The notes under the pieces are model-generated. The model had not been told where the DNA came from. It worked only from the letters and a program-made list of their open reading frames with translations, and ran no database searches. 64,000 bases of DNA from Zanthoxylum bungeanum. Its lineage: Eukaryota; Streptophyta; Magnoliopsida; Sapindales; Rutaceae. The translations under genes and the position numbers were made by a program. Shown piece after piece: positions 1-64,000 of this stretch (the stretch's first letter is position 1; every line of letters starts with the position of its first letter). The DNA lies in the NCBI GenBank assembly GCA_019454045.1, contig SKCR01025360.1, positions 1-64,000 of the forward strand, written 5' to 3'.

Positions 1-1215
1 AATAGAAGCTGATTGGCTCTGAATCATAGCATCATACTTTTTAAACTGAGCCAGTACTTCTGCTATTCCTGGTTCATTTGTCTGCTCCTGGCCTTTGTTT
101 TTTGCTGAAATCCAGGTGGTGGATAATTTCTGTTGGAATCCAGGTGGTGGATTGTTCTTTGTCCTGAATTGTTACTCCATGAAAAATTAGGATGATTCCT
201 CCACCCTGGGTTGTAGGTGTTGGAATATGGATTGTTCCCTGTCTGTTGAAATTATTGACATAATTCACCGTCTCTTCAAGTTGGTTTGGTTCCGGTGCTC
301 GTCCATATGGTGAACTTGTGGATCCAGTGGTAAAAGTCTCCATGAATTTGCATATCTGATCCAGCTTGGTATTGACTGCTGTATTGACTCCACTTTCATA
401 TATTCCTACCACAATTATTTGGATCATGCTCCTTTTTGTTGGACACAAAGAATTGTTGTTGGCCATTTCTTCGATTAGGTCACACGCTTGATCTTCTCCT
501 TTTGCCATCAGGGCTCCTCCAGCAGCCGCACATCGATTGTGGTTTCTCATTATTCCCGAAAGTCCATTATAGAAAGTTTGGACTTGAAGCCATTTTGGAA
601 TCTCATGATGAGGACATTTCCGGAGCAGATCTTTGTACCTTTCCCAAGCTTCGTAGAGAGTTTCCGAGTCTTGTTGTACAAAGGATGTGATGTCATTTCT
701 CAGTTTTCCAGTTCTGGCTGGTGGACAGTACTTTGCAAGAAATTTGGTGGCTAAACGTTCCAAGTTGTGATGGAACCTGCTGGTAGTGAATGTAGCCAAG
801 CTTTAGCTCTGTCTTTCAAAGAGTATGGGAAACACGCAGCAGTCTCATTGCTTCTTCAGCTTCTCGGTTGTAATTGAAAGTGCCGCAAACTTCTAGGAAG
901 TTGCTGATGTGGGTATTAGGGTCTTCAATTGCATTTCCTCCAAACTGAACTGACTGTTGAATCATCTGAATGCATGTTTTGATGTCACCCGCATTTGCTG
1001 GTAAGGGAGGAAGTACAATACAAGAAATGAGTCTGTCAACCACCGGAATGGTTCTGTCTCGAATGGGAATTGGTGGTGCAACATTCAAAGGTTCAGGTTC
1101 CATGTTCACTAAAGCTTCTTGGCCTTCTCGCCGTTCCTTCTCAACTGTCTACTATTGTTTCTTTCAATTTCCGGGTCAAGCGGTCGAAGTTCAAAGCTTC
1201 TGGTTCGTCTCATGA
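1..1215 (-). pseudogene. Athila-type Ty3/Gypsy gag (Athila-1), broken, runs off the left edge
   Basis: Gag forms the capsid of the retrotransposon particle. On the minus strand the likely start codon is at 1213-1215 and opens a short leader containing LDPEIER, a motif typical of Athila gag N-termini. A stop near 1113 and another near 805 split the frame. The middle piece (1109-816) holds the N-terminal gag region with the SVQFGGNAIEDPNTHISNFL stretch. The next piece (799-74) contains LYEAWERYKDLLRKCPHH, the hallmark of the retrotransposon gag domain, followed by a GGALM...LIEEMANNN segment. The last bases (1-73) continue towards the gag C-terminus. The region sits directly behind the tRNA-Asp primer site and LTR, so the whole unit reads right to left. 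No CCHC knuckle is visible, and Athila gags usually lack one. The pol part lies outside the window. Family assignment is secure; the exact start is inferred. Confidence 0.88.
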
Positions 1216-1322
1216 AGTTTCTGAGAACCTGAAACACAAGAAAATAAAAACAGTAAGTAAAAAGAAAATTAGATACAAGTAAAGGTATCTAACCCCTAAA
1301 CTAATAATAAAAGATAAATAAG

Positions 1323-1340
1323 TCCCCGGCAACGGCGCCA
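1323..1340 (-). other. Primer binding site, tRNA-Asp (Athila-1)
   Basis: On the minus strand the 18 bases complement the 3' end of plant tRNA-Asp(GTC), including CCA. They lie 6 bp inside the LTR end at 1347. This fixes the orientation of Athila-1: LTR on the right, coding region on the left. The same site, with two changes, occurs in Athila-C at 43518-43535. Confidence 0.92.
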
Positions 1341-2263
1341 AAAACTTGACCGGCGTAACACACACGTATAACACAAGCGTACGTATCGTTCAAGTAGTAT
1401 AAAAAGTATCGATCCCACGAGGACTTAATACTAAGCTATTAATTTTATGAGGTCAAATGATTACTAGTATCTAACAGGTTGTTTGATTGATTTAAAATGG
1501 CGACGATTCTAAATTTAAAGACAAGTAAATAAAATTGTTCGAAAGTAAATTTTAAGAAAATTCAATATTAAAAACTATCTAGGGTTGTGAATCTTTCAAT
1601 ATTATTTAAAGATGAAGTGGTTATCCTATAGCTGGGTAATATATTAATTTATTAACCTGGAACACTAAATTATGTGAAAGCCTCTGTCGATGGTCAGACA
1701 CATACCCAGTTTAACCCAATTGAACCATATGTCTATGTCAACCAAATTATCTAGATTCATTAAGTTTAAGTCCAATTATCGCTACCCCCGCCGCCCGACA
1801 TGTATATATCTATCCTGTAAGGAAATCTATTAAAGGGTTATCTATCCTCAAGGAAGATCGTGGGTTATTGAGTCTAAGGTCTCAAACTTAAAATCCCTAT
1901 GTCTAGTTCATTTTAAGTTTACCTAATCAATTTTATTAATGGCCAGTTAATAAAAAGCATTAAGATTAAGACTCAATAAATAAATCTTTATATTACCCAA
2001 ACTATAATCTAACTCTTATAAACCAGTGATATTGAAATTCATCACAACCCTAGATAACTAACTTAGTTATGACACATGGCTATGGCCAGTAAAAACTTAA
2101 AAGTAAAAGCCATAAAGTAAAAATGCGAAATAGTAAATGCGGTAAAGTAAATAATGAAAAGTAAATAACAATAAAATGAAATGCTAAGGTAAAAGGAATT
2201 ACTTTTACTATTTACTATTTTAAATATCTCACATAAAATAATATATTAAACTTGTTATAATAT

Positions 2264-2465
2264 TACCAACCAGCCATATAGGCGGTAAACTGATTAATTC
2301 AAATTAAGTCCGACCAGCCATAAAGGCGGTATGATTTGTCCATGAACCTGCCATATAGGCGGTAAGAAAATTTAATAATCAACCAGCCATATAGGCGGTA
2401 TCCTGGATTAGTCAGGTTTAAACCAATTTAAATTTAATAGCCAACCAACCAATATTGCGGTATCC
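2264..2465. repeat. Five-fold subrepeat in Athila-1 LTR
   Basis: Five copies of a short unit close to ACCAGCCATATAGGCGGTA are separated by AT-rich spacers, at about 2264, 2311, 2346, 2381 and 2443. Each unit has CC/GG arms that could pair. Homologous LTRs carry three copies (37270-37400) or two (52140-52235). Confidence 0.8.
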
Positions 2466-2768
2466 TTATTAAGTCAAATTTTTAAATAGTAAATATATTA
2501 TATTTAAGGGAGATTAATCTAAATAGTAACAGTAAAAGAATTACCTTTCACCTTAGCAAGGAGAAGTTACCTCATCATGGATGAATAGTAAAATTGAAAC
2601 AGTAAAAACAAGATAAATTACTATTACTATTATAGAAAGTTATTACTATTACAGAATGTAAAAAAATTAATTACAAAACTTAAATTAAAAGAAATTAGAG
2701 AGAGAAACTCCCCATTTACATCAAAGAAATGAGAGAGAATGGTGCCACTAAAACTGAAATCTCGAGCT

Positions 2769-2808
2769 CAATTTATAGACAATTTTTGGGTCAGCGTCGC
2801 GACGCTGA
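2769..2808 (-). promoter_or_regulatory. Putative U3 promoter: palindrome plus TATA-like box in Athila-1 LTR
   Basis: Positions 2791-2808 form a perfect 18-bp palindrome, TCAGCGTCGCGACGCTGA. About 20 bp downstream on the minus strand lies TCTATAAATTG (2770-2780). Related GC-rich sequences at 3187-3200 and 3216-3230 lie further upstream in the same LTR. A TATA-like box downstream of TCGCGA-type palindromes also occurs in the Athila-C LTR (CCTATAAATAG, 37661-37672) and the Athila-D LTR. The promoter role is inferred from position and motif; the palindrome itself is directly visible. Confidence 0.55.
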
Positions 2809-3418
2809 AAATTTGCTAGCAACAGTTTTTGGAGTCCATGCGTACGTTGACCACGCGGCTGTCGGCACAATAATTGGTGACATGTGTCACGCTCTTGTTG
2901 GCTGCCGATGCGGTCCAATGAAATCGTGCCACGTGTAATCTTGTGATTGGGTGTAAATTCGGTCTAATAGAATGGTGACACGTGGCATGCTCTGATTCGT
3001 TGATTATTTGGTCTAATAGAGAGGCAACACGTGGCACGCGGTTTGGGTGGTCCAATAAGGTGATGACACGTGGCATGCGGCGCATGTTAGCAAGGGCGGC
3101 GCATGTTAGTAAGATCTGGCGCACGTTAGCAAGTCCAACCTATCCGATTTTGACACGTGGCAGACGGCGCATGTTAGCAAATTTGGCGCATCCTGGGCGT
3201 CGCGACCGGGGAGTATTGGCGTCGCAACGCGCTAAAGACCAAAATATCCCTGTTGACGCATTTTTGTCCGTTTTTGCCCCAAATTGCCTCCAGTGCTTTC
3301 CAAACTTTATTTATCTGTAAATACAACAAAAACACATCAAAACGTTCAAAAACTCGAGCAACAATACAAAACATTAGGCTAAATGAGTGGGAATAAGTGA
3401 TGTAATTACCACTCATCA

Positions 3419-6204
3419 CTAGTATTAAAATTGGAGTTTAAATACTTAGTGTGATACATAAATATGTACTGGTGTTCAGAATCTGCTATGAGCATGATAC
3501 TGACTTCAATGAGATTAATCTGCGAATCGGAAACGGGACGAAAGTCGCTGTTTTAACCATAGATACCTAAGTTTATGAACTACCATGCGGGTGTGTACTT
3601 AAATTAGGAAATTGTTATAATGTAACTAGTTTGACTAGAGACATTATCTCTACATCAGTGTATAACCCACTGTGGGTGTACCTTTATATTCTAGAACACT
3701 AAAGTGTTTTATTATATAAAGATGATATTGAGATATACACATTAGATGTGAATAACATCATTTATATTTTGAATATAAATAAAATCTCATACATATAACA
3801 TGACAAACAAATAGCTCAAATTGATTTGATCAGTTGAAACAATTTGTGACATTGTTGTCTGGGACACAATTAAACAAGACTCGTATATCCACACTTTCGA
3901 AGAGTGGGTACTCGGACTGATTTGATTCTATTCAAATAAAGTCTACGAATCTATTTTATTGGGCAAAGTGCCTAAAACACTATTTGCTTGGTAAAAGTGC
4001 AAATGCCACCGATCTGTTAGCCCTAGTTCATAGTGAAGCAAGTGGGCCCATATCTAGCTAGGCTAGAGGTGGATATGAATATTTCGTGACCTTTACGGAT
4101 GTGGCATCGCGTTATGGTTATGTGTTTCTTTTGAAGAACACAAATCGGAAACTTTTACAGTTTCAACACGAAATAGACAAACAGATCGGCTAAAGTATTA
4201 AACTGTACGGTAAGACCGTAATGGAAAATACTTAAGCAATAAGTTTCTAATAAACTTGAAAGAATATAGTATTCTTTCAATGAGGACTCCTCCCGGAACA
4301 CGTCAATTTGACGGTGTGTCCGAACAGAGAAACCAAATTTTTTTGGACATGATAAGGTTAATCATGAGTCGTTCTGAGCTACCATTTCCTTCAACGGATA
4401 AGCATTAACAGTGCATAACTTATTTTGAATAAGGTTCCATAAAAATCTGTTTGACAGATTTCATATTAGATATGAACAGGAAAGAAACTGGGTTTCTCAT
4501 TCCTGAATATTTGGGGATGATAGGCATATGTTTGGATGATACCAAACTAAAACCCAAATTGGATAAGTGCCAAATTGTAGGTTATCATAGGGATACCAAA
4601 GTATAGTACTTATACATCTCACAAGAGAACAATTTAATTGTTGCTCACCATGCAGTTTTCCTAAGAGGAATACCTATATGCAGTGGTAAGTGGGAGGATA
4701 GTAAAACTCGATGAAAATTTGAGTAATACTATTCCAGGCACCGAGTCCTTAATGGAACACAAATAGTTCATCAAGGATGAAACTATACTAGTAATCTTCG
4801 AATACACAAGAACCGCGTATGTCGGAGAGAGTCAGAAAACAACCTGAGGTATGGGTTTCTGATCTCACCTCATAAAGATGTCTATCTTAATGAGGAATAC
4901 CAACTGACTACGTATGAGGAAGTGATACAAGGTATGGACTCCCTATTATGGCAAAGTGCCATGACATCCGAAATGGATTCCATGTATACCAACAAGTTTG
5001 GATACTAGTTGATGTACCACAAGGCATTGTGTCTATTGGTACTTTATAAGATTTCAAGGAAGACGTACATGGATGACAACATACCAACGTATAAAGCTAG
5101 GCTTTTAGCGGAAATGTATCATTATCAACATTGTGTGATTTCGATTTAACCTTTTACCTGTTGCCACGGTAAATCCATTTGGATAATGCTTGCTAATGCT
5201 GCATGTTTCTTTTGTGAAATATGATAGCTGAACGGGAAAATCGATTTCCTTAAACGGAACCTTTAGGAGGATGTTTACAACATCCTGACGGTTTTGTCAT
5301 ACCAAAACTAGCAAACAAGGTTTGCAGGTTATTCGATCCATGTTTGGATTGAAGCAAGCATTAGGTTCTTGGAATTATCGTTTTGATGTAATCATAATAG
5401 TTTATGATTTAATTCAAAACCAAAAATGATTCTTGTGTATATAAGAGGGTTAGTGGGAGCACACTGACAGTGGCTGTCCTATAAATAATGATAATATGTC
5501 ATTTCTTGGAAATGATATTCCCATAAATATAATCGGTGAAAGCTTGGCTTTCGAGAAAAATCTCCGAGAAATCGTACATTGAAAAATGTACGCGACCTTG
5601 TGTCTCATACGCTTTGAGCATATGGATTCACAAATAGGCCAATCCAAGTGATAGTCACTGGATTGATGTTAAGAACATCCTTTAGTATCTTAGAGAACTA
5701 AAGATGTTGTCTTAAACTATGGAGATGGAAAACTTGGAGTGACTGGGATCACTACTGCAAGTTTCCTAACCGATAAAATGACTATAAGTCGCAAAAGGTA
5801 TTATAAAGTTTGAATAACGGAACAGTGAGATGGAAATCTTCCAAGCAAGATACTGTTACCGAATAAACAACAAATGCGGGTTATTGATGCAGCTGAGGCA
5901 GCAATAGAAGCCTTCTGGGTCGATCATAAATCTAATTAGATTAGATATAGTTCTGTTAGCAGCTGAGCTAGGCTTCAGCACAAGCTAAAGAATTAATGGT
6001 CTCATCAACGATCCAGATACATACTTCGATATTCATCTGATTCGTTCGGATGATACATCGTGGCGATGTAATGATCAAATAAATCGCATCAGATGATAAT
6101 CATGCAAATCCGCTGACGAAAGCCTTTTCTCAGCAGTTTGAGCCAACCGTACATAGTTCGGGTGTCAGACACTCGAGTGACTGGCTATAGGCCAAGTGGG
6201 AGAT
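3419..6204 (+). pseudogene. Copia-B1 pol remnant (protease, integrase, RT, RNase H), 5' truncated
   Basis: This is collinear with the pol of B2 (26241-29090) and, reversed, of B3 (61217-64000). At 3500-3560 is the protease-side sequence that in relatives encodes RVGNG-V-AV. At 4000-4350 lies the integrase core, recognisable from GPISS-like and RGGEY-like positions and the TPPGTPQ-like codons near 4290. At 4900-5460 lies the reverse transcriptase start (EMDSMY, NxVWxLVDxPxG) and the segment around the RT active site. At 5620-6150 is RNase H. Many stops and indels leave no ORF longer than about 60 codons. At 5470-5500 a one-base change breaks the frame through the YxDD region. The left end is cut at 3419 by the Athila-1 insertion. 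The order PR-INT-RT-RH identifies Ty1/Copia, probably Angela/Tork-like. Confidence 0.8.
6191..6204 (+). other. Polypurine tract of Copia-B1
   Basis: The purine-rich run GCCAAGTGGGAGAT directly precedes the TGTTGG start of the LTR. The same tract is found at 29091-29103 in B2 and, inverted, at 61202-61216 in B3. It primes plus-strand DNA synthesis in LTR elements. Confidence 0.85.
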
Positions 6205-8295
6205 TGTTGGACAATTATGACCCATAGCGTCACTATTTGTACAGATCATGATGTTTTTGTACAAATTAACTATGTGACAAAGGAGATTGCACTCTTATCA
6301 TTTGTGATTAGATCACCAAGATATATAAATGATAGGAGGTCCTTATGATTTGTTCCTGGATTGAGAATGATATGAGACAGTATCAGTCCACGAAGGATAA
6401 ATCATTAAATATCCCTAGTCAGAGTATTATCGAGATTGGACATCGATAAATGCGTAAGAGACTAGTATTATACTTGTGCGCGTTGTGAGGGCACATCCGT
6501 CATAGTTCTCATATATTTGGGTATAGGATACTCATGCAAGTGTAATAAGAGGTTGTGTTTTATTGATGGTACGGGAAACAGCTTCACTCTGGATAGACCC
6601 CTCGGAATTCCATTGGTAGTATGACTATGTGTCTATGGAAGTCCGAAATCAGGGTAGGTGTATTTGGTCTTAACCCGAGACTTGCACCGCTAATACTTGC
6701 GACAATCAATATACTTTGGTTTTGGTCGTCCAGGGCTTTAACAGGTTTTGTGTACGCCTCTGCTGGGTATATTGAGAATCGTAGTGTGTTGGGTGTGATG
6801 TCTAGACGGAAGTATCACTCCAGTCATATGGAGATGATGATTGCGTAGGGATACATAACTGGTTCTCTAAAGGGTTGCAACCATCGGGATAATATGACTT
6901 GGTCATGATTATCCGATAATAAAGAGACTAGTTGCTCGTCATCTGATATATGCTTCGTACGGGGCAGACACTGTACCTGCCCTAGGCCTTGTATGTGATC
7001 ATCCGATACTGGATCGAAATACGCAATACTACTCATACTACGCCTGATATAGATCGCTTATTCCTGTAAGCATGTTTCTGGAGAATTGGGTAGGCATGAC
7101 GCTTTGCTAGAAGCCAACCTTGTCTTGTAAATCGCTATAAACATAGTACTGGGTACTTACGTGTTCGGATAGTTCGACGACCGAATTTACTGCCAACATA
7201 TCCGGGGATCTCATGGGTCGCTTCCCGAAGATTCACCGATGACGTATGACTCGCACTTTATTAATCTAAGATTAATTAGATGAGAGAGAAAATTAATCTG
7301 AGATTAATTGCGGAGATATTTTATCTGGGATAAAATATCATTAAAAGAGAGATAACGATTAATTTGGAATTAATCGATAAAATAATATATTCGATATATT
7401 ATACGAAATTGGATTTCGACGCGGAATTGAAATTAGATTTTAATTCGGGCGAACGAGTTAATTTAGAATTAATTCGTTAGCGACGTGAATAGTGATTTCG
7501 CTAGGCATAATCATATAATTACGTCGCAACAGAAAATTCATTAATTTGGAATTAGCGAACCCGAGCCCGGGATTGTTTACGAGCGCATTTGCATTTCGAA
7601 TTCGAGTGCGGCACGCAAGTCAAATCAAGCGTCAAATCGCTAGTCGCATCTAGCGTCACATCATTCGTCAATCAAGTGATAAATGTCTTTCACTTTGAGT
7701 GATTGACACGCGTCACTATTCATGAGTGATGTGAGTTGATGGAAAGCTTTTTGAAAGCTTGAATGACATTTATTGTTATTTTAATTATTTGTATATGTTT
7801 TATTTTGATTTTTGAAATCAAAGGAAGTGTATTAGATACACTTAACACATTACAACACATTATCCATCTCTCTCTCTCCTTGGTTCACGAATTTTGGAGC
7901 CAAAATTCTTCTTCTTCTCTATCGGCCAACATGTCATTTTTCTTCTAAAAAACTCACTGGTTTGACCGTGAAAATGGAGGAAAAAGGGAAGCAAAGTGTG
8001 ATATTTTTGTGGCAAAAACATCAAGAGGTAGCACTCAAAGAGACATGCGAAGGTGATAGGGAAACCACACATGAGCATGGAACCAAAGCTTGGAGCTTGG
8101 AGGAAGACACAAAGCCAAAAATGGAGGACCTCCACACAGCTCACTGCCGAGCTTGACAGAGGGCAGAAAATGAAGTTTTTGTTGTCTCCCGCGTCGCTCA
8201 ACCGCTTGATGTAAGTATTCCGCAACTTCCTCGATTTGTATTCGCACTTGTTTCTTGCTTGTTAATCGATCCTCGGGGCCGTAGAAACTCCAACA
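6205..8295 (+). mobile_element. 3' LTR of Copia-B1 (2091 bp)
   Basis: It begins TGTTGGACAATT and ends CCAACA, and is homologous along its length to the B2 LTRs (21254-23229, 29104-30964) and the B3 LTR (59240-61201). It contains a conserved TATA-like GATATATAAATGATA near 6320 and the palindrome chain at about 7261-7560. It also contains the inverted arms GCGACGT (near 7480) and ACGTCGC (near 7523). The sequence shortly after the LTR end (8296-8300, acgtc) has no testable partner, because the left half of B1 is outside the window. Confidence 0.88.
7261..7560 (+). repeat. Chain of short palindromes in Copia-B LTR
   Basis: At least six consecutive imperfect palindromes are seen. They are TTAATCT-x-AGATTAA types (7261-7310), ATTTTATCTGGGATAAAAT (7318-7338), CGATTAATTTGGAATTAATCG (7358-7378), ATATATTCGATATAT (7385-7400), an AATT-rich pair around 7415-7450, and AACGAGTTAATTTAGAATTAATTCGTT (7451-7478). 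The same chain is in the other Copia-B LTRs at about 22283-22580, 30145-30440 and 59865-60165 (inverted). Function unknown. Confidence 0.8.
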
Positions 8296-9580
8296 ACGTC
8301 ACGTTTCTAATTTTACAAAAGGACTAAATCTCTTTCCTTTTTACCCAACTTTCATAAACCCATATCCTTTTCATCTTAAACACTTTCCAATTATCTTCCT
8401 TTCAATATTAATATATTCTATAACTACCAATTACCTTATTAATAATTTTCTCTTTAAATGAGATTATTTTATTCTTGACTAAGAAACCATCACTATAAAA
8501 GAAAAGTTTTACACAAACAAAGGGAATTTTTCCAAAGGAGAGACTTTTCTGATCTGAATTTTGTAGCCTTTCACTGATCTTCTGCTAAAAACTATGGAAA
8601 ACAACACACATAATAGCACACTCACAAACCACCTTAAATCTTTCTAGTAGACAAAGCTAATAACCAACCAAGACTGTCAAACGTTTCTCGAAGCCGAGAT
8701 ACACCTAAAGTAAGACATGAGGGCCCTCATATCTTGATTTTGCATTTACTTTTGACATAGTATCTCCGACTGAACATGTTATATGTCTGGTCGGACATGC
8801 ATAAGTCATAAATTTCACTTCGGTCGTATATAAGGCTATAACTGATAGAATGATTTCCCATGGTATATAGGATGGAAACCCGTACGTAAATTCTGTAGCA
8901 GAATCGAATAAATGATAGTGTGGTCTATACTTGAGATACAACTATACTATTAAGAAAAGAATGGTCGTTTTATTTATTTTGGCTTACTTGTCATTTTATT
9001 ATTTTCATAGTACTTTGCATGAGTTCTCCCGTTTATTTTTTGCTTTAATTTTCACATTATTATGATTCTGTGATTCTGGATTACACTGAACATCCGGTCA
9101 GATTCCCAATAAATTCGGTCGGACATACACCTTAAAATACAAATTCAGCCGAGCATTACCATGTCCGATTAATCGAATGTAATTTCATTGTGTAGTGTAT
9201 TATTGTGGTACTGCTCCCTGGATATGGTTTTTATTATTCGTTCTTATATTTATGTTTATGTTTATGTTTTTTTGTGTGATTTCCAATTACATTGCGTGCT
9301 TTTGTTTTAAAAGATATGGTGATATCTCTATTCAAACCTTGATACTATACTGACATAGGTAAGAGATTGTTCCGAACCCAAACGAGTTTAAGATTGACCT
9401 TGAGAGGGGCGTAATGCGGCCTTAAATTATTCCTATTGTCTTATACTGGGTGGTGACTCCTTAATTCTTCGATTATTCCTCCGTGAGCTAATTATACTCT
9501 CTACCATCTGCGAGCTCAACAGTGTTGTGGTCGCGACGTCGTAAGTATAGCGGGAAATATAAGAATACTGTCCCCAATGC
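8296..9580. other. Unassigned AT-rich sequence
   Basis: No ORF, RNA gene or recognisable element was found. A short motif like GGTCGGACAT recurs at about 8784 and 9114, with weaker relatives near 9090 and 9165. The segment may be older host DNA or the far 5' part of the Gypsy remnant that follows. Confidence 0.4.
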
Positions 9581-9589
9581 CAGGTTTGA

Positions 9590-9815
9590 TGGGATCCAGG
9601 ATGTGGACTAGGATGCACAAGGACGAACCACCACCGTGCACATTCTAGAAGGCCCAATCACTAGGTCTCGAGCTAAGAGGATCCTAGAAGCAATGCATAG
9701 ATTAGACTAGAAGGTCATATCCGACTATTCACAAATCCTAGTGCAAGCCTCTACTACATTGAAGATAGGCTTGAAGATGGACGATCCAGTGATGGTGAAC
9801 CTATTCAGGCGGTAG
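9590..9815 (+). pseudogene. C-terminal end of a Ty3/Gypsy polyprotein
   Basis: The plus strand encodes LEGPITRSRAKRILEAMHRL (9645-9707) and then a stop at 9708. The GPITRSRAK motif is the usual ending of many plant Ty3/Gypsy polyproteins downstream of integrase. The frame is open for a further stretch to a stop near 9813. Upstream codons are degraded and no integrase core can be recognised. I infer the 3' coding end of a Gypsy element whose 5' part is lost. Confidence 0.6.
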
Positions 9816-10330
9816 AGCAACTTGAGACCTATGCCTATTTTAGCCATTTATTGTTGTTTTATTTTGGGTTTAATATTTGTTCTTAGTTCGGTCTTTTTAT
9901 TTGTAATAGCGTGACAACTAGAATTTATTGTTATGTTTGAGAATTAGATTAAGCATGCATGTGGAGTTAGTTTTAGGATACACGTCTATTGGCGTGTGGG
10001 TAGTTTTGTCTTTTCATATTTTTGGGTTTAGGATTTTGGTTAAAGCCGTAGTATAAAAAACTATCTTTGGTTATGTTTTTTCATCAACCTATCTCTTAAT
10101 AAAAATTATTATTTTCATGAGACTCTAGTAACCCTCAACTTCTTCTCATTGACTTTGGCTTATCAAAGGCTTGTAACCCTTTGTGGCGGCTTCTTAGCAT
10201 TCTAGGTTTCTATTGCTTGCTCTTCAGAGATTTAGAGTTTTGATTCCGAACTGTTTTGGCTTTCTTGGGAACGATCTCAATCTCGTGTGGATTTGTTTGA
10301 CTTGTTCCAGGCAGGTTCTCATCAAAGTGT
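9816..10330 (+). mobile_element. Probable 3' LTR of the Gypsy remnant
   Basis: The sequence directly downstream of the GPITRSRAK coding end resembles an LTR: AGTATAAAAAAC (about 10049-10060) as a TATA-like box and CTTAATAAAA (about 10092) as a polyadenylation-like signal, followed by a T-rich tail. Clear TG/CA borders and a target duplication were not found. The call rests on position and signals, so it is tentative. Confidence 0.4.
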
Positions 10331-10343
10331 TGGTTGTGAAGAA

Positions 10344-12774
10344 CTAGCAACATCTTTCTTTGGTCTCCCTATTTTCTTTGGTAGGGTCTCCTATAAAAAA
10401 AAATTTTAAAAATATCATTAATTTTGAATAATCACAATATAAGAATGATAAGCTTGTAATTCCAAGTTGAGAAAATTTAACCATGATTGTATCATTTTGT
10501 TGTCTTAACTTGTTCATTTCTTTTCTAACTCTCCGTTGCCAAACTGTTTCCCCTGTTATGGCAACCTTGCATCCCATGTTATTGTGACCATGTTGCTTGC
10601 AATTACCAAACACAATAATACCTCCAGCTCTAGAAACCATGTAAGGATTTACTGTTTCATCTGGTTTCTTGATTCTCAAACATACTTAAAATATTCATTT
10701 CTCTTGCATTCTTAATATATGAATTAAATGATTCATATATGTCGTTCAGCACAACATCAGACTTGGTATAGGTTGAAAAATAGCACCTGGCCTGTGAGTG
10801 TGGATCATGTTTCATCACCCCCTTGTAACAATTCTCATCAAATTCTTTCAATTTGTTCATATGAAACTCCCACATCTTCACTGTACCAGCTCCTGCAGCC
10901 TTCAATAAATGGTTCTTGTAATCAAGTCCTTTAAATAACAACTTCATATCCTCAACATGTGCTTGACACAAAATCTGTGCTCAACATTTAGAATTAAATC
11001 CCTGAAAGCTTCAACCAACCCCTAAAAAAATATATGAAAGACACATGTTAATGAATTATGCGTATGAACTAATCATAAAATGAGAACACATGAAAGTGAT
11101 TGATTACCTTTTGTTGATCAGACATGAAAACCCAACCAGTCTCTTCAGGTCTACCAAAATCAAGAAAAAGTAATTGTAACAACCATGACCATGATGCTTT
11201 GCATTCTGCATCAACACATCCAATTGAAATAGGGAATATATTTTTATTGCCATCCCTCCTAATGGCACATAGCAGCAGACCCTCCATAGGAGATTTAAGA
11301 AAACAACCATTTAACTCTACTATGGGCCTTAGTCCTGTAAAATAACCTTATTTTTGAGCTACAAACCTCAAGCACTATAATTTCTTTTGTTACCCCATAA
11401 CATTGTCACTTGACCCTTATGTCCTTTCTTCTTCAATTAAAACTTATGTCTGAATTTTCACTAAACTCCATGGATTGGCAACCCTTATAGTCTCTGCATA
11501 ATCTTAAAGTCTTTTATACTGAAAATGTACTTCTCTTTTGATTATTTCCCTAGATTTTCTTTTGGCTATATAACATTTGGCCAAAGAAATTTCAGCACCA
11601 AACCCCCTCTGTACTCTTTTCTGCACAGCTTTAACATCCCAATCAGGATTGTCCCTCAGATCCTCTAAGTACCTATATGTTATATACCTTGCACTTACTA
11701 AATTATTATAAAACTTTCTTGGGCAAGTGTGGGCTGGGTTGAATATTTTAATTTACAATGTCAGGTTGTCCCTAAGTTCAGAAGCATGAATCCTAAACCC
11801 ACACCATATCTACAAAAAACAATAATTCTAGTTGAGGTGTTCCTATTTATAACATAAGAGTATCCTCTCCTGATTTCCCATTCCCTAAGGGCTTTCCTGA
11901 ACACAACATGTCCACAAAATTTCATGCCCTTAAGGGTTGTGGATTATTCATACCTGTTATTTCATTGAAGTCCATAGTTTCTGATGCCATTCTTCATCAA
12001 ATCCTCTCAAGCTGTGCAATTCATCATCCCATGGTGATTCATTAAATTCTTTCATTTCTCCATCATCATTTGGGGGTTGAAAGTTAATATCTGGTGATTC
12101 ATTATCATCCATCTCATTCTCATCCTCTACATATGTGAAGCTTCCATCCACACATGTGTCATTTCCCTTAACACTTTCAACCCCCGTTTCATTTCCCCTC
12201 ATACTCTCAGTCCAAGTATTATTTTCCCCTTATACTCTCAGCCGCTGCCTCAACCCTTGTATCATTTCCCCTCCTACTCTTAGTCGATACCTCAGCTTCT
12301 ATATCATTTCCCCTCATACTGTTAGCCCATGCCTCGGCTCCTGTACAATTTCCCCTCATACTCTCAGCATCTGCCTCAACTTTTGTATCATTTCCTGTCC
12401 TACTCTCAGCCTCCGCCTCAGCCAGCCCCCATATGGCCATATCATTTCTCCTCATACTCTCAGCCCCTACAACATTCTGCTCCATATTCACATTTATATT
12501 GTCTACATTTAACACCTCAACAGATTGTGTGCTACATTACATGCAAACCTCACAACACTATGATATACTGCTAAAGGAATAATTGTTTCAAAATAAACAT
12601 CAATATGTTCTGCACCTTTACATCGGAACATGTCTCCTTTAAAGCCTCATTCCCAGATAAACCACATATCTTAAGCCATATTCTACACCCATTTTGATAC
12701 CCGAAAACTTTAAAAATGCCCATTAACTCAAAGAAAGATAAATAATCAACATCAACTTGATCTATATAATCCAT
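10344..12774 (-). pseudogene. MuDR-like (MULE) transposase, broken
   Basis: A DDE transposase of Mutator-like DNA elements, read right to left. 12774-12571 encodes the N-terminal domain common to plant MULEs. 12515-11957 holds an acidic, repetitive linker. About 11740-11400 encodes the DNA-binding MuDR domain (NPAHTCPRKFYN, RDNPDWDVKAVQKRVQR). 11310-11069 is the start of the catalytic core, where the usual LDGCFLK reads LNGCFLK, so the first catalytic Asp appears to be Asn; the second Asp in GWVFMSDQQK is kept. 10971-10657 covers the rest of the core (FSTYTKSDVVLND, ESFNSYI). 10679-10344 holds a C-terminal zinc-knuckle remnant (GNCKQHGHNNMGC) whose first Cys is lost. The usual SWIM segment between these last two parts is missing. 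Frame changes and stops separate the pieces. Terminal inverted repeats were not found. Confidence 0.85.
12160..12470 (-). repeat. In-frame minisatellite in the MULE linker, mostly 42-bp units
   Basis: Eight copies of a unit built around CATTTCCCCTCATACTCTCAG (plus strand) start at about 12160, 12190, 12221, 12263, 12305, 12346, 12389 and 12443. Spacing is 30, 31, 42, 42, 42, 42 and 54 bp, nearly all multiples of three. On the minus strand a 14-residue unit like ESMRGNDTKVEAxA is encoded and the frame is largely kept. Confidence 0.85.
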
Positions 12775-13072
12775 GTTACCCCCCTCGTATATGCCATGTT
12801 ATTTTCATCAACCCACTTTCTCCCATGGTGAAGAACCTAATTAACTTTAGAATTCATTATCTGTCATTTAACAAAAAATATAACAATAAACCCATTTACA
12901 AAAATGAAGGAGTATAAATACACAATCAAAAATAAATTATAAGAAATTGAATAGGGTTTCTGAACTCACGTGTTTTCACAGCTTTAACAGCACGCACTGC
13001 AGATGAAATTTTCTTCCATTGACTCTCCCTTTCTTCCCTTCTTCGGTTCTTTTGTTGTTCAGATGCAAAAAT
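12775..13072 (-). other. MULE upstream region
   Basis: This is the 5' side of the MULE gene, ending where Copia A1 inserted at 13073. On the minus strand a short ATG-initiated segment near 13022 runs to an ACACGTGAGT sequence (about 12965-12975) that could be a splice donor. A 5' leader exon and intron are therefore possible but unproven. Confidence 0.35.
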
Positions 13073-14653
13073 TGTTGGCGTATCAGCGGTTATGCCGGGT
13101 CGCGCAGCGGAACCTTAAAAATCCGATTTTTCTAATTTCAAAAAAAAATTTGGACTATTAAAATAAACTATTTATTTTAATATTTAATCCCAAATCAAAT
13201 TTGGAATTACCCAAAAACCCCAATTAGCCGAAAATACATAAAATGACAAACTTTTTACATTTTACTCATTTTAGTCCAAAAATATCAATTACACATTTAA
13301 GTGTTTCCAAAACACTACCAAAATGATTAATATACATCCAATATGCCCAATTGAATTCATAAAATGAAAAGCCCCAATTTAGGATTATACATGAACCCTA
13401 TAAATTTCAATAAATGTATAATGTATTAATTAATTAACACTTTAATTAATTAATCCATTTAATCAAATGTATAATGTATTTCTACATTTACAATAAATGT
13501 TAAAATACATTCAAAGTTGACATATATTCCAAAAAATTATTCGATAATTAATTAATACGTATCTAATCAAATTATGTATATAATACACATACATATTAAT
13601 TTAGGAAATTACTGAATACCCCGCATGTGTAATTTTTCGTTTAACCATTAAACGATTTCCGAATAATCAATATTATTCATTTTAAGTCGCCCTAGTGCTC
13701 TACAGGTATTTTTGATTATGTGAGACTCTCTAAGTTCAGGTATATCCTTCACGGGATCAAATCCCGTGTCTATATTTTACACACTCATAAATTATGACGA
13801 CCATAGATATTCTCGCTGAACCATACAAGTTGAGATCTTCGCATACGTATAATCTTTCCGTCATAGGTATCCGGATAAACACCAGCAACATAGATATAAT
13901 CGTCAAATCTCATAAGTTATTATCTCGTCGACGTATAGATTCGCGATTTCTCAAAAACACTCAGAACACATTTTCGAGTGTACCATGTCATGGATTTGAT
14001 AAATCGCAATCTCATAAAGTGGATACCTAAATCCTGTATGCAGGACTGACGGATCCTCTCTGGACACATCACCGGATATCATGAGCATCAGTCCACACCC
14101 AACGAACAGGCGGAGGTCTAACCAAAAAAGGTCGAAGACGTGACTGTCATCAAAGTGTGGATGATAACTCATATATTCACTGTGGTATCTCAAGTCAAAT
14201 GACCATTATGCTACTCAAATCGTGAAGATTCCTATTGTCGCAAGCGTACCATTTATTAGGAATCTTCCGTGAGTCATTCAGTGCCCATCCGCTATAAACA
14301 CCTAAATGTCTATACGAGTCTCCCTAGACTCGTGGCTCACTGAGATAAACCATCGAAAACTAATATTCCGATATATGACATAACCAGTCTCCCGGGTTTA
14401 CTTTCGGACCAAGAATGTAAACCTTGACCAGTAACAGTTTAAGAATGATATTGTTACAACGTTTCTCAATGTCAATTGCGACACTTTTGCAATTATGTTA
14501 TAACCTAATCATTCCTAGGTCAAACATGTCTTTGCCATTTCTAAGATAATATATTGACGAAACTGTAAATTTTATTCATAATAAAATATTATTCATACAC
14601 GTATTTAAAAGGAAATACATGAGAAATCGCCACGCCGAGTACCAACTCCAACA
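13073..14653 (-). mobile_element. 3' LTR of Copia-A1 (1581 bp, internally deleted)
   Basis: On the minus strand it begins TGTTGGAGTTGG at 14653 and ends CCAACA at 13073. Compared with the other LTR of A1 (19165-20420), about 600 bp corresponding to 19330-19960 is missing near 13410. This explains why it is shorter than the Copia-A LTRs at 39832-42236 and 53782-56560. The LTR abuts the MULE upstream region, so A1 inserted into or next to the MULE. Confidence 0.82.
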
Positions 14654-14668
14654 ATTTCCCCCACTTAC
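14654..14668 (-). other. Polypurine tract of Copia-A1
   Basis: The minus-strand run GTAAGTGGGGGAAAT directly precedes the LTR start at 14653. Confidence 0.85.
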
Positions 14669-17600
14669 TCTAGTGCCATAACCGATGATATCTTATACCC
14701 ATTGCCTCTACATGTTTATCAAATAACTTATGAGGAATGGCATTGGTAAGCGGATCTGCTACATTGTCTTCACTCCGTATCTTACATACGACAATGTCTC
14801 CACACGACACAATCTCTAGAATGATATGGTATTTTTGCTCCACATGCTTTGATTTTTGATGTGCCATGGGTTCATTTGCTTGCGCAACAGCTCCAGTATT
14901 ATCACAGTGTAAAGGAATCGAATTCTCAATGCTTGGGATAACTTCCAATTCTGTGACAAAATATCTAATCCAGAAAGCTTATTTTGCAACCCCAGATGCC
15001 GCAATATATTCCGCCTCTGTAGTGGAATCAGCTGTCGATCCATGTTTAGAACTTTTCCAACTAACTGTAGCACCGTTAAGGGTAAATACAAATCCCGATG
15101 TAAACTTTCTATCATCCGGATCCGATTGGAAATCTGAATCCATGTACCCATTAACTTGCAGTTCTCTTTCTCCATAAATCAAAAACTTATCCTTAGTACC
15201 TTTAAGATACTTCAGGATATGTTTAGCGGCCATCCAATGATAGTTGCCTGGATTTAATTGATATCTACTTGTTACACTAACCGAGTAACTAATATCAGGT
15301 CGCGTACACAAAATGGCATACATTCTAATCTAATCTTCAGTTTGCGGACATATATTTCTTCGAAAGATGTATACCATGTCAGAATGGTATGTTAACTGTC
15401 TTACAGTTACATAAATTATACCTTTCTAAGATCTTATTTATGTACGTGGACTGAGACAATCCAATAAGTTTCTTTTCTCTATCTCTATATAGTTTTATAC
15501 CCAAGATATAAGAAGTTTCACCCAGGTCTTCATAGAGAAGTTTTTATAGAGATAAGCTTTTACGCCCTACATCATCCTGATATCATTCCTAATGATCAGG
15601 ATGTCATCCAAATAGAGTACCAAAAACACCACCATGCTCCCACTGATCTTTTTATACACACAAGATTATTCTATATTCTTGAGGAAACCAGACAATCTAA
15701 TAACCTCATCAAATCGAAGATTCCAACTTCTTGAAGCTTGTTTAAGTCCATAAATGGACTTCTTAAGCTTACAAACCATATCTAAGTCTTTACTGGATGC
15801 AAAAACCCTCCGGCTGTTCTATATAGATTTCTTCATCAAAAATCCATTCAAGAATGCCGTTTTGACATCCATTTTCCAAATCTCGTAGTCATGGTAGGCA
15901 GCTATAGCCAATAAATTCCTAATAGACTTCAACATCTCTACTAGAGAAAAGGTTCATCATAGTCGACACCAGGTCGCTGTGTGTAACCCTTTACAACCAG
16001 TCGGGCCTTGAAAGTTTCAACACTTCCATCAGGCCATCTCTTCCTTTTGTAAACCCATTTACAACCGACTAGAATGATTCCTTCAGGAAGAGGAACCAAG
16101 TCTCAGACTTGATTCTGATGTATTGAGTCAAACTCTGATTTCATAGCTTCCTGCCATTTCATGGAATCGATGTCCAACATAGTTTCTTTGTAAGTAATCG
16201 GGTCAGTCTCTTTTACCAAGAGCATATCAAGACCTCTGTCATGTATCAAAGACAAGCGCTCAAGAGGTCTTATGACCCTACTCGACCTACGAAGTGTGTG
16301 CGTTAAAGATCCTTCACCTTCTTGAACCTCATGTTCCTCCCGTGGTTCTTCAGTTATAGACTGAACTTCATCAAGTTCAACTTGTCTATGATCTCCTCCT
16401 TCAGCCAAAAATTCTATTTCTAGAAATTTTGTGAAGCGATCTACGAACACGTTCCGACGCTCGGAATCATAGAATAAATATCTTTTCGTATTGGAAGGAT
16501 ACCCAACAAACCTAAAATTTTGCCCTTGAAGCAAAAACTTATCCTGCTGCGCCACTCTGACGTACACAGGACAGCCCCAAACCCTAATATAATTAAGGTT
16601 CGGTTTCCTACCAGTCCATATCTGATATTGGGTCGTAGGAACAACTTTAGAAGGAACTCTGTTCAAAAGATGAACTGCAGTAAGAGGCGCATAGCCCCAC
16701 AGGTTATATGGTATATCTGTATAACTCAACATAGAATGAACTATATCCAATAAAGTTTGATTCTATTCTCAGTCACTCCATTATGTTGTGGAGTACTTGA
16801 AGGAGTATATTGAGCGAGAATCCCATTCTCTTTTAAATAATCAGTGAACTCACTGCTCATATATTCACCACATTGATCCGATCGAAGACACTTGATGAAT
16901 TTTTCAGTTTGCTTTTCCACTTCATTTCGGAAATCTTTGAACCTTTCGAAAGTTTCTGATTTATGTTTCATCAAATAAACATAACCATACCGAGACAAAT
17001 CATTGGTAAAGGTAACGAAGTATGAATAGCCACTATGAGCAGTGACACTCATGGGACCACATATATCATAATGTACTAGTTCCAATAAGTCTGAGGCTCG
17101 ATGTCCTACACCGGTAAATGTGGCTTTTGTCATTTTACTCTGAATATAAGATTCGCAAGTCAGGTAAGGCTCAATAGTGAGATTCTCAATCAAACCATTC
17201 CTAACCAATTGGGTAAGGCGTCGTACGTCAATATGACCTAACCTCATGTGCCACAGTTCAGTATCATTAACATTAGATCTATTTCATTTATTAGTCCCAA
17301 CATTCAAAATATCTCTTGATGGATGCAAAACGTAATGACCATTCTCACTTGCACATTGAAGGATAGGAATATTATATTTATTATATAAATACAAAGAATG
17401 ATTCTTAATATTTACAAAAAAACCTTATGTATCTAATACAAAAAGTGATATAATATTTGTCACACATCCTGGCACAAAATAATAGTCATTTAACAAACTG
17501 CTCCCACTGGACAAAGGAATTTCATATACCCCAACTGCAACTGCATCCAAAGAGTCTCCACTTCCGAAACGCAACTGTAACGATCCAGAATTCAAATTTA

Positions 17601-17670
17601 TACTTTCCTTCAGCCCCTGCAACGAATTGCATATGTAAACAGGACAACAAAGTCTAAAATCCAACTGGAA
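14669..17670 (-). pseudogene. Copia-A1 pol (protease, integrase, RT, RNase H), broken
   Basis: Read right to left. 17664-17425: protease-side region (RFGSGDSLDAVAVG, FVPGCVTNIIS). 17247-16741: integrase with the N-terminal zinc region and core; the first Asp is in VHYDICGPM, the second in LRSDQCGEYMS, and the Glu in NGVTENRIK. 16750-16103: integrase C-terminus, including LWGYAPLTAVHLLNRVPSK and a WGCPVYVR segment, into the start of RT (WQEAMKSEFDSI). 16100-15324: the rest of RT with many stops; the active site reads YLDD near 15610. 15323-14979: RNase H first half (CTRPDISYSVSV, YMDSDFQSDPDD, SSKHGSTADSTTEAEYIA). 14948-14670: RNase H end (LHCDNTGAVAQANEPMAHQKSKHVE, here only the family motif). 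It lies directly upstream of the polypurine tract. Ty1/Copia order and motifs are clear; several frame breaks make it non-functional. Confidence 0.9.
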
Positions 17671-17696
17671 GAAATAGCTTTACAAGCTAAAGAGAC

Positions 17697-18534
17697 TTAA
17701 ATAACGGAGAAAAATAATATACCTGAAGTAGAGCATCTGTCTCTCTTCAACTGCGCAAGATATTCCAGACATTTACGCTTCCAGTGTCCAACCTTGCTAC
17801 AGTGGTGGCATGTGTCTTCAACAGCTCTCTTGGGTTTTGGTTTCCCTATCTTACCCTGAGGAGCGATCTTCTTGCCTTTCTTCTTCTTTCCTTTGCCCTT
17901 CTTTTGAGAAGCGGCAGAAAGAAAAGTAGGTTTGAGAAAGCGAGTTGGCACTCCCTTCTTAAGATCCTTCTCAGCAGTGAGCATCATAATATGCAACTCA
18001 TTGTAAGAACATCGAATTCCATGCGTGCTCGGGAGTGAGTCTAGTATCAAACTATGCCCAAAAGTTTCATTGAGTGGAAATTCATGTCGCCTCAATTGAT
18101 CGATCAAATCAATCATATGAAACACATGCGTACTGACTGGTTGACCCTCATCTAGTCTTGAGTGAAACAGTTCCACCGCCACTCTATGAATAATAATCTG
18201 CTCTTAATTCATAAAGAGCTCCCTAAGCTGAGAGATTGTGCTATATGAATTAGGCATATCAATATATTGCCTCTTCAACTTCAGAGTCAACGATCCGAGG
18301 TTGTATGATTTAACTTTTAGATCATCATCCTTCCATTTCTGGAAGGTTGCATCCTTCTCGGTTGACTCGGGTGGTATAGCTAGGGAACCAGTCCATCCAA
18401 CACATCCATAATCTCTCGGATTCGAGGACAATCCTCAAATCTACCATTTCCCAGTCAGCAAAATTTTCGGGCCCCAATTTGCTTGTTCGTATATAGCATA
18501 CGAGCTAAGGATTGGAAGACGAAGAGTCGGCTAT
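17697..18534 (-). pseudogene. Copia-A1 gag, start codon lost
   Basis: Gag of a Ty1/Copia element, in two readable pieces (18431-18204 and 18182-17697). Comparison with the intact-length copy at 57322-58158 places the start at 18534-18532, where the ATG is now ATA; a stop follows a few codons later. A lysine-rich stretch (KKGKGKKKKGKK) precedes a complete CCHC zinc knuckle, CHHCSKVGHWKRKC, which binds RNA during packaging. The knuckle is complete here but damaged in the A2 copy. Codons around 18190 contain a break between the two pieces. Confidence 0.85.
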
Positions 18535-19164
18535 CGCAATTCTATCATATAGATAGCGAAAGAAAAATTAGCAGATAATACAGTTTCATACAATATCAAA
18601 CATAACATTAAATAAATCATAGATTTTTAATTTAAATGATGCCCTCCCACTGATTATGCAATACTGTAATCCCCAAACAGAAAGTAATTATATAATCAAA
18701 TTAAATTCAACAGCAGGAAGTAGATCTCTAAATATATTTCGGCTCACTGCTTTGGCACGTTCTCGCCGACATACATTCATTAGGTAGACAACCAAGTTTT
18801 TGTTGTGACAACTTTGGCATGTTCACAAGGAGGCGTTTTCAAGGCTTAACTTGTCATTGACAAAATCAAGTTACCGATGTAGTCCTGACAGCTTTGGCAC
18901 GTTCATGATTTCCATTTTCACTTGAATTTACCTCTTATCATATAAGTTCTATCGGCGCAAATGAACTACCATCAACCATAACTACACAGCTTTGGCACGA
19001 TACAACTACAACATTAGGAAAACATTCGCATCCGTACCGACAAGGCGGACCAAGGGAAAAACACACACAAAGATAATTTTCCTTAAAGGCTTATTAAATT
19101 GAATTTTTCGCTAAACTATCAAACAAATTATTTAGATCCTATCTAAGAAAGCATGTGTTTTCGG
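18535..19164 (-). other. 5' leader of Copia-A1 with four spaced repeats
   Basis: This is the untranslated leader between the truncated 5' LTR and gag. It holds four copies of a motif read on the minus strand as AACGTGCCAAAGCTGTCACA, centred at about 18990, 18898, 18812 and 18755. The A2 leader has four matching copies. The primer binding site is missing: it was deleted together with the end of the LTR at about 19165. Confidence 0.75.
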
Positions 19165-20420
19165 AACTTTTTGGATTTTGCTCATTTTAGTCCCAAAGTG
19201 TCAATTACACATTTAAGTGTTTCCAAAACACTACCAAAATGATTAACATACATCCAATATGCCCAATTGAATCCAGAAAATGAAAATCCCCAATTTAGGA
19301 TTATACATGAACCCTAGAAATTTCAATTAATCAAATTTCCATCAAATTGACTTTCAATATAGCATTACAATAATCAATTCAACATTCTTAAAGTCTCACC
19401 ACATTCAAAAAAACCCAAGAACAATTCTAGGATTCTATAAAATGGCATAGAAATTCTAGAATTGCAACTTTAATTTCCTAAAAAAATAAATGAACTAATA
19501 ATAATATTAAGTTCAAAGAATAATCACAATGCAATTAAATTTCCCAACAAGCATCCAACAACCAAAAACCCAAATTCAAGAGATGGAAAAAATAAAATAC
19601 ATCACATGTATTATCAAAAATCAAAAGGAAACAATTTCCAAGATGAAAGATTGATAAACTTACCCTTTAAGCCTTTTTTGCTTGATTTTTTTATCTCCCA
19701 ATTTTTCTTTCTCTCTTTAGTTTTTCTCTCTTTAGGTTGTTGTTGAAGAAATGGGAATAATACCCATTCCCCATGTTGACCGAATTTTTGTAGTAGTGGG
19801 AGAGAGAAAATTCATTTTTATTTAACAAAAAATAATTTTGATTAATAAAAACAAATATCTCAACCCACTAATTCTTCCAACAATTACACACGTCAACAAA
19901 AGTATACAACACATGTCTAATACATGTGAAAAATATACTTAATATTTCCCAATACATTTATTAATAAAAAATTAATTAACACTTTAATTAATTAATCCAT
20001 TTATCAAATGTATAATGTATTTCTACATTTACAATAAATGTTAAAATATATTCAAAGTTGACATATATTCCAAAAAATTATTTGATAATTAATTAATACG
20101 TATCTATTCAAATTATATATCTAATACACATACATATTAATTTAGAAAATTATCGAATACCCCGCATGTGTAATTTTTCGTTTAACTGTTAAACAATTTC
20201 CGAATGATCAATATTATTCGTTTTAAGTCGCCCTAGTGCTCTACGAGTATTTTTGATTGTATGAGACTCTCTAAGTTCAGGTATATCTGTCACGGGATCA
20301 AATCTCGTGTCCATAATTTCCTACTCATAAATTATGATGACCACAAATATTCTCGCTGAACCATACAAGTTGAGATCTTGGCATACGTATAATCCTTCTA
20401 TCATAGGTATCCGGATAAAT
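19165..20420 (-). mobile_element. 5' LTR of Copia-A1, truncated at both ends
   Basis: It is homologous to 13250-13880 of the 3' LTR, with an extra stretch (about 19330-19960) that the 3' LTR has lost. The U5-side end and the primer site are missing on the left. On the right, similarity stops at CCGGATAAA (about 20420), so the first roughly 770 bp of the LTR, including its promoter side, are gone. At 20421 the sequence changes to an unrelated Gypsy interior. Confidence 0.8.
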
Positions 20421-21253
20421 CCCTCCGTGTATACACGCCTGATAACTTTGCTCACACTATGGTATGACTACTAAAACTGTCTGGTTGTCTCTTCCAATCT
20501 TACTTCTGATTACCTTCGACTATTGCACTCACTGCGCCTTCTGCGAAGTCCTTCTAAGGTCGTGCTTTCTAAGAATTTCCTCGTACTATCTCTGTATTTT
20601 TTCCTATCTTTTTCTTTGTTGTTTAGCCTTATAAAGTGATTACTTCCTCTCTCTGGGTACCACTATACTCTCTTGTTATTCCTCCTTAATAAGCTTACCA
20701 TGCTGGGTAAGTTTCCTTTTTATCTCAGTTCCTTGAACTTCTTACATCTCTATTCTCTTGAAAATTCTCTTTCAACCTCGAATATCTAGGACATATTTTA
20801 CTAAATCTCCAGTTCAGGTATTACTTTTCATCTAGTCTTTTCCTTATCATCTTAGTTCCTTGAATTCCTTATATCTTTATTTCCCTGGAAACTCCCTCAT
20901 CTTTGATGCTTAAGGCATTTTCTTATTAAACCTTGGATTCGAGTGCTATTCTTTACCTAATTTCTCCTTCTCATTACCGTGGGTCCCTGATAAGTTATTC
21001 ACTTTAATCCTAAGAATCGTTCCCCTAATTTCTTGGTATTTCTAAGTCTATACCTTTTTAAAGGCTCCTTAATTTAATGATGGCCTCTAGACAAACTTAA
21101 TTTATTATGACTTCAAATTATTCTAGCTCATGTAAAATGTTGTTATCTCACGACTTATCTTATTCTGTCCATTACTCTGCTCTTCTGGTTCTTCTCTTTA
21201 CTGGGCTCTAAGCTGAATGAGGAATACATATATTCTCTAAGGGTCTATGGTTA
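20421..21253 (-). mobile_element. Gypsy interior remnant, left half
   Basis: T-rich sequence without ORFs. It is continuous with 30970-32567 once Copia B2 and one copy of its target duplication are removed. A diverged tandem repeat of roughly 120-130 bp is visible at about 20725-20960 (TCAGTTCCTTGAA... and TTAGTTCCTTGAA...). Assignment to the Gypsy element with the LTR at 32568-35129 is inferred from continuity; no coding motif could be recognised. Confidence 0.45.
21249..21253. repeat. Target-site duplication of Copia-B2, left copy
   Basis: GGTTA precedes the LTR start at 21254 and is repeated exactly at 30965-30969 after the LTR end. A perfect 5-bp duplication is the expected trace of integrase and proves that B2 is one insertion. 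Confidence 0.92.
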
Positions 21254-23229
21254 TGTTGGACAATTATGGCCCATAGCATCACTATTTGTACAGCATTGTG
21301 TGTTGTTGTACAAATTAACTATGTGACAAAGGAAATTGCTCTTTTATCATTTGTAATTGGATTTACCGGGATATATAAATGATAAAAGTCCGTATGATTA
21401 GTACCAGATTAATAAGATATGAGACAATATTAATCCACTAAGGTTTAATCATTAAATATCCCTAGTCAGAGTATTATCGAGACTGGACATCGATAATGTG
21501 TTAAAAGACTAGTATTACACTTGTGCGTGTTATGGAAGCATAAAATCATAGTTCTCATATATTTGGGTATAGGATAGTCATGCAAGTGTAATAAGAGGTT
21601 CTATTTACCGATGGTACGGAAACAGCTTCGCTCTGGATAGACCCCTCGGAATCCCATTGGTAGTATGACTATGTGTCTATGGGAGTCCGAATCAGGGTAG
21701 TGTATTTGGTCTTACCTGAGACTTGCACCGCTAATACTGCAACAATCAATATACTTTGGTTTTGGTCGTCCAGGGCTTTAACAAGTTCTGTGTACGCCTC
21801 TTCTGGGTATATTGAGAATCGTAGTGTATTGGGTGTGATGTCAAGATGGAAGTATCACTTCAGTCATAATGGAGATGATGATCACGCAGGATGCAGAACT
21901 AGTACTCTTGAGTACTGCAGTCAATCGGGATAATGATTATCCGATTATAGAGACTAGTTACCAGATATCCGATATGTGCTTCGTACGGGGCAGACACAAA
22001 TCCAGCCTCAGGCCTTGCACGTGACATCCGATACTGGATCGAAATACGCAATACTACGTATACTACGCCTGATATAGATCACATATTCATGTAAGGATAT
22101 TTCTGGGAATTGGGTAGGAATGGCACTTTGCTAGAAGCCAACATTGTCTTGTAAATCGGTACAAACGTAGTACTAGGTACTTACGTGTTCAGATAGTCCG
22201 ACGATCGGATTTACTGCCAACATATCCGGGATCTCATGGGTCGCTTCCCGAAGATTCACCGATGACGTATGACTCGCACTTTATTAATCTGAGGTTAATT
22301 AAATAAGAGAGAAAATTAATCTGGGATTAATTACAGAGATATTTTATCTGGGATAAAATATTAATAAAAGAGAGATAACGATTAATTTGGAATTAATCGA
22401 TAAATTAATATATTCGATATATTAAACAAAATTGGATTTCGACGCGGAATTGAAATTAGATTTTAATTCGGGCTAACGAGTTAATTTATAAATAATTTGT
22501 TAGCGACGTGAATAGTAATTTTTCTAGGCATAATTATTTAATTACGTCGCAACGGAAAATTTGTTAATTTGGAATTAGCGAACCCGAGCCCGGGAGTGTT
22601 TGTGAGCGCACTCACATTTCGAATTCAAGTGCGGCCCGCAAGTCACATCAAGCGTCAAACCACTAGTCGCATCAAGCGTCAAATCATTAGTCACTTTGAG
22701 TGATGTGACAACTTGTCACTTGATTGATGGTAGTTGATGGAAGTGGTTGGCATAATTGCCATTTGACTTTTTGGTTGCAATTTATGTATTTGATTTTTAG
22801 AAAATGATTTACCAATTTTTGTAACAAAAAAAAAACACAATTCTCTCTTCATTTTCTTCTCCTTAACCCTTGGCCATGGTGGCCATTTTCTCCTAAAAAA
22901 CCTTATGGTTTTACCGTAATCACAAGGAGAAAATAAGGGATTTTTGTGGCAAAAAAACTAAGGGCTTAGCACACCATTTGAGTCTTGCGAAGGTGATAGG
23001 GAAACCAACTTGTGAGCTTGGAATCACCACCCAAAAGCTTGGAGCTTGGACCGAATTTTGAAGAGCCAAAACAGCCCACTGTCGAGCACTCTAGGAGGGA
23101 TCTTGGAGAGTTTTATTCTTTGTCGCATCACTCAACCGCTCGATGTAAGTATTCCAGAACTTCCTCGATGTATTCACATGTTGTTTCTTGCTTGTAATCG
23201 ATCCTCGGGACCATAGATTTTCCCCAACA
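21254..23229 (+). mobile_element. 5' LTR of Copia-B2 (1976 bp)
   Basis: It begins TGTTGGACAATT and ends CCAACA at 23229, one base before the primer site. It contains the TATA-like GATATATAAATGATA (about 21370) and the palindrome chain (about 22283-22580) shared with the other Copia-B LTRs. Confidence 0.92.
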
Positions 23230-23230
23230 A

Positions 23231-23242
23231 TGGTATCAGAGC
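23231..23242 (+). other. Primer binding site, initiator tRNA-Met (Copia-B2)
   Basis: TGGTATCAGAGC is a perfect complement to the 3' end of plant initiator tRNA-Met. It lies one base after the LTR end. Confidence 0.95.
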
Positions 23243-25659
23243 GAGTAAAAACATGAAACTTGAATTTAGGGTTAAAATTGGGTAAATTGATTTTGAGCAT
23301 GATTTGGTTAAATTGTTTGATTAAGTATGCTTAAATGATGTTGTATTGAAGTTGTATTGGATCAATTTCATGAAAAGTTATTTGGAACAATTTTCCCTAA
23401 AAATCTTGGCTTGGTCGAATGGTTGATGAACCCTAATATCTTGGAATTTTTGATTTTTGATTCATTGGATGACTTGAAATCAATTGGGAATGTTTATTTA
23501 ATGTTGAATTGGATTCAATTGGATTGGATTTAAAATTGGACATATAAATCCCAAATTACCGAGACATATATAACATGAAAATGGGTTTGATTTTGATCAA
23601 TTGTGTTGGACACTAATTGTTGCTAATGAGCATGATTAATTAGGCTAATTGGTGTTTTGGAAATATTGATTTGGGTAATTAATTATGCTATACACTTTGG
23701 TTAATTAGATTATAAAATTTGGAATTTTGATAATTTAATTAATTGGGCCTATTTTGGAAATTGAGCTTATAAGTTGTAATTGGGCTAATTGGGCTTGGTT
23801 GTACCAAGATTGGTTTAGGAAAATTGGTTGGATCCAATTGGGCCCAAAACCATATCCATAAAGTCCAATTATAACTACTGGACCTTTAAGTTTAATTGGG
23901 CCTAAATTGGTTTCTAGGCACATAAGGGTGATTCCTTTAAATGGGCTTCAGTCTTGGATTTGACCCAAGTTGACCAAAAGTCCATGCCTTATGAAATTAA
24001 TTGAAAGCCCATTGGACTTTAATTAAATTAACATTGGATGTTAATCGGGCTTTGAGACCCGTAACGATTAGATTTGGAATCTAAGTCGCAAAGGTTTATT
24101 AATAAAGTGTAATATTTAATTTGGAATTAAATAAATGAATTAGTATTAAATACAAATTAAATTGGATTTAATGTTGTAGTTTAATTTAATCAAGAATTCG
24201 TACTTTGAGTACTTATTCACAAAACGAGTTGGACTCGCGCAAAATCAAATCGTTGTTTGAACATTGGATGTCATTAATTATCATATTAATTAATTGGATT
24301 AAATTGATTGATAACATGCTTGTGTGAATACATGGTTGCGATGCATGAATAATGTATATCGGATGAATATTAGATGGGTGGGGCAATTTTGGAAATTGTT
24401 GTAATAAATTTAGAATTTATTAATTGGACCTGCGTGTCCAGCCTATTACCTCCTTACTCTATGTATTTCTATTCTCACCTATTCCCCTCAATGTAAATGA
24501 GGTTTCTTTAGAAGTGTTATGTAACAGGTAGAAGCAATACTTGTGCTAGCGGGAGAGAGGAAAGGGATAGATTTGTTTTAGGAACAATGTGTAAAGTATC
24601 CATCCGCATATCATTATTATTTATTTATTTACGCGCCTTATTATGTGTTTAGAATGCATGTTTAAGGGTGTATGATGATGAGACCTTAACAAGGATAATA
24701 ATTGGTTGCCCATTTTTACGCGAAAAACCCTCACAAATATTAAGCGTTTTTCCTTCATTGAGTGATGATTCTTACTCAAGATCCAAGACTGGCATTGGTT
24801 TGTTGGCCAAAGTCAAGACCTTTGTCTGTCGAGGATGTGTTTGAATCATGAGAGCTTTGTTCCATATTGGTGTCTTGTCCAAGTTGTGATTTGTTGGCCA
24901 AAGTCAAGATCACTTCTTGTCCATCGACATTGATTACGAAGCTTTCCAAGGTCAATGGGTCACGCTTAACTGGGATCACTAAGTTTGTTGTGCCAAAGCC
25001 AAGGCTTAGTTGATTCAGAAGAAAAAAGTTAGGCAATATATTGGATATTTGGCATATATAAGATATAAGTTTCGGACTTGGATGTCCCCCTACTGAATTA
25101 GATTGGATCCAATTGATCTTAGAGATCTACCTAGTTAATTATCATACAATTGTTGGCCAAAGTCAAGATTGTGTGCTATTTAACGGGATCCTAGCCCACT
25201 AGGAAACACGGTTTCCCGAGTACTCAACAGAGGGTTAGAGGCTCGCCGAAAAATAGTGGGAGGCAAGTATTAAATTTGCAATTTCGTTTAGATACTTGCC
25301 ATACGTGCTTATTTCATTTTTTCTTTGTTAAAAGTATATTAGTTGGACTAATATATTAATGTTGTTTTAAATAAAACAGTTGGAATGTAATTCAAACTAT
25401 TTCATTTATAGTTGATTATATAATTGGATTATAGTAATCAATATATTTGAATTAACCAATCAAATAATAGTTGATTATATAGTTAGACTATAGTAATCAT
25501 TATATTCGATTGTACCCGAAATCGTTGATTAAATAGTTAGACTATTGTAATCAAGATAGATTGAAAGATTAGCGTTTAAAACATAATCTTGGGTGAAAAT
25601 ATTATTAAACGGCTTTAATTTTCAAATTGGAAAAGAATCAGGATAGTCCTGGAAACTGA
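23243..25659 (+). other. Long 5' leader of Copia-B2
   Basis: About 2.4 kb, AT-rich and without a supported ORF. It contains four spaced copies of a GCCAAAG motif: TTGTTGGCCAAAGTCAAGA at about 24791, 24892 and 25150, and a variant TTGTGCCAAAGCCAAGG near 24988. It also holds an AT-rich triple repeat at 25405-25560. An antisense ORF of 86 codons at 25036-24776 is explained by the repeats and has no recognisable domain. Confidence 0.6.
25405..25560 (+). repeat. AT-rich triple repeat in Copia-B2 leader
   Basis: Three copies of a unit like GTTGATTATATAGTTAGACTATAGTAATCA start at about 25413, 25479 and 25529, separated by diverged spacers. The core TATAGTTAGACTATAG-type sequence is itself near-palindromic. 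Confidence 0.7.
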
Positions 25660-26240
25660 GAAGTTATTCTGTTTAAAAGAGTGACATCTCGGGCCTAAGC
25701 CCGGAGTTGAGCATATAGTAGAACATGATCTTTGGAAGATTCATGTGATGATAACTTTAGTGCTTAATCCGTTAAGCTTGCCACAAAGTAGACTCCTTAA
25801 TTTATTTATCAGAACTAAGGATTAGATCCTTATAGTATGATATTGAAATTGAAGGATCTTCATAGATCTATACTTAGATCTTAGAAGTACTAATTGAAAT
25901 AGATAACTCTGGAGAGTTAATGGCTATGCTCAAGGAGACAAAGCCAGAGTTTGCAAAAAGGCAAGAAGCACAAGGCGCATTTTACTTCGACATCCCAGAT
26001 TACCAAGGCTTGGCCGAAGGCTTCAGGGGGTGTGAAAAGGGCAAAGGAAAAAATCATCACAGTCTTCTAGGAAGACAAAAGACATATCCCAAGATGTCTG
26101 CCTAAACGGTGGCAAACGGAGTCACAAAAGTGTGACTGCCGTATGGACAAGGCATACATGAAGGAAACAAAGTCAGAGCAAGGCTCTGACTTCAAGAATG
26201 GTTGTCATAAGCATGTTCACTACTAGTTTCTGAAATTAGA
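25660..26240 (+). pseudogene. Copia-B2 gag C-terminal remnant
   Basis: An open stretch at 25920-26105 starts MAMLKET and carries lysine-rich GCEKGKGKNHH. This resembles the basic linker before the zinc knuckle of Copia gags. The knuckle region that follows (26105-26180) has stops and no complete CCHC. The N-terminal gag domain, expected in 25660-25920, is not readable. Identification rests on position between leader and protease and on the basic linker. Confidence 0.6.
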
Positions 26241-29090
26241 TTTTCTGATACTAGATGTGATACATAAATATGCACTGATGTGCAGAATCTGCTGATAAGG
26301 AGGATACTGACTTTAGTAGAGATCGTTCTGCGAGTCGGAAACGGGACGCGAGTCGCTGTTTTAACCGTAGAAACCTAAGTTTAAGAACTGCCCCTTGGGC
26401 ATGTACTTAAATTAGGAAACTATTATAATGTATCTAGTTTGACTGGAAACATTATCTCTATATCTGTGTAACCCATTGTGGGTATACCATTATATTCTAG
26501 AACACTAAAGTGTTTTATTATATAAAGATGATATTGAGATAAAACACATTAGATGTGAATAACAGTATTTATATTTTGAATATAAAGGAATCTCAAACAT
26601 ATAACATGACAAACAAATAGCTCAAACTGAATTAATCAGATGAGACTTATTTGTGGCATTATTGTCTGGGACACATTAAACAAGACTCGTATATCCACAC
26701 TTTTGAAGAGTGGATACTAGGACAGATTTGATTTTATTCAAATAATGTCTACGAATCTAGTTTATTAGGAAAAGTGCCTAAAACACCTTTTACTTGGTAA
26801 AAGTACAAGTGCCACCGATCTGTTAGCCCTCGTTCATAGTGACGTAAGTGGGCCCATGTCTGGCTAGGCTAGATGTGGATGTGAATACTTCATAACCTTT
26901 ACATATGTGGCATCGGGTTATGGTTATATGTGTTTCTTTTGAAATATAAATCAGAAACTTTTGATAAATTCAAAGAGTTTCGATAAGAAGTATAAAAATA
27001 GATCGGCTAAAGTATTAAACCGTCACGGTTAGACCGTGGTGAAAAATTACTTAAGAAATAAGTTTCTCGACTACTTGAAAGAGTATAATATTCTTTCATA
27101 GTGGACTCCTCCTGGAACACCTCAAATTGACGGTGTGTCCGAAAAGAGAAACTGAACTTTGTTGGACATAGTTAGGTTAATCATGAGTCGCTCTGAGCTA
27201 CCATTTTCCTTCAAGGGAAACGCATTAAACAGTGCAAAACTTATTTTGAATAAGGTTCCATGAAAATATGTTAGAAAGACTTTATATTAGATATGATCAG
27301 GAAAGAAACTAGGTTTCTCATTCCTGAATATTTGGGAATGCTAAGCATACGTTTGGATGATACCAAACTAAAACCCAAATCGGATAAGTGCCTAATTGGT
27401 TATCCTAGGGAAACCAAAGTATAGTACTTATACATCTCACAAGAGAACAATTTAATTGTTGCTCTCCTTGCGGTTTTCCTCAGAGGAACACCTATATGCA
27501 GTGGTAAGTGGGAGGGCAGTAACACTCGATGAAAATTGGAGTAATACTGTTCTAGGCACTGATTCCTTAATGGAACATAAACAATTCATCAAGGACGAAT
27601 CTGTACCATTAATCTTCGAATACACAAGAATCGCGTATGTCGGAGAGAGTCAGAAAACAATCTGGGAGGTATGGTTTTTGATCTTACCTCATAAAGATGT
27701 CAATCTTATTGAGGAAACCGACTATGTATGAGGCAATGATACAAGGTATCGACTACCTATTATGGCAAAGTGCCATGAAGTCCAAAATGGATTCCATGTA
27801 TATCAACCATGTTTGGATACTAGTCGATGTACCAAAAGGCATGGTGCCTATTGGTAGGTCTTCAAGGAAGACATACATGTGACATAGCAACATACAAAGT
27901 ACAAAGCTAGGCTTGTAGCGAAAAGGTATCGTTAGCAACATTGTGTCGATTACGACAAAACTTTTTATCTGTTGCCATGTTTAAATCCATTTGGACAATG
28001 CTTGCTATTGCTGCATATTTCGTTTACGAAATATGCAAATGGACGTCAAAACCGATTTTCTTAACGGAAACCTTTTGGAGGATGCTTACAACATTCTGAC
28101 GGTTTTGTCGTACCGAAACATGAAAACTAGGTTTGCAGGTTAAATCGATCCATTGATGAATTGAAGCAAGCATTGCGTTCTTGGAACAAGAGTTTTGATG
28201 TAATCATAATGGTATATGATTTAATTCAAAAAGAATATGATTCTTGTGTATATAAGGAGGTTAGTGGGAGCGCACTGATAATGAATGTCCTATATCATGA
28301 TGATATATCATTTCTTGGAAATGACATTCCCATAAAACAATCGGTGAAAGCTTGGCTTTCATGAAAAATTCTCCGTAGAATTATTGAGAGATGCAACCTT
28401 TATTCTAGGAATAAGGATCTACTGGGATAGATCTAAAAGTTGTTAGCACTCTCCGAGAACTCGTACATTGAAATAAATGTACGCGACCTGGTGTCTCACA
28501 TGCTTTGAGCATATGGAGTCACAAACAGGCCGATCCAAGTGATGGTCACTGGATTGATGTTAAAAACATCCTTGAGTATCTTAGACGAACTAAGGATACT
28601 TTCTTAAATTATGGAGAAGGAGAACTTGAGGTGATTGGGTTCACCGCTGTAAGTTTCCAAACGATAAAAATGACTGTAAGTCATAATAAGGGTACTAGAT
28701 AGTTTGAATAACGGAACAGTGAGCTGGAAATATTCCTAGCAAGATACTGTTGCCGTATAAACAACAAAAGTGGTCTATTGCTGCAGCTGAGGCAGCAAAA
28801 GAAGCATTATGGATCTAAATAATCCTAATTAGATTAAGAGTAGTTCTGTTAGCAGCTGAGCTAGGCTACAGCGCAGGCTAAAGAATTAATGGTCTCATTA
28901 ACGATCCAAGTTTGTACTTCAAATAGGTTTCAACTGATTCGTCGGATCATACATTGTGGCGATGTGATGATCGTATAAATCGCATCAGTTGATAACCTTG
29001 TAAAATCTGCTGACGAAAGCTATTTCTCAGCAGAAATTTGAGCGACCCGTACATAGTTCGGGTGTAAGACACTTGAATGATTGACTATAG
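26241..29090 (+). pseudogene. Copia-B2 pol (protease, integrase, RT, RNase H), broken
   Basis: At 26250-26400 lies protease-side sequence (LRVGNGTRVAVLTVET). 26640-27330 is collinear with the integrase of B1 but has no long frame. 27456-27731 is a frame of 91 codons in the linker before RT. 27697-27882 encodes the RT start (SAMKSKMDSMYINHVWILVD). 28161-28364 encodes the RT region with the active site, which reads YHDD (VLYHDDISFLGND) instead of the usual YVDD. 28505-28900 is RNase H (DGHWIDVKNILEYLRRTKDT). Frame changes separate all these parts. Order and motifs identify Ty1/Copia. Confidence 0.88.
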
Positions 29091-29103
29091 GCCAAGTGGA
29101 GAT
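29091..29103 (+). other. Polypurine tract of Copia-B2
   Basis: GCCAAGTGGAGAT directly precedes the 3' LTR. It has one G less than the tract in B1. Confidence 0.85.
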
Positions 29104-30964
29104 TGTTGGACAATTATGGCCCATAGCATCACTATTTGTACAGATCATGGTGTTGTTGTACAAATTAACTATGTGACAAAGGAAATTGCTCTTTTATCAT
29201 TTGTAATTGGATTACCGGGATATATAAATGATAAAAGTCCGTATGATTAGTACCAGATTAATAAGATATGAGACAATATTAATCCACTAAGGTTTAATCA
29301 TTAATATTCATAGTCAGAGTATTATTGAGACTGGACATCGATAATGCGTAAAAGACTAGTATTACACATGTGCGTGTTATGGAAGCATAACAGCATAGTT
29401 CTCATATATTTGGGTATAAGATACTCATGCAAGTGTAATAGGAGGTTATGTTTACCGATGGTACGGAAATACCTTCGCTCTGGATAGACCCCTCGGAATC
29501 CCATTGGTAGTATGACTATGTGTCTATGAGAGTCCTAATAAGGGTAGGTGTATTTGGTCTTAACCTGAGACTTGCACCGCTAATACTTGCAACAATCAAT
29601 ATACTTTGGTTTTGGTCGTCCAGGGCTTTAACAGGTTCTGTGTACGCCTCTTCTGGGTATATTGAGAATCTTAGTGTATTGGGTGTGATGTCAAGACGGA
29701 AGTATCACTTCAGTCATAGTCGAGATGATGATCACGCAGGATGCGAAACTAGTACTCTTGAGTACTGCAGTCAATCGGGATAATATGACTAGGTCATGAT
29801 TATCCGATTATAGAGACTAGTTACCAGATATCCGATATGTGCTTCGTACGGGACAGACACAATTCCAGCCCCATGCCTTGCACGTGACATCCGATACTGG
29901 ATCGAAATACGCAATACTACGTATACTACGCCTAATATAGATCACATATTCCTGTAAGGATATTTCTGGAGAATTGGGTAGGTATGGCGCTTTGCTAGAA
30001 GGCAACCTTGTCTTGTAAATCGGTACAAATGTAGTACTAGGTACTTACGTGTTCGGATAGTCCGACGACCAGATTTACTGTCAACATATCCGGGGATCTC
30101 ATGGGTCGCTTCCCGAAGATTCACCGATGACGTATGACTCGCACTTTATTAATCTGGGATTAATTAAATGAGAGAGAAAATTAATCTGGGATTAATTACA
30201 GAGATATTTTATCTGGGATAAAATATTAATAAAATAGAGATAACGATTAATTTGGAATTAATCGATAAATTAATATATTCGATATATTAAACGAAATTAG
30301 ATTTCGACGCGGAATAGAAATTAGATTTTAATTCGGGCGAACAAGTTAATTTAGAATTAATTCGTTAGCGATGTGAGTAGTAATTTTTCTAGGCATAATT
30401 ATTTAATTACGTCGCAACGAAAAATTCATTAATTTGGAATTACGTCACTTGATTGATGGTAGTTGATGGAAGTGGTTGGCATAATTGCTATTTGACTTTT
30501 TGGTTGCAATTTATGTATTTGATTTTTAGAAAATGATTTACCAATTTTTGTAACAAAAAAAAAAAACACACTTCTCTCTCTCTTTTCTTCTCCCTTAACT
30601 CTCGGCCATGGTGGCCATTTTCTTCCTAAAAAACCTTCTGGTTTTACCGTGAATCACAAGGAGAAAATAAGGGATTTTTGTGGCAAAAATTCCTTAGTGC
30701 TAGCACACCATTTGAGTCTTACGAAGGTGATAGGGAAACCAACTTGTGAGCTTGGAATCACCACCCAAAAGCTTGGAGCTTGGACCGAATTTTGAAGAGC
30801 CAAAACAGCCCACTGCCGAGCACTCTAGGAGGGATCTTGGAGAGTTTTGTTCTTCGTTGCATCTCTCAACCGCTCGATGTAAATATTCCACAACTTCCTC
30901 GATGTATTCACATGTTGTTTCTTGCTTGTTAATCAATCCTCGGGACCATAGATTTTCCACAACA
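29104..30964 (+). mobile_element. 3' LTR of Copia-B2 (1861 bp, internal deletion)
   Basis: It begins TGTTGGACAATT and ends CCACAACA, followed by the duplication GGTTA (30965-30969). Compared with the 5' LTR, the stretch corresponding to about 22578-22714 is missing at about 30441, just after the palindrome chain. Confidence 0.92.
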
Positions 30965-30969
30965 GGTTA
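30965..30969. repeat. Target-site duplication of Copia-B2, right copy
   Basis: GGTTA, identical to 21249-21253. Confidence 0.92.
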
Positions 30970-32567
30970 TTTATTTTTACTTTACACTTAGGCTCTGTGA
31001 TAATCTGATTAATGTTTTTACGCTTTCTAGAATTGAGATTTCTGGAAGAGAGGGTTGTCATTTGTTCTACAGGGACCTGGTCGACTACTCCACGTCTTAA
31101 GGTCCCTTATTCACTATCGATTGCTCTGGGGTCTTCACTCATCTTGCTGTCTCCAAACTTCATTTCTTATGTCACTATACGTACTGAATCCTCTTGACAC
31201 TCCTATTTACTTCTTACTGTCTCCACATCCTATCCTTCAGCTATATACCTTGCTGCTGGGGTTAGTGATGGTTCGCTCTTCTAACCATTTCCTAGATCTT
31301 TGTTCTATATTCTTGTTGTAAATTTCAGCTATAACACTTTATTCTATGATCTATATTGCTGCTCTTGTCACTTCTAAATTTCTCCAACCTCACGGGTCTA
31401 TCCCTGTATATTCCCACAGATTTCTACTGACTTTGGGCTGATCTGTAGGTTATACTAAGTTTAATATATTCCTGTGGACTTCTATTGTTATTGCAAACTT
31501 TGTGCTGACTTGTCTAGTTCCTTGGGCTACACTGGGTCCTCTTATTTATATCCTCGAAACTTCCTTAATCTTTTTCTGGGTGATCTATCTTTTGAATGCT
31601 TCCATTTCTGATGATGATCTGTCATTGGCTTCTTATAGTCACCTATATCTAAACTGGTAGGGGCTAGGACTAACATCTTATGTTTCGATGGGTTCTGATA
31701 TTCTTGTTCTGATGATTCGTGTCCTGATAGAGTCTATTTCTCATGTAAAGTAGGTATGGGGTAGGCTCTGTCAGGACATCTTGCTTAACTGACATTACCG
31801 AGGACTTGAAAACTTGATATCTTAAGGTCTTGTCTCCTTTAGATTACTTGGGGGCAAGGTAACTAACCATTTCCGTTTTCTTTTTGTGGGTCTGGATCTG
31901 GGTTTGTGGATATGGAGTTCTCTAAATCTTTTTTGGCATCTAGGTCCATTGGGGGCCCTCAAGACTAATATGGGTTTCTTACTTCTGTTTTCTCTCTGGC
32001 TATTCTTCGTTACTCGGGGAACTCACAATCTATAAGAAGATCTCGAAGGCTATTGGATTCATTTGGAAGAATTTATTAAAGAGGAAAGTAATCTTACTTC
32101 TACTGGGCAACTCTAATACTTGCTGGGGCTTTCTCTATTCTCTTTTACTGCTATGTGTTCTTGTACTTTCTTACTGATCTGATTCTATATCTCTTTCTCT
32201 CTTATTTTTGGTTACTTAAGCATCCTTACACTTTTCATTACCTTTCTTCTAACTTTTCTCTTTCTCTTTTACTTTCTAGGATAACTTTCTATGAGACATT
32301 ACTATCTGGTTTCCTAGCTTGTACTGAGCTTCAGGGAGTAATCCCGGATGATTTCAGCATGTTTCTTAACTAGAGCAAGGAAAATGGTTGGGATAACTCG
32401 GGAATACTTACCAACCTGTCTGGGAATCTTGAGGACATACTCGAGGATCGGATAATGGAGAGGTAGTGCCCCGCATACTAGTATCCCAGACATACTAAGT
32501 ATACAAGACCCATATATTATACCCACTGTAGTCATTGACTCCCTAGACCATTCTCTGATAGTATTTT
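30970..32567 (-). mobile_element. Gypsy interior remnant, right half
   Basis: Sequence between Copia B2 and the Gypsy LTR at 32568. On the minus strand it would be the leader and first part of gag of that element. No ORF above 90 codons and no recognisable domain was found. Longer antisense reading frames are low-complexity T-rich sequence. It is assigned by its position behind the LTR and primer-like site. Confidence 0.5.
32552..32563 (-). other. Probable primer binding site of the Gypsy element
   Basis: On the minus strand TACTATCAGAGA lies 4 bp beyond the LTR end at 32568. It matches the tRNA-Met primer site TGGTATCAGAGC at 9 of 12 positions, including the core TATCAGAG. This sets the orientation of the LTR as minus. 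Confidence 0.6.
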
Positions 32568-33187
32568 TGTAACAACCCCAATCCGGGAGATGTCACCGGC
32601 AGGGGATAGCAGTACTAACCCTATAAACCTCTGACTAACTAACCATAACAGATGCTATCACACTTTTCTTTATTTGACTATATTTTGTATGGGACTATAG
32701 CCCAACTCGAAAACACTGAAAACAAACTCAATATTAACTATTGTACATAGTACCAATTACTTTTACAATGACTCAACAAAAACTGATACAAGACTCATAC
32801 TTGACTATGACTGGACTTTCAATCAATCTCTGACTCATACTGGTGGACTCCATACCTAGTGACTGCATCAGTATCCATCCTCCCGAGCTCGTCCTCTAAG
32901 AAAATCTACAACCAAAGAAAACTGGGAGTGGGGGGGTTAGATCGTCGTACGATCTAAGTGAGTGGACTATAAGTGGAAATGCTGCAATAAAATAATTTAG
33001 TTCTGAAATCAAAATCTGAAACTCTTTTTCTAAAAATTTCTTCTGAAATATCTTCTATAAAACTTGTCTTTCTGAAAATTGCTTTTGAAATTCTGGTTTA
33101 TGAAAACTGTTTCAAAAATCTGATTTTCTGAAAAACTCTCTACTGAAAATCTGATCACTGTGAACTGATATGTATCTAAAAAACCTT

Positions 33188-33490
33188 GACATATGAGGGC
33201 GTTAAGTATCGCCATCCCCCCATATGCCTAACTGTAGCCAACAGTGCAAATCCATGACTTTGGGGCGTTACGTATCGCCGTCCCCCAAAGCATGCCACTA
33301 TTGTCTCTGAAACTAGTGGTCTTGGGGCGTTACGTATCACCGTCCCCCAAACCACAAAACTATAACCGGGGGTGCGGATCTATGCTACCACCTAAGCTCC
33401 GAATCTAGGGTTTATGGGCGTTACGTATCGCTGTCCCATAGCCCTGCTCTAGGATATGAGGGTGTTACGTATCGCCGTCCCCTCAGTCTT
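33188..33490. repeat. Five-hairpin array with conserved loop in the Gypsy LTR
   Basis: Five units share a core close to GGGCGTTACGTATCGCCGTCCC, at about 33196, 33261, 33321, 33413 and 33457. Each core is flanked by different arms that can pair with each other: CATATG/CATATG in unit 1, CTTTGGGG/CCCCAAAG plus CATG/CATG in unit 2, GTGGT...TTGGGG/CCCCAA...ACCAC in unit 3, TATGGG/CCCATA in unit 4 and TGAGGG/CCCTCA in unit 5. The loop is conserved while stems differ. Confidence 0.85.
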
Positions 33491-34032
33491 CTACATGTGC
33501 ACATGTCTCTGTCCGTCAATTCCAAACTGTATCAAGTTGCATACTGGGTGGGTTTTTCCCCCTCATGCCCCGAAAAACATAAAAATCATACTTTGAGTCT
33601 CAAAGCTGTACACAATGTTTTCTGAAAAACTTTTACTTTCTCAAACATAACTTTATATGAAAATAACTGTAAAGAAATCTTCTAACGCCATAAAGCGTAA
33701 AATGTAAGTCTGAAAAAAAATAAAAATTAGTTTAAAATAAGAGTGTCCACTCACAGTTTTGGAATCTGGCTGGTACTGGATTCTTTATCGAAGAAAGTTG
33801 CGATTCCTGTGGATAATCTAAGATTAGGAACTTGATTAACATCAACGTAGTAAAATAATCCTCGATACTTCACAATGCTTAAAGATACATCCATATATTA
33901 TATACACGAGGCTTATGATGATCATAATTTGATATAGGATATGTTTACAAACTGATATGAGACTCTAAGGGTGGTCTCTAACACGCTAGGGCAGAACTGG
34001 GGGGGGGTTTAAAACTGATTCTGGGAAATTCT

Positions 34033-34152
34033 GTGCCTCGCATCGCGATGCAAACCTTTGCGCATCGCGACGCGCAGCGTCCTGAAGCATGTCGTCATTT
34101 TCCTCTTGCGTCGCGACGCAAAGTCCTTCAGCGTCGCAACGCGACCTGGGTT
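34033..34152 (-). promoter_or_regulatory. Cluster of TCGCGA palindromes in the Gypsy LTR
   Basis: GCATCGCGATGC (34040-34051), GCATCGCGACGCGC (about 34061), TTGCGTCGCGACGCAA (34108-34123) and GCGTCGCAACGC (34130-34141) occur within 120 bp. Two of these are perfect palindromes. Nearly the same motif is found in the Athila LTRs, although the families are otherwise unrelated. A regulatory role is inferred, not shown. Confidence 0.55.
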
Positions 34153-34535
34153 TCTAGGATTCTGTTTTTCTTCTTCAAGTTCATCCAAAGCTCAAAACAT
34201 CAAAATCCACTCCATACCAACACTTCCATACTAAAAACCAATACACAAAACATCAAATTACATCAAATCCACACATACTAAACTACCATGTTATCATAAT
34301 TAACTAATTTAATCACAAATCCATTATTCTTAAAACAAACTTTAACCTTTTCAAACTCAAACACTTAACTCCATAACTCATTTCTTTACTTATAAACCAT
34401 CAATATGCAACCCCTAACATGCCATCATCTCTAATCTACCTTTATATTTCCAAAATTAAAAAAGTCAAGATTTGGGTCAAGTTTTCTTACCTTCATTTTC
34501 TTGATTTTTCTTCATACTTTAAGCCTCCATTGATG

Positions 34536-34690
34536 CTCATCTTTTCTCCTTTACGTATTCTTCTTCTTCATTCTCTCTTTTCTTTCTTTCCTTCTCTTCT
34601 TCTTCTTCTTTTTCTTCTCTTTTCTCTTTCTCTTCTTCTCTCACGACATTTCTCCTTTTTTTCTTCTTTTTCATTTTCATTTTTTAAAAA
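34536..34690. repeat. Pyrimidine-rich (TTC/TCTT) low-complexity tract
   Basis: About 150 bp of almost pure C and T on the plus strand, inside the Gypsy LTR. It explains the serine, leucine and phenylalanine-rich reading frame at 34419-34886, which is not a gene. Confidence 0.85.
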
Positions 34691-35129
34691 GGTAAATAGT
34701 AACCACTTTTTATACTTGGGGGCTTATTTGATATCTAGAAAAATTGAGAAAAGTGTAGAAAGTTTGAGAATTTTCCATTTGCCCCCGAAATCACTATTCA
34801 TCGGGATTTGGACTTGTATTTTTGACATGGTTCTAGTCCAAATTTTGAAAATCTTTCAACGCGGAAGTTGTAGGTCTCAATCTTAGCTTTCTGACGATAT
34901 ATAGTTCATAAAAATTGGAGTTTGTATGAAAACGTTACGTCCCAAATACCACAGGTTGTCTAAAGGGGAACATTGTACAGTCTCGTCCCGGGACTTCTAG
35001 GGATTTACCGACTGTCCCCAAAGTCATTCCATAAGTATATTTGAGTCTCAAAATAATTTATTTTATGTGCCTTCATCCCGTACGTAACAGTACCACTGTA
35101 TGCAGTAGTAAAAACTACCGGTCGTTACA

Positions 35130-36477
35130 CAAAATATCTGAAACTGGACTATACTTGACTTGACTGAACTATTTTTTTTACATGACCTGGTGGACCGAAA
35201 CACACTAGTGACTGCCATCAGTATCCATCCCCTCGAGCTCGTCCTCCGAAAATACCTACAAAAAACAAGAAACTGGGAGGGGGGGTTAGACTGATTGAAG
35301 ATCTAAGTGAGTGGAGGATTTTAAAAATGAAAGCTGAAATAATTTATGAAAACTCATGCTTTAAAATTCAAATCGGATCTTTTCTTGAAAACTTTTCTCT
35401 CTGAAAACAGTTCTCTTACTAGAAACCTTTGTGAAAGATCTTTTCTGAAAGTGTCATATAAAGCTGTTGTTTCTAAAAACTTTGCTTTCTGGAAAACTTT
35501 TCTCTGAAAACTATTTCTGAAATTTGTATCTACAAACTGATCTCTGAATACTATTTTCTAAAAACCTGTTCGCTGTCTTTGAAAAACCCGACATATGGGG
35601 GCGTTACGTATCGCGTCCCCTCATACGCCTAACTAAAGCTAGGAGTGCAAATACATGACAATGAGGCTTTAGTATCGCCGTCCCTTAAGCATGCCACTAC
35701 CTGTCCCTGAAATTAGTGGTCTTGGGGCGTTACGTATCGTCATCCCCCAAGCCACTGAAATAAAACCGCGAGTTCGGATATATGCTACCCTCCAAGCTCT
35801 GAATTTAGGATCTAGGGGCATCTGTCATCCCTAGTCCCGAACTAGGATCTGGGGGCATTACATATCACCGTCCCCCCAGTCCTCTACATGTGCACATGTG
35901 CTCTCCGTCAATTCCATATCTGAATCAAGTTACACACTGCGGTGGGTTTTTCCCCATGCCTCGAAAACATAAAACTCATGCTTTGAAAACATTTCTTTTC
36001 AAAACCATTTCTCAAAACATGCTAAACAAAATATAACTGATAGTGAACTTGGCTAACCCTAAAAAAGAAAAGTATGTCTGATATGAACAATAACGAAAGT
36101 CGACTTAAAAGAAAAGTGCCCACTCACAATTTTGAAGTCCTGTTAGCCTTACTTCTCTTTGCTAAAGAAATTAGTGGTTCCTCATTTCTTTTTGTTTCCT
36201 TCATCTTCCAAAATTGAGGGAATTGGAGAAATCTCTAGATTCATCCTTAAACACTATTCATCTAGATTTTTGACCTGAGTTTTCAACCTATTTCTGGTTT
36301 GAATTTGGAAAAATATTCAACGCAGAAATTTTAGGCTCGATCTCAGCTTTCCGGTGATATAAAATTCCCTAAAATTCTGATACGAAATTGTATAATGTTC
36401 CACTCCGGACAGCCCATAGTATTTGGGGCATAACTTTCTCAAACAAACTCTGATTTTTATGAATTTTATATCACCGA
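35130..36477 (-). mobile_element. Second, truncated Gypsy LTR of the same family
   Basis: It is homologous to about 32765-34990 of the neighbouring LTR, with an internal loss. It repeats the CATCAGTATCCATCC region (35216) and the hairpin array (35590-35885). The last part (36230-36470) matches the region around 34780-34970. Both LTR ends are missing: on the left it meets the complete LTR, on the right the Athila-C LTR. In the hairpin array, units 1, 3 and 5 keep their stems, whereas units 2 and 4 have decayed. Confidence 0.75.
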
Positions 36478-38180
36478 TGACCAATGGTAAACACACACGT
36501 AACAGAAGATCACGTATCGCTTAAGTAGTATAAAAATATTGATCCCACGAGGACTTAATTTCTACTGTTGTTATTAATTATTGATGCTAAATGTTTACAT
36601 GTATCTAATTGATGTGAGAATGGAATGATTGCTTAATTGGTTGGTTGAATATGGATTTTCTAAATAAATAAATAAAAATATAAAATAAAGGAAATTAATA
36701 ATAAAGAAAAAAATATTTGGGGTTGTGAATCCACAAAATATTATTCTAATGATGAATTGATTCTCTCATACATGTGTAATAATTTAGTTGTTAACATGGT
36801 ACATGAAAATATGCAAAAGCCTATTCCGATGGTCATATGCAAACACCCAAAGTAATCAATAAACTATATGTCTATGTTAACCAAGAAACTCTATGTTCAT
36901 TAAGATCAAGTTCCAATTGTGGCTACCCACACCCGACATGTATATGTCTATCATGGAAAGAAATCTCCCCTAAAGTGAGATCATGAGCTATTGAATCTAA
37001 GGCCATAACCTAAAATCCCTTTTCCAAGTTCATTTTAAGTTTACCACATCAATTTTATTGGTGATCAGGCAATAAGAAGCATTAAGGTTAAGATTCAATA
37101 AACAAGCCAAAGTATCACACATAATATAATTAAATCAATTATTAAACTCGTGAATGTTGTGCTTCATTACTTCCCTAGATTAAAAATAAATGATGGGGTT
37201 AGAGGATCCACTTTTACTATTTCAAATCTAGAAATATCTCTTATTATATTTATAAATTTGCATTATATTACCAAACGACCATTTAGGTGGTATCCTGATT
37301 AAGTCATGTTTTAATTAATTCCAACTGACCATAAAGGCGGTATCCAATTAAGTCAGGTTAAAATTAATTTAATTAAGTCCAACCGACCAATAAGGCGGTA
37401 TCCAATTAAGTCAGGTTTTAAGATAATTTATATATTATAATTTAAGGGAGATTAATCTAAATTATGATAATAAAATTTCATCCTTCCCCTAGCGGAAATT
37501 AACTATAAAACATAAAAGAAAGATAAAATAAATAAACTATTATTACTACTACTAAAAATGAAAACATTACTAACTACTAAATAAAACTAAACAAACAAGA
37601 TACAGTCCTTAATCCCTTATTAGGAACCTCAGGAAAGTGTGAATTTGGAAAATGAAATTAGCTTCTATTTATAGGAAAAATTTGGCCTCGCGCGCTTTTT
37701 GCTTGAGATGTTGACTTGTGGCAGACGGCTGACGACAAACTCAATTATTGGCTCAGCATCGCGATGCTGACGTCATGATGACGCAAGTAACGATGCGTGT
37801 TGGCAAACTGAATTATTGTGCTGACGTCATGATGACGCAAGTGATGATGCGTGTCGGCAGATCAATAATTATGTTGACGTCATGATGAGGTGGTGATGAT
37901 GCACATGATAACGTGGTGATGACGCGTGTTGGCAGCATAGTAATTGATGCGCATCGTGACGCAGAGAGCTTGTGCTCGCGACGCTTGAACAGTGAATTTC
38001 CAATTTATCCCTTTTTGTATGTATTTCATCGTTTTAGCCCCAAGTTGATTCTATTGAGCCCCAAAACTTTATTTATCTACAAAACACACAAAAACACATC
38101 AAAACGTTGATAAAACATGAGAAACTAAATAAAATATTAGGTCAAATGGCAGTAAATAATGATATATTTTCCGCTCATCA
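36478..38180 (-). mobile_element. 3' LTR of Athila-C (1703 bp)
   Basis: On the minus strand it begins TGATGAGCGG at 38180 and ends CA at 36478. A polypurine tract precedes it. It contains CCTATAAATAG (37661-37672, minus) as a TATA-like box, an upstream ATCGCGAT palindrome (37759-37773), several TGACGTCA-type sequences (37768-37880) and three GGCGGTA subrepeats (37270-37400). It lies within or against the truncated Gypsy LTR. Confidence 0.87.
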
Positions 38181-38191
38181 CACCCCCAAAC
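38181..38191 (-). other. Polypurine tract of Athila-C
   Basis: GTTTGGGGGTG on the minus strand, immediately before the LTR start. The Athila-D tract at 51432-51442 is GTTTGAGGGTG. Confidence 0.85.
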
Positions 38192-39831
38192 ATAACATTT
38201 TGCTAGTCCTCGAGCAAAACAAATAAAAAAATGAAATAAACAATTAAAACTAAATTTAACTAAGCCACTTCGTAGGGATCACGATTGCATTTAGCATATG
38301 CAATAAGTCTTTAAACCCCTAGATGTCCCTAGTGGACGAGTTATAGTCTCGTGAGGGTTTACAGCGATGATACCCACCAAACGTCAATTAAATATAATCA
38401 CACAAAAGTTAAAAGAAACAAACTAAAATTCAACTAAAAAGTGAAATTCTTATCCAAGTTAGTAATTGTTTTATTTCTTTCTAAATTACCAAATAAGTAA
38501 ATTCTCATATTCTATTACCATTCTCCATATATACAATTACAAGGTATTAATCAATTCATTGTGCCCACAATATTCACAAGTTTAGTTGAAAAGAGAGTAA
38601 TATTTTTGTTCTAAAATATTATGTTGGAGTTCACACCTATTGGCAATGAAAGTTTATTTAAAACAATAAGCAAATGTTTTTTTTCAACCTTTACCGTTTG
38701 ACGCAACGATCACTGCTTACTGAGGTAAGATGTCTGATACGAAGTAAAAGCTTTATTAAACTAGTTAGCTCCATCGTTTGACGTGAACAATCACTGCTTA
38801 CTGAGGCAAGACGTCCGGTTATTAAGTAGAAACCTTTTACTGACTAACTCAAACCATACCGTTTGACGTGAAAAGTCACTGCTGGCCAGGCAAGATGCCC
38901 GGTTACTAAGTAGAAGCTTGGTTTGTTTTTATTCAATATTTTTTTAGATATATCTTCCACTGCCTTTGGGTGCTTCCTCCCATAGACCAAAGAACTAAAT
39001 ATTACAAACTTACACCCATGTTCATACGTTACCATGTATGTTGATAATACATATCAAATGAGCATATGAAGGTCAAATTTAATCAATATTATGGAGAACT
39101 CATAAATTTAAATAATTCAAAAGGAAATAAAAAAATTAATTTGTTACGAAATAGATTGAGACACGTCTCAGGAGCGCAAACTCCTTACACAGCTACAACA
39201 ATTTCTCTTAGTTAGTAAAAAATTTATGCAAAAATAACAATAAAACAAACACAATATAAAAAATCAACAAAGAAAATTAAAAACAAACTAGACAAAAATA
39301 AAAAATAAAAACACAACAAAAGGAAAAAAAGAACAAACTAAACTAGTCAACTATCCCCTCCCTCGACCTAATTGAGACATTATCCCCAATGTCTTAAAAT
39401 GAAGAAGAAGAGTTTAGAAGACATGAACCGATTAATGTACAAAAAGAAACATGCATTAACCAAAACAAAACATGTAGGAAATAACAAGATAGAGCATGTA
39501 ATAATCACTCTTAAACCTAAATTTAGCATTATCCCTAATATAATACAAAATAAATTAAAAAGAAGGGAACAACACTACCGTGCAAATCGCTTGATTTGTT
39601 AGACACCATTCATTGATGAATCCTATTTTTACTGGTAGATTGGTTTGCTTTGCTTTAAATGCCCCGTCTGTGCTTTTTCCTACAAAACTGACACACAACA
39701 TTAAAAATACTACAACATGTATACACAAAATATAAAAAATAGAAATTACAACAATAATAAAAATTGCATGGGTTGCCTCCCTCTTAGCGCTAAATTTACC
39801 GTCTTCAGCCAGACGTGACTGAAGTCCATTC
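38192..39831 (-). mobile_element. Athila-C post-pol region
   Basis: Non-coding sequence between the lost pol and the 3' LTR. It matches Athila-D on both sides of the LOG-bearing segment. The shared parts are the TTTAGCGCTA-AGGGAGGCAACCCA block (39771-39810), the region AAGACATTGGGGATAATGTC (39385-39405), a three-fold repeat with CGTTTGACG and CACTGCTTACTGAGG (38693, 38772, 38857), and a block near 38270-38370. The part corresponding to the Athila-D LOG segment is only about 270 bp here and has no ORF of note. Confidence 0.75.
38693..38920. repeat. Three-fold 80-bp repeat near the Athila-C 3' end
   Basis: Units start at about 38693, 38772 and 38857. Each has CGTTTGACG(C/T)(A/G)A, then TCACTGCTTACTGAGGCAAGA(C/T)GTC and an AAGTA(G/A)AA tail. 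Athila-D carries two inverted copies at 50728-50855. Confidence 0.8.
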
Positions 39832-42236
39832 TGTTAGGGTTGGTGCTCTGATCGCCAATTTTATTATTTATTTCCTTGTAAATACTAATGTAATATTTTA
39901 TTATGAATAAAACAAAAAGTTTCTTTTATATAACATATTCTTTAATATGGTAAAGACGTAATCGACCTTAGAATGATTAGTTATGATACTGTTGCAAAAG
40001 CGTCGCAACTGACATTGAGTTGTATCATGACATTGTCATTCTTAGACAGTTCCTGGTCAAAGTTTACACTACTTGGTCAGTAAAGTAAACCCGTTGAGAC
40101 TGGTACATGTCGTATATTGGAATCTTAGATTCCGATGGTTTCTTAATGAACCATGAGTCTTGGAGACTCGTATAGACGTGTAGGTGTTTATAGCGGATAA
40201 ACACTGAACGACTCACTGAAGATTCATAATTGATGGTACACGAACGTCAATAAGAATCTTCTCGGGTTGAGTGAGCATAATGATTCTCTGACTTGAGATA
40301 CCACTATGGATATATGAGTTATCCTTCACACTTAGATGACAGTCACATCACCGATCTATTTAGATCAGACCTCCGCCTGTTCGTTGGGTGTGAACTGATG
40401 CTCAGGATATCCTGTGTATATTAAGAAAAGATCTGTCAGTTCTGTGTATATAGTATATGTATTCATTATGGAATTAGCAATCTTTTAAATCCATGGGCTC
40501 GTGGTACACTGTAGAAATCAGTCCTAAATGTTATTAACGGATTGCTAATAGAAACGTCGACGTTATTATATCTATAGAGATTTGATGTTTGTATCTATAT
40601 ATCTGGAATAATCTGGATACCTATGACGGATGGATTATACGTATGCAGTGACCTCGACCTGCACGGTTCAGAGAGTTTATCCGTGTTCGTCATAATTTAT
40701 AGGTGGGTGAATTATGGACACGAAATTTGATTTCATGACGGATATGTCTGAACCTAGAGAGTCTCACTAATGAAATATACTCGTAGAGCACTAGGGAAAA
40801 TTTTATAAATAATACTGATTATTTATAACTCGTTTAACGGTTAAACGAAAAATACATGCAATCGCGACCTAATTGTCATTTCCGAAATTAATGTGTATTT
40901 ATATTTAATTATTGATTTTATTAAATACACATTAATTAAATATCAAATTGTGATATTTAACATATATAATTGATATATGTATTTTGATTATTTAATGTAA
41001 ATATAATACATATTTTTAAGATATTTGTATTCAATTATTTAATTATATAAATATTATATGATTAAAATAATTAAAGTAACAAATATCTTAAGTCATCATT
41101 TGCTTTATTAAAGCTTGGAAATGGCATGATACTATTGGAACACATTTAAGTTTACTTTATGTATTAGATAATAGTTATCTTTTATGTTTTGTAAATTTGG
41201 ACAAATAAAAATGAAACAAGTAAAAATCTTTATTATTTTTCTTGTGCATATTCTCGGCAATATCAAAAAATGGCATATAAATATTTGTTGTTTTCATTTT
41301 TTCTAATTTAGACAAGTTACACAAATATTCACTAAGTTAAAATTGAGAGAAAAGTGAAGAACCAAAGGAGAAAAAAGCTTAGAAACTTGGAGTTTTGTAA
41401 GTTATTTCAATTTTCTTCATCTAAGAAATTGGTTCTATGATTCCATGCTTCAACTTGTGTAGCTTAGAATTTTCTCTAATGTATAATTATGTGAATTATT
41501 GTGTTGGAAATTTGTTTGAAGGTGTTTTGTATGTATGATTAATTAATAAGCTTATCAAGAGTAATTAAGCTTATTAGATTAATTAGTAATCAAATTTGCC
41601 ATTCTAGAGTTTCTTAGCCATTCATAAATAACCTAGAATTTTTCTTGAGTTGTTTCATGATGGTGAGACTTGTTTGGTGAATTATTGGATTGATTAAAGT
41701 GTTGAATTTTATCAATTTAGTGTAAATTGTGCAATTGGTGTAATTTGTGATATTAGGGTTCTAAACCTAATCTAATTTTTGGGAATTTCATATATGTGAT
41801 GTAATTTGATGTATATATGATGTATATTAAATTTGGGATTTATTGGATTTGATCTTGATGTGTTTTGAACCAAAAATGACCAAATTACAAATCCTGGAAA
41901 TTTATGGGGCTGTTCGGCAAATACTGAAAAATTTTGGATTTGTGTTGCAATTTGTATTTTCATGTATCATACATATATAAATTATTTTGGGATTGATTTG
42001 GAATCAATTAAATATGTATTGATATTTAAGGACCAAAATGATTAAATTGTAAAATTTGGGGTAAATCGACAATTAATAGAAATTGGATTTCTTGGGTTAA
42101 AAATTCAGATTTTAAGTATTGGTTAATTAAATAAATAAGTTTATTTAATTGTTCCAAGAAAATTTTTTGAAATTAGAAAATTCTATTTTCCGCATTCCGC
42201 TCCGCTAGCCCTGTAATTCCGTATAAAATCCCAACA
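39832..42236 (+). mobile_element. Solo LTR of Copia-A (2405 bp) inside Athila-C
   Basis: It begins TGTTAGGGTTGGTGCTC and ends CCCAACA. It matches the A2 LTR (53782-56560) throughout, apart from the MITE there. The flanks CATTC (39827-39831) and CATCC (42237-42241) match at 4 of 5 positions, as expected for an old target duplication. No internal Copia sequence remains, so the two LTRs of the original element recombined. It separates the Athila-C gag-like ORF from its post-pol region. Confidence 0.85.
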
Positions 42237-43410
42237 CATCCATCAAAGAGGTTTCATCGTGGTTTTGGATGTCTGATTGAGGACAATCCCATGTGAGTTG
42301 CTTTTAAAGTGTCTCTTCCAATGATGAGGTGTCCAAAAGAATTTTCTCTCATTTAGTGTTTGTGCCACCTTCTTAAACTTTGTCGCTCCAGTGGTCTGCA
42401 AAAGAAATGAAAATAAATCAAGAGGTCTCGTATGGTGCTTGACTTTGAATGGTTGTTCCATTCTGTCAAGCTTATGGACGGTGTCCTCGATGTGTACTCC
42501 CCAATACAGTGATGTTTCTCCTGAATTCATGAGATTTTCAATGTGGTCAGACACTTGCCCTTCCCTTTATCTTTCATCTTGCTCCACTTTTTCTTCACAG
42601 ATGTATTTTAGCAATTCCTCATTTAGCTCTTCATCTTTCATCTGTGTAATGCATGCTCCATAAGTGTTGGCTTTTATCCTATGTGGTTGGTATAAATGGT
42701 TCAGTTAGCTCTTCTACTTGTTTCGCATAGTTGCAATCATTGATCAGAGAATGATCTAGAACAAATTGAGATTCGACATGATCGGGCTCCTGAACTGATA
42801 CCTCTGACTCTTGATACTGCTCAGCCTCTGTCTCGATTAAGGTGTCATCATAAAATACTTGGTACTCGATGGCTTCATCAGTGTCATCTGAAAATATTCC
42901 GTAAGGTATGTTGTTTTGGTTCTCAATTAATTGTCTCATTTGTTCTGTCAGTCTCTATATGGTTGATGCTTGTCTATGAAAGGTTTCATTAAATTCAGCT
43001 TCCCATTTATTGAACTTGTCAGCCATCCGTTTGTTGTGTGCCTCGAGCATGTCAATCAACCATTTTTCCTCTGATGGTTGTGACTCTTGATGAAGATCAT
43101 AGGTTGATGGTGGATATGATGAAGAATATGGTTCATTAAAATATGTTGGTTCTGTATATTAAGTTATTTGATAGCTCTGCCACCCTAAATTATAGTTGTA
43201 CGTGCAATGATTGCTAGGGTGGTTACCATCCATATCTCACATCTCTGAAATGGTTGAGCAAATATTGTGTTATTTTTCGTTGACATCCATGGATAGTTGT
43301 TGGGCTGGATAATAGGCCTCAGAAAACAGGACTACTGCTCCCTGATATGGGGTGTATCTTCACCTCTTAAAGCTCGTAATTCTTCCATCGCCCAATAGTG
43401 ATCCATTTCA
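42237..43410 (-). pseudogene. Gag-position ORF of Athila-C, unrecognised, broken
   Basis: Behind the primer site of Athila-C (minus strand) is a broken reading frame beginning near 43403 (MDHYWAMEELRALRG). A middle stretch at about 43190-42960 holds NLGWQSYQ and SEEKWLIDMLEAHNKRMADK, which looks like a coiled-coil linker of an Athila gag C-terminus. The open piece at 42939-42679 is acidic (SDDTDEAIEYQVFYDD). A last piece at 42554-42243 (GVHIEDTVHKLDRMEQPFKV) is unassigned. The large gag domain seen in Athila-1 (LYEAWERYKDLL) is absent. No protease, RT or integrase follows before the post-pol region, so the element is non-autonomous or internally deleted. Function unknown. Confidence 0.55.
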
Positions 43411-43517
43411 ACCACCTAGAAAAGAAAAGAAATAAATAAAAATTACAAATAAAAGTAAAGAAAATTAGATACAAGTAAAATAGATAGCTTCAAAATTAAT
43501 AACGCGAGAAAAATAAG

Positions 43518-43535
43518 TCACCGACAACGGCGCCA
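43518..43535 (-). other. Primer binding site, tRNA-Asp (Athila-C)
   Basis: It differs from the perfect tRNA-Asp complement at 1323-1340 by two bases. It lies 6 bp from the LTR end at 43542. Confidence 0.88.
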
Positions 43536-43541
43536 AAAACT

Positions 43542-44447
43542 TGACCGGTAGTAATCACACACGTAACGCAAGCGCATGTATCGCTCAAGTAGTATAAAAA
43601 TATCGATCCCACAAAGACTTAATTTCTATTGTTGTTATTAATTATTGATGCTAAATGTTTACAGGCATCTAATTGAGGTGAGAAGGGAATGATTGCTTGA
43701 TTGGTTGGTTGAATATGGATTTGCTAAATCAATAAATAAAAATATAAAACAAAAGAAATTAATAATAAAGAAAACAAACATCTAGGGTTGTGAATCCACA
43801 CAATATTATTCTAATGATGAATTGATTCTCTTATACATGTGTAATAATTCAGTTGTTAACCTGGAACACGAAAATATGCAAAAGCCTCTTCCGATGGTCA
43901 GATGCAAACACCCAAAGTAACTCAATTAACTATATGTCTATATTAACCAAGAAAATCCAAATTCATTAAGATCAAGTTCCAATTGTGGCTACCCATACCC
44001 GACAGGTATATGTCTATCCTGGAAGAAAATCTCCCCTAAAGTGAGATCGTGAGCTATTAAATCGAAGGCTGAAACCTAAAATCCCTTTTCCAAGTTAATT
44101 TTAAGTTTACCACATCAATCTTATTGGTGATCAGGCAAAAAGAAGCATTAATGTTAAGATTCAATAAACAAGCCAAAATATCACACATAATATAATTAAA
44201 TCAATTATTAAACTCGTGAATATTGTGCTTCATCACTTCCATAGATTAAAAATAAATACTGGGGTGAGGGGATCAACCTTTACTATTTCAAATCTAGAAA
44301 TCTCCCTTATTATAATACATAAATTTGCATTATATTACCAACCGACCATATAGGCGGTATCATGATTAAGTCATGTTTTAATTATTTCCATCCGACCAAA
44401 AAGGCGGTATCCAATTATGTAAGGTTAAAATTAATTTAATTAAGTCT
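43542..44447 (-). mobile_element. 5' LTR of Athila-C, truncated (906 bp left)
   Basis: It is nearly collinear with 36478-37380 of the 3' LTR. Similarity ends abruptly at TTAATTAAGTC (44437-44447), in the middle of the subrepeat region, so the promoter half is missing. The next base belongs to the gag of plus-strand Athila-D. The junction has no LTR end and no target duplication, which points to deletion or ectopic recombination. Confidence 0.83.
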
Positions 44448-45720
44448 AAGAATTGCATGAGCATAGATGTTGAAAAAGCAAGAAACCAAATACGATGCTA
44501 TGTTTCAAAGCCAATTAGCTTCTATAAAGGCACTGGAAAATCAATTGGGACAACTGGCTAATGCTCATAGTTACAGACCGCAAGGTACCCTTCCTAGCAA
44601 TACAGAACCAAATCCGAGGAACAGAGAGAATGAGCAATGTTAAGCCATCACTTTTAAAAGTGGTACTGAAATCAACAAAGATGTTGGAATCAAAGCATCT
44701 ACTGAGGAAGTTCCAAAAGAAAATAGCGAAATAAATCCACAGATGGAGGAAAAAAGGACAAATGATCAAGAAAGATTTACTCCACCTCCATCTTTTCCAC
44801 AGCGTCTCCAGAAACACAAACTGGACAAACAATTTGCTCGATTCCTGAAGATCTTCAAAAAGCTGCATATCAACATTCCATTTGAAGAAGCATTGGAACA
44901 AATGCCCAGCTATGTCAAATTCATGAAAGATATTCTATCACGAAAAAAAAGATTGTGAGATTACGAGACTATAGCATTGACAGAAGAATGCAGCACCATC
45001 ATTCAGAGGAAGCTTCCCCAAAAGTTGAAGGATCCTGGTAGTTTCACCATCCCTTGCACCATAGGATAACATTACTTCGGTAAGGCTTGTGTGATCTAGG
45101 TGCTGGTATTAACTTGATACTTTTGTCTATTTACAGGAAATTGTGAATTGGAGAAGAAAAGCCCACCTCAGTCACCCTGCAACTGGCTGACAGATCACTC
45201 ACGTTTTCAAGAGGTGTAGTGGAAGATGTATTGGTCAAAGTCGAAAAATTCATTTTCCCAGCAGATTTCATTGTCATTGACATGGAAGAATACAAAGACG
45301 TATCCATTATCCTTGGAAGACCATTCTTGGCTACAGGTCAAACCATTATTGATGTATAAAAAAGTGAACTAACCATGAGAGTGCAGGACCAAGAAGTAAC
45401 ATTCAATGTTTTCAAAGCCATGAAATTCTCGAATGACGAAAATGAGGAGGAATGTTTCAGACTTGATGTAATAGTTAGTATGATCCAGAACACAGATGCA
45501 ATGCAAATTTCCAAAGACAAACTTGAAGCATGCATCACCAACATGACTGAAAGAGAATTAGATGATGAGATTCTGGAATGTAGCAACTATCTTGATAAAG
45601 CCTTTCACTTCAGATCGACACCACAAGTGGAAAGTTTGGAACTACCAAAAAAGGAGAAAATCAAGCCCTCTATTGAAGAACCACCATAGCTGGAACTAAA
45701 GCCACTTACGAACCATCTCA
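44448..45720 (+). pseudogene. Athila-D gag C-terminus and protease, broken
   Basis: 44490-44640 encodes the gag C-terminal segment (YDAMFQSQLASIKALENQLG, then RPQGTLPSNTEPNPR). 44743-44958 encodes the linker before protease (PPPSFPQRLQKHKLDKQF, INIPFEEALEQMPSYVKFM). 45030-45350 holds the aspartic protease with the active-site region reading DLGAGIN (near 45100) and the downstream ILGRPFLATG; frame breaks near 45070 and 45140 and a stop near 45358 interrupt it. 45375-45689 is an open stretch behind protease. The N-terminal gag domain is missing because the element is cut at 44448. Similarity to Athila polyproteins is strong in every piece. Confidence 0.88.
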
Positions 45721-48540
45721 GGTATGCTTACTTGGAAAACTCTTCTGATTTACATGTGATTATTTCTTCGTCACTAACATTGGTGCAGGAAAAAAAGTTA
45801 TTGACAGTGTTACACGAGCATAAGAGAGGTATTGGCTAGACTATAGCAGACATTCGAGGCATTAGTCCATCATTTTGCATGCACAAAATCCTGATGAACG
45901 ATGAGTATAAAGCCACAGTGGAGCATCAACATAGATTGAATCCAATCATAAAAGAAGTCGTAAAGAAAGAAATTATCAAATGGTTAGATATTGGCATAAT
46001 TTACCCCATCTATGACAACAGTTGGTTGAGTCCTATGCAATGTGTACCCAAGAAAGGAGGAATGACGGTAGTCACAAATGAAAAGAACGAGTTGATTCCA
46101 ACAAGGACAGTGACTGGATGGAGAGTATGCATGGACTAGGGGAGGCAGAACAAAATAACATGGAAGGATCATTTGCCGTTACCATTCATTGACTAGATAT
46201 TTGACAGACTGGCGGGACATGAATTCTATTATTTTTTGGACGGATACTCGGGGTACAATCAGAGTGTCATCGCCCCAGAAGATCAGGAGAAAACCACTTT
46301 TACATGCCCGTTTGGTACTTTTGATTTCCACAGGATGCCATTTGGACTCTATAATGCTCCTGCCACATTTCAACGCTGCATGATGGCCATCTTTTCAGAC
46401 ATGATAGAACAAAGTATGGAGGTTTTCTTGGATGATTTTTGTGTTTGGAGATTCGTTCGACCACTGCTTGCAAAATCTGGAAAAAGTGCTACAAAGATGC
46501 GAAGATACCAACCTGGTACTCAAATGGGAAAAATACCACTTCATGGTGCATGAAGGAATTGTCATAGGACATCAGATCTCACAAAAGGGAATCGAGGTAG
46601 ACAAAGTAAAAATTGAGACAATAGAAAAACTACCTCCACCATCATCTGTCAAAGGGATCTGAAGTTTCATCAGGCATGCAGGATTTTAGGAGATTTATCA
46701 AAGACTTCTCCAAGATTGCTAAGCCTCTTTGCAATCTGCTGGAGAAAGACGTGCCTTTCAACTTCACCAAGGAATGCCACCATGCTTTTGAAATCTTGAA
46801 ATAGAAGCTGGTTTCTGCCCCCATCATAGTAGCACCAGACTGGACGCTTCCATTTGAAGTTATGTGCGATGCTAGTGATTTTATTGTAGGTGCAGTTTTG
46901 GGACAACGCAAAGCAAAAATTTTTCACACCATGTATTATGCCAGCAAAACTTTGAATGAAGCTCAACTCAACTACACAATAATTGAAAAGGAGTTGCTTG
47001 CAGTTGTGTTTGCTTTTGATAAATTCCACTCCTATTTGCTGGGTCCCAAAGTGGTGGTCTACACATATCATTTAGAAATCAAATACCTGATCGTGAAGAA
47101 AGATGCCAAGCCCAGATTGATTCGTTGGGTGCTTCTGCTGCAAGAATTTGACGTGGAGATCCGAGACAGAAAGGGGACAAAAAATTAAGTAGCTGATCAC
47201 TTGTCAAGGCTCAAAATTGGAGGAATAACTGGCAATGAACTGAGAATCAAAGAAATTTTTCCAGATGAACAGTTTTTTACCATCAAGCAGTACAAATTCC
47301 TTTGGTATGTTGACCATGTAAAATATATAGTATCGGGAAAATTTCCGTTGGAATGGACACATCTACAACGAAAGAAATTCTTCAAAGAAGTCAAGTACTA
47401 TGTCTGGGATGAGTCGTACTTATTCAAACGTTGTGCTGATCAATTGTTGATAAGTTATGTACCACAAGAGGAGGTCAATCATATATTGCCTTATTGTCAT
47501 TCATCATCATACGGCGGACACTTCAGCAGAGATAAAACTGCAGCCAAAGTCTTACAATCAGGTTTGTTCCGGCCCACCTTGTTTAAAAATGCTTACTTAT
47601 TCTTTCTTCAATATGACAGGTGCCAGAGAATGTGAAATATTTCAAGGAGAAATGAAGGACCTCTTCAAAACATTCTCGAAGTGGATATTTTTAATGTATG
47701 GGGGATTGATTTTATGGGACCCTTTGTTCCATCATTTGGAAACCTGTACATTCTGGTTGCAGTAGACTACATTTCCAAATGGGTTGAAGCAACAACACTG
47801 TCATCAAATGACTCAAAAGTGGTGATAAAAATCCTTAAAAAGAATATTTTCACTCGCTTCGGAACACATCGGGCAATTATCAGTGATGGTGGTACACACT
47901 TCTGCAACATATACTTCTATGCACTCCTATCCAAATACGGAGTTACTCATAAAGTTGCCACTACTTACCATCCATAGTCAAATGGAAAGGTTGAAGTTTC
48001 AAACAGAGAGATCAAGAGAATATTTGAGAGAACCGTTGGATCAACAAGGAGGGACTGGTCTACAAAACTGGATGACGCATTATGGGCCTACTAGACAGCT
48101 TACAAAACACCAATTAGTATATCCCCATATCGAATGGTGTTTGGGAAAAAATGCCATATATCTGTGGAGCTCGAACATAAAGTGACCTGGGCACTGAAGA
48201 AGTTAAATCTTGATCTACAAGCAGCAGGAGAGAAACAACTTCATCAACTGAACAAACTGGAGGAATTTCTTGTTCATGCTTATGAGAATACCAAACTGTA
48301 CAAAGAAAAGACCAAAAAATGGCATGATAAAAAACTAGTGCGAAGATAACTATAACCAGGGCAGTGGGTATTGTTATACAACTCAAGATTGAAAATTTTC
48401 CCTGGGAAGCTAAAATCACGGTGGTCAGGTCCATTTTTAATCACCCAAGTTTTACTATATGGAGCCATTGAGTTACATGATCCCAACTCCAATGATACAT
48501 TCAAAGTCAACAGCCAGCGTGTCAAACACTATTGGGGATA
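45721..48540 (+). pseudogene. Athila-D RT, RNase H and integrase, broken
   Basis: 45879-46139: RT N-terminus (SPMQCVPKKGGMTVV). 46236-46553: RT palm (DGYSGYNQ, RMPFGLYNAPATFQRCM) with FLDDF as the YxDD position; a frame change follows and 46432-46662 continues (FGDSFDHCLQNL). 46862-47188: RNase H ([34 protein letters not shown]). 47201-47635: integrase zinc region (HILPYCHSSSYGGHFSRDKT...CQRM). 47681-48110: integrase core with the first Asp in GIDFMGPF, the second in ISDGGTHF and the Glu in [12 protein letters not shown]; a stop sits between the last two. 48134-48349: integrase C-terminus (HDKKLVRR region), then up to about 48540 a strongly shifted end. Ty3/Gypsy order RT-RH-INT is evident. 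At least four stops or frame breaks make it inactive. Confidence 0.92.
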
Positions 48541-48726
48541 ATCATTTGGCGACAAAAAGAAAGTCTCACACTTGCAGATCCAGCCTAACGTTCGGGCAAT
48601 CATGTCTAGCTGAGGACGTTAAACTTAGCGCTACCAGGGAGGCAACCCATGTAATTTTTATATATATTGAGATTTGGTGTGTTTTATTTTTGTGTGTTTT
48701 AATTTTTCTAGGAAAAGTCACAGACA
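48541..48726 (+). other. Athila-D post-pol block, conserved part
   Basis: It includes AACTTAGCGCTACCAGGGAGGCAACCCA (family motif, here 48620-48650), which also occurs in Athila-C (39771-39810, inverted). Similarity between the two elements ends at CACAGACAGG (48717-48726) and resumes at 50251. Confidence 0.7.
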
Positions 48727-48788
48727 GGATGGAAGACGTTCTTACAAATCTTTAAAAGCATTTTTCTTCTCTCCCTAAAAACTCTCTA

Positions 48789-49172
48789 ATGAAAGTCTAC
48801 AAAACTCGCATTGAACGAATGAGACTTCTGATGATCAAAGGTATTCCTAGTGACATTCGTTGGATAATTGAAGCACGAGTCCGATTAGCATGTGAGTCAT
48901 CTGACTCTTTTATTTCATTTTTGCCTGGTTTGGGAAAAATCACATATGCTAAGAAAAGAAGAGCTAAACGATTAGGTGTTTGTTATAAATGTGCATGCAT
49001 GACATGCAATACTCCTTGTCGTTCTTTAGGAATGATGTCTGATAACCACGAAGATAAAATTAAATTCATTTGGGATGGCATGAGTAAGGAGTCTTTAGAT
49101 GACATATCATTGACTCTTGAGACACATCTCAGTGGATATGTGTTTCACGGGATTCACATGTTACATACATAG
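48789..49172 (+). CDS. Unknown cysteine-containing ORF in Athila-D (127 aa)
   Basis: An uninterrupted frame of 127 codons in the position where some Athila elements carry an env-like gene. The protein is basic and has no membrane segment that I can see. Features are DIRWIIEARVRLA (about residues 20-33), a KKRRAKR basic stretch (about 58-64), and a cluster CYKCACMTCNTPC (about 67-79) that could bind zinc. It ends LETHLSGYVFHGIHMLHT. After the stop the same frame could run on to about 49280 with one further stop, so the original protein may have been longer. It is absent from Athila-C. I do not recognise the family. It may be an own gene of this Athila lineage or part of a captured host transcript together with the LOG-like ORF. 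Whether it is expressed is unknown. Confidence 0.5.
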   Translation: MKVYKTRIERMRLLMIKGIPSDIRWIIEARVRLACESSDSFISFLPGLGKITYAKKRRAKRLGVCYKCACMTCNTPCRSLGMMSDNHEDKIKFIWDGMSKESLDDISLTLETHLSGYVFHGIHMLHT

Positions 49173-49542
49173 TTTCGAAAAGAAAGACAACAATTGAGTC
49201 TCGGGAATCTGACTTTAAAAGACCATTTTGCCAATTTATAAGAAAATTTGATGGGAAGCTTGACCTTGACACATAGATGTCATTCAAGCCGTTACATCCT
49301 GTACATATTATTATCTCTTTATCTTTCTCTAATAATTGCGATTTATTTTGTTATTTTCTTTTACTTTCGCCGACAGGATCCAGACTTTTTGACTTTCACG
49401 ATTTATTTTATTGTGTAGCTAACAATTGTCATTTGGAAGGTACTAGTGCTATTATTACTCACCCTTTTCAGGATCTATAAATTCAGCTCATCACTGCCCT
49501 CTTGTAGATATCCAGATTTGAGAAAGAAATATTTAAAAAAAA

Positions 49543-50136
49543 ATGGAAGCAACTTCAAGGAGACGAGTTGTTAATATCCGTGTGTTTTGCGGTACTAGTT
49601 CTAGTTCTAAACCAGAATTCAGTGAGGAAAAATAAGAATTGGGTAGAGTCATAGCTGAAATGAATATGCACTTAGTATATGGCGATGACAATCTTTGACT
49701 AACAAGGTACGTTTCTAGGGCTGTACAGGAATGACGTAGTCAAGTTTTGGGAATCATCCCAAAATCTTTGGCGGAGGCGAATCTTATCGGACAATCAAAC
49801 AGAGAGGAATACGTCGTGCTAGGTATGTCCGAATGACTTGTTGAAATGATTAATTGTGCTGATGCATTTATTGCTTTGCCAGGTGGCTTGGGCACAATGG
49901 AGGATATTTTCATAGTATTATCTTGGGCGAACTTGAACATACACCAGAAACCAATTAGACTGTTTAATGTTGATGGATTTTTTGACTTTCTTTTTGTGTT
50001 TCTTGAAGATGTCAGGAGAAATGGGTTCCTTTCAAAACCTGTAAAAGATTTCCTCTTCACTGTCAGAACATCCAATGATTTAATTGACCAACTCTTAGCC
50101 TTTAAACACAAATTGACCCTATCCTTTCCAAGATAA
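49543..50136 (+). pseudogene. LOG-like: LOG-like cytokinin riboside 5'-monophosphate phosphoribohydrolase, captured copy
   Basis: LOG enzymes release free cytokinin base and ribose 5-phosphate from the nucleotide, the last step in making active cytokinin, in cytosol and nucleus. One reading frame of 198 codons (LOG proteins are about 200-220 aa) starts at ATG 49543 and ends at TAA 50136. It has no frame shift and no intron. Matching landmarks: IRVFCGTSSS (residues 12-21), ELGRVIAEMNMHLVYG (32-47), VLGIIPKSL (68-76), CADAFIALPGGLGTMED (105-121) and the NVDGFFDFL region. Four in-frame stops (codons 31, 52, 64, 98) inactivate it. The glycine-rich turn after VYG reads GDDNL, PGGxGTxxE ends in Asp, and the Arg expected at codon 98 is a stop. 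It lies between integrase and 3' LTR of Athila-D, same strand, and is absent from Athila-C. Host LOG genes have several introns, so a copy made from mRNA is likely. Confidence 0.88.
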
Positions 50137-50250
50137 ACTAAAATGATAATGATCGTGGTAAGAAACGTCGGATAAATCTAGATCTTAACCTTTAATTTTC
50201 TGTACAATTACACGCTAACCAGGTACTGTTTACTAAACTCTTTTTTTTTT

Positions 50251-51431
50251 TAAGACACTGGGATAATGTCTCAATTAGGTTTGCGGGAGGGGAATAGTTG
50301 ACTAGTATTTTTTTTTTTTCTTGTGTTTTTTTTGTCAAAAATTCAAAAAAAAATTTAAAAAAAATCGTAAAAAATTTGTGTTTTTTATGTTTTAAATTTG
50401 ACTAATCAGGTGAAATTATGTTTGAGATAGATGTGTAAGGAATTTCCACTTCTGATACGTATCTCAACCTATTTCGTAACTAGTTAATTTTTATTTATTT
50501 ATATTTGAATTATTTAAATTCGTTAATTCTTTATAATACTAACTAAATTGGATCTTCATATGCTCAGTTGACAGGTATTATCAACATGCATAGTAACATA
50601 CGAACATGGTCGTACATGAAAAGTTTGTAATATTCAGTACTCTAGTTTATTAGAGGAAGCATCTAAAAGCGATGGATTAAAAAAAATGTGTATATAATAA
50701 TTAACCATGCTTTTACGTAGTAATTAGATATCTTGCCTCAGTAAGCAGTGATTGTTCGCGTCAAACGGAAAAGCCTGAGTTAATAATAATAAAGTTTCTA
50801 TTTAGTAACTGGACATCTTACCTAAGTAAGCAATGATTTTTGCATCAAACGGTAGAACCTTTAAACATATAAGATCCGAGTAATTAAGTCTGTAGGGGTG
50901 TCTTAACACCTAATGCCCTAAATCCAAGTGGTTTGGGAGTCACTGGCCCAAAGCTCGCTACATGGATTAAAGATGTTATAAAAAAATCATTGCCAAAAAG
51001 GTGTGAATTCTGATATAACTTTAGCACAAAAATATTACTTTCTTTTCAACAACACTTATGAATATTGGGGGCACAATGAGTTGATTAATACCTTGTTAGT
51101 TGTGCATATGGAGAATTGTAAAAATAATTGGAGAATTTACTTAGTAATTTAGAAAGAAAGAAAACAATTATTAACTTTGATAAGAATTTCATTTGTTTAG
51201 TCACTAACTTGTTTTGTGTGTTTGATTTTACATTTGATTGACGTTTGTGGGTATCGTCGCTGTAAGCCCTCTCGAGACTACAACTCGTCCACTAGGGACA
51301 CCTAGAGGTTTAAAGGCTTGTTGCATACGCTAAATGTAACTGTGATCCCTACGAAAATGGCTTAGTTTAATTTAAAAGTTGTTTATTGTAATTTATTTTG
51401 TTGTTTTGCTATAGGACTAGAAAAATGTTAG
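50251..51431 (+). other. Athila-D region before the 3' LTR
   Basis: Non-coding and AT-rich, collinear with 38192-39400 of Athila-C (inverted). It contains homopolymer runs (50310-50390), two copies of the CACTGCTTACTGAGG-type repeat (50728-50770 and 50812-50855, inverted relative to 38693-38920), and the block CTCGTCCACTAGGGACACCTAGAGG (about 51285) shared with Athila-C. No ORF. Confidence 0.7.
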
Positions 51432-51442
51432 GTTTGAGGGTG
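51432..51442 (+). other. Polypurine tract of Athila-D
   Basis: GTTTGAGGGTG directly before the LTR start TGATAAGCGG. It differs by one base from the Athila-C tract. Confidence 0.82.
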
Positions 51443-53118
51443 TGATAAGCGGAAAATATATCAATATTTACCGCCCTTTTTACTTAATTTTTTTGTATAG
51501 TTTCTCGGGTATTGTGAATATTTTTATGTGTTTTGTGTTATTTTGCAGATAAATAAAGTTTTGAAATTCACCGGAATCGAATCGGGGCTAAAATGACAAA
51601 ATTCGGATCAAAAAGCTCAAAATGGGAAATTAACTACTCACGCGTCACGACGTGAATACATCTTTGCGTCGCGATGCGCCACAATCATGCAGCCTGCTGA
51701 CACACGTCATAGATTGCATCAGAATGATGTCATCACTGTATCTCGCGTCGCGACACAAACCCTTAACGCGTCGTGACACCGAAGCAATAATTCAGCTAAC
51801 GACACTTGTACAGTACTTAGCACACGTCGCGACATGCATAAGTTTTACGTCGCGACGCGTGGCATTTTTTATGCCAATAAATTGAGGCCTGATTCAAAAG
51901 GAAAATTCATACTTTCTTTTAGGGATTTCCTTAAGAATATTAAGAAGATAGTATCTTGCTTGTTTATTTACATCTTTCTTGTATTTAATTTTTATTTTAA
52001 GCAATAAATCTTTCTTTGTTTTACTTTAAAGTATGAGTAGGTAACTTCTTTCTGCTGGGGTCAAAGGTACAGCTTTTATTACTATAATTTAGATTAATCT
52101 CCCTTAGTTATAATATATAAACTATCTTAAAACATGACTTGATGGGATACCGCCTTTATGGTCGGTTGGACTTAATTAAATTGATTTTAACCTGACTTTA
52201 TTGGATACCGCTTTTAAGGTCAGTTGGTAATGTCACGCAGATTTATATATTATAATAAGAGATATTTCTAAATTACAAGTAATAAAAGTGGATCCCCTAA
52301 CCCCAATATTTTATTTTATTATTTTATTTTACCTTTTTAATTTTCAAGTTAATTTTATAATGCTTTCTTTATTTATGTCTTTAATAATCATATATATGTG
52401 TTGTAACTAAATACCGTATCTAGGGTTGTGATGAATTCCAATATCACCGGTTTATAAGTTGGTTAGTTTTTGCCTTGGGTAATATATTGGTTTATTTATT
52501 GAATCATAATCTTAATGCTTCTTATTAACTGGCCACTAATAAGATTGATTTGATAAACTTAAAATGAACTTGACAAAGGGATTTTAGGTTTCAACCGTAG
52601 ACTCAATAGCTTACGATTTCTCCTTAGGGAAGGTGTCCCTTAGGTAGATTTCCTTACAGTATAGACATATACTTGTCGTGCGGGGATACCATAATCGGAA
52701 CTTAATCTTAATGAATTCAGGTAACTTGGTTAACATAGACATATGATTAATAGGGTTACTTTGGGTATTTGCATCTGACCATCGACATAGGCTTTTGCAT
52801 ATTTTCGTGTTCCAGGTTAATAAACAGATATATTACAAAAAAAAAATAATCACTTCATATTTAAAAGATTTTGGAAGGATTCACAACATTAGATAGCTTT
52901 ATAATATTGATTTTTCCTTTAATTCACTTTCACATTATTTTAATTACTTGTCTTCAGTAAACATCACCAATCAAACAACAATCAATCAATTAGATACTCG
53001 TAGAATTTTAACTTCAATCAATTAATAGCATAAGTTTTAAGTCCTCGTGGGATCGATACATTTGTACTACTTGAGTGATATGTGCGCTTGCGTTACGTGT
53101 GTGTTTATACACCGATCA
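51443..53118 (+). mobile_element. 3' LTR of Athila-D (1676 bp)
   Basis: It begins TGATAAGCGG and ends ACCGATCA at 53118. It is homologous to the Athila-C LTR in opposite orientation. Between 51640 and 51870 it carries six TCGCGA- or TCACGA-type sequences such as TTGCGTCGCGATGCGCC and ACGTCGCGACGCGT, followed by a TATA-like segment (near 51880). Two GGCGGTA-type subrepeats (inverted) lie at 52147-52230. The downstream flank (53119 onward) is an inverted Gypsy LTR fragment. Confidence 0.88.
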
Positions 53119-53540
53119 ACGCCCCAAGACCACTAGTTTCAGGGACATGAGTGGCTTGCTTTGGGGGACGGTTATACGTAACGCCCCAAAGTCATGGATT
53201 TGCACTCCTGGCTCTAGTTAAGCGTACAGGGGGACGGTGATACGTAACACCCACATACGTCAGGTTTTTAGAGATAGATACAGATTTCAGAAATAGTTTT
53301 CAAATACAATTTTCAGAAATAGTTTTTAGAAAGAAAGTTTTCAGAAAACAACAGTTTTTTTTATAAGAAACTTTCAGAAAAGATAAGTTTTATAGAAAGA
53401 GTTCAGAAGAGACTTTCAGAAAGAAGCCCAGAGTTTTCAGACAGAAAAAGAGTTTTCGTATAAATCTATTTCTTGAACTTTGGTTTTAGAACCAGATATT
53501 TTTATAACATTATTTCAGTTTTCGTCCACTCACTTAGATC
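53119..53540 (+). mobile_element. Inverted fragment of the Gypsy LTR
   Basis: The reverse complement matches about 32970-33330, including two hairpin units (about 53163-53190 and 53228-53252) and the start of a third at 53119. The fragment runs opposite to the LTRs at 32568-36477. It begins exactly at the Athila-D LTR end, so Athila-D inserted into a Gypsy LTR or was joined to one. Confidence 0.75.
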
Positions 53541-53781
53541 GTTAAAACGACATATTATTCCAACAATATAAATTGTAAACATACATAAAACAAAAAGTAA
53601 TGCATTGACCGGGCTTTTTGGTTTTCTATATTAATCTAATTAATACACAAAATACCCAAGGCATTCCTTGGTCTTCAACTCTTGACTCCATGGATTGTCC
53701 TGCAGAAAGTTTGCTCATTGAGTAGTAACATTTGCAATATATGGATATAATGCTTCAAGTAGTCGTGTGCTAACTACGGAC
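53541..53781. other. Unassigned sequence
   Basis: About 240 bp without ORF or recognisable repeat, between the Gypsy LTR fragment and the start of Copia A2. Confidence 0.4.
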
Positions 53782-56560
53782 TGTTAGGGTTGGTGCACTG
53801 AGCGCCAATTTCTCTTGTATTTCCTTATAAATATTTGTATAAATATTTTATTTTTAATAAAATTAACAGTTTCTATAATATGAATTGTATCATAGCATTT
53901 TCATTCTTAGATTGTTCCTGGTCAAGGTTTACATTACTTGGCTAGTTAAGTAAACCCGTTGAGACTGGTACATGTCGTATACTGAAAACTTGGATTCCAA
54001 TGGTTTCTTAATGAACGATGAGTCTTGGAGACTCGTATAGACATGTAGGTATTTATATCGGATAAACATTGAATGACTCACCGAAGATTCTTAATAGATG
54101 GTACACCAACGTCAATAAGAATATTCTCGGGTTGAGTGAGCATAGTGGTCCTTCGACTTTAGATACCACCGTGGATATAAGACGTATCCTCCGCACTTTG
54201 ATGGCAGTCACGTCACCGCTCTATTTAGATCAGACCTCCGCCTGTTCATTGGGTGTGGACTGATCCTCAGGACATCCTGTGTGTATCAAGATAAGGATCT
54301 GTTAGTTCTGTGTACAGATCATATGTATCTATTATAGATTTAGCAATCTTTTAAATCCATGGGCCCGTGGTACACTGTAGAAGTGAGTTCTAAGTTTTAT
54401 TGAGAGATTGCTAATAAAATCATCGACGAGATTATACCCATATAGATTTGACGTTTATATCTATATCTCTGGAATAATCTGGATACCTGTGACGAAAGGA
54501 TTATACGTATGTTGTGACCTCGACCTGTATGATTCAACGAATTTATTTGTGGTCGTCATAATTTACGAGTGGATATATTATGGACATGAAATTGGATTTC
54601 GTGACGGATATGCCTGAATCTAGAGAGTCTTACTAATGAAATATACTCTTAAAGCACTATGGCAAATAGAGGTGTTCACGGGTCGGGTCGGGTTGGGTTT
54701 GTTAAAATTTTGTGAGACCCGATCGGATCGGGTCACGCGAAGGTCGGATCGCGGGTCGGGTTACACGAAGGTGAAACCCGATCGGATCCGGGTCGGGTCA
54801 GGTCGGCAGAAAAAAAATAATTTTTTTAAATGAATTAATTATTTTGAAATATAAATATTAGTTATTTTATTTCCCAAAAATTATCATATTTATAAAGTTT
54901 TAATACAACAAAAATAATAAACAAATGAAATAAAAGTAAAAACTTTAAAAAATAATAAAAATTTTTTTAGAAAAATAATAAAAATACTATAGGGTCGGGT
55001 CGGGTCGGGTAGGGTTTTAGTATCAAACCTGTTGCCCAACCCGAAAATTTCGGGTCGGGTTGGGTGGAAAAATTGGCAAATTTTTTTTGGACCCGCGCGG
55101 GTCGGGTCGCGAGTTGACCCGACCCTATGAAAAACCCTAAGGGCAACTATTATAAATAATATTGATTATTTATAAATCGTTTAACGGTTAAACGAAAAAT
55201 GCAAGCTTAAAGGGTTACCTGACCGTTTTCTAATTAGTGTATATTTAGATTAAATACTTGATTTTATTAAATACATATTAATTATTTGTCAAATAAAGTA
55301 TTTGACATGTATTCCAAATATATGTATTATCAAAATATTTAATGTAAATATGATACATGTATTTAGATATTTGTATTAAATAATTGTCTAATTATTTAAT
55401 TGTTAAATAATTACAATTATTTAATATTTTTATCTTTATCATTATTATGTTTTAAATGGCTAATTTTGATTGGTGCACATGTATTTTTATTTTTGAAAAT
55501 GGTAGCATTTTTTGACTTTGAATTCTTTTAATTTGATTAAAAAATTGAAAAATAAAAAAATTACCATTTTATCCTTGTAAAAGTCGGCCAACCCTAGATC
55601 TAAATGTTATCATTTTTCATTTGCTTCATTAACACAATAAGCTAAGTCTCCAAAATATTACAAAGAAAAGTTGAGGGAAAAGAAAGCAAAAGGAAGAAGA
55701 TTTGAAGAAATCTTGAAATAAAGTAAGTTTTTTCAATTCCTTTTCAACTAGAAAAATGTTTCTAGGGTTTCAAGCTTTAACATATGATGTTTGTATTTTT
55801 CTCTACTACATTTAGGGTGTAATATTTGTGTTGGAAGCTTAGATGAAAGTTGTTAGCATGCATGTTAATGAAGAATGCTTATATGGTATTATTAAGCTTT
55901 CTTTTAGTCATTAGATGACTTGGTTGTCATTCTAGAGTTGTTAGGCCACTCAGTTCTGACCTAGAATTTTTATTGAGTTGTTTCATGGTCGTGAGACTTG
56001 TTTGGTGTTGTAGAGATTAGATTAAAGTGTTGGATTGAATTAATTTGGTGTAATTTGTTCAATTTATTGAATTTATAAAATTAGGATTTATACCCTTTCC
56101 AAATTTGGGACTTTTCATATATGTGTTTTATATATGATGTATATTTAATTCGGTGTTGATTGGATTTGATCTTGACTTGTTTTGAACAAGATTGGACTAA
56201 AATGATCAAAATTGAAACTTGGTGGGCCTCACGACAATTTTCAGGAAATATGGGATTTTCGGTTGCAATTGTGTTTTGATGTGTATGACATGTTTAAAAT
56301 CATTTTGGTAATGATTTGGAATCACTCAAAATTGTATTTGACAATTTAGGGACTAAAATGATCAAAATGTAAAATTTAGTGGCTTTTCGGAAATATTGGA
56401 AAATTCTGAATTTTTTGGTAAAAATCTGTTTTTGTTGAGTATTGAGTGATTAAAATAAATTATTTTATTTTAATTACCCAAGAAAAATAAAAGAAATCAG
56501 AAAATTTGATTTTCTGACATTCCATTGCGTTACCCAGAAATACTGCCTAAAACCCCAACA
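53782..56560 (+). mobile_element. 5' LTR of Copia-A2 (2779 bp, including a MITE)
   Basis: It begins TGTTAGGGTTGGTGC and ends CCCCAACA. It is collinear with the solo LTR at 39832-42236. The extra length is explained by the MITE at 54669-55141 plus its 8-bp duplication; without them the LTR is about 2.3 kb, close to the 2.4 kb of the solo LTR. Confidence 0.9.
54661..55149. mobile_element. hAT-like MITE (473 bp) with 8-bp target duplication
   Basis: The element (54669-55141) is flanked by GGCAAATA and GGCAACTA, an 8-bp duplication with one mismatch. The Copia-A solo LTR lacks this insert at the matching place (about 40795). The ends form imperfect inverted repeats: GAGGTGTTCACGGGTCGGG on the left, and on the right a sequence whose complement reads CTTAGGGTTTTTCATAGGGT. 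The body is rich in GGGTCGGGT units on both sides of an AT-rich centre. It encodes nothing. The 8-bp duplication and the GGGTGTTCA-type end suggest the hAT superfamily. Confidence 0.75.
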
Positions 56561-56564
56561 AAAA

Positions 56565-56576
56565 TGGTATTAGAGC
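56565..56576 (+). other. Primer binding site, initiator tRNA-Met (Copia-A2)
   Basis: TGGTATTAGAGC, one mismatch to the tRNA-Met complement, 4 bp after the LTR end. Confidence 0.9.
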
Positions 56577-57321
56577 GAGTCTGATTATAGGCCTATGATA
56601 TGATTAACCCTTAAAATTAAATGTTTAATCTATTATTTGCTTTATACATGCTTGTGTTATTTAATTTGATTAAATATTGCGTATAATATCTTTCGCGGAA
56701 TATCCCTAATTAATAACGTTTAAAAGTAATATGTATTGGATGTATATTTCTTGGTCCATCTTGTCAATACGATTTATGGATATTTGTTCTATGACTGCAT
56801 CCGAGAACGTGACAAAGTAGTGAAGGTGTAGCCGATAGAAATTTATCTATACCGGATGTATATGTGATACTAGGTAAATTCAAGCGAAAACGAAAATTCT
56901 GAACGTACCAAAGCTGTCAGAACTACGCAATTATCTTGAATTTATCATTGACAAGTTTAAACTTGGTATGCCTCCTTGTGAATGTGCCAAAGCTGTCACA
57001 ACGAGAAACCACATGGATCAAATGTTAGGAGTCACTAGTGAGTGATTAACAATGAGTTGTCTACCTAATGAATATACGTAGGCGAGAACGTGCCAAAGTT
57101 GTGAGCTGAAATATATTCATGGGATCCACTTTTCCCTATTGTATTTAATTTGATTAATTTTTTGTTTACATTCTGTTTGGGGATTACAGTATTGCATGTA
57201 ATAGTGGGAGAGGCATTTTTAGATTAAAAAATCATGATCTATTTATGCTTTGTTTATTTTATATTATATGAAACTATTTTGTCTGCTAACCATTTTTCGC
57301 TATCTATATGATAGATTTACG
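56577..57321 (+). other. 5' leader of Copia-A2 with four spaced repeats
   Basis: The motif (G)AACGTGCCAAAGCTGTCACA occurs at about 56803 (weak), 56901, 56980 and 57084. Their order and approximate spacing match the A1 leader (18743-19000). The leader ends at the gag ATG at 57322. Confidence 0.78.
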
Positions 57322-58158
57322 ATGGCGGCACCTACTACTAATCCTCTTGCTCGTATAATTGATACGAACAAGCTTCAAGGCGTAAAAAACTTTGCAGATT
57401 GGGACTTGGATATAAGGATTATGCTTGGGTCTGAGAAACTAGAATATGTGTTGGAAGGTCCGTTTCCACTTGCCATATCAGATGATGCAACACAAGAGGA
57501 ACATGAGACTCTCCAGAGGTGGAGAGATGATGATAGAAGGGTCAAATCATACATTCTCACTTCCTTGGCACCGGAGCTTAAAAGGCAATACTTTGGTTTG
57601 CCTGATGCATATACTATGATGATGCGACCTATATGGTCTTTTATGAACCAAGAACAGGTCTCGGTTCATAAAATTTCAATGGAATTATTTCATTCAAAAC
57701 TTGAAGAGGGACAAGTTGTGAGCCCTCATGTGCTCCATCTGATTGATCTGATCAAACAGTTGAGGAACTATAATTTCCCTTTGAATGACACTTTGGGACG
57801 AAATGTCATACCTAGATCACTCCCAACATCATATCGCCAATTTATGATGTATTTCAATATGAATGGGATTAGCTGTTCTTATCAAGAGTTGCATAAGATG
57901 CTACAAACTGCGGATGAGGATTTGAGGAAGGGAGTTCCGACTCCCCCTCATAAACCCACTGCTCTTCATGTTTCCTCCCAATCTAAACATAAAGGGAAGA
58001 AGAAGAAAGGAAAGAAAAATAAGGGTTCGAATGTTCCACCACAGGGTAAGATGGCTAAACCCAAAAGAGCTGCCGAAGATAAATTCCACCATTGCAGCAA
58101 GATTGACCATTGGAAGAGGAATTATCCTGACTTCCTGGCCCATATCAGAAAGGAATGA
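57322..58158 (+). pseudogene. Copia-A2 gag, full-length frame, zinc knuckle damaged
   Basis: An uninterrupted frame of 278 codons from ATG 57322; the frame stays open upstream to 57250, but the leader repeats and comparison with A1 support 57322. It contains DTNKLQGVKNFADWDLDIRI (about residues 14-33), the typical Copia gag N-terminal region, and a basic linker (KGKKKKGKKNKG). The zinc knuckle reads FHHCSKIDHWKRNY, so the first and last Cys are Phe and Tyr. It should still form a Gag fold, but RNA binding through the knuckle is probably lost. It is followed by a broken pol. Labelled pseudogene because of the knuckle and the dead element around it. Confidence 0.85.
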
Positions 58159-59239
58159 GCATCTACTTCAGGTACATTTATTTTTCATGTTATTTATATC
58201 TTCATAGCTTGGGAAGCCATGACATCTAGTTGGATTTTAGATTATTCTTATCCTATTCACATTTGTAATTCGTTGTAGGTGCTGAAGGAAAGTAAAAAGC
58301 TAAATTCCAGAGAGATGCAGTTGCATTTTGGGAGTGGTGACTCTCTGGATGCGGTTGTAGTGGGAGTATGTGAGATCCCCTTGTCCAGTGGGAGTCTTTT
58401 GTTGCACGACTGCTATTTTGTTGCGGGATGTGTAGCGAATATTATATCACTTTTTGTATTAGATACAGAAGGATATCGTGTAAATATTAAGAAATGTTCC
58501 TTATATTTATATGATAGAAATAATGTTCAGATCCTTGAATGTCCAAATGAGCACGGTCATTACATATTGCATACTTCTCGAGATATTTTGAATACTAGGA
58601 TTAATAAACATAAATTATCTGAAATAAATAATATTGAACTTTGGCATACGAGGTTAGGTCATATAGGCATTAGACGTTTAACCCAGTTGGTTATGAATGA
58701 TTTGATTCATGATCTCACCATTGAACCTTATAGAATGGTTTGATTCATGATCTTACCATTGAACCTTATCCAACCTGTGAATCTTGTATTCAAGTTAAAA
58801 TGACCAAAGCCCCATTTTCAGGTGTAGGACACCGAGCCACTGACTTATTGGATCTCGTACATTCTGTATATGGTCCTATGAGTTAGACTGCTCACAGTGG
58901 TTTTTCATACTTTGTTACTTTTACCGATGACATTTCATTGTATGGTTATATTTATTTGATGAGACATAAATCGAAAACCTTTGGAAAGTTCAAAGAATTC
59001 TGTAATGAAGTAGAAAACAAACTGGTAAATATATTAAATGTCTTCGATCTGATCGAGACGGTGAATATATGAGTAGTTCGTTCATTGATTATTTGAAGGA
59101 GAATGGGATTCTCACTCAATATACTCCTCCGAGTACTCCACAGCACAATGGAGTATCCAAAAGGAGAAATCAGACTTTATTGGATATGGTCCGATCTATG
59201 CTGACTTTTACATATTTGCCATATTATTTATAGGGATAT
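58159..59239 (+). pseudogene. Copia-A2 protease and integrase, cut by Copia-B3
   Basis: 58279-58743 encodes protease-side sequence (FGSGDSLDAVVVGVCEIPLS, CVANIISLFVLDTEGYRV) and the integrase N-terminus (LWHTRLGHIGIRRL, with the two zinc His). A 38-bp tandem duplication (58695-58732 and 58733-58770) then shifts the frame. The other frame continues with ESCIQVKMTKAPFSGVGHRA and the core; the first catalytic Asp is lost (VHSVYGPM). The NGVSK-like end of the core lies near 59155. At 59240 the sequence is interrupted by the LTR of Copia-B3; the rest of A2 must lie beyond the window. Confidence 0.88.
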
Positions 59240-61201
59240 TGTTGGATTTTCTAGGTCAAACCAAGATCAATTAAGCATATAAACGTGTGACTACACCAAA
59301 GTAAAGTAGCGGAAATACTCACTTTGATCGGATTTTGCGATGCGAAGAACACAAAAATTTCTCCATGGATGATTTGGCCAAGCCTACTTTTGTGCTCCTT
59401 GTGTTGATCTTCAAGCTCCAAGCTTTAAGTGTTGATTCCATGCTCATAGATGGGTTTCCTTATCACCTTTGAATGACTCATTGGATGTGCTAGCATCTTG
59501 AAAAAGTTGCAACAAATCTTCCATTTGCTTTCTTTAACTCTCGACCAAGGAGAGAATTTTGAGAGAAAATTGGCACCATTGCCGTGAGGAAGAGGGAAAG
59601 AAGATGAAGTTGTGTTGTGTGTTTTGATTTCAAAAATCAATACAATAATTCAATTTCCAAAATTGGTACAAGGCATTAATGCCTCCAACAACTCACATCA
59701 ACAAAAAGTGACTTGCATCACATCACTCAAAGTTGATGTGACTTCCATCACAAAAGGTGACTGATGATGTGACGTGTGATGTGACTTGTGGGCCCCACTT
59801 GATTCAAAATGCAAGTGGTCTCACAAACACTCCCGGGCTTGGATTCGCTAATTCTGAATTAATGAATTTTCCGTGCGACGTAATTAAATCAAATTTAATT
59901 AAATAATTATGCCTAGCAAAATTACTATTCACGTCGCTAGCGAATTAATTCTAAATTAACTCGTTCGCCCGAATAAAAATATATTTTTAATTCCGCGTCG
60001 AAATCTAATTTCGTTTAATATATCGAATATATATTTTATCGATTAATTCCAAATTAATCGTTCTCTCTCTTTAAATAGTATTTTATCCCAGATAAAATAT
60101 CTCTGCAATTAATCCTAGATTAATTCTCTCTCTCTCTTATAATTAATCCCAGATTAATTATGTTCGAGTCATACATCATCAGTGAATCTTCGAGAAGCGA
60201 CCCATGAGATCTCTGGATATGTTGGCAGTAAATCCGGTCGTCGAACTATCCGAACACGTACGTACCTAGTACTACATTTTTACCGATTTACAAGACATGG
60301 TTGGCTTCTAGCAAAGCACCGTGCCTACCCAATTCTCCAGAAATATTCTTAAAGGAATATGTAATCTATATCAGGTGTAGTATACGTAGTATTGCGTATT
60401 GCGATCCAGTATCGGATGTCAAATGCTAGGCCTGGGGCTGGAATTGTGTCTGCCCCGTACGAAGCACATATCAGATCTCTGGTAACTAGTCTCTATAATC
60501 AGATAAGCATGACCTAGTCATATTATCCCGATAGCTGCAGCATACAAGAGTACTAGTTACGTATCCTACGTGACCATCATCTCCATATGACTGAAGTGAT
60601 ACTTCCATCTTGACATCACACCCAATACACTACGATTCTCAATATACCTAGAAGAGGCGTACACAGAACCTGTTAAAGCCCTGGACGACCAAAACCAAAG
60701 TATATTGATTGTCGCAATTATTAGCGATGCAAGTCTCATGTTACGACCAATTACACTTACCCTGATTCGGACTTCCATAGACACATAGTCATACTACCAA
60801 TGGTATTCCGAGGGGTCTATCCAGAGCGAAGCTGTTCCCATACTATCGGTAAACACAAACTCCTATTACACTTGCATGTGTATACAATACCCAAATATAT
60901 GAGAACTATGTTGTTATGCTCCCATAACACGCACAAGTGCAATACTAGTCTATTCCGCATTATCGATGTCCAGTCTCGATAATACTACGACTAGGGATAT
61001 TTAATGATTAAACCTTAGTGGATTAATACTGTCTCATATCTTATTAATCCTGAACTAATCATATGGACTTTTATCATTTATGTATCTTGGTAATCCAATT
61101 ACAAATGATAAAAGAGCAATTTCCTTTGTCACATAGTTAATTTGTACAACAACACCATGTTCTGTACAAATAGTGATGCTATGGGTCATAATTGTCCAAC
61201 A
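59240..61201 (-). mobile_element. 3' LTR of Copia-B3 (1962 bp)
   Basis: On the minus strand it begins TGTTGGACAATT at 61201 and ends CCAACA at 59240. It is homologous to the B1 and B2 LTRs and includes the palindrome chain (59865-60165). Left flank GATAT (59235-59239) is one half of the target duplication in Copia-A2; the other half is outside the window. Confidence 0.9.
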
Positions 61202-61216
61202 ATCTCCCACTTGGCC
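61202..61216 (-). other. Polypurine tract of Copia-B3
   Basis: GGCCAAGTGGGAGAT on the minus strand, directly before the LTR start; identical in its core to the B1 tract. Confidence 0.88.
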
Positions 61217-64000
61217 TATAGCCAATCACTCAAGTGTCCTACACCTGAACTATGTACAGGTCGCTCAAACTTCTGCTGAGAAACTGCTTTCGTTAACGGA
61301 TTTGCAAAGTGATCATCTGATGTGATTTATACGATCATCACATCGCCACGATGTATTATCCGAACGAATCAGATGAATAGTTGAAGTATATATTTGGATC
61401 GTTGATGAGACCGTTAATTCTTTAGTCCGTGCTGTAGCCTAGCTCAGCCGCTAACATAACTACACCTAATCTGATTAGGATTATTTAGATCCAAAGTGCT
61501 TCTATTGCTGCCTCTGCTGCAACAATATTCCGCTTTTTCTGTTTATTCGGCAACAGTTTCTTGCTTGGAAGATTTCCAGCTCACTGTTCCGTTATTCAAA
61601 CTATATAGTACCTTTATTCGAGTTATAGTCGTTATTTATTGGTTAGAAAACTTGCAACAGTGAACCCAGTCACTTCAAGTTCTCCTTCTCCATAGCTTAA
61701 GAAAGCATCCTTAGTTCATCTAAGATACTTAAGGACCATCACATGGATCAGCCTGATTGTGACTCCATATGCTCAAAGCATATGAGACACCAGGTCGCGT
61801 ACATATCTTTCAATGTACGAGTTCTCGGAGAGTCTCAAAAATTTAGATCTATCCCAGTAGATCCTTATTCCTAGAATAAAGGTTATCTCTCCCAAGTATT
61901 CTACGGAGATTTTTCATGAAAGCCAAGCTTTCACCAATTGTATTATGGGAATGTCATTTCCAAGAAATGATATATCATCATTATTTAGGACAATCACTGT
62001 CAGTGTGCTCCCACTAACCTCCTTATATACACAAGAATCATTTTCATTTTGAATTAAATCATATACCATTATGATTATATCAAAACGATAGTTCCAAGAA
62101 CGCAATACTTGCTTCAATCCATAAATGGACCGAATTAACTTGCAAACCTTGTTTGCTTGTTTTGGTACAACAAAATCGTCAGGATTTTGTAAACATCCTC
62201 CAAAAGGTTTCCGTTTAAGGAAAGCGGTTTTGACGTCCAACTGCCATATTTCATAAATAAAACATGCAGCATTAGCAAGCATTATCCAAATGGATTTAAC
62301 CATGGCAACGGTTAAAAGGTTCTTCGTAATCGACACAATGTTGATAACGATACCTTTTCGCTACAAGCCTAGCTTTATACGTTGGTATGTTTTCCATCCA
62401 TGTATGTCTTCCTTGAAGACTCATTTAGTACCAATAGGCACAATGCCTTCCGGTACAACAACCAATGTCCAAACTCGGTTTGTATACATGGAATCCATTT
62501 CGGATATCATGGCACTTTGCCATAATATGGATTTGATACCTTGTATCACTTCCTCATACGTAGTCGGTTTGTCTTCCTCAATAAGATTGACATCTTCATG
62601 AGGTGAGATCAGAAACCCATACCTCTTAGGTTATTTTCTGACTCTCTCCGACTTACTCGGTTCTTGTGTATTCGAAGATTGTGGTACAGTTTCATCCCTG
62701 ATGAGGAATCGGTGTCTGGAATAGTATTACTCCGATTTTCATCGAGTTTTACTTTCTTCCCACTTACCACTGCATATAGGTATTCCTCTTAGGAAAACCG
62801 CATGGCGAGCAACAATTACATTGTTCTCTTGTGAGTTGTATAAGTACTATACTTTGGTTTCCCTAGGATAACCTACAATTTAGGCACTTATCCGATATGG
62901 GTTCTAGTTTGGAATCATCCAAACATATGTCTAGCATATCCAAATCATCAAGAATGAGAAAATCAGTTTCTTTCATGTTCATATCTAATATGAAGTCTGT
63001 CTAACAGATTTTCATGGAACCTTATTCAAAATAAGTTTTGCACTGTTTAATGCATATCCTCAGAAGGAAAATGGTAGCTCAGAGTGACTTATGATTAACC
63101 TTACTATGTCCAACAAGGTTCGGGTTCTCAGTTCGGACACACCGTCAAATTGAGGTGTTCCGTGAAGAGTCCACATTGAAAGAATACTATACTTTTTCAA
63201 GTAATTGAGAAACTTATTGCTTAAGTATTTTCCACCATGGTCTAACCGTGACGATTTAATACTTTAACCAATTTGTCTGTCTACTTCGTGTCGAAACTCT
63301 TTAAATTTATCAAAATTTTCCGATTCGTGTTTCTAAAGAAACATATAACCATAACGCGATGCAACATCCGTAAAGGTTACAAAGTGTTCATATCCACCTC
63401 TAGCCTAGCTAGATATGGGCCCACTTACGTCACTATGAACGAAGGCTAACAGATCGGTGGCATTTGCACTTTTACGAAGTAAAAAGGTGTTTTAGGCACT
63501 TTGCCTAATAAACTAGATTCGTAGACATCATTTGAATAGAATCAAATCTGTCCTAGTATCCACTATTCGAAAGTGTGGATATATGAGTCTTGTTAGTTTG
63601 TCCCAGACAATAATTCCACTTATAAGTCTCAACTGATTAATTCAGTTTGAGCTATTTGTTTGTCATGTTATACGTTTGAGATTCATTTATATTCAAAATA
63701 TAAATACTGTTATTCACATCTAATGTGTTTATCTCAATATCATCTTTATAAAATAAAACACTTTAGTGTTCTAGAATATAAAGGCATACCCGCAACGGGT
63801 TAAACTTAGATATAGAGATAATGTTTCTAGTCAAATTAGTTACATTATAACAGTTTCCTAATTTAAGTACATACCCAAAAGGGTAGTTCCAAAACTTAGG
63901 TTTCTACTGTTAAAATAGCGACTGTTATCCTGTTTCCGATTCATAGATCAATCTCATCTGAAGCTAGTCTCATGTTTATCAGCAGATCCCGCACATCAGT
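61217..64000 (-). pseudogene. Copia-B3 pol (RNase H, RT, integrase), broken, runs off the right edge
   Basis: Read right to left. About 61700-61230 is RNase H, degraded. 62336-61914 encodes RT (WQLDVKTAFLKRKPFGGCLQ, IYGLKQVLRSWNYRFD) with the active site reading NNDD in VLNNDDISFLGND, so the usual Tyr-Val pair is lost. About 62600-62420 is the RT start. 63480-62900 is collinear with the integrase of B1 and B2 (TPPGT-like codons near 63150). 63990-63850 reaches the protease-side RVGN region. Stops and indels are frequent, and the longest frame has 140 codons. The element continues past 64000. Confidence 0.85.

Follow-up and report, generated by a model that had tools for sequence, protein, structure and literature searches.

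Intronless LOG and NABP-like genes in a probable Athila-type retrotransposon family of Zanthoxylum bungeanum

Two Athila-like elements described by Steinbauerova et al. in 2011 are said to be similar to LOGL4. LOG enzymes activate cytokinin, which section 12 of PMC9289625 gives as the role of this family, and the same section reports a YgdH (LOG) domain in LTR elements of Citrus and Populus, with reference to Steinbauerova 2011. The Athila lineage, including Athila, Calypso, Cyclops and Diaspora, carries an extra sense ORF between pol and the 3' LTR (PMC7264820 and PMC6317226, in the sections drawn on here). For most extra genes of plant LTR elements, according to the corresponding sections of PMC9289625 and PMC7264820, neither the origin nor the use is known.

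Here we describe an element with two such genes in a stretch of 64,000 nucleotides of Zanthoxylum bungeanum DNA, hereafter the window. Most probably, the window contains a decayed copy, truncated at its 5' end, of an Athila-type family with many copies, which carries in sense orientation an NABP gene (182 aa) and then an intronless LOG gene (217 aa). An earlier note, made from the letters of the window alone, had placed a LOG frame inside an Athila element and knew of no described Athila carrying a hormone gene. The latter statement is contradicted in substance by the YgdH domain of the Citrus and Populus elements (PMC9289625, section 12).

The window element and its LOG gene

The features of the element, all on the plus strand, are as follows.

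44450..53118, plus strand: 5'-truncated Athila-type LTR retrotransposon copy with LOG (self-comparison, domain matches, junction sequence)
46197..46550, plus strand: reverse transcriptase piece, PF00078 (E 3.6e-11)
46805..47185, plus strand: RNase H, PF17917 and PF17919 (E 6.3e-33)
47189..48577, plus strand: integrase, PF17921 zinc-binding piece and PF00665 core; one frame, with stops
48729..49276, plus strand: broken NABP-like gene (Viral_NABP/Carla_C4 module); two stops, a frameshift, full-length match to the protein of locus L001 (see below)
49465..49471 and 49476..49482, plus strand: TTTTCAG (splice-acceptor-like) and TATAAAT (TATA-like), upstream of LOG
49543..50195, plus strand: broken intronless LOG gene; stops, a frameshift, PF03641 and PDB 2a33 matches, C-terminus of its relatives
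50196..51442, plus strand: 3' internal region; from about 50192-50216 it is common to a minus-strand relative that has no LOG, and it closes with a PPT-like TTTGAGGGTG
51443..53118, plus strand: 3' LTR, starting with TGATAAGCGG and ending with GATCA

Reverse transcriptase, RNase H and integrase follow one another in the order of Athila and other Ty3/gypsy elements; the zinc-binding piece of the integrase lies in 47189-47632, slightly under the cut-off for PF17921, and its core in 47636-47974. We class the element provisionally as Athila-type, judging by gene order, a single RNase H, a PBS-like stretch and motifs that we take to be those of Athila, rather than by a reverse transcriptase tree. 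The additional RNase H that marks Tat elements (PMC6317226, in the section consulted) was not found by a Pfam scan of the window pieces and of L001, whose frame from the end of RNase H through the integrase gave only H2C2 and rve.

As the copy is truncated at its 5' side, which the earlier note had overlooked, it does not display the LTR pair and target duplication of a complete insertion. At about 44450 it adjoins an inverted partial LTR (43541-44449) belonging to a relative on the minus strand. Its right end lies in a repeat (53119 onward) with two further partial copies in the window, at 33027-33331 and 35295-35731 (minus strand); the target's left half was not located.

The minus-strand relative (36478-44449) has LTRs near 36478-38180 and 43541-44449, which are about 91% identical over 905 bp, a PBS-like TTTTTGGCGCCGTTGTCGG after the right LTR, and a short internal region without reverse transcriptase, NABP or LOG matches. 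It looks like a shortened element that would be non-autonomous, and it is interrupted by a copia-type LTR at 39831-42236. Its alignment to the LOG element runs up to about 48725 and resumes from about 50192, which places both NABP and LOG within the gap, where about 0.2-0.3 kb of other sequence replaces them. Elsewhere in the window, 1-8285, 21254-30964 and 59412-64000 hold several long repeats that occur in either orientation and are 82-94% identical, from another nested retroelement family, and copia-type gag and integrase frames lie at 57250-58743 (plus strand) and 16103-18182 (minus strand).

The LOG frame itself bore out the earlier reading in several respects. Positions 49543-50136 (plus strand) encode a LOG-type protein without an intron and with four in-frame stops; masked at these stops, the frame matches PDB 2a33 (At2g37210) with E 2.3e-38, and its match to PF03641 (E 3.1e-29) spans the protein, as in LOG phosphoribohydrolases. 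Self-comparison and domain matches also agree with the note in placing LOG downstream of the integrase and upstream of the 3' LTR, in the same orientation. On the other hand, the claim that no indel occurs over 594 bp did not survive. A tblastn comparison with relatives detects the conserved LOG C-terminus in another frame, at about 50109-50192, so that the last residues of the 49543-50136 frame are an out-of-frame reading. The frame shifts near 50106-50118, and the LOG gene truly ends at 50195, with TAA at 50193-50195. This tail frame has one further stop, the fifth, and ends in KKRR...LDLNL. In the PGGxGTxxE motif the last E is replaced by D; the motif being lost here and kept in the family at large, we regard the window gene as a broken member of the LOG phosphoribohydrolases.

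The note had also contrasted LOG with pol of the same element, in which it saw several frame changes. The reverse transcriptase part does change frame between its pieces, but the contrast does not hold for the region from RNase H to integrase (47096-48577), which matches in one frame throughout, with 7 stops over 494 codons; LOG, with 5 stops plus a frameshift over about 217 codons, is thus not better kept than 3' pol. The locus nearest to the window LOG is L058 (dN 0.166, dS 0.332). Changes private to the window copy, counted where at least four of five relatives agree, amount to 22 missense and 2 nonsense in 144 columns. The ratio of 2/22, against 0.039-0.054 expected, gives no sign of a constraint of its own in these small numbers, and the changes look like unconstrained decay. 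The suggestion that the frame was kept for some time after capture was accordingly rejected for this copy, which is dead and makes no LOG.

The NABP-like gene

Between the integrase and LOG lies a second extra gene, which the earlier note had missed. Its stop-free piece at 48756-49169 scores 29.7 bits against PF05515 (Viral_NABP), for which the cut-off is 23, and 19.3 against Carla_C4, under the cut-off of 20.9. At E 0.01, 124 relatives came out of a database search, and many of the 120 listed are 182 aa long. The organisms named among those listed are plants, namely Xanthoceras sorbifolium (a cluster of 47), Orobanche gracilis (a cluster of 109) and Orobanche minor; no virus is named among them, most of the entries being nameless. 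Scans of viral_contigs gave no DNA relatives.

One explanation of the profile match is that it reflects a mere common zinc-finger and basic motif, with no kinship to carlaviruses. The matches span only part of the profile (113-202 of 227) with moderate E-values, Carla_C4 stays under its cut-off for both the window piece and L001, and the NABP profile has no meaningful relative in the PDB, where it drew two entries only, at E 0.19 and 0.21. A predicted structure (pLDDT 52, pTM 0.31) was unusable. On the other hand, the gathering score of Viral_NABP is exceeded by P0121 (29.6) and L001 (34.2) as well as by the window piece, P0121 also reaches the cut-off of Carla_C4, and Viral_NABP is matched by 22 and Carla_C4 by 21 of the 23 aligned members (E of 0.01 or better). 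We consider it unlikely that a common motif is all there is, and treat the gene as a putative NABP of the carlavirus type.

L001, on contig DAIEQH010000041.1, comes from another source. It has an open integrase frame and then an NABP gene that is likewise open, arranged as in the window, and the remaining 983 bp contain no LOG match; the whole record that holds it gave no LOG match either, which shows little. Over 124 codons, the NABP genes of the window and L001 differ by dN 0.21 and dS 1.18. The contig, with its genes of a plant retrotransposon, is filed under a Candidatus Nomurabacteria metagenome-assembled genome, where it is likely a contamination.

Copies in the host genome, selection and the type of LOG

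The host genome searched (3.96 Gb, 51,709 contigs) contains the window. A LOG query (P0004) returned 69,800 first-look candidates and an NABP query 45,481, which are candidates and not copy counts; 150 were scored for each. All 150 scored LOG matches are intronless and cover at least 211 of 217 residues at 87-98% identity, and 47 of them are stop-free. Host LOG genes generally contain introns. Full-length frames on short database contigs were dropped as evidence on this point because contigs of about 0.9-1.5 kb can hold host-type LOG in full length as well (for example P0256 and P0319), so that the absence of introns rests on the genome loci. A search with the pattern PGGYGTLEE for host LOG genes gave five places in this genome, all of them element-type LOG variants, so that it supplied no intron-bearing control from this genome and identified no host donor gene.

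In the 30 best LOG-centred loci, NABP lies upstream on the same strand in every case, and an integrase was present within the 1.5 kb examined in 27 (all but L008, L013 and L017). Conversely, LOG sequence lies downstream in all of the 30 best NABP-centred loci, its end being lost in L040 and L041 and its interior shortened in L037 and L046, and 29 have an integrase (all but L041). The two sets overlap at four places and comprise 56 distinct places with NABP and LOG in the same order, which supports the earlier note in taking an intronless LOG to be part of the mobile element. These 60 loci are the best matches and not a random sample, and therefore lean towards young, well-kept copies. In L048 and L052, LOG contains short out-of-frame blocks between in-frame sequence, as if two frameshifts compensate each other.

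A complete insertion (LTR pair and target duplication) is found on contig C730, where LTRs bounded by TG...CA lie at 133025-134264 and 142443-143854, with a PBS-like TTTTTGGCGCCGTTGCCGGGGA after the 5' LTR, GGTTGGGGGGTG before the 3' LTR and a TATCT target duplication on both flanks. Besides gaps, the LTR blocks differ at 3 of 769 and at 3 of 510 aligned columns (6 mismatches in about 1,279 bp), and integrase, NABP and LOG all lie between them. A second LTR pair, on C17646 (55193-56533 and 65323-66743), shows 36 mismatches and many gaps in an alignment of 1,471 columns, with partially matching flanks (GTTGA/GTTAC); on C18715 the 3' LTR is present and no matching 5' LTR was found in the stretch examined.

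The window by itself could have been taken for a single LOG retro-pseudogene in one Athila copy, without wider meaning, since this copy is broken and the related minus-strand element has no LOG. The gene order and spacing common to other copies, and the enclosure of LOG by a complete insertion with its target duplication, leave this reading practically no credit, and the common borders already refute it. An isolated, stand-alone LOG insertion was excluded for the same reason, as other copies have the same gene order and borders.

Selection was estimated by NG86 counts on stop-free copies of two subfamilies. Between them (19 versus 3 copies), LOG gave dN 0.175, dS 1.340 and dN/dS 0.131; bootstrapping the codons of 12 among the 57 pairs gave a range of 0.078-0.207. 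This estimate is based on one main split and on the best-scoring loci only. When broken copies are included, LOG pairs with dS > 0.8 have a dN/dS of 0.195. For NABP, the same subfamilies (6 versus 3 copies) gave dN 0.125, dS 0.555 and dN/dS 0.226, and L001 compared with 29 stop-free copies gave 0.243. Among close copies (dS < 0.05), the ratios are high, 0.73 for LOG and a near-neutral 1.15 for NABP. Both genes thus show purifying selection between subfamilies, with looser change among close copies, which is the pattern of genes that source elements retain and that are freed from constraint in dead copies.

The high ratios among close copies could also suggest that LOG and NABP are passengers, multiplying with the element without doing anything for it, and captured genes in LTR elements are indeed often passengers (PMC7264820, in the section consulted). 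Over longer distances, however, dN/dS falls to 0.13 for LOG and 0.23-0.24 for NABP, a length of 217 aa is constant in 61 of the 120 listed LOG relatives, and PGGxGTxxE is kept in 109 of these 120. A passenger role is accordingly quite improbable, and genes retained by the source elements are the reading that we follow. Between L037-L058 and L002-L031, synonymous divergence is 1.34 for LOG and 0.56 for NABP in the same groups, an inequality that may point to exchange of the 3' module between elements.

In a tree of 34 rows, 24 element-type LOG sequences are split from the sampled host enzymes (nine of LOG1/LOG3 type and At5g11950) by a branch of 0.72 with support of 100/100. The host LOG1/LOG3-type enzymes have PF03641 and PGGxGTxxE in common with the element LOG, but not its tail. 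An LxLxL motif, which we take to be EAR-like, occurs within the last nine residues of 66 of the 91 listed relatives that reach 205 aa and of 39 of 45 genome copies, and a basic run in 74 of the 91; both are found in 0 of 117 host entries. Such a tail, together with the long branch to the sampled host LOGs, would suit a nuclear protein that is no longer a cytokinin enzyme. The catalytic motif argues against this, as PGGxGTxxE is kept in 36 of 45 genome copies (absent in nine) and in nearly all listed relatives, as counted above, and we find it doubtful that enzyme function has been given up. We retain the reading of the element LOG as a putative cytokinin-activating enzyme with an added tail.

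Part of what is annotated as LOG may belong to such elements or descend from them. The listed LOG relatives (P0036-P0120) include proteins under Populus LOGL10 names as well as proteins present in several copies in Xanthoceras, Reevesia and Paulownia, and in the tree their sampled members group with the element sequences; since Populus relatives annotated as LOGL10 do so, element-type LOG may be counted as host LOG.

Upstream of LOG, the block noted in the window is conserved, TTTTCAG in 50 and TATAAAT in 59 of 60 loci (four places counted twice, window included), which suggests that LOG has its own promoter or splice site. A gene transcribed from its own promoter in Grande is named in the reference list of PMC7264820.

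A possible mechanism and comparison with known systems

Taken together, the common gene order, the complete insertion, the dN/dS of 0.13 and the distinct LOG type with its tail suggest that a successful retrotransposon family maintains LOG as one of its genes, next to one for a carlavirus-type protein. Since LOG lacks introns, we infer that it was captured as an intronless mRNA copy. NABP was probably gained first and LOG later; the integrase and NABP of L001, from another source and without LOG in the 983 bp that follow, were counted in favor of the family as described at the outset.

The proposed course of events is as follows. An ancestral element that already had NABP would have gained LOG later, as an mRNA copy. 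LOG would probably be expressed apart from gag-pol, either through the conserved TATA-like box or by splicing to TTTTCAG. NABP would dampen silencing or alter transcription; NABP-type virus proteins have been described as suppressors of silencing, and the one encoded by chrysanthemum virus B as a hyperplasia-inducing transcription factor (PMC12172455, in the passages drawn on). LOG would increase both active cytokinin and cell division at sites that let the element multiply, and both genes might therefore favor dividing, permissive cells. We hypothesize that the benefit to the element likely lies in such helper functions of NABP and LOG.

A bolder version is that the retrotransposon lineage has assembled a host-manipulation module, consisting of a carlavirus-type protein that acts against silencing and on host transcription and a cytokinin-activating enzyme with a nuclear or corepressor-type tail. 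We put this forward tentatively, as a rather unlikely possibility. If true, the module would drive cells of the meristem, or those that form the germline, to divide and become permissive, and the family would be a plant counterpart of a growth-gene retrovirus, with the genes kept long-term rather than picked up in a rare transduction. As the relatives carry a virus-type NABP and LOG, the element may influence both host defence and host growth. Whether a retrotransposon can profit from plant-hormone activation and a virus-type protein becomes a testable question here, because the two extra genes have recognisable homologues, occur together and bear signs of selection.

The LOG-type domain in LTR elements is known, while the NABP-LOG pairing, its common order, the selection estimate and the tail are new here, the open-licence literature searched containing no report of them in print. 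The same literature gave none on LOGL4 together with a retrotransposon or on Viral_NABP/Carla_C4 together with a retrotransposon, and the consulted parts of PMC9289625 and PMC3136472 contain nothing on NABP in retrotransposons.

Several known systems are close to this family, each in a different respect. The 2011 elements are reportedly Athila-like with LOG at the 3' side, as here. The Citrus and Populus elements have a LOG-type domain in plant Gypsy-type elements, as in this family, but section 12 of PMC9289625 describes for them no NABP, selection estimate or C-terminal tail, whereas here LOG is paired with NABP in 56 distinct places examined. As in the Athila lineage, in the sections of PMC7264820 and PMC6317226 cited above, we find the gene order, the position and sense of the extra genes, and no second RNase H; the extra genes themselves are NABP and LOG instead of the env-like or Athila ORF-1 types. 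Gypsy elements of Phalaenopsis carry an AlkB-type RNA demethylase, which also occurs in Betaflexiviridae, and thus resemble the present family in having a host- or virus-type enzyme as an additional ORF; they differ in the gene, in the lineage and in that the activity was tested in vitro (PMC9289625, in part). Finally, the cysteine-rich or NABP proteins of carlaviruses and their kin, as far as the passages of PMC12172455 go, have the same basic stretch followed by a zinc-finger-like cysteine pattern, with Viral_NABP and Carla_C4, as the element NABP, which, unlike them, is encoded by a retrotransposon and has been multiplied in plant genomes.
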